Shown here piece by piece: positions 1-64,000 of a DNA stretch of 64,000 bases. Position numbers and translations under genes: made by a program. Where the stretch lies: positions 1-64,000 of the forward strand of contig NW_026570299.1 in assembly GCF_019649055.1 (NCBI RefSeq), given 5' to 3'. This DNA comes from Paramacrobiotus metropolitanus (Eukaryota > Tardigrada > Eutardigrada > Parachela > Macrobiotidae). Position 1 is the first letter of the stretch, and each line of letters opens with the position of its first letter. The notes under the pieces were generated by a model. That model worked only from the letters and a program-made list of their open reading frames with translations. It made no database searches and had not been told where the DNA came from.

Positions 1-1594
1 TATAATACGTTAATATGCACTGACTGTAAACCTGTGCATCAAAGCTCAATAAATCGAATAAAACAGATGCATTATAGCAACAGTGAACAGAGTAATAGAG
101 AATAGAGCAGGTCAGCATCAACTGAAAGTAAAAAGCATTTCGGTGTCGGCTTCTCACTAAAATAATAAGATGAGGTATTTGTCGATGCTCGTTTCGTGCA
201 GGTTTAAAATAATTTAACTAAATACAGCGCTAATTACAGCTATTGTAAATGAAACATAAAACCGATACAGCGTTAATAGCAACAGCATTATCAGCCTACG
301 TATAATAATTATACTACAGTAGCATATTCTCCCGAAGTAGTATTACTATTTCGATAATACACGACATAGGCATACAAAATCACCGATTCGCCTTCGTAGC
401 TGATTAGCTGGAAGTTAATCCGAAATAATTAAGTAAAGAGTGCAATGAGCAGTCCAAATTTTAGAAGTTGTCACGAAACCGTAACGAAGTTATCGCCATG
501 TAAAAACACGAAGTGGCGTTTTCTTGTCTGCTTCGCAGTCAGCGAAAACATTCCGTCGCGGACTCGCTGTGCAAATTACGTATTCGTGTACTAAAAAATT
601 TGTAATTAACGGTATAGTTAGGACCATACACAAACTACGTACAGAACAAATTTTCGGGAACGTAGTTTATAGATAGTCCCTTACAGTATCTTCCTTGTGT
701 AACTTGATGCTTGTGCTGTGCTAAACCACCCCTAAAATGTGCGAATCAGAATCGTGTAACATTTGGCTACTCTCCATAGACCGTACGAAAACAAGCCGTA
801 AACTAAATAGTGTACAAAGACTAGTCTTTGTAATTATTCTAGTTTAACCGACTACCAGCTGGTGTCAGTCCGCTCCGGAAAATTACCCAGATGCAGTTTA
901 TTATGACCCACTGTTAATTATGACTCATAGTACCCCTTAAATCAGCACTTTTTGTAACGGGTCATATTTTGCCGCACACAGACATAAACTGTACGGATTT
1001 GTTCTATTTGTTCAAAGTTTGTCGTATCTAAATCTATCATTTGCATATTTGCAATAACTTTTATATTTGTCGACATATAAAATTAGAATACCTCATAATT
1101 AGAATAAAAGCCTAATCTTCAAGGAGCACTAACTATTCAGGGTCACAACGTACGGTATAGCCCAAAATGCAATTGCAGGTTGCGCTAATATTTATGGCAT
1201 CGCTTCATAAGTCATATGGATATAAGCAGCATATAATTAATACATGACCTTTCTAATGTTAATGACAGGAATTTATATGCCAGTGCTTTCCGTGAAGTAG
1301 TAATATATTAATCGGTGTAATAATTATACTTTGTAGTTATAACATCGTAACACTGATCCTGCAAAACTGCAGCGCACTGCTTTTTGTTCAGCCTTCCTTA
1401 GTAATCGCCGTTAATTTAAACAATTCAGCGGCATGTACGTAGTTTAATTAGTGCAAAGTGGCAAACTGAGGTCATAATGTGGATAGCTTATTTATATGCA
1501 TTAAATTTATCTCTTTAAAAGATGCATGAAGTTGAGCGTTTGTGCCTCTTTATAATTGAAATACTCAAACAGTACTGAATGCAACATATTTTGC
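1..1594. other. AT-rich non-coding stretch
   Basis: No convincing exon, RNA gene or repeat array seen. All reading frames are closed by frequent stops. Confidence 0.5.
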
Positions 1595-1790
1595 ATATAG
1601 GGGAATTTAACTGTTTAGGCCAGCACTCCTTGTACTTGATGCCGTCACCCGCCTGGTGTGACGTTGCGGGGTACATACGGTTAAATCAGGCGCGGTACAT
1701 AGCACCATGTTTAGCCACAACGTAAAACTTCAGCCGGCTGACGGCAGCAAGTACAGGAGTGCTGGCCTCAGCAGTTGAGTTCCCCTATAT
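1595..1790. mobile_element. Non-autonomous inverted-repeat element (MITE-like)
   Basis: A ~196 bp segment whose two ends are near-perfect inverted repeats of about 60 bp. The left end starts ATATAGGGGAA and includes AGGCCAGCACTCC. The right end contains GGAGTGCTGGCCT and finishes TTCCCCTATAT. There is no ORF inside, so it would need a transposase from elsewhere. Its core (CATG, GTACCGCGCC and TGACGGCA blocks) reappears in reverse orientation near 55233-55335, so it belongs to a dispersed family. I could not define the target-site duplication with certainty. Confidence 0.75.
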
Positions 1791-2887
1791 TTAAAGAGCA
1801 GGAATGTAGAAGCCCTTTGCCGACAAATGTTTGTCAGCAGAGATCCGTTTTGTGGTGTCTGAAAGAAATATGTTCTATTTCAAGACAGCTTTTATGGTGC
1901 ACCAGATAAGGGTGTTACTGCCCAGATGTTATCAGTCGGCGGTTGAATGAAACGACATGGTCATGCACACGTGTGTCACATGCCGTGTTTCATGAGCCAC
2001 TCACCGAAAACACAGATTTGTAGTTTCACGTAAACACTGTTTTTAAACAATTAGAAATAATTATAAAAATGTACGCATACGTTTATTCATTTTAGTTTAC
2101 GTTATAAATTGGGATTCAAAGCGCGGAAGTAATTCAAAAGTTTACGGAGTGGTCACCTTGAGGGAAGTGGTGTCACCGGTAAGTCCGGTACATGATAGGG
2201 GCAAAAATAATTACCAGTTAGCTAATTAATTCTTTAGTATCAGCATTTGTCTAAATAACTGTGGAACGGTGTATCTAATAAATTAAAATAAGCCGTGAGC
2301 TTAGTAAATACTGTATGATGGATTTAACTGGGACCGGTAACTTTCACGGTAATAACTCACAATAATTTGAAGATGTACCGATTGCATTTTAGGCCACTGG
2401 CTGGTTTGGCTTTATTCAGATGAAGAAGGTCGGTTTTTTAAGTTTTTTGAAATCATATTTTCTTTCTTGATACTTCGTTATATCCAATTTAAATTGAGAA
2501 AAATTCACAACTTTAAACCGGAAAGATCGGCTTTAAACACACAGTTTAAAATGTGAATTGAATAAATCACGCTCAAAAATTAACTAGTCTTCAGGCAACC
2601 ATACAGAATTTTAGATAGACCACCCAGAAAATTGTAAACATAGTCCTCCTGCACCTTGCGAGGGCTTTTTTTGAAAAAAATTTTTAAACTTCACAAACTT
2701 AAAAAAAACACATTTAGGGCTTTCGATTTTTGTAAATAACCTGAGTTAAAACAATTTTTTTCAGAATCGCTCGCAATTATACTTTTAAGGTATTTCTACA
2801 CCCTGTGCATTAAGTTTCAAAATCATGTTAGATCGCCTGAATTAGGAGTTAGTCTTCAAACTTTATCTGGTGCATTTTGAACGGTAG
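1791..2887. other. Non-coding spacer
   Basis: AT-rich sequence with T-runs and A-runs (about 2645-2760). No gene recognised. Confidence 0.5.
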
Positions 2888-3159
2888 CCTTCGAAAGTTC
2901 ATGCAAGTTTACATCACTGTGGGCATGTTGACTGTTTCAGCCCACCACACATATCAAACCATAGTGACTATCCAGACAGCCCTTGCCCGCTTCTTACCAC
3001 ACTTGAGTGTGATCAAAATCTATTGTCTTTCGGTGTTTGCTTTGATTCCGCTGACCAGTGCGCTGTTTATGGATGGCGGTAGAACAAAAGATGCGTATCC
3101 GCTTCTGTGCTCCATTGATTTCATCGCAGATGCGCTAACTTGCATATCCGTTCGTAATG
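2888..3159 (+). CDS. Possible single exon of a multi-TM transporter (SLC6-like?)
   Basis: An open stretch of ~90 codons is bounded by a plausible acceptor (CGGTAG before 2888) and a strong donor (AATG|GTGAGC after 3159). The peptide has two hydrophobic helices separated by a short loop (TYQTIVTIQTALARFLPHL, then CLSVFALIPLTSALFMDGG). The pattern of a TIVT-type helix, a proline-histidine turn, a hydrophobic helix and a GG followed by a D resembles the distal part of SLC6 neurotransmitter:sodium symporters, but the match is weak and made by eye. No flanking exons were found, so this is either a lone relic exon or part of a gene I could not follow. The frame stays open past the donor to a stop at 3209. 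Confidence 0.3.
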
Positions 3160-6100
3160 GTGAGCCGGGCCAGTCACTGGTAGCATCGTTACTCAGTTTA
3201 GGCAGCTAACTTAAAAAATTTATATTTCAAAACCCTGGAATTTTATCACTTCAATGTTTTTACCATCGGATAGAGCAGTCTTCAATCTGTAAAGCGCCTT
3301 TCTTTTGCAAAATGGCCTATTAGGAATAAAGCCGAACTAGCCATGGCCTTAAAGCTCAACGACTAAACGGTAAAGAGCAGTAATCTGTTATTTTTTTGGC
3401 GCTTTCCGAATAGCCCACTCGATGGAAATATGCGATGCATCAATGGCATGCAACATCTGGTTTTTCACGACGTTCAAACTTCAGTTTTTTTCTGCTCTGC
3501 ATGATTCAGCACATCAAAGCGCATTTCTTAAATACGTACTCTAGGTTATTTTTTCTAACGATATTCATAGCACACTATGCACGGGTAATTACTCGTACTT
3601 TTACTCGACGAATCTATATAAATAAAAAAAAGATAAGCCTTAACAAAATTCCGTGTGTGTCATCGATGCATTAACGCTGCACTCATCCAACTCAATGTCT
3701 ATATGTCGTTCGATAGCCTTTACGACGTACAGATTTGCCAATAAAACAATTTAAGGAAAAAAACAAGTTTGAAAGAAAACTTGCAAAACTTTTGACGTGG
3801 AAAGCCTATGGGAACAGCTAAAATCCATCACTGCAAAACCGACCACCCCACCACTGTCTCGACGGCCAACGAAGTGACCGACTTACAAGTTAGAGTCGGG
3901 AAAACTTCTGTTCTTCTGAATCATGACCACGTGTTATTCCGTGGTCTTGAACGAATTTACAAATTTGTAATCAGTATTTGGCATCAAGAACAGGTGATTG
4001 AGCAAGAACACATAAAGAAGGTCTTCAAGCATGAAAACTGCTTAAAAACTGTTTCCCAAGGAGCTGTCATTCGCACTGGTTTGACCCGCTTAAAGTTGCC
4101 ACGCTTCCACGGGTGGTTGCCATTTGTACTGAATTGCTGTTAAAGTTAAAAATTTACAGAGTTGCAATACTTTTAATTTTTTTTTCTGTGGAAAATTATG
4201 TTCCAGAAAGGCGGAATTACGTGTTTGGGGCTGATTTAAGGGGCAAGCTGACATCTGCATTTGAGCGACTGCTTGGCAGTCATTAGCCGAGAATTGCAGC
4301 TAAGGATTTGGCCCGGTACGTAGTACTAAATTCGTGTACTACTGCCGCGGAGTAGAAGTATAGATATTTGCTTCCGCGCACTTCCAAACACTTTTTGTGT
4401 TGCTTTTGACACTGTGTAGCCGAATGATTTGTGTAGATTGGCGTGAATCCGTTTTCGCGCGCAAAATTCGGTTGCGAAGTTATGAGAGTGACAAAATTCC
4501 AAAAGGTTCCTTTTCAAATTTTGCACGTAAATGCACATAACGACGAAGATCGTCTTGCCCCGAACCACCTTTTATTAAAACTTTGTCCATTTTAAAATAG
4601 AAAACAATGCCAACGCTGGGGTCTGTGAGTGTAAAACCATATTCACGCATATGTGCGTTTACATGCAGTATTCGAAGATCGGTTGATAACGAGACTTTTG
4701 GTACACCTGAATGCATTTAAACTTTTGAAATTTTCATACAGCCATAGCTCCCGAACCAGATGTTACGCGCTCGAACGGTTTCTACGCCAATGTATACAAA
4801 TCATCTGGCTGCAGTATGTCATAAACAAAGCAAAAAAAAGGGTTTACGAGTGCGCGAGCCGAATTTGGTGCTATGTACGGGGCCGAAACCCTTAATAAGC
4901 AAGGTAGCTACATGCTTACCAGCGACTACTGACTACTTCCGTTAGTTTGTCACATAAGGCAAAACCGCAGTCAACGCCGAGATGCATCGAGAAGCAAACA
5001 TGCAAGAAATTTTCCGTACAAGTCCTCGATTTTAGAAAGAGCTAACAGCGGAGAAGGAGATACAACAAAATGCTTCTGTCCTTATTTAAATAAAGTGTTT
5101 TAACTTTGTCCTGTGGTGAAAGTAATAGGAAAAAAAGGTGACTATTACTGTTTTAATTTATCACTTATTAGTGTACTGATTGTTGAAGGGCAGCAGCAGT
5201 GGTGTATTAGTGGTCAAACTGGGATGTAAAGTACTTAAATAATTTGCTATCGGATACGTTGAAAAGCTCAGAATAGTAAGAAAAGAGGGAACAACAAGTT
5301 TTAATAAATTACAGGGTCCTTATGTAGCAGCTGCACGAAATTTAGCTGATGGTGACTGATCTGGAAATAAATAGTTCGGAAAGAAAAAAAATTTACCCGT
5401 TTTTGGGAGAAAAATAGCTTTAAATTAATTTCACATTTCAGGTTTTAGGCCATTCTGCAGTCAATTAAACGGTCAGGCAAATTTTCCAGTAGTTATCATA
5501 AAGTGACATCAACTGTGCAGTGTGCAAGGACATTATTTTTGATTTGTGAATTATAGAATTCTACGCTTCGTTCATAAAACCAGCTGTTATGAGTTTACAT
5601 ACGATATATCTTTACATACCTGCAGTTATGAGTTTTATTTTTGCGCTAAGATGGGATTTGTCCATTGCTGATTGCATTATTTACTCCGCGCAATTTGCGC
5701 GGGGTCTGCTAGTATGTTTATATAGCTGTAACGCTTATTGCAGTTGCATTACGTACTTCTTCTACTAAAACGTACAGACCATCAAGTGCAACTACACAAC
5801 TTTAAAATTTTTTAGCGCATTTTCCTCTTGTTTTGGACTATCAGAAATCTAATGCCTTTTTGGCCGCGAAAATTCCCTTCCTTTTTTTACCATCGAAATT
5901 GATCTTTCCTCTTTTTGACCAAAAAACATTCCATCCTTTATTTATTCCTTCCTTTTTTTGACCTTGGTCAGTGGTTCGAGACTCAGACGTGAAGTTCTCA
6001 GCAGTTCAATAGTTATAGATGGTATTCACAGTCATAATTAAAATAGATTGAGTTTTATTTTGGCCGGAAATGTCGAATAGCGGCTATATTACAGTTAATT

Positions 6101-6304
6101 CTTTCTTTTCAACATTCGTGTTGCTGCAGTTACACTAGTACAAACGTCCCGTATTTGACTGAATGGGTTGTTGCCAATTAAAATGTTGTAGTTGCACTTG
6201 TACATTCCTTGCGTTGCATGTAATACGGGGATTCGCTGGACCATATGGGACATATTTCCGGTCAAGAGTTAAAAGTTATCGAGATATTACTTTAGCAGTC
6301 TTAG
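3160..6304. other. Spacer with unassigned short ORFs
   Basis: No gene recognised. Minus-strand ORFs at 4480-4716 (78 codons) and 4326-4568 (80 codons), and a plus-strand ORF at 3808-4143 (111 codons), are open but show no known motif, signal peptide or clear splice context. The region 5830-5960 is pyrimidine-rich with repeated CCTTTTTTT-type runs. Confidence 0.4.
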
Positions 6305-6412
6305 GAACACTCAGCATTTTAATAGTCAGACTCAGCCTTTTAGTACTCAGACTCAGCCTTTCAGTAGTCAGACTCAGCCTTTTAGGGGTCAGACTCAGAC
6401 TCAGACTCAGCG
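6305..6412. repeat. CTCAG/CAGACTCAGC short tandem repeat
   Basis: Imperfect repeats of CAGACTCAGCCTTTTAGTA with pure CAGACT units at the 3' end. It sits exactly where homology to the gene-A units of the two later blocks begins, so it may mark the duplication junction. Confidence 0.7.
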
Positions 6413-6692
6413 CTTCAGCGCGGGCCCGCGATTAGCGCAAGCAACAGGTATAATCGTACGGCAGCGTGTAATCGAGCGAAGAGTTGAAATTGGCAGTCAG
6501 TCGTTCCACTTCTCAACGTCTCCTTGAACTTTCCTAAATTACCGTAGTATCTCACGAATTTTTTCCGCGATCCTACAGTCGATTTTTTCGTAATTATAAC
6601 GTAAGTACCATATTATCATCGCTCCAGAATATCGATTTGCATTAAGTGAAAGACTGCTTGATCGTAATCAACCGTTGTACGTGTGTTCCCAG

Positions 6693-6778
6693 GCATCGAG
6701 ATCCAGAGAAACGGTCAGCATACTCAGCACCTTTCCCGACATCCCCTTTCAGTTTTCCGAAGTATCCATCAGATTTCG
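6693..6778 (+). other. Candidate non-coding first exon of gene A, copy 1
   Basis: Flanked by acceptor-like TTCCCAG and donor CG|GTGAGTG. The same piece recurs with the same donor at 16027-16105 and 27121-27204. The lengths differ (86, 79 and 84 nt) and the frame is not kept, so an untranslated exon fits better than coding sequence. No transcript evidence. Confidence 0.35.
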
Positions 6779-7779
6779 GTGAGTGTTTCGCTTCTTTTCG
6801 CCAAGATTTAGCTATTTCCTGCAACTGCGGATAGCGATTTGTGTGAATTTTCTTTTAATTTGCGTAGAAATTTGTACGATACGTTTGTCTAATTCTGGAA
6901 ATTAATTCTTCCCGTTTTGCTGTCGTATGCTTTACCCAGCTTACAGTAATGTTTGCTATCATTTCGGCCTTTCGTAACGTTAGTTTCTGTCTTGATCGGC
7001 GCCATTTAGAGCGTGTAATTACGCTAATCAGTAGTTAAGGGCACCTTTTCTTCTCCCAGTTAGACCAGCCTTTAAACACATCGATTTATTCAGAGGATCA
7101 TTTATACGGTAGCAGGGAGGTTTTATCAATGAATCGTGGTACTACTGTTTAAAATAAGAGATTTTTTCAATTGAAAATTTTCGTTTTTGTCTGGAAAACC
7201 GAAGATCTTCGGCGGCAGGGTGATGCAAGTGCAGCGTACGGTTTCTCGTGTTTGGCAGGGACGTAGTTGCAACGGTTGGCAACGAGTCGGGAAAACGGCG
7301 GGCTACTTTGCGCACGCCGCGCTACGGGCGCGTGGCGTTGGCGATGCGCAAATGTTGGCAGCGTCACTAGAAGTTAAATCATGTAAATTTTATAATTAAC
7401 GCTAGTACTGCACATTCCGTACGTAGTATTGCTTAAGTACTTCATTGGTTCATGTACTTACGCAGTCAGGTTCAGCATAACATAACATAGATATCATCTG
7501 TTAATTTTTACATTCAATTAGTGTTTTAGTTCCCTAATTTCAAAATTTTTTAATTTTAAATTTCTAATTAGAAATACTGGACATAACTGTGTGGCCTATG
7601 TGGCAGCTTTACGCGCAGAGCTAGCTTTCTTCGCACGTACAAAACATAATTTTGTCGAAATGCCTCTCTGGTTTGAAACGTTAACTTTACATCTATCAAG
7701 AATTGCTCAAAAGTAATCATCAACCGTTTTTTTTGTTATCCAATGAAGGAAGGCCGCAGCAGTCGATTCCGCGTAGTAC

Positions 7780-7880
7780 TGTAGTGTACGTATGTACCAT
7801 GTACATATCTGCTCGTACCAGGTAAATATGTACCACGCACACAAATAAATTATTAATATCTGCATGTACCATGTATAGAT
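7780..7880. repeat. Short degenerate repeats of TGTACCATGTA
   Basis: Several imperfect copies of a TACCATGTA / TACCAGGTAAATATG motif. The equivalent stretch of copy 2 (17190-17295) has the same organisation. Likely a local microsatellite inside the unit; no coding role seen. Confidence 0.5.
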
Positions 7881-8302
7881 AAGTGCCGTATACAAGTCCG
7901 CATGATTATTTTAATTAAAAATGACTGATCTTCGAACGCGCACGTAGCCGTGTTCGAAAACAACGATATGGAATTAACGAACGTTACTGGACTGGCGTTA
8001 TGCTTTATCCTGGGTTTACGATGCGCTTTTTGCAGTCACAGTGTTTAACTGCTTAATCAAAATTCTGAATTTCAGTGGTTAATTAAAATTTCATTGCTGT
8101 AAATTAATTCCTATCGTATCAGTGGAACATGTACAGTACGTTTCGATTCTGTTGAATTTTATGAAGTCTTTAATTACGCATGACGCTTTTTAACTGAATG
8201 CATAGATGTGCAGTTGATTATTCGTTGAGTTTTCTTGCTGTTGGAAGTAATGTGTTCATCGTACCGCGTTTATGACGTATTGGTGTTATGTTCGTAATTG
8301 AA

Positions 8303-9734
8303 ATGGCGATGAAAATCTGCGACTCCGTGGCCTGCGCCTTCGCCGTCCTGTCCCTGGTTATCGTTCCCGTAATGGCCACTGGAAGCATCAACGGGACGAT
8401 TTGGAAGCTTAGTGAGGCCCAGTACAGCGCATTAAACCAAGAACCCATCGTGAACGCAGCAATTACCTTCGTGGCCATGATGACTTTCCTCGGCGGAATC
8501 ACTAGAGCGCTGGAAGTAAGTATCAGTTTTAATTCTTATGCGGTAATCTTCATTTTAATGTAAGCCCGCGCTGGGCGCGGCAAGCGCGAGTTAACATGCA
8601 GCGTGTTGAAAACATACTGAGAAAACTGTGAGTTTAATAATATGGTGTGCGAACGCGGCCGGTAATTACTAGTATAGTAGTATTCGTCATGCATGCGAAA
8701 GAAGCAATACAGATAATGACGCGCTCGTACTCAGTACGTTACAGGTACATGGTAAGCTGGTTAGAATTTTTAACAGCCGCTGCTACGAATAAGAATAATG
8801 AGCAACGACTGCACAAAACGAAAGCAAACTGAAAATTTGGAAAGAAAATGAGAAATAACGATTGCTGTACCGTACAAAATTCATACGTTGCTGTACCACG
8901 GTATCTATTATGCCGTGGCTGTACTATTACCTGTAGACTGTAGTCGATGCGATACTTACACTCGTACCGATGTAATTAAGTACTTACCATTAATAAAATC
9001 AGAAAATGTATCATTAATTTTGGAATCATCGTAATAACACCAGTGTCTTATTGGTATGCTGTACTTAAGCACTTTGATTCGACATTCCACTTGCGGGCTC
9101 TATTCCCATGGTGCCATGGTGACTTATTGCGCAACGTATTGCATTGCAGCTGATCAAGACCGGATCCCGTCATCTCCTGGCCCGAGCGGGGATCATGACG
9201 AAGCCCAGCATGGTACATTCGCATTTGCGCTCAGTACAGAGAAACCTTGCACTTGCTCATCTAACCAGCATTGGTAATCTTCTTTAGAAGTACTACTTGG
9301 ACGAAGGAGAAGCCTGGCCCGAGACACCGCAAGAGCTGAGGGCCAAAGAGAAGCAGGCCCGCGCGACGTTAACCGAGACCATGGCGTCGTGGTCGCTGAC
9401 CAAGCCCAACGCGAACGCCCAATACCGCTTTCTGATGGCCGCACTGGACTTCATCAACGTCAAAACCCACACCCTGGCGCAGTTGATTGGGAAGAAGACG
9501 ACGAAGTTGTCGGCCGAAGTGGAGATGGTTCGGGTTGCCGTGGCCAAGCTGACGCTCGAGGTGGAGCGCCATGGAGTCTGGCTGGTGAAGATCGCCAAGG
9601 ACCTCAGCGCCATGGCAGCCGACACGGCCGGGACGAAGCGGGAAGTGGTCGGACTGAAGCGTGACATCGCGGAGCTGAAGGCTTTGCTGGTCAACCATTT
9701 CCACATGGCCGTCCCCGCGGCCGCGGCCCATTAG
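8303..9734 (+). CDS. Gene A copy 1: two-TM, coiled-coil protein (3 exons, 240 aa)
   Basis: Exons 8303-8515, 9150-9212 and 9288-9734 join in phase 0 with donors GAA|GTAAGT and ATG|GTACAT and acceptors TTGCAG and TTTAG. Residues 1-71 carry two hydrophobic segments (about 9-27 and 47-63). Residues 72-92 are a short basic linker. Residues 93-240 are mostly helical and charged, with heptad-like spacing from about 155 to 225 and an Ala-rich end (AVPAAAAH). I do not recognise the family. The layout suggests a small membrane protein with a cytosolic coiled coil that could oligomerise. The ATG at 8303 is preferred because it is conserved in all three copies; an in-frame ATG at 8288 is not. No signal-peptide cleavage site is obvious. 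Exons 2-3 are almost identical to copy 2, while exon 1 is not. Confidence 0.65.
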
Positions 9735-9837
9735 GGAAATGTCCCTGTTGATTTTGCTGCCCAGTAGTTTTCTTTGTATGTATTTATAGTTTATGGGCGC
9801 AGCTATTTTGGCGTTTCCTCGCCAGGTTTCTTCTGTT

Positions 9838-9910
9838 AACCGGGTCAAGCGCCCGTATTTTTTGTCGCCAGCTTCCTTCTGTGTCGGGTCAAGAGCCCGT
9901 TTTTTTGTTG
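9838..9910 (+). other. Pair of T-tailed stem-loops downstream of gene A copy 1
   Basis: Two short CGGG...CCCG hairpins, each followed by a run of T (CGGGTCAAGCGCCCG then TATTTTTT, and CGGGTCAAGAGCCCG then TTTTTTT), lie ~110-175 nt after the stop codon. They are repeated after copy 2 (about 19024-19096), and one survives in copy 3 (about 29885-29910). They look like bacterial terminators, but in this genome they may mark the 3' end of the transcript or simply be shared by descent. Confidence 0.4.
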
Positions 9911-10050
9911 TTAATGATTTGCCCAAGCGGCTCTGCTGCACGCTGTTGAAAGGGGCCTGCTCGAAAGCGTAAAAAGCGTGGTTTCGTCAGTCGGTTTCTG
10001 TTTCCGTATAAGAACTTGAATCAGGGCAATAGCTAGTATTTTGTGACTTA

Positions 10051-12699
10051 TTTTTCCTAATAAGTTATTAACTAGAAATCATAATCTTCCTTTCCAATAT
10101 ACAGATGTTAATCTTAATACACAGGATTGGTAGTAGACTGTGCTGCTGCACTCTCATTGAAAAAGCAAAGCCAACAAAACATTATGTTTTTCAAATAATA
10201 TTGTTAAATGAAAAATAAATGTAAAATTACTCTGTGCCCATATAAGCCATTCTTGCAATGATGCTGAGTATTATTAATATGTTTTTATTAATATGTTTTG
10301 TTAATATGAACAACAACTGACAATTAATTTACGGTTTATTTTGCGTTTGCAGGAAGGGAAGCGCACAGCTGAGTTCTGGGCTCCTTCAGGTTTACTTAAT
10401 TTTTTCTATCGCACCACGTAATACAACTTCTTCAAGAAAATTACTTAAATTTATCTTCAAAAATGTTTTCTGTGTTTAAAAAGTGCATATCTGGTGAAAT
10501 TTAAAAGTACAGGCATCAAAAAGAGCCTTTAGAAGTCGATCACCATATATATGACGCGCGTTTGTATGCCCTATTAAAAGTTTTTGTGTCAATGATAGTT
10601 TTTTCAGCACTTTTTTTCGTACGTTTGGTGACACGGGATACGTGCGATTCACAATACCCCTTAAATCGTTACGTTTTTATCCTGTAAGACACAAATTTGT
10701 CCGTTAACCGCCGTTTTTATTCTTTCCGGGCATTTTTTGTCCTAGTACAAATATGTACTTTTTAACCGGGAAAATAGTGACCATAAAATTATTATTAATT
10801 TTTTTGTTTAATTAAACGAATGCCGTAAATTGCGTATGTTTCTCACGTTGTTCAGGATGCAGTCACTAGTATGTAGTACCTAATAGCATTAATTTTATGT
10901 GAGTGATGACATACTGGAAAAGACATTAATAGCTGCACCGTAATTATTCGACGGTGATAATCATTACATTCAGTAAATCTGGAAATACCTATATAGTCTC
11001 AGGTAATATGGTCTGCTTGTGATCCTCAGTCTTAAAGTACGAAAATCAGTACTGCTTGCGGGTAAAGGGTTTTGTTAATTACTCGAACAAAGTTAATGAC
11101 CATTCAGTTCACAACCAAGTGCGATTGTCCTGCTTGTTTTGGGCAACAGTGTTCAGTCGATAAAAATTAACGTGTTGATTATATTTGCCAATGGGATCCA
11201 TTTAATCCTTTTTAATGCTATTAGCCGATCTGCAAAATTCTAATAATTCAAACTATAGCTGCTCTTCTCACAAGTCAGCAAAGAAGTGTGCACTGGTATA
11301 AGATAATATTTGGTCACACCGTCAATACAAAACCACAGAAATACTGCATTTTCTAACAGTTGCTTTGAATCAACTACTGTAGAATTAGATGCCGGATAGG
11401 TATATTCCGAAATTGGCGAAATATAAGTATAAACACCGGTCGCATCAGCAATAAAATTTAATAGTCCAGTGCGGTGCATGCGAAGAGTGTGTTCGTCTGA
11501 CATTTCACGTTTGGACTTGTAATATCACAGACTAATTTTGCTGCTACAGAGTAGACTCAGTACAGAGTGACTGTACAGAGTGAAAGAGTCCTGCATGTTG
11601 ATACTGCCGTTGCGAATTCACTCCATGTGAAACACTGATAACACAAGTTTTTTTCGTTATTCTGACTTCAACCGTGACGGAATGTGCTACAGAGTACAGT
11701 AGATGATGCAGACTGCAGACTGTACAATGTGCGCATTATCAATGCGCGTAATAAGTACGCACTACGCGTACATGCATGTACACTATGGCGATTTATGGCG
11801 GCGTTATAATTATTTCAAGTAGGCATGCGTATGCATTCACGATCATATCCTTTTACACAATTAATTATAATTACGGTCTTGTTAGCTTGGCACACGCGGT
11901 GCGCTGACTGACCACACTCTGCTAGTCGTGTTGGGCAAGCAATCGCATTTGGTGCATTCTGACGAAGTCGATTTTCTACCGGTTATTTATTTCATCCAAA
12001 TAATTAAACAAGATGTAACTTCACAGAGTGCTTGAAACTTTTAAAAAAAGATGAACCGTTTTCTTGCTGTTTTTGCGTCGTAAAGAATTCAGTGACGAAA
12101 GTGCTTTAGCTACGCCACGTCTAGCCATGTAACAAAACCTAATAAGACATATATAATTATAAAAAGAATTTTCACAGTTAACATGTACAAGCACAACAAC
12201 CAAGTGGGCGAAGAAAGCAAAATGAATGTAAACGATTGTTATTAATTTTATGATCACTGTTCACGCGCGCGCATTACGCGATGTATTCGCGCGAATTCCA
12301 CTTGAATTGCTATTTTCGACATATTCTTCTTATCGACGACAATTTTCGTGTATTGACGATAAATTTGTCGTACACAGCACAGATAATTGTACTGATCAAG
12401 ATAAAAAAGTATTTTGTGTACGTTAGCATGTCCTCATCGGACGTGACTTTTGTGAACCGATATGCAAAAGTCTATAACACATCAGTTTTTTCGTGACTCA
12501 CTCAGCCAGAACGCATAAGTATGTCTGATAACACAGAAACTATTAATAGGGATGGTATCCACGCTTAATATTTTTTAACTGCAAATCTTAATTAACACTT
12601 ATAAACAGCACCATATTCGTAAATTATTTCCAAATAAAGGAACGATTAACTTAGGTGATATAGTTGTATAATTCGACTCAATACAAAAAATAATGCTCA
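10051..12699. other. Spacer between unit A1 and the next remnant
   Basis: AT-rich. The longest open frame (11240-11503 minus, 87 codons) has no recognisable motif or splice context. No repeats of note. No gene called. Confidence 0.45.
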
Positions 12700-13370
12700 A
12701 CTGAATGTACTTCCGGTACATGGCAAGACCGACCAGACGTACGGGCGGGCGTCCAGGGCACCAGCGCACTGATGGTCTGCACATCAACCGGCAGATCGAT
12801 GTTCATGATGCTGACGTTGCTGCGCGGGGTCTGGTACCGGTATCTGATGTCCATGTCGTGCTACGGTCGGCGGAGAATTCAATCAGCATCTTTACAGGGT
12901 TCTCCGGGTTGTGAATGTCCACTTCCTTGGTGTCGGTATTCCCGAAATATCTGAATTTCACCTGGTGCTCCAATTTGGACTGAACGTTGCGGTCGAAGCA
13001 AGGCACCTAATAAATCATAAGCATTACATTAAAATGTACGCGAACCGCATTGCTTAATCAAGAACCTCAACACACCTCTTTGTATTCAATGTCGAACTTC
13101 GGAGGAGATCGCTTTACCCGATGGCAAAGTCAACGCATTCCTTGCTGAAGAAAGCGCCGCGCTGACGGTCTTCCTTGCATTTCTTGTAAATGGATTTGAA
13201 GGGGCCTTCGCCTTTGCGGACTTCGTGGGCGATCTCCATGGGCACCGGGATGCCGTTCTCATCGTAAAGGTCATACCTCTTCACCTCCGCTTCCGTCTGT
13301 TCAATTCCTTGGTGTTCTGGAAACGCAGACGGAGTTTGATGCACTTCTCACTGCCGCATCACCCCAGGAT
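12700..13370 (-). pseudogene. Frameshifted remnant of an unidentified protein gene
   Basis: On the minus strand, three stretches look like real protein but sit in different frames. 13344-13114 contains DLYDENGIPVPMEIAHEV and KECVDF. 13120-12930 contains PPKFDIEYKE, a possible GAG|GTGTGT intron, then FRYFGNTDTKEVDIHNPE. 12860-12720 contains MDIRYRYQTP and NVSIMNIDLPVDVQTI. The composition (GC-rich, few rare residues) differs from the surrounding AT-rich DNA. Joining the pieces needs at least two indels, so it is probably dead or a degenerate 3' end. The family is not recognised; the strand-rich second half suggests an extracellular beta-sandwich, but that is a guess. Confidence 0.5.
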
Positions 13371-13499
13371 AACCTTTACAGCATACGCAAACATCGACTG
13401 CTTAAATTTATTAAAATTTTCAATTTTGGATTCTGAATTTTTTTATTGTTAGTTTTGCTAGGTACTTCAGCAACTTGCAATAGTTTACACGGTAATTAC

Positions 13500-14800
13500 T
13501 GGGATTTTTAAATGTTTATGCTAGAATGAGTGCTGGCGTCGACAGCGGTGCGAAATGGCAACGGGCAGAACCGAACACCGCCGTGGTCCGGAGGTGCCCA
13601 TAACCTCACGAACCGGCCTTGGACATGGCCCGCCGTGGGAAGGGCGCGCCGCCGTGGCCTTGACCGCGCAGCACGCCAGCCAGATAAGCAATGCAAAAAA
13701 GCGTAATTGATAAATCGACTTGATACCGTCGGTCAGCGTGAACGCGACCATACCTCTCGCAGATGCAGACGCCGGAAAAGCATCAGCACTGGAGCATGGC
13801 GAGATAAGACTGCCTGATTCACCACGCAACAGTCTGTCTTGCGGTTAATGCCGTGTTGGTGCATACCAAAACGTTCTTTATCTACAGAATTCAATACCAT
13901 TTTCATCCAATCTGGCTCACAAAAATCGTAAAGATCTTTTTCCAGTGCCATATTTTCATTTTTGTGCATCACCCGTTTGTAACGACTAATGTATACGGAT
14001 GTATCTGCTTCCGATATTTATTTGACATTATGAGCTCACGGATTTATGGATTATTATGTACTGCACCATGTCAGTTTCTGGCGAATACATTTCTTATAAT
14101 ATTTTCTGGATTTCAAATATGTTGTGTAATATGGAATATCATGGAGAAATATGTTGCGAATTCTTGGACGATCATTCTTGCTTCGCATGATGGATGCGCC
14201 CATACTATCGCAAAACTGCTTGTACGTATGTGCAGTTAATATAATGAAATGACAACAAAGTAATTATCTGCCTATTTAATAAGTTAGCATTAATATGCCA
14301 AAACTCATTGAACAATTGTTAGTGTTAGATTAGGGATACTTGGATTAAAATTCAAACTTCCGGCCTGATTGTACTCCCTGCAGTACAATTTACATTGCAC
14401 TCGTATTACATAGTCATACACTCGTACATACTACGATTCCTAGCATTACGTTTATGCAGTACGGGATCGTGTTCCTTTCATTTTATGTGTGTCGTGTACA
14501 AAACAAAAAAGATAATATCAAACGAAGTATTGAATTATCTGAGAAGGTGGTTTGGTGTTCATCCGATCTTGCAGAATTGCTCGTACATTTGCATACGCTG
14601 ATACGCATAATATATTTATATAAAGCATATTAATTTTTCCATTGTGACCTGGATAATCTACCTGTATTGCTCTGGAGATTTCAATTGTACTTCGTACGAA
14701 ACATAGAGCAGCTGCGTAAATCCAGTAAATAACCCGTATAACGTTGTAATAAAACCGGAAGATAATCATTATCAGATAGCCACATAAATTAACTTAATTA
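13500..14800 (-). other. Duplicated leader segment with decayed minus-strand ORFs (copy 1)
   Basis: Homologous to about 23960-25600. Minus-strand peptides are partly alike in the two copies: DFCEPDW versus DFGEPDW near 13915 and 24390, and VRAILQDRMNTKP versus VRAILQDRMKTKP near 14570 and 25340. Both copies differ by indels and mostly amino-acid-changing substitutions, so I see no purifying selection and call no gene. It could be the relic of a minus-strand gene present before the duplication. Confidence 0.4.
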
Positions 14801-16026
14801 TTAACGCAAACCACATCAATTATAAAGCTGTTAAATTGCGTCCCACCATTATTGAATATCCCGAATTAATTATTCTCGCTGCCAAAAGGAACATTTTATT
14901 ACGATTTTTTCAGTGCTCGGGTTTGCAAATTTTTATGCAGGCTTAGTATCCAACAAAATTAACTAATTTTACGCAGAAAGCTGCTTTCATAATATTCTGC
15001 AGAAAACAGATATAGTTATTCGAAATTGTTTATTAACGTTTTATCGATTTTACCAGAACGTAGCTATTGAAGTTGCTCGCAAAATATTGCATGTGCCATG
15101 TATGTATAGTGTACAGTTTATTTTGCACTCTGCAGCAGTCTCCGCTAGAGCAAAGTACACTTCCCTCTTTTGTGAATAGCCGCGTTACTTGCAAAAAAGT
15201 GGGAGATCGCAATTTTGGTTTAAATTTTTTCTTCATAACTCATCAATTTTTCATGTGCTAATACATCATCTACATTCGTAAATCCGCCAATTTTATGAGG
15301 ATTTAAAATAAGTCTACCAAAGGCAATGCGTTACCGCTAAATACCTACAAATGATAATTAATAACTTTGCTTAATTAGTATTGTTTTTCTATCTTATTGC
15401 TGACCTTAACGAGCTAGCGCTCGTAGAAGCCATCACCTCGCAGATGTCTGGTTTTGTTTTATATATGTCTGGGTTTGATCAGCTCGTACACAGATCATTT
15501 CATGATTTCCCCGAAGTGTCTGGAAAATTTCTGTCTGGAATTGAAGACGGGAGGGAAAGTCTACGTCACGCAGTTATGGGCGGTCGGAGCGCCGTGACGA
15601 TTCGATGTGGGCCGGCACAGGCTCGACTACTGCCACCGCGAATTGGCTGTTGCGCAATACGAACGCCTCCGGTGTTTCCCATTTGCGCAATTTCCTGCGT
15701 TCGGGGCGGGGGCATTCTCCGTCAGCGCGATTAGCGCAGGCAACAGGTATAACCGTACGGCCGCGTGCATTCGAGCGGAGAATTGAAATGGGCAGCCAGT
15801 CATTCCACTCGTTTAACGTCTCCCTGAAATTTTCCAAATTTTACCGTACTCTCTCACCGTTTTTACCGCGATCCTCACACCGACTTTTCCATAGTTACAA
15901 CGTAAGTAGAAAATAGTAAATCATACTAATTTGTATAAAACCATATTATCATCGCTCCAGAGTATCGATTTGCATTAAAGTGAACGGCTGCTCGATCGTA
16001 ATCAACCGCTGTACGTGTGTTTCCAG

Positions 16027-16105
16027 CCAGCGAGTATCAAAGAAACGGTTACCAGCCATCCCCCGTCGTCCTCTTTCAGTTTTCCGAAATTTCCAATTGA
16101 ATTCG
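16027..16105 (+). other. Candidate non-coding first exon of gene A, copy 2
   Basis: Equivalent of 6693-6778, with acceptor TTTCCAG and donor CG|GTGAGTG conserved. Untranslated by the same argument. Confidence 0.35.
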
Positions 16106-17474
16106 GTGAGTGTTGCGCTTTTTTATGTCAAGATTTGGCTGTTTCCTGCAACTGCGGATAGCGATTTGTGTGAATTTTCTTTTAATTTGCGTAGAAGTTT
16201 GTACGATACGTTTGCCTAATTCTGGAAATTAATTCTTCCCGTTTTGCTGTCGCATGCTTCGTATTTTCGCTTTATCCAGCGTACAATAACGTTTGCTATC
16301 ATTTCGACCTTTCGTAAAGTTAGTCTGTGTCTTGCTCGGCGGCATTTAAAACGTGTAATTAAGCTGATTAATCATTAAGGACACGTATTCTTCTCCCAGT
16401 TATACTAGCCTTTAAACACGTCGATTTACTCAGAGGATCATTTGTTAGGTAGCATGGAGGTTTATTTTAATGAATCATGGTACTACTGTATAAAAATAAG
16501 AATTTTTTCAATTAAAAATTTTCGTTTTTTGTCTGGAAAACCGGAGAACTTCGGCGGCAGGGTGATGCAAGCGCAGCGTACGGTTTCTCGTGTTTGGCAG
16601 GGACGTAGTTGCAACGGTTGGCAACGAGTCGGGAAAACGGCGGGCTGCTTTGCGCACGTCGCGCGCCGCGCTACGGGCGCGTGGTGTTGGCGTTGCGCAA
16701 ATGTTGGCAGCGCCACCGGGAGTTACACTAATGTTACCGGGAACGACGTAATTTTAATTAACGCTAGTACTGCACATTCCGTACGTAGTATTGCTTATTA
16801 TATCGTACTGATGCAGGCAGGTTCAGCACAACATACCATGCGCATTCGGTAATACGGATTCATTTATGCACTCGATTAACATATTATTTTCCTCATTAAT
16901 GCATTAATTCTTTAATTTTAAAAATTTCTTAATTCTAAATTTCTGTTTGGAATTGCTGGACATAATTCTGTGGCCTTTGTGGTAGTTTTATGCGCAGAGT
17001 TTGCTTTCATCGTTTCGAGGGGACGTGTGTAAGAAACATGGTATTCGAAATTTTGTCGAGACTTCCTGTCAGTTTTGATGCTTTACATCTTATCTAGAGT
17101 AGCTAGAAAGCAGAAATCAACCGTTTTTTCTTACCAAATGACAGGAAGGCAACAGCAGTTGATTCCGCGTACAAATTTACTGTACTGTATGTACCATGTC
17201 TGCAAGTACCAGGTAAATATGTACCATGTACACATATAAATAATTATTAATACCTGTATTTACCATGTATAAATAAGTACCATGTGCATGTCTGCATTAT
17301 TATTTTATTCAAAAATAACAGAACTTCAAATGCGCACGTAGCAGTTTTCGAAAAGTACGATACGAAATTAACGAACGTCACCATACTCGCGCTACGCTAA
17401 TTGTAAGTAATGTGTATTGTGTACAATACATCGTGTCGCGTTTATAACGCATTGGGGGTTTTTTGGTAGTTGAA

Positions 17475-18920
17475 ATGGCGATCTGTGACTCCGTGGCCTG
17501 CGCATTCGCCTTCCTGTTTGTGGTGATAGCTCCAGCAATGGCAACCGGAACAATTAACGCCGCAATCTGGACGTTCACCGATGTTCACTTCCGAGGAAAC
17601 CAAGGGCCGATTTTCAATGCAGCGGTGACCATGGCGGGCGTCATGGCTTTCCTTGGAGGCGTCGCTAGGGCGCTGGAAGTAAGTATCAGTTTTAATTCTT
17701 ATGCGGTAATCTGCATTTTAATGTCAGCCACTGGGTCGTGGCAACCGCGAGCTAATTAACATGCAACGTATTGAAAACATACTCAGAAAATTGTGAGAAT
17801 AATTTGCGAATGCGGTCGGTAATTGGTAATTATTCCATCATGCAATGAACAGCAGCGAGCTCGTATTTATCGCTAGTACTTACAGGTGAATAGTAAGCTG
17901 GCGAAAGTTTAAAACAGCAGATATGCGTACGGTATGGTAATATTTCAGTATTTGAACGTATGGTATATGCGTATGGTAATTTTTCAGTATTTGAACAATA
18001 ACTACTAGGTAGTACGAATAAGAATAATATTAGTAAGGACTGTACAAAACGAAAGCGTACTGTAACTGGAACGAAATGAGAAATAGCGATTACTGTGTAC
18101 CGTACAAGATTCATACGGTACTTGTATTCGATACGATATTTAAACTAATGAATAATTACGGTACTTGTGCTGGCCTAATTAATACAATAAAAAACAATAA
18201 AAAAAATGTATAATTATTCTTTGAAATCATCGTAACAACACCCCATTGGTATGCTGCAGTTAAACGTTTTGATTCGACATTTCACGTGCAGGCTCAGTTT
18301 CCATGGTGCCAGTTGTACAACGTATTCTATTGCAGCTAATGAAGACCGGATCGCGTCATCTCCTGGCCCGAGCGGGGATCATAACGAAGCCCAGCATGGT
18401 ACATTCGCATTTGCGCTCAGTACAGAGAAACCTTGCACTTGCTCATCTAACCAGCATTGGTAATCTTCTTTAGAAGTACTACTTGGACGAAGGAGAAGCC
18501 TGGCCCGAGACACCGCAAGAGCTGAGGGCCAAAGAGAAGCAGGCCCGCGCGACGTTAACCGAGACCATGGCGTCGTGGTCGCTGACCAAGCCCAACGCGA
18601 ACGCCCAATACCGCTTTCTGATGGCCGCACTGGACTTCATCAACGTCAAAACCCACACCCTGGCGCAGTTGATTGGGAAGAAGACGACGAAGTTGTCGGC
18701 CGAAGTGGAGGTGGTTCGGGTTGCCGTGGCCAAGCTGACGCTCGAGGTGGAGCGCCATGGAGTCTGGCTGGTGAAGATCGCCAAGGACCTCAGCGCCATG
18801 GCAGCCGACACGGCCGGGACGAAGCGGGAAGTGGTCGGACTGAAGCGTGACATCGCGGAGCTGAAGGCTTTGCTGGTCAACCATTTCCACATCGCCGTCC
18901 CCGCGGCCGCGGCCCATTAG
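17475..18920 (+). CDS. Gene A copy 2: two-TM, coiled-coil protein (3 exons, 237 aa)
   Basis: Exons 17475-17678, 18336-18398 and 18474-18920 use the same splice sites and phases as copy 1. Exon 1 keeps the CDSVACAFA start and the FLGG..RALE end but differs at many positions between them (for example NAAIWTFTDVHF against NGTIWKLSEAQY). Exon 3 differs from copy 1 by only two bases, both amino-acid changing (Met to Val, Met to Ile). This contrast within one gene indicates recent gene conversion of the 3' part. Hydrophobic segments and coiled coil as in copy 1. Function unknown. Both copies are open and splice-competent, so both may be active. Confidence 0.65.
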
Positions 18921-19543
18921 GGAAATGTCCCTGTTGATTTTGCTGCCCAGTATTTGTCTTTGTATGTAATTATAGTTTATGGGCGCAGTTATTTTGGCGT
19001 TTCCTCGCCAGGTTTCTTCTGTTAACCGGGTCAAGCGCCCGTATTTTTTGTCGCCAGCTTCCTTCTGTGTCGGGTCAAGAGCCCGTTTTTTTGTTGTTAA
19101 TGATTTGCCCAAGCGGCTCTGCTGCACGCTGTTGAAAGGGGCCTGCTCGAAAGCGGAAAAAAACGCGGTTTTGCCAGTCGGTTTTCGTTTCCGTGTAAGA
19201 ACTTGAATCAGGGCAATAGCTAGTGTTCGTGACTTATTGTTTCTGAAAAGTTATTAACTAGGAGTTGTAATCCTCCTTCCCAATAAAATAAGCAGATGTT
19301 ATGAACAAAGTTATTTTGACAAATTTGTAAAGTTAATCATAATTTTAGCAGTTTTTCGTAGGTAGTCGAAAGGTGTCGCGTTCGTAACGGGAATTAATGC
19401 ATAAAATAAGTTAGATTAGGAAACTGGGAATCATGCGTGGCTATTATTAAAGGAAGACTTTGTAGTTACAACTTACATACATAAAAAAGCGTAATGACTT
19501 ATTTCGCAGTGGCTTTTTCTCGTTTTAGTGGTCAGAAATAATT

Positions 19544-19858
19544 CTAAAACTGCCGATATGTAAATCTTTTTGTATGAAGTACAGATACGTAATGTATGCA
19601 GTAATCCACCAGTCTGTTGAGCGTCATTGTATCTCTCGTGTTCAGTAACTTCCCTTCTTCCGGAAGCAGTTCTCTAAATACTGTGTCCAAATGCCGTGTG
19701 TTATTACATAAGTACTCAGCGAGTAGCGACTCATCAGGCACCATCGTTAACGGTTGTTGATACGCAAAGGGTGTCCTAATTGCCAGCAGCGCTACAACGA
19801 AGCAAGGTAACTGTATGCCAATTATCTTTGACAGTCGGTGAGTGCTCTTGTGGCCCAT
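19544..19858 (-). CDS. Small secreted-protein ORF upstream of the cyclase (104 aa)
   Basis: A single open frame on the minus strand. Residues ~9-30 form a hydrophobic stretch (SKIIGIQLPCFVVALLAI) after a basic start, fitting a signal peptide. The mature part is acidic to neutral, has two cysteines (EYLCNN and VDYC) and an N-glycosylation site (NNT). No family recognised; size and composition fit a secreted peptide or hormone-like product. The homologous stretch in block II (30830-31228) keeps the start and signal peptide but is frameshifted after PLTMV. It lies head-to-head with the cyclase gene. It could be chance, as it is one unspliced ORF. Confidence 0.4.
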   Translation of the reverse strand: MGHKSTHRLSKIIGIQLPCFVVALLAIRTPFAYQQPLTMVPDESLLAEYLCNNTRHLDTVFRELLPEEGKLLNTRDTMTLNRLVDYCIHYVSVLHTKRFTYRQF

Positions 19859-21366
19859 TATTTTGGTAGGCTGCGTGGCATTACATAAACGGACATGCCA
19901 TATTTGTTCCAGTAGCTCCGAAGCGCATCACCTGAATGGAAATGATAAACCAGTGCGATTGTCGATGCAAAAGGACACCTTCCTGTGTCAGAGCTTTGAG
20001 CATTCAGCGCGGCGAGTTATCATTAAACACGTTATCCGACCTTGACGCGTTTGTCACCCTATACACCGGAAAATCTCGTCAGCTTTCTCCTCGTAGGTAT
20101 CAGTACAATTCCATCGGCGTACTGTGTGACACGTCCAATGATTACCTTTCTCTGTTTCTTCCTCTGTGCTATGATCTCAAAGATAAGCCAACACTGCCCA
20201 TGAACAACATAAACGCGTCGCATTACTTGGTCAACTCCAACGATAAGAGGAATCTGTCCGATTACCTGGGACAGCTTCGCCTGGTAACGAGAGGTACGAG
20301 TTATGTACGCTTTTAACCAAATCTTCAGGGTGCATGTTAATTTAACAGTTTTTTGTTCTGGACAAAAAACATAAGATAGGAACGGTAACAGTGTAACAGC
20401 GGTTGATTTCAAACGGATCTTGGCTACTGCTTGCAGTGATTTTCATTGTCGCTGAGAGCAGACGCTTCCGCCAAATTATGGTGCGTTGATGGTTTGTACG
20501 TTGTACTACAAATACATATAGCTCTCGAAAATAAAGAATTGGATGATGCTCGACTGCAGAGTGATAGCGACATATATAAGCGATAGTCTACGATCAGCAG
20601 CGACCGAATATCTACAAACGTATTTCAGCTGAAAAAGTTTGTTGCCTAATTTACAGTTAATGGCGACGGAGAAGAACATGACAAATGGCGAATATGTAAA
20701 TATTTTAGGTCCTAGCAGTCCCTGTCAGCGCTGTATCGCTTTTATGATTGCAATACTCCTACTGATGTACAGGTTTATTTCGCCCTTGAAGTGTATCGGA
20801 GCCCGACATTCTTCGGCAACAGCTCGTGGAATACCGGCAACGACACTGATGGACGAGACGAGGTAATCCTCCCAACTTGTCGCAGTCAAAAGTAAACGTA
20901 ATAGACAAAAATACGTATAATATGAAATACGGATAGTACTAAATCCCAAAATTAAAAAACAAGATCTGCTTATCATTAGTGAGCCAAGGATGCAGATATT
21001 TAACGATAAAATTTGCTAAGATTCTGTGTAGATTTAATGGGAACAGAAGGCCAAAGAAGCCTACAAGTCCATGTTTATCCTATCACTACGAGATCACGCC
21101 AGCGACAAAATTACGCAGCAGCTTCTTGGCAATATTAACAGTAGCGAACCTTAAACACTGAACGGCTTACCATCAAACCAACGGGAAATTGTTAGTAACC
21201 GTCAAACCGAACTGTTATCTGTTACTGTGGTACGGTCACTGCTGTGCATACTAGCAATTATTTTATGTGTAGGCTAACCCTTTTGCATTGGGATTCTACG
21301 AGGCGCTTATGATTTACGGCCAAGTATGAATCTGCTTTTACTGCGTGATTATGTTGGATAAGTACT

Positions 21367-21508
21367 TCGCTTTTTCTCATATTCCGGTCACTTTTAGGGA
21401 CAGATTGCTGCAAATGAGATAGCCGCTCACTTCCTGAGCATGCGTACAACCGGGTGACCGAAATATGAAACCATACACTCAAAGTGACCGGAATATGAGA
21501 AAAAGCGA
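21367..21508. mobile_element. 142 bp MITE in a pseudogene intron
   Basis: The 28-bp ends TCGCTTTTTCTC... and ...GAGAAAAAGCGA are perfect inverted repeats. The element is flanked by AGTACT on both sides (21361-21366 and 21509-21514). The matching intron of the intact cyclase has AGTACT once and no element, so this is a clean insertion after the duplication. No coding capacity. Confidence 0.9.
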
Positions 21509-23046
21509 AGTACTGACTGTTGAAGCGTACAGGAGTTAAATGAGACCTACGCCAGGGGGGGGGGGCAGTTTATCAGCAGGCGAACAGATATCCCATAAAA
21601 TGTGGAGCCATACCTTTAATCTGGAGGGGAAACGTATTGTGATGAATGCCAGCGGCGACCGGGAATCGGATTATTCGATTGCGCAGATGGATTACAGTAC
21701 TGGTCAATTCCAGGTTAGCAATGCATCTGTGTAAGGTCAATGCATCTGTGTATCCGTACGGTTCGCCGGATCCCGCTCGCTTACCTATGGAACCATTCGG
21801 TACGCTTCTATGTTGCATAAACTGCCTCATTGCAATAATGAACCAAAACTGAAATTGCGATTATAGAGCAATGCAGCAGCTACCTGCCATTAACCCTTAT
21901 AGTTCTCCTTGCACTAATCAACGTACGCTATACGGGCTGCATTAAGTACTTAAAAATTTTAAAATTAACATCAACGATGGCGATGATTGTGAGTTATGCG
22001 TATTGTAGCAATTGTGGCACAAGTGGCGAAAGGTACCGACACGCCGCTGCGTCCTCACGTCTCCGGCGATGCCTGCCCACCGGAACTGCGCAGTATCATG
22101 GAGCACTCGTGGAGTGATGCACCGGAGTCGCGTCCCACCTTGAAAGACATTAAAGGCCAGCTGAAGAAAATCCCCGGCGCTGAGCAAAGCAATCTCATGG
22201 ACAGACAATCTGATGAAGCGTATGGAAGCATACGCCACGGATCTGGAAGGTCTTGTCATGCTGCGTACGGAGAAGGTCTATCAGGAAAAGCAGAAGTCGG
22301 AAAATGTCCTGTTCGAGGTGGTTCCACGGTATGAGTTGCGGTACCAAACATCGTAACGGCAGGTCTGTAATCGAGAATGTGTTCTGGATTAGATCGGTGG
22401 CGAACCGCTTGAAGCAAGGAGAAACCGTGGAACCAGAAGCGTACGACGAGTGCTGCATTTATTTCAACGACATTTTCGCATTCACCACGCTGTCGGCGTC
22501 TAGCACGCCGTTGCAAGTGCTTGATCTGTTGAATGACCTTTGCAGTGAGTACACGCTTGCAGTGCATGGCATGTTAAGCTTTTAACTTAACCGAGGCACT
22601 TCAGTTTTGTTTAATTTTAATTTTATTAATGCGCTCAATGTTTTAGCACTGTTCGGCGGCGTTCTGGATGGTTTCGATGTGTATAAAGTGGAAACGATTG
22701 GCGATGCATAGCGCATATATGGTAAACAGCACAGCCTGATATAGTTGTTTGTATAATTTGCAGACACTAATGACCGTTGGTGATTTGCCCAATTTAACAG
22801 GTGGTCAGTGGCTGCCCATCCGCAAGGTATCTGCACGCTCGCGAAATCGCTCGCACCTCCCTGATGCTGATGGAAGGGATCAAACTTTAGATCCGCCATC
22901 GTCCCACGAAGCAACTGAAACTGCGTATTGGGAATCACTCCGGACCCGCTGTCACTGGAGTCGTGGGACTGCAGATGCCACGTTACTGCTTGTAAGCATG
23001 CCGTCAATATCTTGTAAAACGTACGTAGGTGTATTTTCTAGGAAAA

Positions 23047-23283
23047 TGTAACCAACTACCAGAACATCACCCATGACTACTTGTTCAGCATTTTGGGCTT
23101 CGAGACTCTAGAACCCAATGGACCGGAAGCTACCCGCCTGCTTACGGAAGTGGGTGGGAGGGTACGGCAAGAAACCGGCGAGGCACGAGCATCGGAATAA
23201 CTACGCCACCGTATCAGCATAGAAATCCAGCGCTGGAACGCGTTCAGGGAACAACTCCATCCGGAGCAAATTGAAATTTAAAT
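23047..23283 (+). pseudogene. Retroelement C-terminal fragment inside the cyclase pseudogene
   Basis: One frame reads DYLFSILGFETLEPNGPEAT, then VGGRVRQETGEARASE, a TAA, then LRHRISIEIQRWNA and a final stop. The pattern (aromatic start, ETL..GPE, GR...TGE.R, RIS.E.QR.NA) is the same as the C-terminus of the retroelement ORF at 47879-48550 (ETFGTFG, GRKIRDVTGEPRS, QRLSLAV..GNA). So this is a short, dead, 5'-truncated copy of the same family, in sense orientation within the interval between exons 21 and 22. Confidence 0.65.
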
Positions 23284-23805
23284 CAGTTGTTCCATGTTCT
23301 CAGGCCTCCCGAGGCCGTTTTGTGTTGAGAGAGTGTACTGCATGTGTTGTGATGTTAATTGTTTTTTTCTATAAGCGGAATGGGTATACTAAAAAATATA
23401 CTTTATCATCGACTCAAGCATACCACGCAAATCTTGTAGCGCATGTAAAAACAAACGAAACGCATTTATGTACGGTTCTGTGTGAAAATTGCCAAGCTTA
23501 TTATGATGCGTGCAGAATGTCACAGTTGGAAGGGTTAATATTAGGTTCGGAGTTACGGTGACGATTGCCAACAAAACGGAAAGCGTGGGAGAAGGTATAC
23601 GTTATACAGCGAGAGCCAGAATACCAGAACTCGTTATCTCATAAAAGTAATAAAAGCTTTAATGCCTATGTTCGAGAAACGCCGACAAATGGTTTGGGCA
23701 TTGGCCAGCCTCAGCTCGGCCGCGGAGTTTCGTGGTATCGTCAGAACATGCACGGCCACCGATAAATTAAAGAGTGTAGGCGTATGCGCGTGTATGCCAT
23801 CGAAG

Positions 23806-23900
23806 ACACCTGATGCGTGGCCAGGTGTTCTCCCACTCCGAGAGTTGAGGCCACCACCTGATGCGTGACCAGGTGCTTCCCCCGATTCGTGGCCAGTGGG
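23806..23900. repeat. Short direct repeat CCTGATGCGTGGCCAGGTG
   Basis: Two to three copies of a ~20 bp unit (CACCTGATGCG, TG[GA]CCAGGTG, then CGTGGCCAG). Each contains CACCTG and CAGGTG half palindromes. It sits just before the start of block II. No function inferred. Confidence 0.6.
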
Positions 23901-23959
23901 ATGAGACTGCCTCCCGGTGGGGGGACTGCAGCAACGCGCATTCGTTCTACGGTAATTAC

Positions 23960-25600
23960 CAGGAGTTTTTATTGTTTATACTAGAATGAGTGCTGGTGTC
24001 GAGAGCGGTGTCAAATAGCCAACAGGCAGAACCGAAGTCGAACATCGCCGTGGTCCGTAGGTGTCCATGGCCTCACGGACCGGGGCCTTGGACATGGCCG
24101 AAATGGGAAGGGTATTGCCGTGGCCTTGACCGCGCAGTTGACAGCCAAATAAGCAGTGCAATAAAGGCGAAACTGAGAATTCGACTTCATAACGCCGGTA
24201 AGCGCGAACGCGACCATGCCGCTCCCAGCTTCAGACGACGGAAAAGCATCAACACTGGAGCATGACAAGATAAGAGTGGCTGATTCACCACGCAGCATGC
24301 AGGCAGTGCTGTTACCGCTGTGATAGTGCATATCAAAGCGTTCTTTATCTACAAAATTAAGTGTAGTTTTCCTCCAATCTGGCTCACCAAAATCGTAAAC
24401 ATCTTTTTCCTGTGCATTATTTTCAGTTTTGTTCATCACTCGCTGATAAAGAGAATCTGGGAGCATACAAAAAACGAATGCATACAAAAAACGAATGCTT
24501 CCGATATTTATTTGACATTATGGGTTTACGGATCACATGTACAGTACTGCACTACGTTGGCTTCTGGCGGATACATTTCTTATATTTTCTGGATTGCAAT
24601 TATATGTTGTGTAATATGGTGTTCAGGATGCGGGAATATGTTGCGAATTTTCCGATGATCATTCTGGCTTGGCGCATGACGCTTCCGCCCATATCACAAA
24701 ACTGCTTGTACGTACAATTATTTATAATTATTATTCATAAAGTTAGTATCTGTTTTTTAAGCTTAGACAACCGGCTATTTTCTTTGTGCTACAGGATAAA
24801 AAAATTTGTAGAAATATACGCAAAGCTTAATTCTAACAAGTTAGTTATAATAATATTATGCCAAAACCCATTAAAAAATATTTTCGGATCATGCATGCTT
24901 GGATCAAAATTCGAACCCCCGGTCTGATTGTACTGCCTGTAGTATAACCCAGTAGAATTTACGTTGTATCAATTATGTATACAACGATTTCCTAGGATGA
25001 TGTTTTACGGGGATAAATAAATATAAGCAGTTAACTGTGGTACGAGAATTATGCAATACGGGAACGTTCCTGTCATTTTACGTGTGTCGTGCACAAAACA
25101 GAAAACAGCACCAGCATCGGCTAATTTGGATGAGATATTGTTCTGTATAATCAGGCCGCCTATTTCTGCTGTCGGCTGAGGCTGTGAAATTAGTGTATCC
25201 CTATTATGATAAAAAAAATTGTAACTTTTGTTTACCGCCAATTAATAAAGATGACATGAAAGGGTAAAAACAGAAAAAGGTATTTTCAAACGAATTAATG
25301 GATCATTTGGAAATTAGCTGGCTTGGTTTTCATCCGATCTTGCAGAATTGCTCGTACAATCATACATATGAATACGCATATATTAATTATTATTGTACAG
25401 CATTTTTCCAATGTACCTGTAACCTGGATAATCTGCCTGTATTGCTCTGGAGATTTCAACTGAATACTTCGTACGAAATGTGAAAGCGCTGGGTAAATTC
25501 GGTAAATGCCCCGTACAACGCTATGCAAAAATCCGGAAGACAATCATTATTAAATATCACGTGAACCCCATTAATTAAACTGTTGAAGTGCATCCAACGA
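23960..25600 (-). other. Duplicated leader segment with decayed minus-strand ORFs (copy 2)
   Basis: Counterpart of 13500-14800. The longest minus-strand ORF (24487-24011, 158 codons) joins pieces that lie in separate frames in copy 1, and has no recognisable domain. Not called as a gene. Confidence 0.35.
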
Positions 25601-28426
25601 TTCCAACCATCACTGAATATCACGAGTTTATTTTTCGCGCTGCCTAATTTAATATTTTACTGTTTATTTGTGAATTGTGGTTACAATTTGGGATTTCGGT
25701 TTTTGATGTACGACTCAGTACGAGTTTTTCATGTACTATACGTCCTGGGTTAATATCCAACAAAATTAGCTAATTTAACACTAACGGTATATTATTGCAA
25801 GGAAAGTCTGCGGCAGTCTCCACTAGAGCAAAGCCGCTTTACTTTTAAAAAAGTGAGATAGCAATTTCGGCAGCCTTTGATGTTCAGTCGAAAACCTAAA
25901 CCAGACGTTCTTCCTGGAGAGAACAGCGCACTGGGCATTTTTTTATCTTCTGGCTGTTGGGAAGTGTCTGCTACCTAGTGGCTTGCAGCGTTTTTGTCCG
26001 TGTATCTGTATAGGAATTTGGCGATAAAATCAAACTTTATCATTACCATTAAACGAAAGTCGAAAAAAATGTTCTTTAAAGTTTCGTCATAACTCGTCAG
26101 TTTTTCATGTGCATAACCATGCTAATACGTCATCTGCATTGAGCATTCATAAAATGGAAACTGCAAAAATAGACAAATTTAAAAGGATTTTAAAAAAATC
26201 TGCCAAAGGCAGTCCGTTGCCGAAATGTAATGAAAATATTAATTATAATTTTGCTTAATTATTATGGTTTTTCTGTCTTATTGTTGACCTTAACCAGCGA
26301 GCGCTAGTAGAAGCCAGCATCTCGCAGATGTCTGGTTTTATTTTCTGTAATTCCTGATTTCCCCGAATTGTCTGGAAAGTTTTGGTGGAATTTCTGTCTG
26401 GAATTAGCGACGCGGGAATGGCAGTATACGTCATGGAGGTGTGGGTAGTCGGAACGCCGTGACGTTTCGCTGTGGGCTGGTACCGGCTCGATTGCTGCCA
26501 CCGCTAATTGGCTGTTGCAGTACGAACGCCTCCCGGTGTTTCCCATTTGCGCAATTTCCTGCGTTCGGGGCGGGGACATCTCCGTCAGCGCGATTAACGC
26601 AGGCAACAGGTATAGCCGTACGGCCGCGTGCATTCGAGCGGAGAGTCGAAATTTTCAGCCAGTCATTCCACTTGCTCAACGTTTCCCCTGATTTTCCAAA
26701 TTTTACCGTACGATTTCACGATTTTTTACCTCGATCATTAAACCGACTTTTTCGTTGTTAGAACTTCAGTAACGAGCAAAGCGTAAAACCATACTGATTT
26801 GTATAAAGCCCTATTATCATTGCTCCATAATATCACCACAGTCTACTACTGTAGTCCGTCTTCTTCTGTCTGCCGCTCTATCTGCAACTCGTCGATGTTA
26901 AAGGACAAAAAATGTAATTAGCGTTGCTCTCACTAAATGGAGTTGAGGAGATGGGGTAATAGAGTAGCTTCGAAGATTCAATTGAACCTTTTCTCCTGCG
27001 CATTATGATATACAGGCACTTTTCAATAATCCCAGACAGCGCGCTGCGCACACTATGATATCACTTTGCAGTAAGCCATAAAGGTGATCATTAAACCAAC
27101 CGTTGTACGTGTGCTTCCAGGTATCGAAAACCAGAGAAACGCTCCGACGCCATTCCCATGCCCCATCGTCCGCCTTCAGTGTTTGAAGATTTCCATTGGA
27201 TTCGGTGAGTGTTTTGGTTTCTTTCTGTCAGGATTTAGCTGTTTCCTGCAACTGCTGATAGCGATTTATGTGAATTTTCTTGAAATTTGCGTAGAAATTG
27301 GTACGATCTATTCGTGTGATTTTGGTACTTAATTCTTCCCCGTTATGCTGGCGAATATTTCGTATTTTTGTCTCGTCTAGCGTACAGCAACGTTTGATAT
27401 CGTTTCGATTTTTTATAACGTTAGTTTCTGTCTTGCTCAGTGCTGTTCAGAAAATGGAATTAAGCTAAGTAATAAGTCGTCAAGGGCACATTTTCTTCTC
27501 CTAGTTAGACCAGCCTTTAAATGCGTCCATTTGCGTAGAGGCTCGTTTGTATGAAATTGTACGGTAGCAGGAAAGTTTTATTAAGTAATGAATCGTGGTA
27601 CTATGGTATTAAAAGATAGGAGAGTTTTAATAGAAAATTTTCGTGTTTGTCTGGAAAACCGAAGAACCTCGGCGGCGTTAGGGTGATGCAAGCGAGCCGT
27701 GCGGTTCTTGTGTCGAGCAGGGACGTAGTTGCAACGGTTGGCAGCAAGTCGGGAAAACGGCGGGCTACTTTGCGCACGTCGCGCGTCGCGTACGGGCGCG
27801 TGGTGTTGGCGTTGCGCACATGTGAGCAGCGCGAGTAGGAGTTGCAATCGAAACCGATTTTTGAAATCAATTTTGAAATTTTCAGAATACCAAAAACATT
27901 TTCCAGTAGCTTTTAAAGTCTCCCAAATGGAGTTTGGCTACTGTTGCTCGATAATAATAATAATAGTACGTAATTTTGTTATTGACGCTAGTGTTGTACA
28001 TTGTGTACGTAGTGTTGCTTATCGTTACTTGGCACATGTACTGATGCAGTCGGGTTCAGCATACATACCATGGGCGTTAGATAAAACTTCTTAATATATG
28101 CACTCAATTAGAGTTTTAATTCCCTTATTAGTGCTTAATTTAAAAATTACTTAATTCCAAATTTCTGGTTAGAATTACTGACCTTTTTTTGTTATCGAAT
28201 GATAAGAAAGCATAGACCTTTACGCTTCGATTCTTTTAAAATTTTCGAAGTCCTTAATTAAAAGCGGCGCTTTTCATTGAATGTGTTAGTCTGCAGCTAA
28301 TTAAACGTTGGTTTCTTGCTGTTCGAAGTAATGTGTATTGTGTACATTGTTCCGCGTTTGTCACGTATCGGGACTATATTCAGGCCCGTCTTTATGGGGG
28401 GCGCACTGGCGCGCGACTTCTGTTTG
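25601..28426. other. Non-coding part of block II ahead of gene A copy 3
   Basis: Contains the GCGATTAACGCA leader (~26460-26700), the conserved possible first exon 27121-27204 (donor CG|GTGAGTG) and the GC-rich block (27650-27850). No open gene seen. Confidence 0.5.
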
Positions 28427-29790
28427 CAGTTGAGATGGCGCTGAATCTTTGTGTGTCCATGGCCTGCGCCTTTGCCGTCCCGTGCGTGATGATACGCCAA
28501 TAATTTCCACCGGAACCGTTAACGCGGCGATTTGGAAACTCACCGAGGCAGCGATGATCGGCCCTTGGTTTGCGCTGTAGTGGGCCTCGCCGAGGCCACA
28601 CAGTTCAAAACAAGGCCCGATCATGAACGCGACGGTGATCACGGCCCCCGTCATGACTTTCCTCGGCGGAGTTACTAGGGCGTTCGAAGTAAGTATCGGT
28701 TTTGATTTATGCGGCATTCTGCATTTTAATGTCAGCCGCTGGGTCGCGGCAAGCGTAAGTTAACTTGCAGCGTATTGAAAACATACTGACAAAACTGGGA
28801 GAACACATATTTTGCGAATGCGGCCGGCAAATTGGTAGTTAATAGTTATTCTAACATGCAATGAACAGCAACGAGCTCGTACTCGAACTGCAATGAGCTA
28901 GTACTCGTACTTAAATGGAAGTTAATACGGTACTCGTACTGACGTAATTAATAAATTCAAAAAATTTACCATATTTTTGGAAACTTCGTAATAACACCAC
29001 AGTGCCTTGTTATTAGTATGATGTGCTTGAGCACGACACTTTGATTCGATATTCCACTTGCGGGCTCTATTTCCATGGTGACTATTTGCGCAACGTATTG
29101 TATTGCAGATGAAGACCGGATCCCATCACCTCGTGGCCCGAGCGGGGATTATGCGGAAGCCCAGCCAGGTACATTCGCATTTGTGCTCAGTACTCTGTGC
29201 ATGTGAACCTTGAACTCGCACCATCTAACCATCATGGGTTATCTTCTTTAAAAATACTACTGCGTCGAAGGGAAGCCTGGCCGGAAACGCCCCAGGAGCT
29301 GAAGGCCAAAGGAAGCAGGCCCGCACATTAACGGAGACGATAACGTCTTGGTCGCTGTCCAAGCCGAAACCGAACGGCCACTTCCGTTTTGGAAACGGTA
29401 CTGGCCGTTCGGATTCGGCTGGACGATCAGATCCTGATCGCCACGCTGGACTTCATTAACGCTAAGCCGCAGACACTAGGCAACTGGTTGGAAAGATGAC
29501 GACGAAATTGTCGTCCGACATGGAAGGGATTCGAGTTCGGCTGGTAGAACTGTCCGCCGTCGTGGCCGGGCTGGCGGCCGAGGTGGAGCGCCTTGGTGTC
29601 TGGTGCTGAAGTTGGCGAAGAACGTGGGTGCCATGGCAGCCGACATGGCACTCACGTCCTTCGCCAACTGATGCGATGGACGAAGCGTGATGTGGCCGGA
29701 CTCATGCGTGACGTCGCAGAGCTAAAAGCTTTGATGGTCGGATTGTATGCCCATCTCTGCATTCCCGTGGTCGCGGCCCAGTTGGGAAAT
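28427..29790 (+). pseudogene. Gene A copy 3, broken by frameshifts and inverted duplications
   Basis: Exon 1 (from ATG about 28434 to donor 28689) hits a stop after VMIRQ and carries an inverted duplication (28554-28625). Exon 2 (~29109-29167) is open, but the next intron has lost its acceptor (TTTAAAAATA instead of TTTAGAAGTA). Exon 3 (~29255-29790) has frameshifts, two further inverted duplications (29357-29424 and 29610-29669) and no longer has the stop codon at the usual place. The splice donors GTAAGT and GTACAT are still present. Clearly a pseudogene. Confidence 0.9.
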
Positions 29791-29886
29791 ATCCCTGCTA
29801 ATTTTGCCCAGTATTTTTCTTTGTATGTATTTATTCCTTTTGGGTACAGTAATTTTTGGCGTTTTCTCGCCTGGTTTCTTCTGTTA

Positions 29887-30829
29887 CCGGGTCAAGAGCC
29901 CGTTTTTTGTTGTTCAAATATTTGTCCAATCAGCTCTGCTGCATGCTGTTCAAGCGGACATGCTTAAAAGCGTAAAAAAACGCGGTTTTGCCAGCCGGTT
30001 TCTGTTCCCGTATAAAAACTTGAGTATACCAGGGCAGCAGCAAGTGTTTTGTGACTTATTTTTCTAATAACTAGTTGTTAACAAGGAATCCTCCTTCCCA
30101 ATATTCAGGTGTTATGAACAAATTACATAATTATTTTAACAAATTTGGTTCACATTAAATTTGTTGCGCAGCAGCGGTCAAAAGTCGAAATATTTTCCAT
30201 TCTGTCATGGTCAGTTGCCGCATACCGGTTCCTTCAAGAGTGCAAGTAACTGCCAGTAAAATTAATCATAATTTTAATGGTTTATCGTAAATAGTCGAGT
30301 TTCGCGTTCGTAATGGGAATTAACGCATAAAATAAGTTTGATTAGGAACTTGGGAATCATGCGTGAACACCAAGCATGCACATGCTTACCGAAAACAGCC
30401 CGGCACGAAACCCTTTAATAAGAATAACTTTATTGAAGATATGTTCAAATACAATTTACTAAATGCAGCACTGAGCATGCCTCGTATTGTGCCATGACAG
30501 CCGGAGTTTCCGCTACCCAGCCGAATTGTTAATTGGATTGATTTTACCGATTACATAATTATGGCCATCTAAAAGTGGAATGACGGCTCACAAGACTCTC
30601 CAGTCTGTAGAGAACGATTGCTGCCTAAACTACAGGTCATTACCATCTTTTTGGGTACGTACCGCTTCATCGCTATGAAAAGTGCGACTATAATGTGATT
30701 TCCGCAGTATCTGGTGTTCTAAAAAAAATTCAAATTTTCCTAAGATTTGAGCTATTATGAAAGGGAAGACTTTGCAGTTACATACATAAAAAAGCTTATT
30801 GACTTATTTCGCAGCAAATTTTTCACGTT
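29887..30829. other. Spacer after gene A copy 3
   Basis: Keeps one CGGGTCAAGAGCCCG stem-loop with a T run (about 29889-29910). Otherwise AT-rich with no gene seen. Confidence 0.4.
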
Positions 30830-31228
30830 TTAATGGTCAGCAATAATTCTGAATTGCCGATATGTAAATCTTTTGCAGGAAGTACAGATACGAGCATATA
30901 AAGCATGCAGTAAAAAAAAGCTGTAGCTGTAAAAAGTAGGTCGTACATAAAGCATGCAGTAATCTACCAGTCTGTTGACTGCCCTTGTATCTTTCGTGAT
31001 CACAACTTCCATGTTTCCGGAAGCAGTTATTTAAACAGTGTGTCTCATGCCGCGTGTTATTTCTGAGTACTCAGCGAGTAAGCGACTCATCAGTCATCAG
31101 ACACCATCGTTAACGGTAGTCGATACGCAAAGGGTGTCCTAACTGCCAGCAGCGCTACAACGAAGCAAGGTAACTGTATACCAATTATCTTTGACAATCG
31201 GTGAGCGCTCCTCCGACCCATTATTTTG
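30830..31228 (-). pseudogene. Frameshifted counterpart of the small secreted-peptide ORF
   Basis: Homologous to 19544-19858. The start and signal-like stretch are kept (HRLSKIIGIQLPCFVVALLA). A one-base gain and an 8-bp repeat (CATCAGTCATCAG, about 31090) break the frame after LPLTMV. Downstream, RLVDYC persists in another frame. The start codon region lies ~0.6 kb from the cyclase start, on the opposite strand. Confidence 0.6.
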
Positions 31229-31827
31229 ATAGGCTGCGTGGCATTACATAAACGGACATGCCCCATTTGTGCCGGTAGCTCCGGAGCGGGACACCTCAAT
31301 GGAAATACGAAACCAGTGCGATTGTCGATGGAAGAGGACACCTTCCTGTGTCAGAGCTTTGAGCATTCAGCGCGGCGAGTTATCATTAAACGCCTCTTTT
31401 TTTATGCGTTCAAAATAATAAATATAATCGTAGCGACGTAGATAAGAACAACATACATAGCAATCCGCTGGATCCTAGTAGGGATTACGTCAGTATACAG
31501 TAGTCAGGTACCCAAATCAACTGCCTTGCGTCCCATTTACTAGTCTCCTTAAATGTTACAGCCAATGGCCGAGCGGGATCGAGGTGCAGGGCCGGACAGA
31601 GTATTTTCCGTCTGAGCCAGCCGCTTGTCTGTGTACTGTGCGACTTACTGTACATACGATGTACGTAGCCAAAGTAGATGCGTAACAAAATCGATTTGAT
31701 CGCTGATCACGCTTTATTCAAGTGTTAGTTCCCGCTGCCATCATTTACGGTTAATATTAGTATTTCTTGAAAGTTTATGCGGCGTTCTCGTAATGCACAG
31801 CGTGACCCTTGAGTGGCTCTTGCAGAA

Positions 31828-34800
31828 ATGTCGTATACAGCAATCGCTGTTGTGACCTTTGTTGCTGCTGTCGTCTGTAGCTCACCGGTGAACGTTATCT
31901 TATTCGAGATCGGTCTGGGTGGCAACCGCACCGCCACGTCGTATCTGAACGTGGCTCCCGCGTTCAGTCTCGCTGAACAGCAGTTAAATGCCCGCTATGG
32001 AGAGAATATGAAGTTCATGCACGTGCATAAATATGATAAGAATATCTCTGTATGTGTTCTGGACGAGAAAAAAGGAGTTATGGGCCTGGACACCAAAGCC
32101 ACGTTCTGGACAACCAAGTTTTATTACCGAGAACGCTTGTCTAACGATACCGTTATGGCCATCTTCGGACCCGGTTAGTGGCGTTCATTAATTTTTGCAA
32201 ATTGTATATACTTATTCAGTGCCTTTTAGTTTGCATGGTTGTACTGAATTGAAATTAACCGTGACCATAAGTTGTGATCGTTTAATTACTATTCAAAGTT
32301 AAGTATTTATGAAACCAACATGCCTCACCACACCGGTAAATCTGATTAGCGCTACTATGCGCCACTATGACATAACATTTAAAAAATCAAAGCAAGTTAC
32401 AACTTACGAAATTTCATATTAATTATATTTTCATAAATTTAATTGCAACAAGAGGTAGTACGTGCGTTGGTATAATTAGGAATTTGGAACAGTCATAAAA
32501 TAAATAAAATACATTGTTTTGCTTGGCATTGGCATTAGGATGTAATATACTCTGGTTGCCATCAAGGCAAAAGCATTAATCACACCACTGTTAGTGATAA
32601 AAGGATCAGATCTATTGCGTCTAGAATGTCCTTTCCGCGGTGCAGTTACAGTACACCAAATATTCGTTAGTGCTTATGGTTGGTACTTGGCAGTACGTTG
32701 CGCCCGTCTTCGTCGTTATCATTTAGGATTTAAATCGCTAGATTTCGAAATGTAGTTCATGGTCACCTTTCAGGTTATCGCGCAGTCAGCGGTATTAAAA
32801 TTAAATATATCGAGCATATGTTGTTTAACTGTTCTGCTGTAAGCAAATGGACCTGTTTGTAGGTTGCAGCATTTCAGGAAACTCTGTTGCCAGTTTAGCC
32901 AAAGGTCAGAGCATTTTTTAATCCTTACCTGAAATGCATTACGATTACTTTGTGAAGATAACTTGCCAATGCTTCTCTTGCAGCTTGGGACAAGCCTCTG
33001 ATCTTTGGGTAACAGCGCCTTTGTGTAGAATTTCATTACGGAAATAACCTCAGTTAACTGCGGATATGCACGCTTAATTTCAGGGTCCCAGGCAGTGCGC
33101 TGGCTTTCAACAAAACACGGTATCCCACCCTGACGCGTTTGTCGCCCTATACACCGGAAAACCTCATCAGCTTTCTCTTGAAACTTCTGGGGAAGTATCA
33201 GTATAATTCCATCGGAGTGCTTTGTGACGCATCCAATGATCACCTTTCTCTGTTCCTTCCTCTGTGCCTGGAGCTGAAAAATCCGGATAAGCCGATACTA
33301 ACCAAGAACAACATTAACGCATCGCATTATTTGGTCAACTCCGACGAGAAGAGGAATCTGTCCGATTACCTGGGCCAGCTTCGCTTGGTAACGAGAGGTA
33401 TGTACGCTTTTAACCAGGAATTCAGTGTTCGTGTTAATTTGACAATTTGTTCTGGACAAAAAACATAAAAATTAATAGGAGCGCAACATTGCAACAGCGG
33501 TTGATTTCAAACTGCTCTTGGCTTCTGCTTGCAGTGATTTTTATTGTTGCTGAAAGCAAACGCTTCCGCCAAATTATGGTACGTAAAAACATAGCTTTCG
33601 AAAATAAAGATTTAGATGATGCTCGACTGCAGAGTAAAAGCGAAAAAATATGAGCGATAGTCTACGATCAACAGCAACCGAATACCTATACCGAATACTT
33701 GTATACGTACTTCCGCTGAAAAAATTTGTTGCTTAATTTACAGTTAATGGCATCGGAGAAGAACATGACAAATGGCGAATATGTAAGCTTTTCCTAGGCC
33801 GTAGCATTCCTTGGCAGAGTTGTACTGGCTTTAGGAATGCAATACTTCAGCTGATTTGCAGGTTTATTTCGCCCTTGAAGTGTATCGGAGTCCGACATTC
33901 TTCGGCAACAGCTCGTGGAATACCGGCAACACTGATGGACGAGACGAGGTAATCCTCCGACGTATCGCAGGCAAAAGTAAAAAATATACTTAAAAAATAG
34001 GTAGAAACACGTATAACAGGAAATATGGATAGCAATAAATTAAATGGTACTAAATCCCAAAATTAAAAAAAAATAAGATCTGCTTACCGTTAGCGAGTCA
34101 AGGATGCAGATATTTAAAGATAAATTTGCTCATGATTCCGTGTTGGTTGAATGGGAACAGGAGGCCAAAGAAGCCTACAAGTCCATGTTTATCCTGTCAC
34201 TACGAGATCACGCCAGCGACAAAACTACGCAGCAGCTTCTTGTCAATATCTCCAGTAGCGAACCTTACACACTGAACGGCTCCCGACCAAACCAACGGGA
34301 AACTGTTAGCAACCGTCAAACCGAACTGTTGTCCGTTACTGTTGTCCGTTACTGCTGTGCGTAATTATTTTATCTGTAGGCTAACCCTTTTGCATTGGGA
34401 TTCTACGAGGCGCTTATGATTTACGGCCAAGTATGAATCTGTTTTTACTGCGTGATTATGTTGGATAAGTACTGACGGTTGAATCGTGCAGGTGTTGAAC
34501 GAGACCTACGCCAGCGGAGGCAATTTATCAGCCGGCGAACAGATATCCCATAAAATGTGGAATCGAACCTTCAATCTGGAGGGCAAACGTATTGTGATGA
34601 ATGCCAACGGCGATCGGGAATCGGATTATTCGATTGCGCAGATGGATTACAGTACTGGTCAATTCCAGGTTAGCAATGCATCTGTGTAAGGTCACTACTG
34701 CAGGTATGACCGCGACAACCAAAATCGAGAATGCTCTCAATCTACAGTTCAGTTTATGAAACGCTTCAGAGAGTCTCATACGCAAGAAACAACGAGATAA

Positions 34801-37800
34801 ACTTAAAGCCGATTAAAAGCATTATAATTATGGCCCGATAATACTCCAGTACTGAATGAACGCGTTATAAATGTAGCAAGCATTGATAAACCATACTTTT
34901 AAACGCTTAGAGACAATTTGCATGCAAGTGTTCGAAGTATTCGTTTACTTTGCTACAGCCGGTGCTGGAGTACCGCGCGTACACCCAGCGTATCGACCCG
35001 GTGCTGACCAGTGAGGGAAAAGAACGCGAAATCAAGTGGTACAACCGCGATTCGCCTCCGCCTAACCGGCCGCGCTGTGGATACCTCGGCAACGATGCAG
35101 TCTGCGTTCGGGGTACTTGTGACATATTTCTTAGCGTACTGTGACTTGTTCAGAAAATTGTTAATCGCGTCAGAGCAAAACATTATCCTGGCCGCGTCCG
35201 TCGTCTCGGCTGTGATTTTCGTGGGGATCGTCTCGGTAATTGCGTTACTCGTTTACCGGTGAGAATTCACTACTGTGTGAACGAAAAAACTTGTTGTGAG
35301 ATGAGTATATTGCAGAAAGCGTAAACTGGAAGCGGCAATTAATGATCCATGGTGGAGAGTGCCTCCCGAGGAAATCAGCGCCAAATCAGACCGACATGGC
35401 CTTTCCGTGTCGATCAGTCGATTAAGCTTAGGCAATATGGTAAGCGCCATTTTGACGATTTTCTCTATTTCCAAAGGTCACCAACATAGAAGTCGTTTCT
35501 GTTTCACTGACTTTTCTCGTACTCCGCAGAGCGTCGCCGACGGAGCAAGCTCCGCTGGTGGGCATTCACAAGTGTTTGCGAAAACCGCGCAGTACAAGAA
35601 CAAAGTGGTGTGCGTCAAGAAACTGCAGACATCCCGACGCTTCCACGCAACGCGCAAAGAACTGAAAGAAATCAAAAAGGTACTGATAGAACTTAAAAGA
35701 ACATTCGATGGTCTGCTGTTGACATGTCATGGTTTTGAACTGCAGTTACATGACATCAACAACGACAACATGAACCCGTTGGTCGGTATCGCCGTCGAAG
35801 ACGCCCAAGTACAAGTGCTGTTCGAATACTGTCAGAAAGGCAGTTTGGCCGATGTCCTGGAGAACGAGGCAATTAAGCTGGATTGGTCGTTCCGGTACTC
35901 GCTGATCGGTGACATTGTGTCGGTAATAAATTCTTTAAATAAATTACCGTAAAAACCAATGGAGAACGGCTGTGTTATGATGGATAGGGTTTGGCGTACC
36001 TCCACGATTCACCCATTAAATCACACGGCAACTTGACCAGCTCCAACTGTGTGATCGACAACCGGTTCGTACTGAAGATCACCGATTACGGCCTGGGTTT
36101 CCTCCAACCGTTCCTGAATAAGAATGTGGAACTGGCGAAAACAGACGAAGGCCGGCTGTTATGGCGTGCTCCGGAGCATTTGCGAGCACAGATGCCACCA
36201 CAAGGAACCCCAGAAGGTCAGTTGGACGGTTATTCTTATTAAACCGTATCTGTAGGTGGTGTAAGTGTTGGGTAGATGAAGTTCTCTTGTTGGTTTATAG
36301 GCGATGTGTACAGTTTTGCGATCATCTTGCAAGAAATCGTTCTTCGATGTCATCCGTACGGTTCGCCGGATCCCGCTCGCTTACCTATGGAACCATACGG
36401 TACGTCTTACGTTGCAAACGTCTCGAATTGCAATAATGAAAGAAACTTCACAGTACGGTAATACAGCAAGGCAGTTGCCACCTGCCAAGTAACCCTTACA
36501 GTTTCTCCTGAATAAATTTTTGCAGTAATTTACGTAAGACTAAGCTGTACCGGGTTGCATTTATACTTGATCTTGCAGGTATTATTTGCAACTAGGCACA
36601 TGGTTTAAGTTTTAAGGCAATGTATAAGCATACGTTTTAGTTAGTTTTATCTTCTTAGGTATATATCTTTATTACAAACCATCACTTAAACACGTGTTAA
36701 AGAAGCAGTTACACAAACAACAACTCGTTAAACATTTCCGCTTTCTCCACCGTGCCCAAAACAGAAACCGCGTTACCACGCTGTATCTCTATAGACAGAC
36801 GTTGTCGAAGAAATTCGTGCGAGCGGGCTTCTCCATACTTGATTAGATTATAGAATTAATAACAACGGTGAGATAATTAAGAGTTGCGTATATTGTAGCA
36901 ATTGTGGCACAAGTGGCAAAAGGTACCGATCCGCCGCTGCGTCCCCATGTTTCCGGCGATGCCTGTCCACCGGAGCTGCGCAGTATCATGGAGCACTCGT
37001 GGAGCGAGGCACCGGAGGCGCGTCCCACCCTGAAAGACATCAAAGGCCAGCTGAAGAAGATCCCCGGCGCTGAGCAGGGCAATCTCATGGACAATCTCAT
37101 GAAGCGCATGGAAGCCTATGCCACGGATCTAGAAGGTCTTGTCATGCTGCGTACCGAGCAGGTCTATCAGGAGAAGCAGAAATCCGAGAATCTCCTGTTC
37201 GAAGTGTTGCCACGGTATGAGTTGCGGTAATAAGTATTTCATAACGGTAGTTTTGTAATTGAGTTTGCGTTCTGGATTAGGTCGGTGGCGAACCGCTTGA
37301 AGCAAGGAGAAACCGTGGAACCGGAAGCGTACGACGAGTGCTCCATTTATTTCAGCGACATTGTCGGGTTCACCACGCTGTCGGCGTCGAGCACGCCGTT
37401 GCAAGTGGTCGATCTGTTGAATGACCTTTACAGTAAGTAAACGCTTTCAACGCATAAACCTGAGACGCTACTTAACCAAAGCGCACCAGCTGGTTTCATT
37501 AATACAAATAATGCTTTCAACTTTTTAGCACTGTTCGACGGCATTCTGGATGGATTCGATGTGTACAAAGTGGAAACGATTGGGGATGCATACATGGTAA
37601 ACTGCACGGATTTACACTACCCGTGATAAAATTTGTGTACACCGCTGACCATCGGTCTGATTTAACAGGTTGTCAGTGGATTACCCATCCGCAACGGTAA
37701 CCTGCACGCTCGCGAGATCGCTCGCACCTCCCTGATGCTGTTGGAGGGGATCAAACGCTTCAGAATCCGCCATCGTCCCACGGAGCAACTGCGACTGCGT

Positions 37801-38560
37801 ATTGGCAATCACTCCGGACCCGCTGTCGCTGGGGTGGTGGGGCTGAAGATGCCACGCTACTGCTTGTAAGCGCATAACCAGAATTAACTAATCGTAAAAC
37901 TGTCCAGTTGCATCGTGGCATCGATCCCGAGCACAGCGTGGACGAAAATAGATAATGAAAAATAGGCGAGACTTGCATATTGTAAACGTTGTATAATACT
38001 ATTAGGAATTGCTCGTCTACTCTATTCCTATTGCGTGCGGAATATCACATACGTGTTGTTTCTTTAGATTTGGAGTTACGGTGACGATTGCCAACAAAAT
38101 GGAAAGCATGGGCGAAGGTACACACAAAAAAACGAAACTATTACAAAATCAGTGAAGCATTAGCGTAAACGTGATAAAAATATTAACGGGAGCGTTGTTG
38201 TTGAGCACAGCTTTGAAAATCCACATTAGCGACGACAATAAACTCATCCTGGATGGGTTCGGCACCTTCGACGTTACGTTGCGCGGTGAACTCGATGTCA
38301 AGGTAAATTTCCTCTCGCTGGTCGGGCAATAGTTTAAAGTCTGTAATCCGTATCTGTATGATAGATCCACTTGCACGCATCCAGTCCGGCATACTTGTAG
38401 GTTCTCTTGGCTATTTATCGGTTTGTCTTTGCAGGGCATTGGTCCCATGGTCACCTGGTGGCTTAACTCGGAGAATGTGGAAGAACCGCCACCGCTGGAT
38501 GAAGTCCCGCCATCTGGCTCGCAGACCACTGTGGAGGCCACTTTGGAGCACCCGGAATAA
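31828..38560 (+). CDS. Receptor guanylate cyclase, natriuretic-peptide-receptor type (24 exons, 1112 aa)
   Basis: Exons: 31828-32173, 32863-32904, 32984-33008, 33084-33397, 33535-33578, 33744-33782, 33862-33948, 34110-34304, 34380-34430, 34492-34668, 34959-35112, 35174-35258, 35316-35439, 35530-35679, 35746-35922, 35988-36216, 36301-36399, 36899-37214, 37281-37432, 37529-37596, 37669-37865, 38068-38117, 38211-38302, 38435-38560. All phases match; total 3339 nt. The end of exon 8 (donor ACT|GTTAGC) is the least certain. Order: signal peptide (1-19); extracellular ANF-receptor-like domain (to ~490, with [18 protein letters not shown]); membrane helix (~495-518); kinase-homology domain (~560-780) with HGNL in place of HRD, so a pseudokinase; helix; cyclase domain (~885-1070) with [16 protein letters not shown] and MPRYC. 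Normally such receptors make cGMP on ligand binding. Here the usual catalytic-loop Asn and Arg are replaced ([13 protein letters not shown]), so activity is doubtful. Confidence 0.92.
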
Positions 38561-38957
38561 AAACAGGCACCACGGTAGAAACTATCGGGACATTGTACAT
38601 TTTAATGGATCTCATTGCTGAATATAATTCTGTTTTGCTACTCTCCTTTTCGTAACTCCTTGTGGGTTTTTTTTCTTTCGAAACCACGCTTTTGCACCTG
38701 TGCTGCTACTGCATGCTGCTTGCCTATGGACGGTCATTTGCGCGTATAGCCATTCCGAACAGTTAACTTATGTAACAAGTACATAACTACGAGTATTTTA
38801 CTCGTACAGGTTGAGGTGCAATTAGAATTACCGCATCTTCAGTTATGCAGATGTACGTTCTACATACACTTTGTTCATTTTACGCACGGTACTGCACAAA
38901 ATGCACTATGTTTATCCCACAAGAACTATAATATTTGCTCGCAATGGAAGTACAGCT
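38561..38957. other. Intergenic spacer
   Basis: Follows the cyclase stop (an AATAAA overlaps the stop codon at 38555-38560). No gene seen. Confidence 0.4.
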
Positions 38958-38959
38958 TA

Positions 38960-39112
38960 GGACAAAATGGTCGCATACCAAACATCTCCACATTCAGTAC
39001 GAATGCAGCGCAGTGCACTGTACGACTGAGTTCAAAATATCCGTTTCGTACAAGTGCACTGCACCGCTTGCGTAGAGATTGCTGGGTATGGGGCTATGCG
39101 ACCATTTAGTCC
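38960..39112. mobile_element. 153 bp MITE with TA flanks
   Basis: Inverted ends GGAC.AAATGGTCGCATA and TATGCGACCATTT.GTCC, with one mismatch over 18 bp, flanked by TA on both sides. TA target duplication suggests mobilisation by a Tc1/mariner-type transposase. A second internal inverted pair (GCAGTGCACT and AGTGCACTGC) lies inside. No ORF. Confidence 0.75.
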
Positions 39113-39686
39113 TACATTGTATGATAGCCGTTTCAAACACAGCAGTTTCTGGAAAATATTTAACCGTAAACAAATCGTACAGATATACTTTATACAAGAA
39201 GCTGATATTACAGTGCACTTCGCAGCTGTTTCGTAAGGTCATGAAAAACTAACCATACGTGTGACTGAATTTTCAGTCGGGCATACTGCAGGATAACTTT
39301 TGTTACCAAAATGAATAATTTTTGACAAAATCGTCATAAACAGCAACTGCTTTCCAAAATACGGTTTGCAGATAATTGCTACCATTAAATAAAAAAATAT
39401 TGCGAGGATTTAAGAATTTGCGAAAAGATCGCTTTTGTTAATCGCAGTACTCTGTACTCAATAAAATCTACACTGATCTAGGCAAAAAGTTTTTAATTCA
39501 AAACTAGGCTCTCTCTGAGCCGGCAAATTCCTACAATGTACGTAGCACGAAAGAAAGGAGGTGCGTCATTTTATGGCAAACTGTGCACAGACGCTAGTCT
39601 TCTCCACTTCAGTCCTGCCGATTCATTGCACTGTAGTGGTGCGTAATTACAGAGGCGTTCCTGCTGCACGCGGTTTGTTGATTCAG

Positions 39687-42600
39687 TTATCCAGTCTTTG
39701 AACGGCGGAGCGAGTGGCTCATTTCCATTCCTTTTTGTCCTCCATTGGAGAATCCCTTTTTCGGAAATGTTTTCCATTCTAACCAACTGTATCCCGCCAA
39801 GGCCGGAATGCCAGTCATCACCATAATCAAAAGATGAAACGGCAAAGATAATACTGTTGAGTATCCGGCTGCGATAACATTGCCAATAGCCTACAATCCA
39901 AAGAACAGGTTACTAAACTGCAGACACGTGACTGCAGATTACAGAAAAACTTTTATGTTGGTGATAACATACCGTCATAAACTGATAGACTCCGAAAGCA
40001 GCAACCGTTTGAAGAGGATAAGCGCTTCCCAAATACGCCATTAGCTACAAAGTATAAAGAGCAACAGGTATTACGTATAACATACGTGATACGTCTTACA
40101 AGCTACAAGGGAAACAGTTCGTTAGATAATTAAGAGGAGTGACGCTGTACCGGGTACCAAATACATGTACGGGAACTTTTCTTTTAATTTCGCACATTTT
40201 TCGCATTGCTGTATGGCAATATGGCATGGGGTTATAGTATTCTGAATTGCGCGCGATTTCCCTGATACTCAAATTTGGTACCATGTATCGGGTCACTAGT
40301 TTTCGTTTTCCATCTCGACATCCATTGCATCGCATGGAAATCGGTAAATCGATTAGCCTAGAATAATTATTAATCACCTGATTGTTCCAAATTGCATCGC
40401 CTATGAAGAAAAACTGCATGTATACAACAGTTTCAATCAATAAGATGGCATTTTCTGTCTCACCGAATCCTATTAAAGCTGTGCAAAGCATGGCGATATA
40501 CGGACTGCAAAAGAGGAAAAATACGGTCCTGTTTAATGAAATAAGAAACACTTACCTAAAAAAACATTAAAGACATAAGAAAAGCAAACGAAATTTTACA
40601 AGCGTAGATGTCACCTCAGTGCAACATGTACGCCAAAAACGCACATAGTTAAATTTACACACCTCGGTCCAATATAGGACATTTCACTGGTCATTTGTAG
40701 GGACGACAACGGGGGCATGTTCAAGAAGATCAAATAGAACGCTGTCAGATGCACGATAAATCCCGCGACTAGAAACACATCTCGCCCTTTCTTGATCGAC
40801 CAGGCACCAAAAATTCCTAGGAACACACCACCTACAGCAATAATCTTTAATGAAACTGCGCCTTTTCCTATAAGTCGCGGCGTATGACAGCACCTGTTAT
40901 TTCTCCTACTCCTTGGAACACTCCGTTCAGCCCAACGAGGGATTCTCGTACGTTCCCGAAAGCGCGAGTGTAACCAAGCGCTGTGCCGTTGACACTGGAC
41001 CAAAACGTCGACGTAAAACCTATCAAGATTTCGAAGCGAACAAATCCGTATGTACCCATTTCGAGAAAAATCACTTACCAATGTAGAAGAAATAAGGGAT
41101 GAGCAACATCATTCCATTCTTACAACCCAAACGAATGGTAGCAGCTGCAAATCATTCGAAAGTACGCTGACGAAAACCATCTTCTTACATATCCAGTGAG
41201 CTGACAGGCCCATACCCAAAGTAGCTTTCGCTCCCACCGGCATTTGGTTGATCCTGTCAACAAAAACATTGGAAACATTTATTTCCCGTTCAGACGGGTA
41301 CTTCTCATAAGAAAAAATGGGATTTTCTCTATCATTATGAGCGGTTTTCGACTACCATCGCAAGAGATAATCGAGGCAAAAACCGAAAAGAGCCGAAAAG
41401 GCGTAGCACCAGTCTAACTTTGAAGGCTTACTTTTGCGTGTGTCTGTACTGCTTGGCATTCGGCCATGGATGTTTTATCAGGACGAACACCAGTGTTCCT
41501 AACGTCGCAGTCACCGTCAGTGTAATAAAAACGGCTATCCGAGTGGGATCCTCGATTGTTGTCGCACCTCGCAGCATGAGATAGTAAAACGTACTTCCGG
41601 CTGGTAAACTGCATACATATAAAAATTCCCATAAAAATTTCAAGAATTCGCAAGCAGACGTGATATAGTGTACCACATCTGGGAAATTCCCCAAAATATC
41701 CCAGTATTCCTGCAAAAAAATTGGCGTAATTCAGAAAACTGAACAATCTATCATCAACAGTTACCCAACCTTTCTATCGTGTTTGGCGTAGAGTTGCTTG
41801 TTGAAAAGTATCCTTGAACGGCCCAGACGATACCAACGCCGAAACCAGAAATGGCAGCACACACAAAAATTACGCAATACACCGGTCTTATTAAAGCGGC
41901 AATGTTGGCGATGACGGCAACTACAAGATTCGAAATTTTCGAAGATGACAAATTCCCATTATTAAAATTGAATACAAAAACTATCTGCACATACTCCAAT
42001 AGCGCTCCAAAATCTAAGCGGATTAATGTAAAACGTTAACTACTCGCGCATGTAGCCGGCAGATATGTTGGCCTGTTGACTGTTGGCGAGCCCGGCAGGA
42101 AAGTGGTTTTTCTCCAATAAATCTGCCGAAGTGCTCCCACAATTCTGCCGACCCTATGCATTGCCTATGGGAACTCCAATATATCAGCTGAACCGGCGCA
42201 ACAGTGAAATTTGATATTTTGGTTGAGCGCGAGCCGGCGATAGCACAGCCGGGCTGTAGAATGAGATACATCATAGTAATTATATACAGCCGCCTAAGCA
42301 TAATTGTACCGGCACTAAACACAGAGAAGCAAGCGCTTTCCTTGCGCCGTGTCTCACCCTTGCAGTGGAGCATTTCTGCTGAGTGTGGATTTATACACAG
42401 ACATCATCGCAGAACGTAGTAAGTTATTGAATTTATTTCTTTTTTTGCAAATAACCGTAATGTTTACGCCTAAAAACTGTGGATGATGGGAATTATCCTT
42501 AGACAGTCTCACTTAAATATGAAAACTCACTTCAGCGGTCAACCGTATCTGCTAATTGTAGTTTATACTAAATCAAACAACGAAAATACTACGCCATAAC

Positions 42601-45600
42601 AGACTCCAGTATTAATTTTTAAGAAAATGATAATACACGCTTAATGCAGTTACGTTTAATCACGCTGACGCACTCTTTCATCCATTTTGCTTTTCTTCTG
42701 CCACGGGCCATGAATCCGCTATTTATAACTTAATTACAGTTACTTCGCTCTGTACAATTGTTTACAATGGGAGCAACTTTGGCCGCTGCAGCCCCTAATT
42801 AATTAGAAGCATAGCGCTATGATCTCTATCCTTTTTATATATGCCGCCTTTGGAGCTAGCATCATGATTGTCACCTTAGGATCCCGTTTGCATAGATTAA
42901 TAGAGAGGTCTTTAGTCGCTGCGCTTGCATCAGACGGCTGGCAGCACTTGTACCGTTGTACGAACGCAGCCTAAGGACGTTACAATATTGTATGCAATAG
43001 AAAGTATTTAAAGTCCTGTAAAAGTACAAATAATTTAAACTATTTTTGTGCAAATATCCGGTGCAGTAGCTGTGATTGCCTTTAATATTATTGTTTCTGA
43101 CTTTGATAGTAGAGCAAAACTTTATACAGATACCTAATTATTATTATTTGCAACGCAAACGAAATTCGTTGTCAACAATACCATTGTTGTTATTAAAAGT
43201 AGAGGGTCTTTATGGGTTATTCAAATCCAGACTCACAAGATTACGTATATTACTTATTCGTACCTAATCGAAAAAGCTCCGGCGATCGTCCTAAATGTGT
43301 ATAGAAGTACACTTACTGCATATGCCGTGGAGCGGCGTGGACAGATGCAGTTAAAGATAATATTATTATGCAGCCTAAACTGTTTCGTGTAAACAGCCGG
43401 TTGGTTGCTGGTTCGAAAAATTAATCTAATATCGTGTCCGACAAGAGCGCTCAGAATTATTTAGCAGACAATAGTATGCCGGCGGACTGACTAGCGCTCG
43501 ACAGTGAATATCAAGTTTCGTTGTTGTTCTTGTTTGTTAGATCTATTGGAGTTCCTATAGACAATGCTTAAGATCAGGTCGTCAGGACTAACGGTGCAGT
43601 TCGGCAAATCTGTTATTGGACATGTTGTTTCCAAAATTACAGTAAAGTTTTATGAGTTTAATTTTAGCAATACCGCTACATTACATGAAGCTTTTAAGTA
43701 AATTTCACAAAATAAACGCGATTACAGTATATACGGTACAGTCCGTGAAATTAAACAGAATAAAACGTTTCTATTCATAAAAACTTTTAACTACGGTATA
43801 TTCAGATTAGTTACTTACTTCTTGCAGTGATGATGAATGATGCCGGTTGTCCTGTGTCTGCATTAACAATCAGCATACCCGCTTATTTGTAACAACTAAC
43901 TTCAATTAAGCTTTGCAATAAGCAAGAGAGCGCGCTTCTGTGAGTCTAGTGTCGGTGCATCTGCAATTCTGCATCTGATACTGCGGCCTACCGTGTTATT
44001 GCCGCCTTCCGCTCAACAAAAGTATCAAATTTCACTGTTGCGCCGCTTCGGCTGATATATTGGAGTACCCATAGACAATGCATAGGGTCGGGTGGGCAGA
44101 ATTGTGGGTGCAGTTCGGCAAATCTATGGGAGGAAAACCACTTTACTGCCGGGCTCGCCGACAGTCAACAGGTTCACGCGTATGCTTACTACGTACGCAA
44201 GTATCGGGCAACTGGCATTACAGCAAGACGTAATCGACCGGAGAGTACTTATCAAAAATCATCTAAATACAGCAGAAATACAGAATGTATGTATGTCCTT
44301 TACGGAAATTCATTACGGAAATACAGCAAATATTAACGCAAATGAAGTCTCAGCAAAGCTGCGGTCTGCCAACCTGCATTTTCAAATTACTGTAGCCGCT
44401 CGCTTGAGTTATACCACACAGTTGATGTACGGGAAAAATGCGCATCAAATATACATACTCTGGCCGGGCAAAATGCACGATTCTTATTTACCGTGCTTCT
44501 GTAACTCTTTCTGTTACATTTTTCGATCTGATCTATCTGAGGTTTAAAAAAACTTATCAGTCTAAAATTTGACACCAAAATAAGGCCATAAACTTTGAGT
44601 TTTGATGTATGTACGAGTTTAGCAGCTGATTTGTTGTGGTTTTTGGGGTGCCCCTGGAAGGGGGAGGCACATTGAGCGACAGTATGCTGGTGCCTGAAAA
44701 CTGATCGTTCCTGTGGAATACAGTGCGGTTTGTCTAAGAGATTTTTAAAATTGAAAAGAGAAAGTTATCACCTTAAAAACTGATGGACAATATTCTCAGA
44801 ATAAACGTCAATGAATTTAGTACAATCGCGCTGGTCCGTGCATTTGGCCCGGCCAGCGTGTGTATATTTGGTGCGCATTTTTCCCGTACACCAACTGTGT
44901 GGTATAACTCAAGCGAGCGGCTACAGTAATTATTTTGAATGAAGATACAAGTTATCGAATTGGGCAATAATTTATTCTATTTAATTTCACAGACTGGGTA
45001 TACCATTGTCAGTTGTGTGCTGCTCTTGAAGAACCGGATTTAGAAATTTCGACAGCGCTTCAGAAAAATTCTGATTTTCCTTAAAAATTTTGCATAAACC
45101 GGTTCAGCCGCACAGTTGGACTTAGCATGCAATCTCCAACTTTAAGGAAATCCAACTTTCACTGTTGCTCTTATTTTTCGGACCTGTTGGAATGCCCATA
45201 AACAGTATGTAGGGTCGGATCGTCAGGACTTATGGCGCAATTCCATAGATCTATTGGTCGTCAGATCAAAATAATACTTTTTAATTCTGGATGTCCAAAT
45301 CTTGTATGAAATCGCCAACTAAACTGACAATATTGACATGCTATGCGGAAGTCGCACCGCGACAACCGCACTAGATGACCAAACCTACTCAATCGGTAGA
45401 GTGGGAATATGTTCTGGACTCCGTAAGTGGTACTACTGCCTACTTCCGCTAGGTACGAGCGGATTGCTGTGCCTAACGAAAGTTACCGAAACCAAAACAC
45501 TCAGGAACTTCCCAAATGTTTAATCACCAAACCGAACGAACGAACAAACAGAACAGAACGAGATATGAACTTCCTTCTAACCTAGAGTCACACGACCTTT

Positions 45601-47224
45601 CAGCTACAGAGTAGAAACAAGCTCACAGATTTAGTTGAAGTTAGAAACTTCAGACTCTTCAGTTAGACCAGAATCGTGGATGCGATTAGCGATCAAATGC
45701 GTTAGATAAGAACAGCACATCGTACGAAACGGAACAGACAACACGTACGTCGTAACACGTACGTACGTAATACGCGCAATCTATGCATAGCGCGTTAATA
45801 TATTGCCTATATGGTGATAATTTGAAGGTAATGCTTTCTTAGAAAACTTTTTAGTTCTTTTACAGTCCCATGAGCGCAGGCAATAATGCATCACAAAGCA
45901 CGTGATAATTTTTAAGTGAAACTGTCTAAGGATAATTCCCATGATCCACAATTTTTAGGCGTAAACATTATGGTTATTTGCAAAAAAAGAAATAAATTCA
46001 ATAATTTACTACGTTCTGCGATGATGTCTGTGTATAAATCCACACTCAGCAGAAACGCTCCACTGCAAGGGTGAGACACGGCGCAAGGAAAGCGCTTGCT
46101 CCTCTGTGTTTAGTGCCGGTACAATTATGCTTAGGCGGCTGTATATAATTACTATGATGTATCTCATTCTACAGCCCGGCTGTGCTATCGCCGGCTCGCG
46201 CTCAACCAAAATATCAAATTTCACTGTTGCGCCGGTTCAGCTGATATATTGGAGTTCCCATAGGCAATGCATAGGGTCGGGTCGGCAGAATTCTGGGAGC
46301 ACTTCGGCAGATTTATGGGAGGAAAACCACTTTCCTGCCGAGCTCGCCAACAGTCAACAGGCCAATATATCTGCCGGCTACACGCGCATACTGGATCCCA
46401 GCACTAAAGCAAACTTCGGTCCCATAAAAAAGCACTGCAAAAGGCAATCCATCATATTCGTATCTGGTCGTAATAATGCACAAGATAACACAAGCAAAGG
46501 TTTATTGCATATTTTGATCAGGGTTTACTCACAACAGAGGGACCAACCAAATAGGCGATGGCCTGAGGCCCTGCAAACAAGAAAAAGTTTATTTTAGGAA
46601 AGTTTTCCATGGGCATTTTGACCATCATCAAGCCTAAGAAAAATGCAAAACTTGATGACCACAGATGCCGGGAAACGCACCACAATTTACAGCCAAACAG
46701 ATTTATCCCAAGGTGGCATCGTCCAACACGCTGTGCAACACCACGGTCTGGAAAAAAGCGAAAGTTGATTAGTAAACCTCTGAAAAACCAAGATCAAGAC
46801 ACCTCTGAAAAACAGAAACAATCAAAAAAGAGGACCTTGGCAGCTCGTTTAAATTACTTGCATAAACATCTAAGCTTACTTCAGATATTGTCGATGTACT
46901 GTATGTACATACAATAAATGGATAAATTGTTTTATTCATTTCACTGAAGTATTCGCATCTTTAAGATCGAATAATCCGCCTTTCGAGCACTTCCACAGGT
47001 TTAGTTTTTACCTGCGCCTTTCCGGCGGTCAGTATGAATCGCAGATTAAGCATAAAACCAAATCCCAGAAGAATAACGTTCACAAGTCTCTGCCACTTCG
47101 TGATACCATTCTGATCCGGTAAACCAACCAAACTGAGGGTTCCAGGGACACTGCCAGGAAGTACGTAATGTCCGTAGTTTGGCTCTTCACAGCTAGCTGG
47201 CCCGCTAACGTCGTTCTTCTCCAT
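39687..47224 (-). CDS. UNC93/MFSD11-like major-facilitator protein (14 exons, ~493 aa; one in-frame TAA)
   Basis: Exons, 5' to 3' on the minus strand: 47224-47012, 46747-46660, 46570-46529, 41920-41770, 41709-41674, 41608-41432, 41253-41216, 41144-41079, 41019-40894, 40867-40663, 40504-40464, 40400-40378, 40044-39973, 39890-39687. Phases agree throughout. Landmarks typical of the UNC93/MFSD11 branch: LLGFGFMLN in the first helix, GFGVGIVWAVQG, RNTGIFWGISQM, WSSVNGTALGYTRAFG, GVFQGVGEIT, ALIGFGDAIWNNQ. Expected topology is ~12 membrane helices. MFSD11 and its relatives are poorly characterised, and their substrate is unknown. Exon 2 contains a TAA at 46705-46703, where the family usually has Tyr (GxxSLA-type context), so this copy may be non-functional or the base may be wrong. 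The end of exon 2 is the weakest splice call. The 4.6 kb intron 3 contains a large inverted-repeat element. Confidence 0.8.
42047..42518. repeat. Left inverted arm of the 4.3 kb element
   Basis: Reverse complement of 45912-46388. On the minus strand it encodes a signal-peptide-like frame (YIITMMYLILQPGCAIAG, then VAPVQLIYWSSHRQCIGS) that is interrupted here by indels. Confidence 0.75.
43515..45250. repeat. Partial copies of the arm sequence inside the element
   Basis: Three degraded pieces share the core TTTCACTGTTG...TATTGGAGT[TA]CC.ATAGACAATG and GGGTCG with the arms: about 43515-43610, 43930-44170 and 45151-45245, all on the same strand as the right arm. The middle one extends to CAGTCAACAGG. 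This suggests repeated local duplication or insertion of related elements. No complete gene seen between them. Confidence 0.6.
45912..46388. repeat. Right inverted arm of the 4.3 kb element
   Basis: Mate of 42047-42518. Contains an open frame on the plus strand, 46106-46597 (163 codons). It has a signal-peptide-like start (RRLYIITMMYLILQPGCAIA), and the frame continues beyond the arm into unrelated DNA. This argues that the reading frame is incidental, or is the first exon of an element-borne gene. Confidence 0.7.
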
Positions 47225-47431
47225 TTTCCAAGGATATCTTTATAAAATGTCATGAACGGTGAAAGTTTTCGCAATTAGTTTGCACTTTTCGCCCTGATAA
47301 TATAACATCCATCGCTTGGCTACATCGTACATGCGGCTGAAATATTGAGTGTCCGATGAACTGTAACACAGGAACAGTTCCCTATCTGTAGAACATTCAC
47401 TCCTTACAAGTAAGTATAACTTGTATAACAT

Positions 47432-47874
47432 GTACTTCTTGGCCCAGTTTAACACTTTTCGAATCCTGGGTCCCTGGCTCTTGTAGAACTACTGAGATTA
47501 CTTTAGCTTGAAGTAGTAATTTAATGGTGTAATCAGCTCCTGCGTAGCAAGCAAAGAAATTTCAAAGAAAGCTCCGGTTTCTGCTTTAGTTCTGCACAGT
47601 ACCGGACCTGGTACTGTACGTGAAAACCGGCATAAGAAACCAATTATTAATCAGCCAGAAACATGAATCATCAAAATCGACAGATTGCCCACACCCGTAC
47701 TTCGGGGTGCTAATAGTAGCACAACAGTTACTTACACCATTAGATTACTACTTCAAGCTAAAGTAGGAGCTGATTACACCATTAAATTACTACTTCAAGC
47801 TAAAGTAATCTCAGTAGTTCTACAAGAGCCAGGGACCCAGGATTCGAAAAGTGTTAAACTGGGCCAAGAAGTAC
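47432..47874. repeat. Fold-back: two 110 bp inverted arms around a 223 bp loop
   Basis: 47432-47541 and 47765-47874 appear to be exact reverse complements. The outer ends are GTACTTCTTGGCC and GGCCAAGAAGTAC. The loop carries another partial copy of the arm (TTACACCATTAGATTACTACTTCAAGC motif, 47733-47765) in direct orientation. The right arm ends four bases before the retroelement ORF, so the structure may have formed when that element inserted. Confidence 0.85.
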
Positions 47875-47878
47875 GTTT

Positions 47879-48550
47879 TTGCGGGATGAAGAAGTACGAA
47901 TCGGTGTGGCACTTCGTTTCGGACTTCCAGTAGTAGAAGAACACGATTGCGTGAACTGCGGAAGCCATGTGGAGACGAATGGCCACCACGGTCTTTCTTG
48001 TATCAGCAGCAGAGGCAGATGGTCTAGACATACGGAACTAAATGCCGAAATAAAGCGGGCTTTGGAACATGCGGGGTATCCATGTCAAAGCGAGCCACTC
48101 GGACTGTCAGGCATAAACAACTCGCGGCCAGACGGCATGACTCTCGTCCCGGTACGGGATGGTAAGGCGCTGGTATGGGACGCTACATGCTGGGACACGG
48201 TAGCCGCATCGCATGTCCGGGCAAGTGCGAGTGCATCCGGTAGTGTTGCGCATATGGCCGAAGACGTTAAACGCCGTAAATACGCTTACGTGGAAAGGAT
48301 GGGTTACCTGTTTTACGCCCTGGCAGTCGAAACTTTTGGCACTTTCGGTTCGGATTTTATGGAGCTCATCTGTTTCGCTGGCAGAAAGATTCGCGACGTG
48401 ACAGGGGAACCTCGTTCTACTGCGTTTTTGAAGCAGAGATTAAGTCTAGCTGTAGTGAAAGGAAATGCTGCTGCTGTTTTGGGCACCTTGAATATGCGTC
48501 CTAGGATTTCTGATAGCAATAACGATTTTGGCTGTTTTTTTAACGTTTAA
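47879..48550 (+). pseudogene. 5'-truncated retroelement ORF: zinc-knuckle and nuclease-like C-terminus
   Basis: An open frame of 223 codons. Visible motifs: LRFGLPVVEEHDCVNCGSH with a following HHGLSC (Cys-Cys-His-Cys type metal site), RHTELNAEIKRAL, then RPDGMTLVPV...ALVWDATCWDT, and QRLSLAVVKGNAAAVLGTL at the end. This layout is known from the C-terminal part of many invertebrate hypothetical proteins linked to reverse transcriptases. The RPD...WD.T spacing resembles PD-(D/E)XK nucleases, which is my inference. No reverse transcriptase lies upstream, so the copy is 5' truncated. An AATAAA (48615) follows the stop. A second fragment of the family is at 23047-23283. Confidence 0.65.
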
Positions 48551-50102
48551 ATTTGAATCATTTTAAGTAGTATTACGCGAATGCACTTTTTGTAACATTG
48601 ATGGCTTTTGCCCAATAAATTATATATTTTACAGTTACTTTAAGTACTCTATTAGTCTGTGTTGCCAGTATAAGTAGACAACGCAACACACACATTGTTT
48701 CGGGTAATAAGTTTTTGTGCATTATTGCACTTATCTGCATCGGGGTTTTGGCTCCGTCTTGTCAACGTAAAATTTAATGAGCCCAGCCAGGGCCCGATAC
48801 AAACCCGTGGTAGTAAAACAGCCAATTTCAACCCTATGGCATCCATGGTAGCCGACATCTCCGTGACCCCTGGGCATGACAAATTGAAGATGGCAAAAGG
48901 TCAACTCTGGTGGGTGAAATGCTTGTATTTGCTAATATTAATCGGCTACGTAGTGCCGGATGAGCTGTATGACTGCCTGAATGTCTTTTTCCATTAATGA
49001 CCAGGCGGCACGATCCCCGACGGCAAGAGCGAACCGACTTCCCGTTGTTAATGAAATACAATCCAGAGGAAATTTTCCACGGTTCCGGTTAAAATGTTCA
49101 TTAGTATTACGGAACGACCGCTCGATGAGACCCCGCTGATTTTGAACCGACTTCCCAGAACAAAATGATTTTTCTCACCGAGAAACTAGCTAACAACCTT
49201 GTTGAGGTTTCCGTCTACCGAGAATGCCATGGTTTTGCAGTCTGCCGGTTGGATTACTGCGCAATTAAAACTGCTTTACTAATTATGAGGGTTTGTAAAA
49301 CGTGACTGCTCCCTTCCGTGTCTCGCTTAAATAGTAGCCATTATAGCAACGAGAGAAGTCAGATCCTTAAAGTATGAACATTCTCCTTTTCTAATAATGT
49401 AAGTATGTCTCGCAGTGCGCCTCGTAAAGTTAGACAATATACAGTTTAATAAAGGAAACTGCAAAAGCAAAGGTTACCATTGCTTTCGGCTTGGCTGAAA
49501 TTCTTAAGGCGGTGATACGAGTACTGCTCTGTAGGATCGATCAATCGTAGATGTAACGGTAATCACTGAAGAAACCTTATTTGGAGTGTTAGTTTTTGTT
49601 TATTCTGTGCGCATGTGTTGTTATGCTATGATTTGTATGCACCATACACTTATGCTCAGTTCAACGGAAATTCTGTCATCCACCCTATAAAAAAATCTTC
49701 TGGTTGCTGCCTTTATGTGCTTTTTGCTGCAATTTGCATATTTTTTTAGTTTCGATATTATTAAACAGCAGCAGTTACGTTGCACGAAGTGCAGTACGAC
49801 CGTATAACCGAAACAAATATTTCCCATAGTTAGACGACTTTCGGTATCAGAAGAAAATACGGTAACAGTGTAGGTTACTCGCTCTACGATACTTTGCGAT
49901 AATTCTGCTGAATTATGGCGTCACGCAGTATGCCAGGCCACTCATGTGCATCTGAAAACAATGTAAAAACATATAATAAACACATACTGCAACTTCTGAA
50001 GTTAGAGAAGTCAATTTTATATCTTTGTACCTTATTTATTAATTATAATTATTACTATTTAATAATTATAAGTAACTGTTTTGTACTCATGGTAATAACA
50101 TC
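48551..50102. other. Spacer without a recognised gene
   Basis: A plus-strand ORF at 48695-48997 (100 codons) starts with a hydrophobic stretch but shows no family resemblance or conserved copy. Overlapping minus-strand ORFs are open by composition. AT-rich after 49100. Confidence 0.4.
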
Positions 50103-51934
50103 CTACGCGTTGGAAGAAACCCGGCGTTTGTTCACTATTATGACGCAAGCACAGTCGATTTTACTGGTTGGACAATTTCCAAATCTACGTACCGCTATGT
50201 AATAGTACCCCAGCTGTCTGCCGCTGTCATTGTCTGTGATGATCATCTGTCCGTAGTATGAATAAGGATAGACGTTACACCCCGAATTGTTGACGTTCAC
50301 TGCAAGCGCGCCGTCGGAGTGCAGGTCCGCACACGGTAAGCCCAACAGTGTGTAGGTATATCGCGAAAAGGGGCAGTTCTATAATAAATTATTTAATTAA
50401 AGGTTGTTTCACAATATTTCTTAAGTACCTATTACAATCACATTATGTTTAATACGCTTACAGCGATAAGGTTAACAGCGCTTAAGCAAACTGGCTTACC
50501 ATATAACGGGGAGTAGTAAACTGTTCCCGACAGTCGGTCAGAAAGAAATCTGATGAGCTACTTGGTGAAGTCGAAAGGTTGTAAGCGACTGCAATAATCA
50601 TTATGTAAACCAGTGATCCCAATGATACAGTACTGTATTTACTCGTATAATATTTTCAGTTTATGAGTGCGGCGTTGCACTGCATGCTTACTACATTCGT
50701 AGATATAAACAGTACTTATCTACTTTGTATCTACCGTATATTTCTTATTTCTGTCTAGATTAGACTAGATATACCGGTAGACAGCAATTGTACTGTATAA
50801 AAGTAGAAGTTGCATTAATATCTATATACGTAATAATTTACGCTACGCCACGAAGTACGTACTACATGTGCGTATGCGCTTAGCTATCTGTACAATACAA
50901 CAATAAGTGTTTACGCACCATCGCAAACAGGCGGTGTCCCGGTGGATGTTGTTGCGGTCGAGGTTGTCATCGCAGTGGTTGTTGCAGTGCAGTAGCTCAA
51001 CGATGCGGTGTTTATCTGAATAATAATAATAGTTACTGTTATGTAGAAATACTGTACTTTGTATATTTCCGCAAACTTGGGTATGTGACCCGGCATTCAC
51101 TGGAATTTCGGGGATCCTTTATAAACGGACGCATAGCACTTGTTCATAAATATTTTGTATAAACCTACTCAATTACCTGGATTTGACCGACAGATAAAAT
51201 CACATTTGTGACGATGTCTGTTGCTGTCAGGGTACCGACATAAACGAATCCGGGTCCGACAGCGCAGCCGCCGTTAAGGGGACTGAAACGTATCGCGCCA
51301 CTGCTTTCAAGGTAGGCACATGGTATTCCCGAGAGCTGAAAAGTCACGCGGGAAGCCGGACATCCCTGAACAAGGCAAAGCGGCATGGTAAAAATGTCCA
51401 ACTGTGTTATCTTTTATGGAGCATGTTGTAACTTCTTACCGTTATCATGGCGGGGATAAAGGTCTGGTCGCACATCCAAGGACTAAACGGACTTGAGCTA
51501 GTACTTACTGCAACACAATAAGGAAATGAAAGATGCTCAATAAGTCACCATTCCTTTGCAAAAGTTGTAAAGCAGCGATATGTCTTATGATGGTTTCGAA
51601 GTATTTGTTACTTGTGTCTTAACTGCTCACCGGTGCAAGTTGGAATTGGCGCAGTAGTCGAGGTCACGGGTGGAGTGGGTGGATTAGGTCCTGGAGGGAG
51701 TGGGATAGGATAGTAAATAATCTGCGAACCGCCTCCGCACCCACCACTACAACAACGGCTTCCCCCTAGGAGATTGGACAGCATCCCGGCAAACCCATTA
51801 CATCCTCCACTACTGGGAAATCCGGCGCCATATCCCGGAAATCCGGGAAAGACGCCGCTGCCTCCCCATGGATCCTGGCAGTTAATGCTGGAGCACACCA
51901 GGCTGCAGACAAAGGTCACCGTAGCAAAATTCAT
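50103..51934 (-). CDS. Secreted protein with two copies of a Cys-rich module (6 exons, 327 aa)
   Basis: Exons 5' to 3' on the minus strand: 51934-51631, 51507-51440, 51365-51177, 51015-50919, 50549-50500, 50378-50103; phases agree. Residues 1-19 are a signal peptide ending near SSINCQ. Then comes a Gly/Pro-rich stretch with a CC/CGGG cluster and a Pro/Thr linker (to ~101). A module follows twice: a short Cys exon (WMCDQTFIPAMIT; TDCREQFTTPRYM) and a longer one (CPASRVTFQLSGIPCAYLES; CPFSRYTYTLLGLPCADLHS), separated by a Thr-rich, mucin-like linker (exon 4). The duplicated exon pairs share intron phases, so the protein grew by exon duplication. Family not recognised. An extracellular, possibly cuticle- or mucus-associated role is a guess. 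A GG|GTACTA at 50211 could be an alternative donor, but similarity to module 1 favours read-through to the stop. Confidence 0.7.
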
Positions 51935-51964
51935 TGTTGATAGATATTGTATATAGTCAAATTA

Positions 51965-51985
51965 GATACTATATAAAATAAGGAA
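51965..51985 (-). promoter_or_regulatory. Possible TATA-box region of the secreted-protein gene
   Basis: On the minus strand TTTTATATAGTATC lies about 35-45 nt upstream of the ATG at 51934. Position and sequence fit a TATA element with a short 5' leader, but the region is AT-rich and no start site is known. Confidence 0.3.
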
Positions 51986-53457
51986 TTAGTATGAACAAGG
52001 AATCTACAGATACCGATCGAATGGCAGCTGGAACCGCTTTTTATATAACTGCCGCTCCAGATTCTTTGTTTACACATGTCTTATTAGCGGGTTTACGAAC
52101 GTGCACTCCGACATCGTCTTTGTGACTGCATTCCGTATTTTCGTATTTACAGCAAACAATGCCAAGTGCCATCGCGTTCTTAAATGGAAAGTAACTGGTC
52201 GCTCTTTTTCCAGATCTCTGCGGTGTGCTGATCCTATTGCATTTCCGTGTTCGTTTTATGGTGCTGAATTTGACAAATTACGGGCATTTCAGCCTAGAAT
52301 GCGTCGATAAAACGTTAACGATGGCGCCACCGAAATAATTGACGACGTAACCGGAAGGAATTAGACATAAAAAGTGTACATTAAAGTTAAGTAGGCGTCC
52401 GAAGACGCCTCTGTACCTTTAAATCGCGTTTATTTTAATTTATGTATTTATTGGCAAATGTTTTAGTGGAACGTTTCATGGCCGGGATACTTCCGGTGGC
52501 TGTATGGCGTTATTCTCGTTGGTCGATCGTTTCTTGCAGCTGCAAACATAAATTTCACAGTTTTGTACGTCTGACTTTAATTACGCTTCAACTGCAAACA
52601 CAGCAGCGCTGTATTAAAAAAAGATGCCTGCGTCTGCGGGTATTGGGGGTTAGCTTTTTTTAGGAACCTTCGTCCTGCAACTCGAAGAGGCTAATTATGA
52701 AAGATCTCCCAGGTGCCGAGCTGAAACAAACACTGCAAGTTTCAGTCAGGATTGAACTTCCATGTTCGCAGCGCTCGCTGACGGTGTTTTCATTGCCGTA
52801 ACACTGGTCGATTAGATATACTACGTTCTAAATATACAGTAATATTCTGCGCCATGAATGACATTTGCATGCCTAAAATGCGGGACTAATAGAAAGATGT
52901 TCTCATAAGACTCTGAGTATTATCTTAAGTACAGCTTGCGTTAGAGTCTTAAAGCTATTCTCCTACAAGCTGCGTCAATAAATTAACACGCAGAGCGGCA
53001 ACAGTGTTCAAGGGGTGCTACTTTCTTAGGATTTTGAATTTGTCGAAATGTGCGGTAGTACGATTAAACAAACTTCTCATATCGCAAGGAGGACGCCATA
53101 ATATAACGATAAAGGTGGCATAACATTTTACTGCCATAAGCTAAGGGTGAGTGTGGTCGTCCGCTCGAGCCTTCTGAGAATGCTGCTGTGAAATTCTAAA
53201 ACTCAGTGACCAGTCGGTACATGGCTGACGAAGCTTCACGGTTATTCCCTAGCCAATTTATTTGCGTAACATAAACCCAAATAATCAATACACATTCACA
53301 TAAAGCAGGAGGGATATTCAGGACCGAGCATTTTCCTTCCTCTGACAATAATGTTGCACAAACTGTGGATCCCTAAGGTAATAAGGCTCCGTGCATAGAC
53401 AAACAGGTGGCGCTTACAGCGTAACGCGGGGGAACGCCAGTCTGCGCCGACAGCTTG
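51986..53457. other. Spacer upstream of the gustatory-receptor-like gene
   Basis: No gene recognised. Short frames at 52101-52310 and 52442-52663 have no supporting features. Confidence 0.4.
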
Positions 53458-55016
53458 ATGAATATACGCTTTCGTAATTACACAGACTACCTAGACATGG
53501 ATCTTAATGACAATAAGGTACCTCCAGCAAACGTCACCAGTAAGTTTCTCAGTGTTTCCCTAAACATTTGGCAAACACTTCTTAAAATCTGTGGAATATG
53601 TCCATTGTGGATTATCGATCCACGAGCCCTTGGCAAATATCGCTGGAAGGTTGTCCTGGCGTATTCCTGGATTGTCACACTTACAGTAATTAAAATCCTG
53701 AATGTAGCGGCCGTTACTCTTCCGTTGCTCATGGAGCGATTAAACGGAAGCATGGAAGAATTTTTCTACGTGGTGTGCGCGCATCAGCGAGAAGTGATGT
53801 CCCTGTTATCCACGCTGACTGTGACGGCAGAATGGCGACACATCCATGCCACCCTCCGATCCATCCGGCACTATGAAGCCGAATATTTCGCCCCACGCGA
53901 ATGGCGTCTGATGTGCGCGGTGACAGTCGTTATCCTGTTAACGGCGGTGTCATTTTGTCAGCAGTACATCGTGTGGTTTAACTTCCACTTCATGTATGTC
54001 AGCGGAAGGGAAGCGGAATTTCTGGCCAGTGCATACGAATTGGCTATTTTTAAGCGGCAATTCGTCCGGTATATCTACTCTGCTTTTACCTTAATCCGTA
54101 CTTGCTTGCTGAATTTTCTGGCATCGTTACTGGCTACCTTCTGCTGTCTAATCGGGCGCTTACTGTTTCGGATAAAGGAAAACCTGAGCCTGGACACGAA
54201 TCAGGCGGTTATGGGCCAACATCTGCGTAACTATTTTGACATGTGTAAGCTAGTTGAAACCTTATCGCAGCGTATTGGTGGATTTGTCCTCTTATTCTTC
54301 CTCCAGTCAGTTATCTTGCTCGTGTGGACGATAAATAATTACGCGAATAAAACGATTATCATCACCATGTTGCCAATGGGAATCCAGGCTTATAACACGA
54401 TGGAGATCATCGTTTGGACCTTGATTGTCACCTTTGCTATGATCTATGTTCATGAACAGGTACATGGTCGCGTAATAAATAAATACTGCATCTGCATTTT
54501 CGACTTCGTCTGATACTTTTATATAAGTGCCTAATACAGTGTCGAAGTTTAGCGTTTTCTGCGAATTTGTTTTGAGTAACTGCAGATTTGATTCCTCCAG
54601 CAACCCTAATTAATTTTTGTTGTTCTGTTTTTAGGCGAACGTAACTAAAGAAGTCCGTATTTTAGCCGCTCACGAGACTTGCTCTGAAGGATCTATGAAA
54701 ATGTTCACCAAATTGTACTGGATCCCATCCAGTCCCACTGGATTTTCCCTGGCTGGCATTGTCTTGGTAGATCGAACATTTCTTGCAACAGTAAGCAGTT
54801 GTCTCCGTGTATTAGCTCGATATACCGCAGAGACTATTGGCCTACAGAACGCAAACGCACCAGCATCGATAATTCGGCTTACCTACGATAACGTTATTGC
54901 AGATGGTTGGCGTTCTGTTCTCCTATGGGACCTTTGTTCTACAGCTAAAAGAAACTCGCTATGAAATGGCTCCGAACTGCGATCGCACTGCGATAAATAC
55001 CACCAAAGTTAGTTGA
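53458..55016 (+). CDS. Gustatory-receptor-like 7TM protein, copy 1 (3 exons, 423 aa)
   Basis: Exons 53458-54459, 54635-54790 and 54903-55016 join in phase 0 (donors CAG|GTACAT and ACA|GTAAGC; acceptors TTTTAG and TTGCAG). Seven hydrophobic segments can be counted: around YSWIVTLTVIKILNVAAV; MSLLSTLTV; the VVILLTAVSF region; LNFLASLLATFCCLIG; GGFVLLFFLQSVILLVW; IIVWTLIVTFAMIYV; and the last, MVGVLFSYGTFVLQL. The end, RTFLAT then GVLFSYGTFVLQL, matches the C-terminal signature of invertebrate gustatory receptors (TY..VL.QF-like, reached through two late phase-0 introns). In arthropods these are ligand-gated cation channels with an intracellular N-terminus. The ligand is unknown here. Two damaged relatives follow. 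Confidence 0.72.
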
Positions 55017-55232
55017 CGTTCTTAACCGATCCAGATCACGATGACGAGTATCATTTGTAAATCATCGATGGCGAGTTAATTTGTCTGAGTTCATATTCAT
55101 TTTTTTTCTCTTAAAGATGTAACTGACATAGGAATTTTTTGCAAAGATGGTTGTCCAAAATCATGTACCAGACGGCGGCGTAGTGTACAGTGAGTGAGCC
55201 GGTGAAAAGGCGGGAAATGGATTGACTAGACA

Positions 55233-55335
55233 GGATGCCGCGGACGTTGTGGCTAAGCATGGCGCTTATGTACCGCGCCGGATTCAACCATATGTACTGT
55301 CGTAACGTTACACTCCAGCCGGGTGACGGCAGCAG
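55233..55335. mobile_element. Fragment of the 1.6 kb MITE family (reverse orientation)
   Basis: Shares TAAGCATGG, ATGTACCGCGCC and GGGTGACGGCA with the reverse complement of 1595-1790. The homologous flank downstream of receptor copy 2 (~59590) lacks it, so it inserted after the receptor genes duplicated. Confidence 0.6.
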
Positions 55336-55796
55336 TGCCGTGAACTGGTTAGACTAAAATAGTTTTCCCCCTTATATTTTACGCTGTAGCGTATTGATCC
55401 CCAAAGTTCTTTCCGGACAGCAGGAGAAACTGACCCAATAAATAATGACGGAGAGATCAGTACGATAGGAATAATTACCGCAATAATCTATCCTACCGAC
55501 CTTATTCAACGACAGAGAATGAGCTGATAATCTCAATGTGGCATAGCTAAGTCTACGAAACTACGCGAAGCGAGAACTGCATCTCCGACGATAAATTTAA
55601 TTCTAAACTCCGAAACTGCCAGAACTCAGAATGAGAGAGCAAAGATGCCAGAGTACGGCCACACACGGACTTATATGGGCGCGAGGCATATTTGCGTAGA
55701 AAACCAAACTCGACCCGAAACAATAGAGAACATTCGAATAAAGAGATTAACGTACGTTTTAATCACTACGAGTACGGCTATATTCCGTAATAAGAA

Positions 55797-56262
55797 GATC
55801 AACCCGCCGCCATTCGCGCTGGGTAAAATATTCGGCATCGTAGTGCCGGATGGAGCGCAAGGTGGCCTGGATGTGTGGCCATTCTATCGTCACAAGCAGC
55901 GCGGAAAGCAGAGATATCACTTCTCGCTCACGCGCGCACACCTCGTAGACAAATTCGTCCATGCTTCCGGTTAATCGCTTCGTAAGCGACGGAATAGTGA
56001 CGGCCGCCACATTCAGGATTTTGATTACTGTAAGTGTGACAATCCAGTAATACGCCAGGACAACCTTCCAGCGATATTTGCCAAGGGCTCGTGGATCGAT
56101 AATCCACAATGGACATATTCCACAGATTTTAAGAAGTGCTTGCCAAAAGTTCAGGGTAACACTGAGAAACTTACTGGTGACCGTTACTGAATGTACCTTA
56201 CCGTCGTTAAGATCCATTCTTAGCTTGTCTGTGAAATTACGGAAGCGACATATTCATTAAGC
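55797..56262 (-). pseudogene. Gustatory-receptor-like copy 2, N-terminal half, inverted
   Basis: Minus-strand counterpart of residues 1-~143 of copy 1 (MDLNDGKV, ICGICPLWIIDPRALGKYRW, YDAEYFTQREW). A one-base gain after the first codons puts a stop before MDLNDG. Homology stops at the codons for REWR (plus position ~55797), where copy 1 continues with LMCAV. The missing C-terminal half is on the plus strand 2.4 kb away (58246-59358). Confidence 0.85.
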
Positions 56263-56607
56263 TATCGGCACACAAGTCACAAGCGTTCAACCGCTATACG
56301 CTGTAACCATCACGTGTTTGATGAATTGACAAGAAGCCTGATGTGATTCACAGTTTGTGTAACTTATTGTGAGAGGAGGGAAAATGTTCGGTGGCATTTC
56401 TTTTTTGACTTTGGAGTACGCAGCTAAATTGATTGGGGAATCAAAAGTAAAGCTTAGTCAGCGCTAACTAAGATTTACTCTCGATTCCGGCTAATTACCG
56501 TATTTCCGTATGCACTGTTAACTAAATCACGGTATGCGTGACTTGATGTAATAGGTACAGTACTTAAGAACTATTATAAAAACAAACTTCGAATTAATCA
56601 GTTACAA
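56263..56607. other. Inverted 5' flank of receptor copy 2
   Basis: Parts resemble, in reverse, the sequence just upstream of copy 1. No gene. Confidence 0.35.
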
Positions 56608-56648
56608 GCACAGCGCGCGGCGCTTACGCGCCGCGCTGCAGTGCAAAA
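56608..56648. repeat. GC-rich palindrome, copy 1
   Basis: GCGCGCGGCGCTTACGCGCC followed by GCGCTGCAGTGC forms a near-perfect hairpin. The same ~45 bp recurs in direct orientation at 57719-57762, together with ~60 bp of weaker downstream similarity. The two copies precede the two 43-bp arrays. Confidence 0.8.
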
Positions 56649-56814
56649 GATTTTTCTGTAAGCCGCGTCTTTTAGCTAAATAATTCGAAGTAAACAGGGT
56701 AACTAAAATTTAGAGAAACCGGAAGGATATTAGCCTGGGCCAGGTGTACTCAGAAAGGCTTCAACTGCGTAAGAATAAAAAAGTAGATTCCACAAATCTA
56801 CATTTAAGTTGCAA

Positions 56815-57195
56815 AAGCTTGAAACGTTTCATCCGGCACACTCACCTTTCAGCTACAAAGCCAAAAAGGTGTCATCCGACAAACGCACTTTTTCAGTTAC
56901 AAAGCCTAAAAGGTTTCATCCAGCACATCCACCTTCCAGTTACACAGTTCAGAGGGTGTCATCCGGCACACGCACCTTTCAGTTACAGAGTTTAGATGGT
57001 TTCAACCGGCACACACAATTTTCAGTTACAAAGCCCATGAGGTTTCATCCGGCACACGCACCTTTCAGTTACACAGTTTAGATGGTTTCAACGGGCACTC
57101 ACACCTTTCAGTTACAAAGCCAAAAAGGTTTCAACCGGCACACGGACCTTTCAGTTACACAGTTTAAACGGTTTCATCCGGAATCTGGTTCATCG
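56815..57195. repeat. 43-bp tandem repeat array, about 9 units
   Basis: Unit of the type GGTTTCATCCGGCACACGCA + CCTTTCAGTTACAAAGCC + AAAAA. Successive CACCTTT positions are 42-44 bp apart. 43 is not a multiple of 3, so the long open frames across it are incidental. Confidence 0.9.
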
Positions 57196-57229
57196 GATGA
57201 CTTCAGAAAGCCTGAAGGGCTTTACAGCG

Positions 57230-57665
57230 CGCGGTAGTTCTGGCTTTTTTTGGTAGTTCTGTTTGATCGGGTAGTTCTGGCTGATCTGGTAGGTTTGCTT
57301 TATCTGGCTAATCTGGTAGGTTTGCTTTATCTGGCTAATCTGGTAGTTCTGGTTGATCTGGTAGTTCTGGTTTATCTGGCGGATCTGGTGGTTCTGGCTA
57401 CTCAAGTAAAAGTCTGTAATGGAACTAACCTTAGTAAGGCGAGGGTTGAAGGTAAGACTGGTTGTTCTGGCTGATTAGGTAAATGTTCGTACAGGCACTA
57501 AGGCTTTGAAAGCTTAGTAAGAGTTTAACGCTTGAAATTCAAAAGGTTGGTTCTGGCCAATAAGAAACGTAAGCTGGTTCTGGCCAATCAGAAAGCACCA
57601 ATAAGAATCGTAAGCTGGTTCTGGCCAGTCAGAAAGCATCTGCTGGCTCTGGCCAATCAGAAAGG
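57230..57665. repeat. Two further short repeat arrays
   Basis: 57232-57405 is built of ~18-bp units (GGTAGTTCTGGCTGATCT and relatives). 57540-57665 is built of ~22-bp units (CTGGTTCTGGCCAATCAGAAAG). Both are distinct from the 43-bp family. Confidence 0.85.
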
Positions 57666-57718
57666 TTTGGAGGCGGTCGGTGTTAGCCACGGAGATTCCT
57701 GCTTTAATATAATGACAA

Positions 57719-57762
57719 GCACAGCGCGCGGCGCTTACGCGCCGCGCTGCAGTGCAAAAGTT
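57719..57762. repeat. GC-rich palindrome, copy 2
   Basis: Second copy of the hairpin at 56608-56648, same orientation. Confidence 0.8.
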
Positions 57763-57889
57763 GCTCCTGTCAGCTGCTTCTTCTAGCTAAAGAATTCCAT
57801 GTCAACAGGTTTTATAAGTTGTAGTAAAATCGGATGGTTTTAGCCGGGGCCAGGTTTAAACAGAAAGGCTTCAGCTGCGAAAAATTAAA

Positions 57890-58230
57890 ACAGCGGATTC
57901 TGCAAACCCACCTTCAGTTACGAAGCCGAGAAGGTTTCATCCGGCACATGCACCTTTGAGCTCCAAAGCCTGAAAAGTTTCATCCCCTACGTGTACCTTT
58001 CAGCTACACAGCCTTAATGTATGAACCACATCCACCTTTCAGTTACAAAGCCGAATAGGTTCCATCTGGCACACGCACCTTTCAGATTCAAAATCTAAAA
58101 AGATTTTTCCGGCACACGCACCTTTAAGTTTTTAGGTGGATCCCGCACACTCACCTTTCAGTTACAAAGCCGAAAAGGTTTCATCCGGCACACGCACCTA
58201 CTGTTACTATGCCAAAAAGGCTTCATCAAG
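57890..58230. repeat. 43-bp tandem repeat array, second block (~8 units)
   Basis: Same unit as 56815-57195, more degenerate. It ends a few bases before the C-terminal half of receptor copy 2. Confidence 0.85.
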
Positions 58231-58245
58231 CCACATAAAACCTAA

Positions 58246-59358
58246 GCGTCTGATGTGCGCGGTGACGGCCGTCATCCTGTTAGCGGCGGTGTCATTTTGT
58301 CAACAATATATCGTGTGGTTTAATTTCCACTTTATGTATGTCACCGGACGGGAAACAGCATTTCTGGAAAATGCATACGGATTGGCCATTTTTAAACGGC
58401 AGTTTGTACGGTATATTTACTCTGCCTTTACCATCATGCGTACGTGCTTGGTCTATTTTCTGGCATCGTTACTAGCTATCTTTGCATGTCTTATCGGTCG
58501 GTTTGCTGTTTCGGATAAAGGAAAACCTTAACCTGGACACAAATAAGACAGTTCTGAGCCAACATCTGCGTAATTATTTTGACGTGTGTAAGCTTGTGGA
58601 AATCTTATCGCAGCATACTGGTGGATTTGTACTTTTATTCTACCTTCAGTCGGTTATCTGGCTCGTGTGGACAATAAATAATTACGCGAATAAAACGGTC
58701 GTCATCACTATGTTGCCATTGGGAATCCAAGCTTATAACACCATGGAGATCATCGTTTGGACCCTGATTGTCACCTTTGCTATGATCTATGTTCATGAAC
58801 GGGTACATGGCCGCGTTATAAATAAGTATTGTTCCTCCAGTTTTGATTTGTCGCTTACATAGTAATTTAAGACATTTGTATATAGGCCTCATACAGTGCA
58901 GACGTTTACCGCGAATCTATTTTGTGTGACTGCATTTATAATTCTTCCAGCAACGGTCATGAACTTTCGCATTTCTAGGCGAATGTAACTAGAGAAGTCC
59001 ATATTCTAGCCCCTCAGGAGACTTGCGCTGAAGGATCTATGAAAATGTTTACCAAATTATACTGGATTCCTTCTAATCCCACTGGATTTTCCCTGGCTGG
59101 CATAGTCGTGGTGGATCGGACATTTATTGCAACAGTAAGTAGTAAGCTTATACACCTGCCTCCATGTATTAACTGGACAGACCGCAAGGACCATTGGGCT
59201 AAAGAATGTAAACGCACCAGCATCGGTAACTCGGTTTATTGCAGATGGTTGGCGTTCTGTTCTCCTATGGCACCTTTGTTCTACAGCTAAAAGAAAATCG
59301 CTATGAAACAGCTCCAAATTGCGAACGGACTGCGATGAATGCTACCAAAATAAGTTAA
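58246..59358 (+). pseudogene. Gustatory-receptor-like copy 2, C-terminal half
   Basis: Counterpart of residues ~144-423 of copy 1. Remainder of exon 1 58246-58802, exon 2 58979-59134, exon 3 59245-59358, all with splice sites kept. A one-base gain near 58500 (GGTCGGTTTGCTG) shifts the frame after CLIGR. The C-terminus (GVLFSYGTFVLQLKENRY) is intact. Without its N-half it cannot make a receptor. It begins at the same codon where the inverted N-half stops. Confidence 0.9.
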
Positions 59359-59900
59359 CACTTTTAAGCGATCCAGTTCACGATTATTTAGTATCATTTG
59401 TAGGTTCAAGTGAAGAGCATTTTGAAGAGGTGGTTTGTCTGATTTGATAATTTTCATCCTTTTTTTTCTATCAAACATGGAACTTTCGTAGGCATTTTTC
59501 ACAAAGATGTTTGTCAAAAATCATGTATCAGACGGCGGTAAAGTGTATTGTACACCGAGTCGCTGAAAGGGCGGGAAATCGAGAACTGGCTTGGCTAGGC
59601 AGAACTGGCTTGTTTTACCGCGAAGCACTTCAAGGCAGTCAAAGCCGGTACTACGGTAGTAGGTAGAAAAGCAGAGCTGATATGAGAATGATAAACCGAA
59701 ATATCCATGAAAATACAAGCTAATACTTTCGCTGTGCTCGAATACCCTCTCGTGAAAACAGGACCGCAACCGTCTGCTCAGCACTTCAGATAGTTCAATC
59801 TAGTTCATTTCAAAGGCCTACAGTGACTGCTCGAGATCCACGGCAGCAGCGCGGTTTTTATTTGAGGAAATTACATGTAATATATCAATTTAACCTTGAC
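59359..59900. other. Downstream flank of receptor copy 2
   Basis: 59360-59600 is homologous to 55018-55232 (CAGACGGCGG, GGGCGGGAAAT). No gene. Confidence 0.5.
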
Positions 59901-60005
59901 CTGCGCCATTCCGGTGTTCAATATGGATCCCATATCTAACGTAAAACCAAACCTCAAAAGAGTAACGTCTACAAGTCTCCGCCGATTTGTAATACGTATA
60001 AGGCC
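59901..60005 (-). pseudogene. Relic of the UNC93-like gene's first exon
   Basis: The minus strand reads RRRLVDVTLLRFGFTLDMGS then ILNTGMAQ, aligned with RLVNVILLGFGFMLNL and ILTAGKAQ of the exon at 47012-47224, and ends at the same splice position (GCGCAG|GT). The upstream N-terminus and all later exons are absent. Thus a second copy of this transporter once lay here, or a piece of it was duplicated. Confidence 0.75.
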
Positions 60006-60026
60006 GACAGGGTAATGCTTTATGTA

Positions 60027-60136
60027 GACACTAGACAGTGTACTTGTTCTAAATCAAAGAAAATTATCAGAGAGCAGAGCAGACACTAGACAGTGTACTT
60101 GTTCAAAATTAAAGAAAGTTATCAGAGAGCAGAGAA
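60027..60136. repeat. Tandem duplication of ~55 bp
   Basis: GACACTAGACAGTGTACTTG...TTATCAGAGAGCAGAG occurs twice in a row with a few differences. Confidence 0.85.
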
Positions 60137-60442
60137 ATGTTGTCAAGCAGGTTTCGTTGCCGAAACTCCAACTGGCCTTACTAGTTCGCATCGATAGAAC
60201 AGCACAAAATGAACACATACAGCTAGTACTCGCACATATTAAAGGAGTAACAGTAAAACGCGAAACAGATTACTCGTACTGTTAAACTTTGCATTCTGTT
60301 AGTCTGCTCGCATCAATCGCTTCAGGCTATCGCAAAGGCAGTGCAGCAGCTCTCTATCGAGACCGCAGTAACATGGCCACGAAAATTCTAGTTGCCGTAA
60401 TGCCGTTGTTTAACGCATCAGATTTTGCCGAACGCCATACCA

Positions 60443-60494
60443 GGCTTACTTAAGAAACGCACTGGTTTCTGCCACTGCGTTTCTTAAGTAAGCC
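60443..60494. repeat. 23-bp hairpin with 6-nt loop
   Basis: GGCTTACTTAAGAAACGCAC + TGG pairs with CCACTGCGTTTCTTAAGTAA + GCC with a single mismatch; the loop is TTTCTG. It could be an excision scar or tiny MITE, or a structured RNA element. Too short for a typical animal pre-miRNA. Confidence 0.8.
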
Positions 60495-60765
60495 GGGTAC
60501 AGTAAACAATCTGGGTTCTCATTATGCGCTGCGGTCTTCTGTTCATCTGACATGGACTTGCTGTGCCGCTGCTTATCCTGTATTGTTATCAACCGGAAGC
60601 TTCGGCATTTCCAGCAGTTATTACCCTCTGTGCCGTTGCAACAGCGGAAATTGCTTTCGTCCGCAAGTGAGTGGACATGTATCCAGAGCGGGCTTTAAGT
60701 TAAAACCGGCTTTCGATACGTGTCCAGTGCGGTGCAGGGAGTTTGTGGTCCTGTGTTATCCGGCG

Positions 60766-60836
60766 GGGTACGGCGTGCATTCCGTTTGTCTCGTGTTGCG
60801 TCAGCCTGACGAAAATCGGATGCACGGCGTACCCCC
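60766..60836. repeat. Imperfect inverted repeat
   Basis: GGGGTACGGCGTGCAT (60766-60781) and ATGCACGGCGTACCCC (60820-60835) form a 16-bp stem with one mismatch and a ~38-nt loop. Confidence 0.75.
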
Positions 60837-60849
60837 CGACGACAGCAAA

Positions 60850-62587
60850 TAATGTGGCTCAATTTGTCCTAAGACGTCATATGGAAAGTGGACTCTGTGA
60901 GGTGGAGAACACTGTCAACTTAATAAGTAATAACTTCTGATTTTAGTTACCACAGCGGTCTCTCTAAGAGTAAATGGCCAAGGCCCGAAACTGATGTTCC
61001 CTACGATTTTCACTCCTCAGACCTTGTTAGTTACACTAAGCTTTCGCTTTTTTTAAGCAGGATTAACCACTATGCAGCGGCTACGCAGGAGAGAATTTAG
61101 GGGGTACCGAAGACAATTTTAAAAACCGGTGATACCGGTATCCTTTAAAATTGTAAGGTTAAATTTACGACAAATTCAAATATTCGATCAGCAGAACACA
61201 TCGAGGGGATATGAAATGCAATATTTAGATAAAGTCATATACAGAGGAAAGATAAAAAATACGTAATTTATTAAATTTTTAAACAAATATCTGCAGTATC
61301 TGTTGTATTTGTAGAAGTATATCTGATGTAACAAACAGACTGAATGTCTGTAGTACTATACTTATGCTGACCGTAGAGCGGCAGTTTGTACATAGGTATG
61401 GTAATCGGAGTAATAGCTTAAGGAAGCGTAACATTTTTTGTAGAACAATATTTTCAGCAAGTCACTTGCTTAAAATGTAATCAGATTTCAGAGCCTAAGA
61501 TGTATCCTTTCATTCTAGCCATTAAGTTTATTCACTAGTGTTTAGTCTTATATGCCGCATCGCATACCACCTTAAAGCATACCACCTTAACACAACTTAC
61601 TACCCGATTAGTAAACCGCAAGTAGAAGAATCAAGTATATCAAATGGTTCCGAAATGGTTCCGAGGACTACCGCTTGCGTGGGACGTTATCTGCCGTGAT
61701 ACTATGTGCGACACGTACGTAAAAGCCACGTCCCGATTAGCAGGAGCTGCACAGCCATAAGAAGAACAAGTACCTGCACCATTTGATAATAGATTGTTAT
61801 TTTGTTCCTTTGGCGTGTGATCGGGAAAAAGAAAAGTAAAGAAATCGGGAAAAAGTTGTTTATTCGAACTGGCGTATTCCGATCTACCTCTTTTTTGTTT
61901 CAGCGTTCAGGTTTAGAAATGTGGCGTGGCAGTGCTCAGCTGGTTTTGGCCACCGTCCTCTCACGCTCGAACTGGAATCATTTTTTTTATTTGATTTGTT
62001 GATATTGTTTTCATGACGCTGTACATTATATTCAAGCTTAATAAATACAGAGTTACAATAAAGCAAATTATTTACGGAAGATGCACTACATCTACCGTAC
62101 AAGATGACCATCCAAAACTCAGTAGATAAAGTGGGAAATAAACACTATGAACTATTTCTTATGCCTAATCCTCTGATAACTAATAAAACACTTTACCAGT
62201 TATCCTACTATGTGCACGAATTAAGATGTGGATGATGGAGTTATCCAGAGAATTGTGACTTCCGATGGGTACACACACTAATGTTTTCGCTATAGAAGAC
62301 ACGAGAGCTCTCATAACACAAGTTCTTATTAGCAGTTGCAAGTTCACACATTACTTTTGTCTAGACTGATTTTCGCTATCAAAAACAGATGATCACTTCT
62401 CTGCTTTAACATGGGAAAGTTAGGAAACATAAAACAGCGCCGACGTCATTAAAGGGCCCATACAACAACCAATTAGGAAGCTCAAAACGGAAGAACAGGC
62501 ATGTACTTCACAACATAAGTACATAAACGCCGTACATTACTCATGGAATGTTATTATCTTGACATGAAAGCAAATTCAACATAAAAC
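60850..62587. other. Spacer
   Basis: No gene recognised. AT-rich with several short imperfect inverted repeats, for example around 61096-61150. Confidence 0.4.
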
Positions 62588-62926
62588 ATGAAGTACGACT
62601 TCGTCCTTAATGTTGATTTGCTTGAGTTTAATGTCTCAGCCAGCACCCAACAGGTGGGCAAGCCTTGGGTGCGGCTCGCAGAAACCCAGGCCGACCGGGC
62701 CCGAGTCTATTTCTTGATGATGTCGGCATCTATGTGCGCTCTTTTGTTGACTCTAGGTAGCATCGTCTGCCTCCCGCAATCAGAAGTGCTGGGCAAGAGA
62801 GAACGAACAACCAGGGTATTACGCAACCTTGTCGCGTTGCCTCCGGTGAAAGAGTTACTGAGTAGCCGCAGAAACACGCTACAAAATCAACTCCGTAATG
62901 AAAGTTTTGGCCTCTTGGGAATTTAG
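62588..62926 (+). CDS. ORF with signal-peptide-like segment and dibasic sites (low confidence)
   Basis: 112 codons from the ATG at 62588. An internal ATG pair (62717) precedes a clear hydrophobic segment (MCALLLTLGSIVCLPQ). After it come GKRER and SSRRN, sites of the kind cut by prohormone convertases, and a short hydrophobic end (FGLLGI). If translation starts at 62717, this would be a ~69-aa secreted precursor. No known peptide recognised, no second copy, no splice evidence. Confidence 0.25.
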   Translation: MKYDFVLNVDLLEFNVSASTQQVGKPWVRLAETQADRARVYFLMMSASMCALLLTLGSIVCLPQSEVLGKRERTTRVLRNLVALPPVKELLSSRRNTLQNQLRNESFGLLGI

Positions 62927-63051
62927 GAATGCCTAGCTCGCCCAGTGTTTAAAAGTCGGGTGGAGATATCAGAAACAGTATCATAGACCACCCATATCCT
63001 GACAGTTAACACCATCCCTACGTTCTCACTATTCGGGCATTTAATTGATGC

Positions 63052-63483
63052 ATGATGGATATAACAAGGAATAAAGGACTTCGTCAAAAGACTACCAGCC
63101 GGTTTCTCGATCATCTAATCAGCTTTTGGGAGTTGTCCCTCAAAATCAGCGGTCTTTGCCCGTTGTGGGTCACGGACCAGCGAGCAGCCGGCAAATGGCG
63201 CTGGAAAGCCATCGCGGCTCATTCCTGGATTTTCATCTTCACGTTTATCAAACTCCTTCACGTAGCTGCCGTGACCGTGCCGCTTTTCCTCCACGATTTG
63301 ACAGGAACGATGGACAACTTCTTTTATTTGCTGAGTATAAAGCAGCGCGATGTTGCATCTCTACTGGGAAGCGTGATTGTTGCGGTTGAATGGAAAGAAA
63401 TACGCAATACAATCCAGCGCATCCGCCAGTTTGAAGCGGAATACTTTACCCAACGGGAACTGCACTTTGACGTGTGGGAGTAG
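63052..63483 (+). pseudogene. Gustatory-receptor-like copy 3, N-terminal stub (143 aa)
   Basis: Starts at ATGATG (63052) and follows copy 1 over its first ~140 residues (SGLCPLWVTDQRAAGKWRW, LLHVAAVTVPLF, FEAEYFTQRE), with clear divergence (~45-50% by eye). After FTQREL it diverges and stops (HFDVWE, stop). No C-terminal exons lie in the remaining 517 bp, and no good donor lies at the break. Either a truncated pseudogene, or the rest lies beyond the window. The break is within two codons of the one in copy 2. Confidence 0.7.
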
Positions 63484-64000
63484 GATCACACGCCGGGATG
63501 TACGTACGGATGCTGACTGTCCGCCTTCCACCTGCAACACAACAGATAATCTAGTCAATCTATGCTGTGATTTGCTGTTCTCTTTTACTAGCGGTGTATA
63601 TGATGTCATAACGCGAAGTCTATATAAGTTCTGGTTGTCACTAATATCGAAAGCAGTCACTTGGCGGTTGCTAACTTGACTTCTGAGACTGCTTTCTAAT
63701 TACGATTTCCTTGTGTTGTGGACTACGAAGTGTATTAATAAAGAGACAGCAATACTTGTTCCTACGGAAGTGCATAGTCGTTCCCGGATTATCGCTTAGT
63801 ATACAGGTTTGCTCGTGACACAATCGTCCTAGCTCTTGTTGATCCTCGTAGAAACTGCGACCGGAGATAGTAGTTGGAGTGTTCCTGCTTAGGGATTCCT
63901 GATCCGTGTTCCTGAGTTGTTCGTCGTTCCGCCATAGTTTATCTGTTACAGTTTGAGATGAGAGTTGCCTACCGATTGAGCATTACAGGCGTGGAAGAGT
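63484..64000. other. Window end, no gene seen
   Basis: No exon resembling the receptor C-terminus and no other gene recognised. Confidence 0.45.

Follow-up and report, generated by a model that had tools for sequence, protein, structure and literature searches.

The window examined here, a stretch of 64,000 nucleotides of Paramacrobiotus metropolitanus DNA, harbors on its plus strand (31828-38560) a receptor guanylyl cyclase gene of 24 exons and 1095 amino acids, hereafter gene A. Its product is likely to serve as the Asp-donating half-site subunit of a heterodimeric receptor guanylyl cyclase; that it pairs, which partner it chooses and that cGMP is produced are what we infer from its sequence. 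This is our best reading. It is built on an intact gene under very strong purifying selection, whose catalytic loop carries a focal substitution while its metal-binding aspartates and its guanine-selecting Glu and Cys are retained, and on the existence of complementary receptors that have lost a metal aspartate.

Joining of the exons one by one gave an AG acceptor and a GT donor at all internal boundaries and 1095 codons with a terminal stop and none before it, which bears out the complete 24-exon gene proposed in the initial annotation of this DNA. The donor of exon 8 is ambiguous, unlike the other boundaries: the first-choice donor would leave an intron of 19 nt, and a donor about 57 nt upstream was therefore used, at which an intact paralog (paralog C, see below) also carries GT. 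The encoded protein matches the Pfam families PF01094 (residues 44-417), PF07714 (560-814) and PF00211 (881-1065), all above cut-off, and its domains follow the order ANF_receptor ectodomain, membrane segment, kinase-homology domain and class III cyclase domain. The single hydrophobic membrane segment was read from the sequence and is followed by RKRK. Together with the Pfam matches it gives gene A the full architecture of a receptor (membrane) guanylyl cyclase, and the guanine-selecting Glu (KVETIGD) and Cys (MPRYC) of this enzyme class are present. An identity as a soluble guanylyl cyclase (sGC) alpha subunit, which would show a soluble haem-domain/PAS architecture, is ruled out by this architecture with its ectodomain and membrane span. 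Part of an UNC-93-like gene lies just downstream of gene A (40614-41108, minus strand; PF05978, E 2e-9). Exons 19 to 23 of gene A read as follows:

37281-37432, plus strand: exon 19, with the first metal aspartate retained (FSDIVGF, D894)
37529-37596, plus strand: exon 20, with the guanine-selecting Glu and the second metal aspartate (GDAYM) retained
37669-37865, plus strand: exon 21, with the guanine-selecting Cys (MPRYC) retained and the GNHSGP variant
38068-38117, plus strand: exon 22, the catalytic loop, 50 nt, flanked by AG and GT and in frame
38211-38302, plus strand: exon 23, encoding the C-terminal portion of the cyclase domain

The metal aspartates (SDIVGF, GDAYM), the Glu and the Cys (PRYC) are hence all present, as had been claimed. 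Compared with the canonical loop FGDTVNTASRMES, the loop of gene A carries Asn to Thr, Ser to Asn and Arg to Lys exchanges, and its leading Asp is a Val. The Asn and Arg of the NxxxR motif (the N/R pair) are held to stabilize the transition state of the cyclase; in gene A, they are T and K, and the substitution announced by the initial annotation was confirmed in frame in an exon spanning exactly 38068-38117. We projected the sampled receptor-cyclase loci of the genome onto the cyclase domain of gene A and counted a column as conserved when it reached at least 90% in the N/R-intact rows. Gene A departs from its N/R-intact paralogs at four of 26 such columns, namely those of the four loop exchanges just listed. 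The T/K loop is not a product of chance, since each of Asn and Arg occurs in 98% of the N/R-intact rows and the exact T/K form recurs in the genome only in the close copies of gene A. The GNHSGP variant, to which attention had also been drawn, is real; it carries little weight because its Ile column is not strongly conserved among the paralogs. Taken as a set, the catalytic residues of gene A are not those of a homodimeric cyclase of the NPR-A type, with every catalytic residue including NxxxR in one chain, and are those of a half-site subunit of the sGC alpha, adenylyl cyclase C1 or NeoR type, in which both metal aspartates are kept and NxxxR is lost.

Comparison with structurally characterized cyclases places this pattern in context. 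The atrial natriuretic peptide receptor 1 (NPR-A, PDB 9bcv) has the same domain order as gene A, and the two cyclase domains align without gaps from end to end (302 bits), with the metal aspartates, Glu and Cys common to both; the NPR-A loop is FGDTVNTASRMES, whereas gene A has T and K for N and R. Mammalian receptor guanylyl cyclases are homodimers (PMC8045692). Human sGC alpha-1 (PDB 6jt0, chain A) keeps both aspartates, the Glu and the Cys (PRYC), and in its loop FGNNVTLANKFES (VTLANK) Thr and Lys replace Asn and Arg, so that its D, D, E, C, T, K set is that of gene A; it is a soluble protein, in contrast to gene A with its ANF_receptor ectodomain, membrane segment and kinase-homology domain. 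Heterodimerization of sGC is described as a requirement for activity (PMC5225109). A corresponding division is seen in the mammalian adenylyl cyclase AC8 (PDB 8buz), whose C1 domain keeps the aspartates and has the loop VDIANKLES, and whose C2 domain has lost both metal aspartates (ASIPGF, IGSTYM) and kept N and R (TVNLASRMDS); unlike in gene A, C1 and C2 reside in one chain and the product is cAMP.

The neorhodopsin NeoR of chytrid fungi, which carries T455 and K459 in place of NxxxR, has no detectable activity alone and supplies the metal aspartates to a site that is completed by RGC1; the catalytic domains RGC2-cat and NeoR-cat are active together and inactive each on its own (PMC12264004). 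NeoR resembles gene A in the T/K residues and in the retention of the aspartates, Glu and Cys, and differs from it in being fungal, in its rhodopsin sensor and in having no kinase-homology domain. NeoR did not regain an activity of its own when N and R were reinstated (PMC12264004), so the loop is not the whole story. Among animal receptor cyclases, ODR-1 and DAF-11 from Caenorhabditis elegans are reported to form an obligate heterodimer in which each provides part of one catalytic site (PMC5225109), and several worm receptor cyclases were proposed to be obligate heterodimers by the same residue argument (PMC8045692). The likeness of ODR-1/DAF-11 to gene A is that of receptor cyclases with a divided catalytic site; the worm belongs to a different lineage and has a smaller family (27 receptor guanylyl cyclases) than the genome of gene A.

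These parallels lend themselves to a simple mechanistic proposal. A homodimer of gene A could form no complete active site. A different receptor cyclase, one that bears N and R, would contribute Glu, Cys, Asn and Arg to complement the two metal-binding aspartates of gene A, and the second, pseudo-symmetric site of the heterodimer, devoid of N and R, would be non-catalytic and possibly regulatory. The division of labor would be that of sGC alpha/beta, adenylyl cyclase C1/C2 and NeoR/RGC1. Gene A keeps its Glu and Cys, which a pure Asp donor does not strictly need, and sGC alpha-1 and NeoR keep both as well. No gene for a heterodimer partner is located adjacent to gene A in the window.

Candidate partners for an Asp donor are found elsewhere in the genome. 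We searched 170 Mb on 533 contigs (G000), in which the cyclase family gave 200 exon-level matches and 129 loops of the form FGxT[VIM]xxAxxME. The pattern with Lys at the Arg position had 17 matches, at least one of them apparently unrelated, and a residue other than Asn occupied the Asn position in 16 loops, two of which are very divergent. Our census covers 138 sampled receptor-cyclase loci whose selection was guided in part by loop type and by resemblance to gene A, and its proportions are therefore not genome proportions: everything readable is kept at 55 loci, a metal aspartate is lost with N/R intact at 41, and N and/or R is lost at 15. Both aspartates are readable at 13 of these 15 N/R-lost loci and all 13 keep both, the other two having one unread aspartate; none of the 138 sampled loci lacks both N/R and a metal aspartate. 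At a metal-aspartate position, the 41 Asp-lost, N/R-intact loci (among L010 to L157) have Ser, Glu, Gln, Tyr, Ala, His, Gly, Val or Asn, within clean motifs (for instance SEIGGF, TQLDGF, SSIFGF, ETIGSSYVV and ETIKESYLV), and in this they are much like adenylyl cyclase C2 domains. The mutual exclusivity of the two kinds of loss has a Fisher p of 0.0017 when shared ancestry is ignored, and a test on independent pairs was without power. On the tree, four to five changes are required for the loss of N/R and 11 for the loss of an aspartate; a single origin of all N/R-lost genes was not rejected (p-AU 0.237).

The strength of selection on gene A can be gauged from paralog C (locus L061, minus strand of contig C163), which is intact and has kept 24 of 24 exons and their splice sites. 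Over the whole gene, the two differ with a dS of 0.39 and a dN of 0.017 (omega 0.042). Over the intracellular residues 500-1060, there are 116 synonymous changes and one nonsynonymous change (omega 0.002). In the cyclase domain alone the counts are 24 and one, where roughly 75 nonsynonymous changes would be expected under neutrality from the site counts. As dS drops from 0.46 in the ectodomain to 0.19 in the cyclase domain, some gene conversion may have occurred; it would not, however, strip out nonsynonymous changes alone.

With these data at hand, one can ask whether gene A is simply a catalytically dead receptor that is productive with no partner and acts as a dominant-negative, a decoy or a scaffold. 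N and R, the residues held to stabilize the transition state, are indeed gone, and NeoR, whose loop has the same T/K residues, shows no activity by itself (PMC12264004). We nevertheless regard this explanation as unlikely. Every other highly conserved position of the cyclase domain is kept, including the metal aspartates, Glu and Cys; a receptor for which catalysis does not matter would hardly be expected to show one nonsynonymous change against 116 synonymous ones in its intracellular part; and both aspartates are present in every N/R-lost paralog in which they can be read. A dead receptor thus explains the conserved catalytic half of gene A poorly. The term cyclase-dead, used by the initial annotation, is probably misleading, since gene A has kept the Asp-bearing half of the site and has a loop corresponding to those of sGC alpha-1 and NeoR, subunits inactive alone and needed in a working heterodimer. 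The alternative wording of the same annotation, a dominant partner, fared better in one respect: the role as a partner is close to the reading that we favor, although gene A would contribute an active half-site instead of acting as a dominant-negative.

It appears even less probable that gene A forms an active homodimer in which Lys and Thr, the latter with the adjoining Asn, stand in for Arg and Asn with reduced or altered activity. The exchange of Arg for Lys is the commonest change among the N/R-lost paralogs, and the positive charge is thus usually kept, a finding that would suit such a substitution of function. On the other side, NeoR shows no detectable activity alone with the same T/K set (PMC12264004), and sGC, with T/K in alpha-1, is described as needing heterodimerization (PMC5225109).

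The history of the loop can be followed in the relatives of gene A, one of which is found in the window itself:

20006-23602, plus strand: block I pseudogene, located by tblastn of gene A on the window, with the same loop from 23546

The block I copy, for which the shared loop had been correctly described, has no match to residues 424-734 of gene A (the membrane segment and most of the kinase-homology domain) or to its first exon, and is therefore truncated and not merely frame-broken; its omega against gene A is 0.38 over 136 cyclase codons. Copy B (locus L062, plus strand of C163) has two frameshifts and one stop in the receptor gene, and its region C163:218300-227300 is 98.4% identical to 29814-38821 of the window over 9 kb, intergenic DNA included. 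Neither of the two window flanks compared (500-3500 and 45000-48500, some of which are repeats) matches C163, so that copy B looks like a limited duplication; its interpretation as a simple haplotig or allele of gene A is disfavored. It may be the already decayed product of a very recent duplication, or an assembly error. The next relative, on contig C229 (locus L063), has the loop FGDTVNTANKMES, in which Asn is kept and the Arg to Lys and Ser to Asn changes have already been made; its guanine-selecting Glu is a Gly (KVGTLGD). This gene, the nearest to gene A among its outside relatives, is a possible intermediate with the Asp half alone intact. Gene A, its copies and the C229 relative form a group with an SH-aLRT support of 99. 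The substituted loop common to gene A, paralog C, copy B and the block I pseudogene, together with the two exchanges already present in the C229 relative, supports the earlier proposal that the change predates the duplication; on these sequences, the loop change is focal and old.

Decay is visible in this group, as copy B is frame-broken and block I truncated, and one might suspect that gene A is itself decaying or that its frame survives by chance, all the more as its 98.4% identical copy has acquired two frameshifts and a stop. This is very improbable. Gene A has neither a stop nor a frameshift and shows no relaxation of selection, and the intactness of paralog C combined with strong purifying selection excludes decay for both genes. 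The initial annotation had argued against simple decay and named dN/dS as the check; the values found, 0.042 gene-wide against paralog C and 0.002 in the intracellular part, are not near 1 and strongly support its view. That the real transcript regains Asn and Arg through an alternative exon that has escaped notice, a refutation likewise named at the outset, is still harder to credit: the analysis rests on genomic sequence, in which the introns flanking exon 22 encode no canonical loop or spare exon for one on either strand, a motif scan of the window found no other, and paralog C has conserved exon 22 along with its splice sites.

The arrangement that we propose for gene A, an Asp donor completed by an N/R-bearing receptor, is already known in itself from sGC, NeoR and ODR-1/DAF-11; the novelty would lie in how large the complementary repertoire is. 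We tentatively suggest, as a possibility that falls short of being probable, that the receptor cyclases of this animal form heterodimers in a large number of combinations, with a small class of Asp donors, gene A among them, acting as co-receptors. They would be shared by a far larger N/R-bearing class, many members of which have lost an aspartate and would be unable to work alone. For C. elegans, a sensory repertoire expanded by the combination of receptor cyclases has been proposed at a smaller scale (PMC8045692), and our literature search on receptor cyclase expansion in tardigrades found no paper. If the proposal is correct, a seemingly cyclase-dead receptor would be an obligate working half, and the loop alone would mislead on function. 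Moreover, the genome-wide split between Asp-lost and N/R-lost receptors would allow obligate pairing to be predicted, and it would become testable whether heterodimeric receptor cyclases widened the sensory repertoire by combination.

The remainder of the window holds several features of separate interest. A search of a phage database gave no match. Hydrophobic, multi-span open frames at 53428-54510 (plus strand), 55759-56253 (minus strand), 58136-58862 (plus strand) and 63049-63483 (plus strand) form a family that occurs in both orientations, has no significant Pfam match and looks chemoreceptor-like by eye. The segments 9127-9426 and 18313-18612 are near-identical repeats (97%), in and beside which an open frame of 148 amino acids occurs twice, its first copy being without a Pfam match. 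Finally, 42148-42520 and 45908-46280 are inverted repeats, 98% complementary and 3.4 kb apart, which are part of a sequence present in many copies in the genome and probably represent a mobile element.
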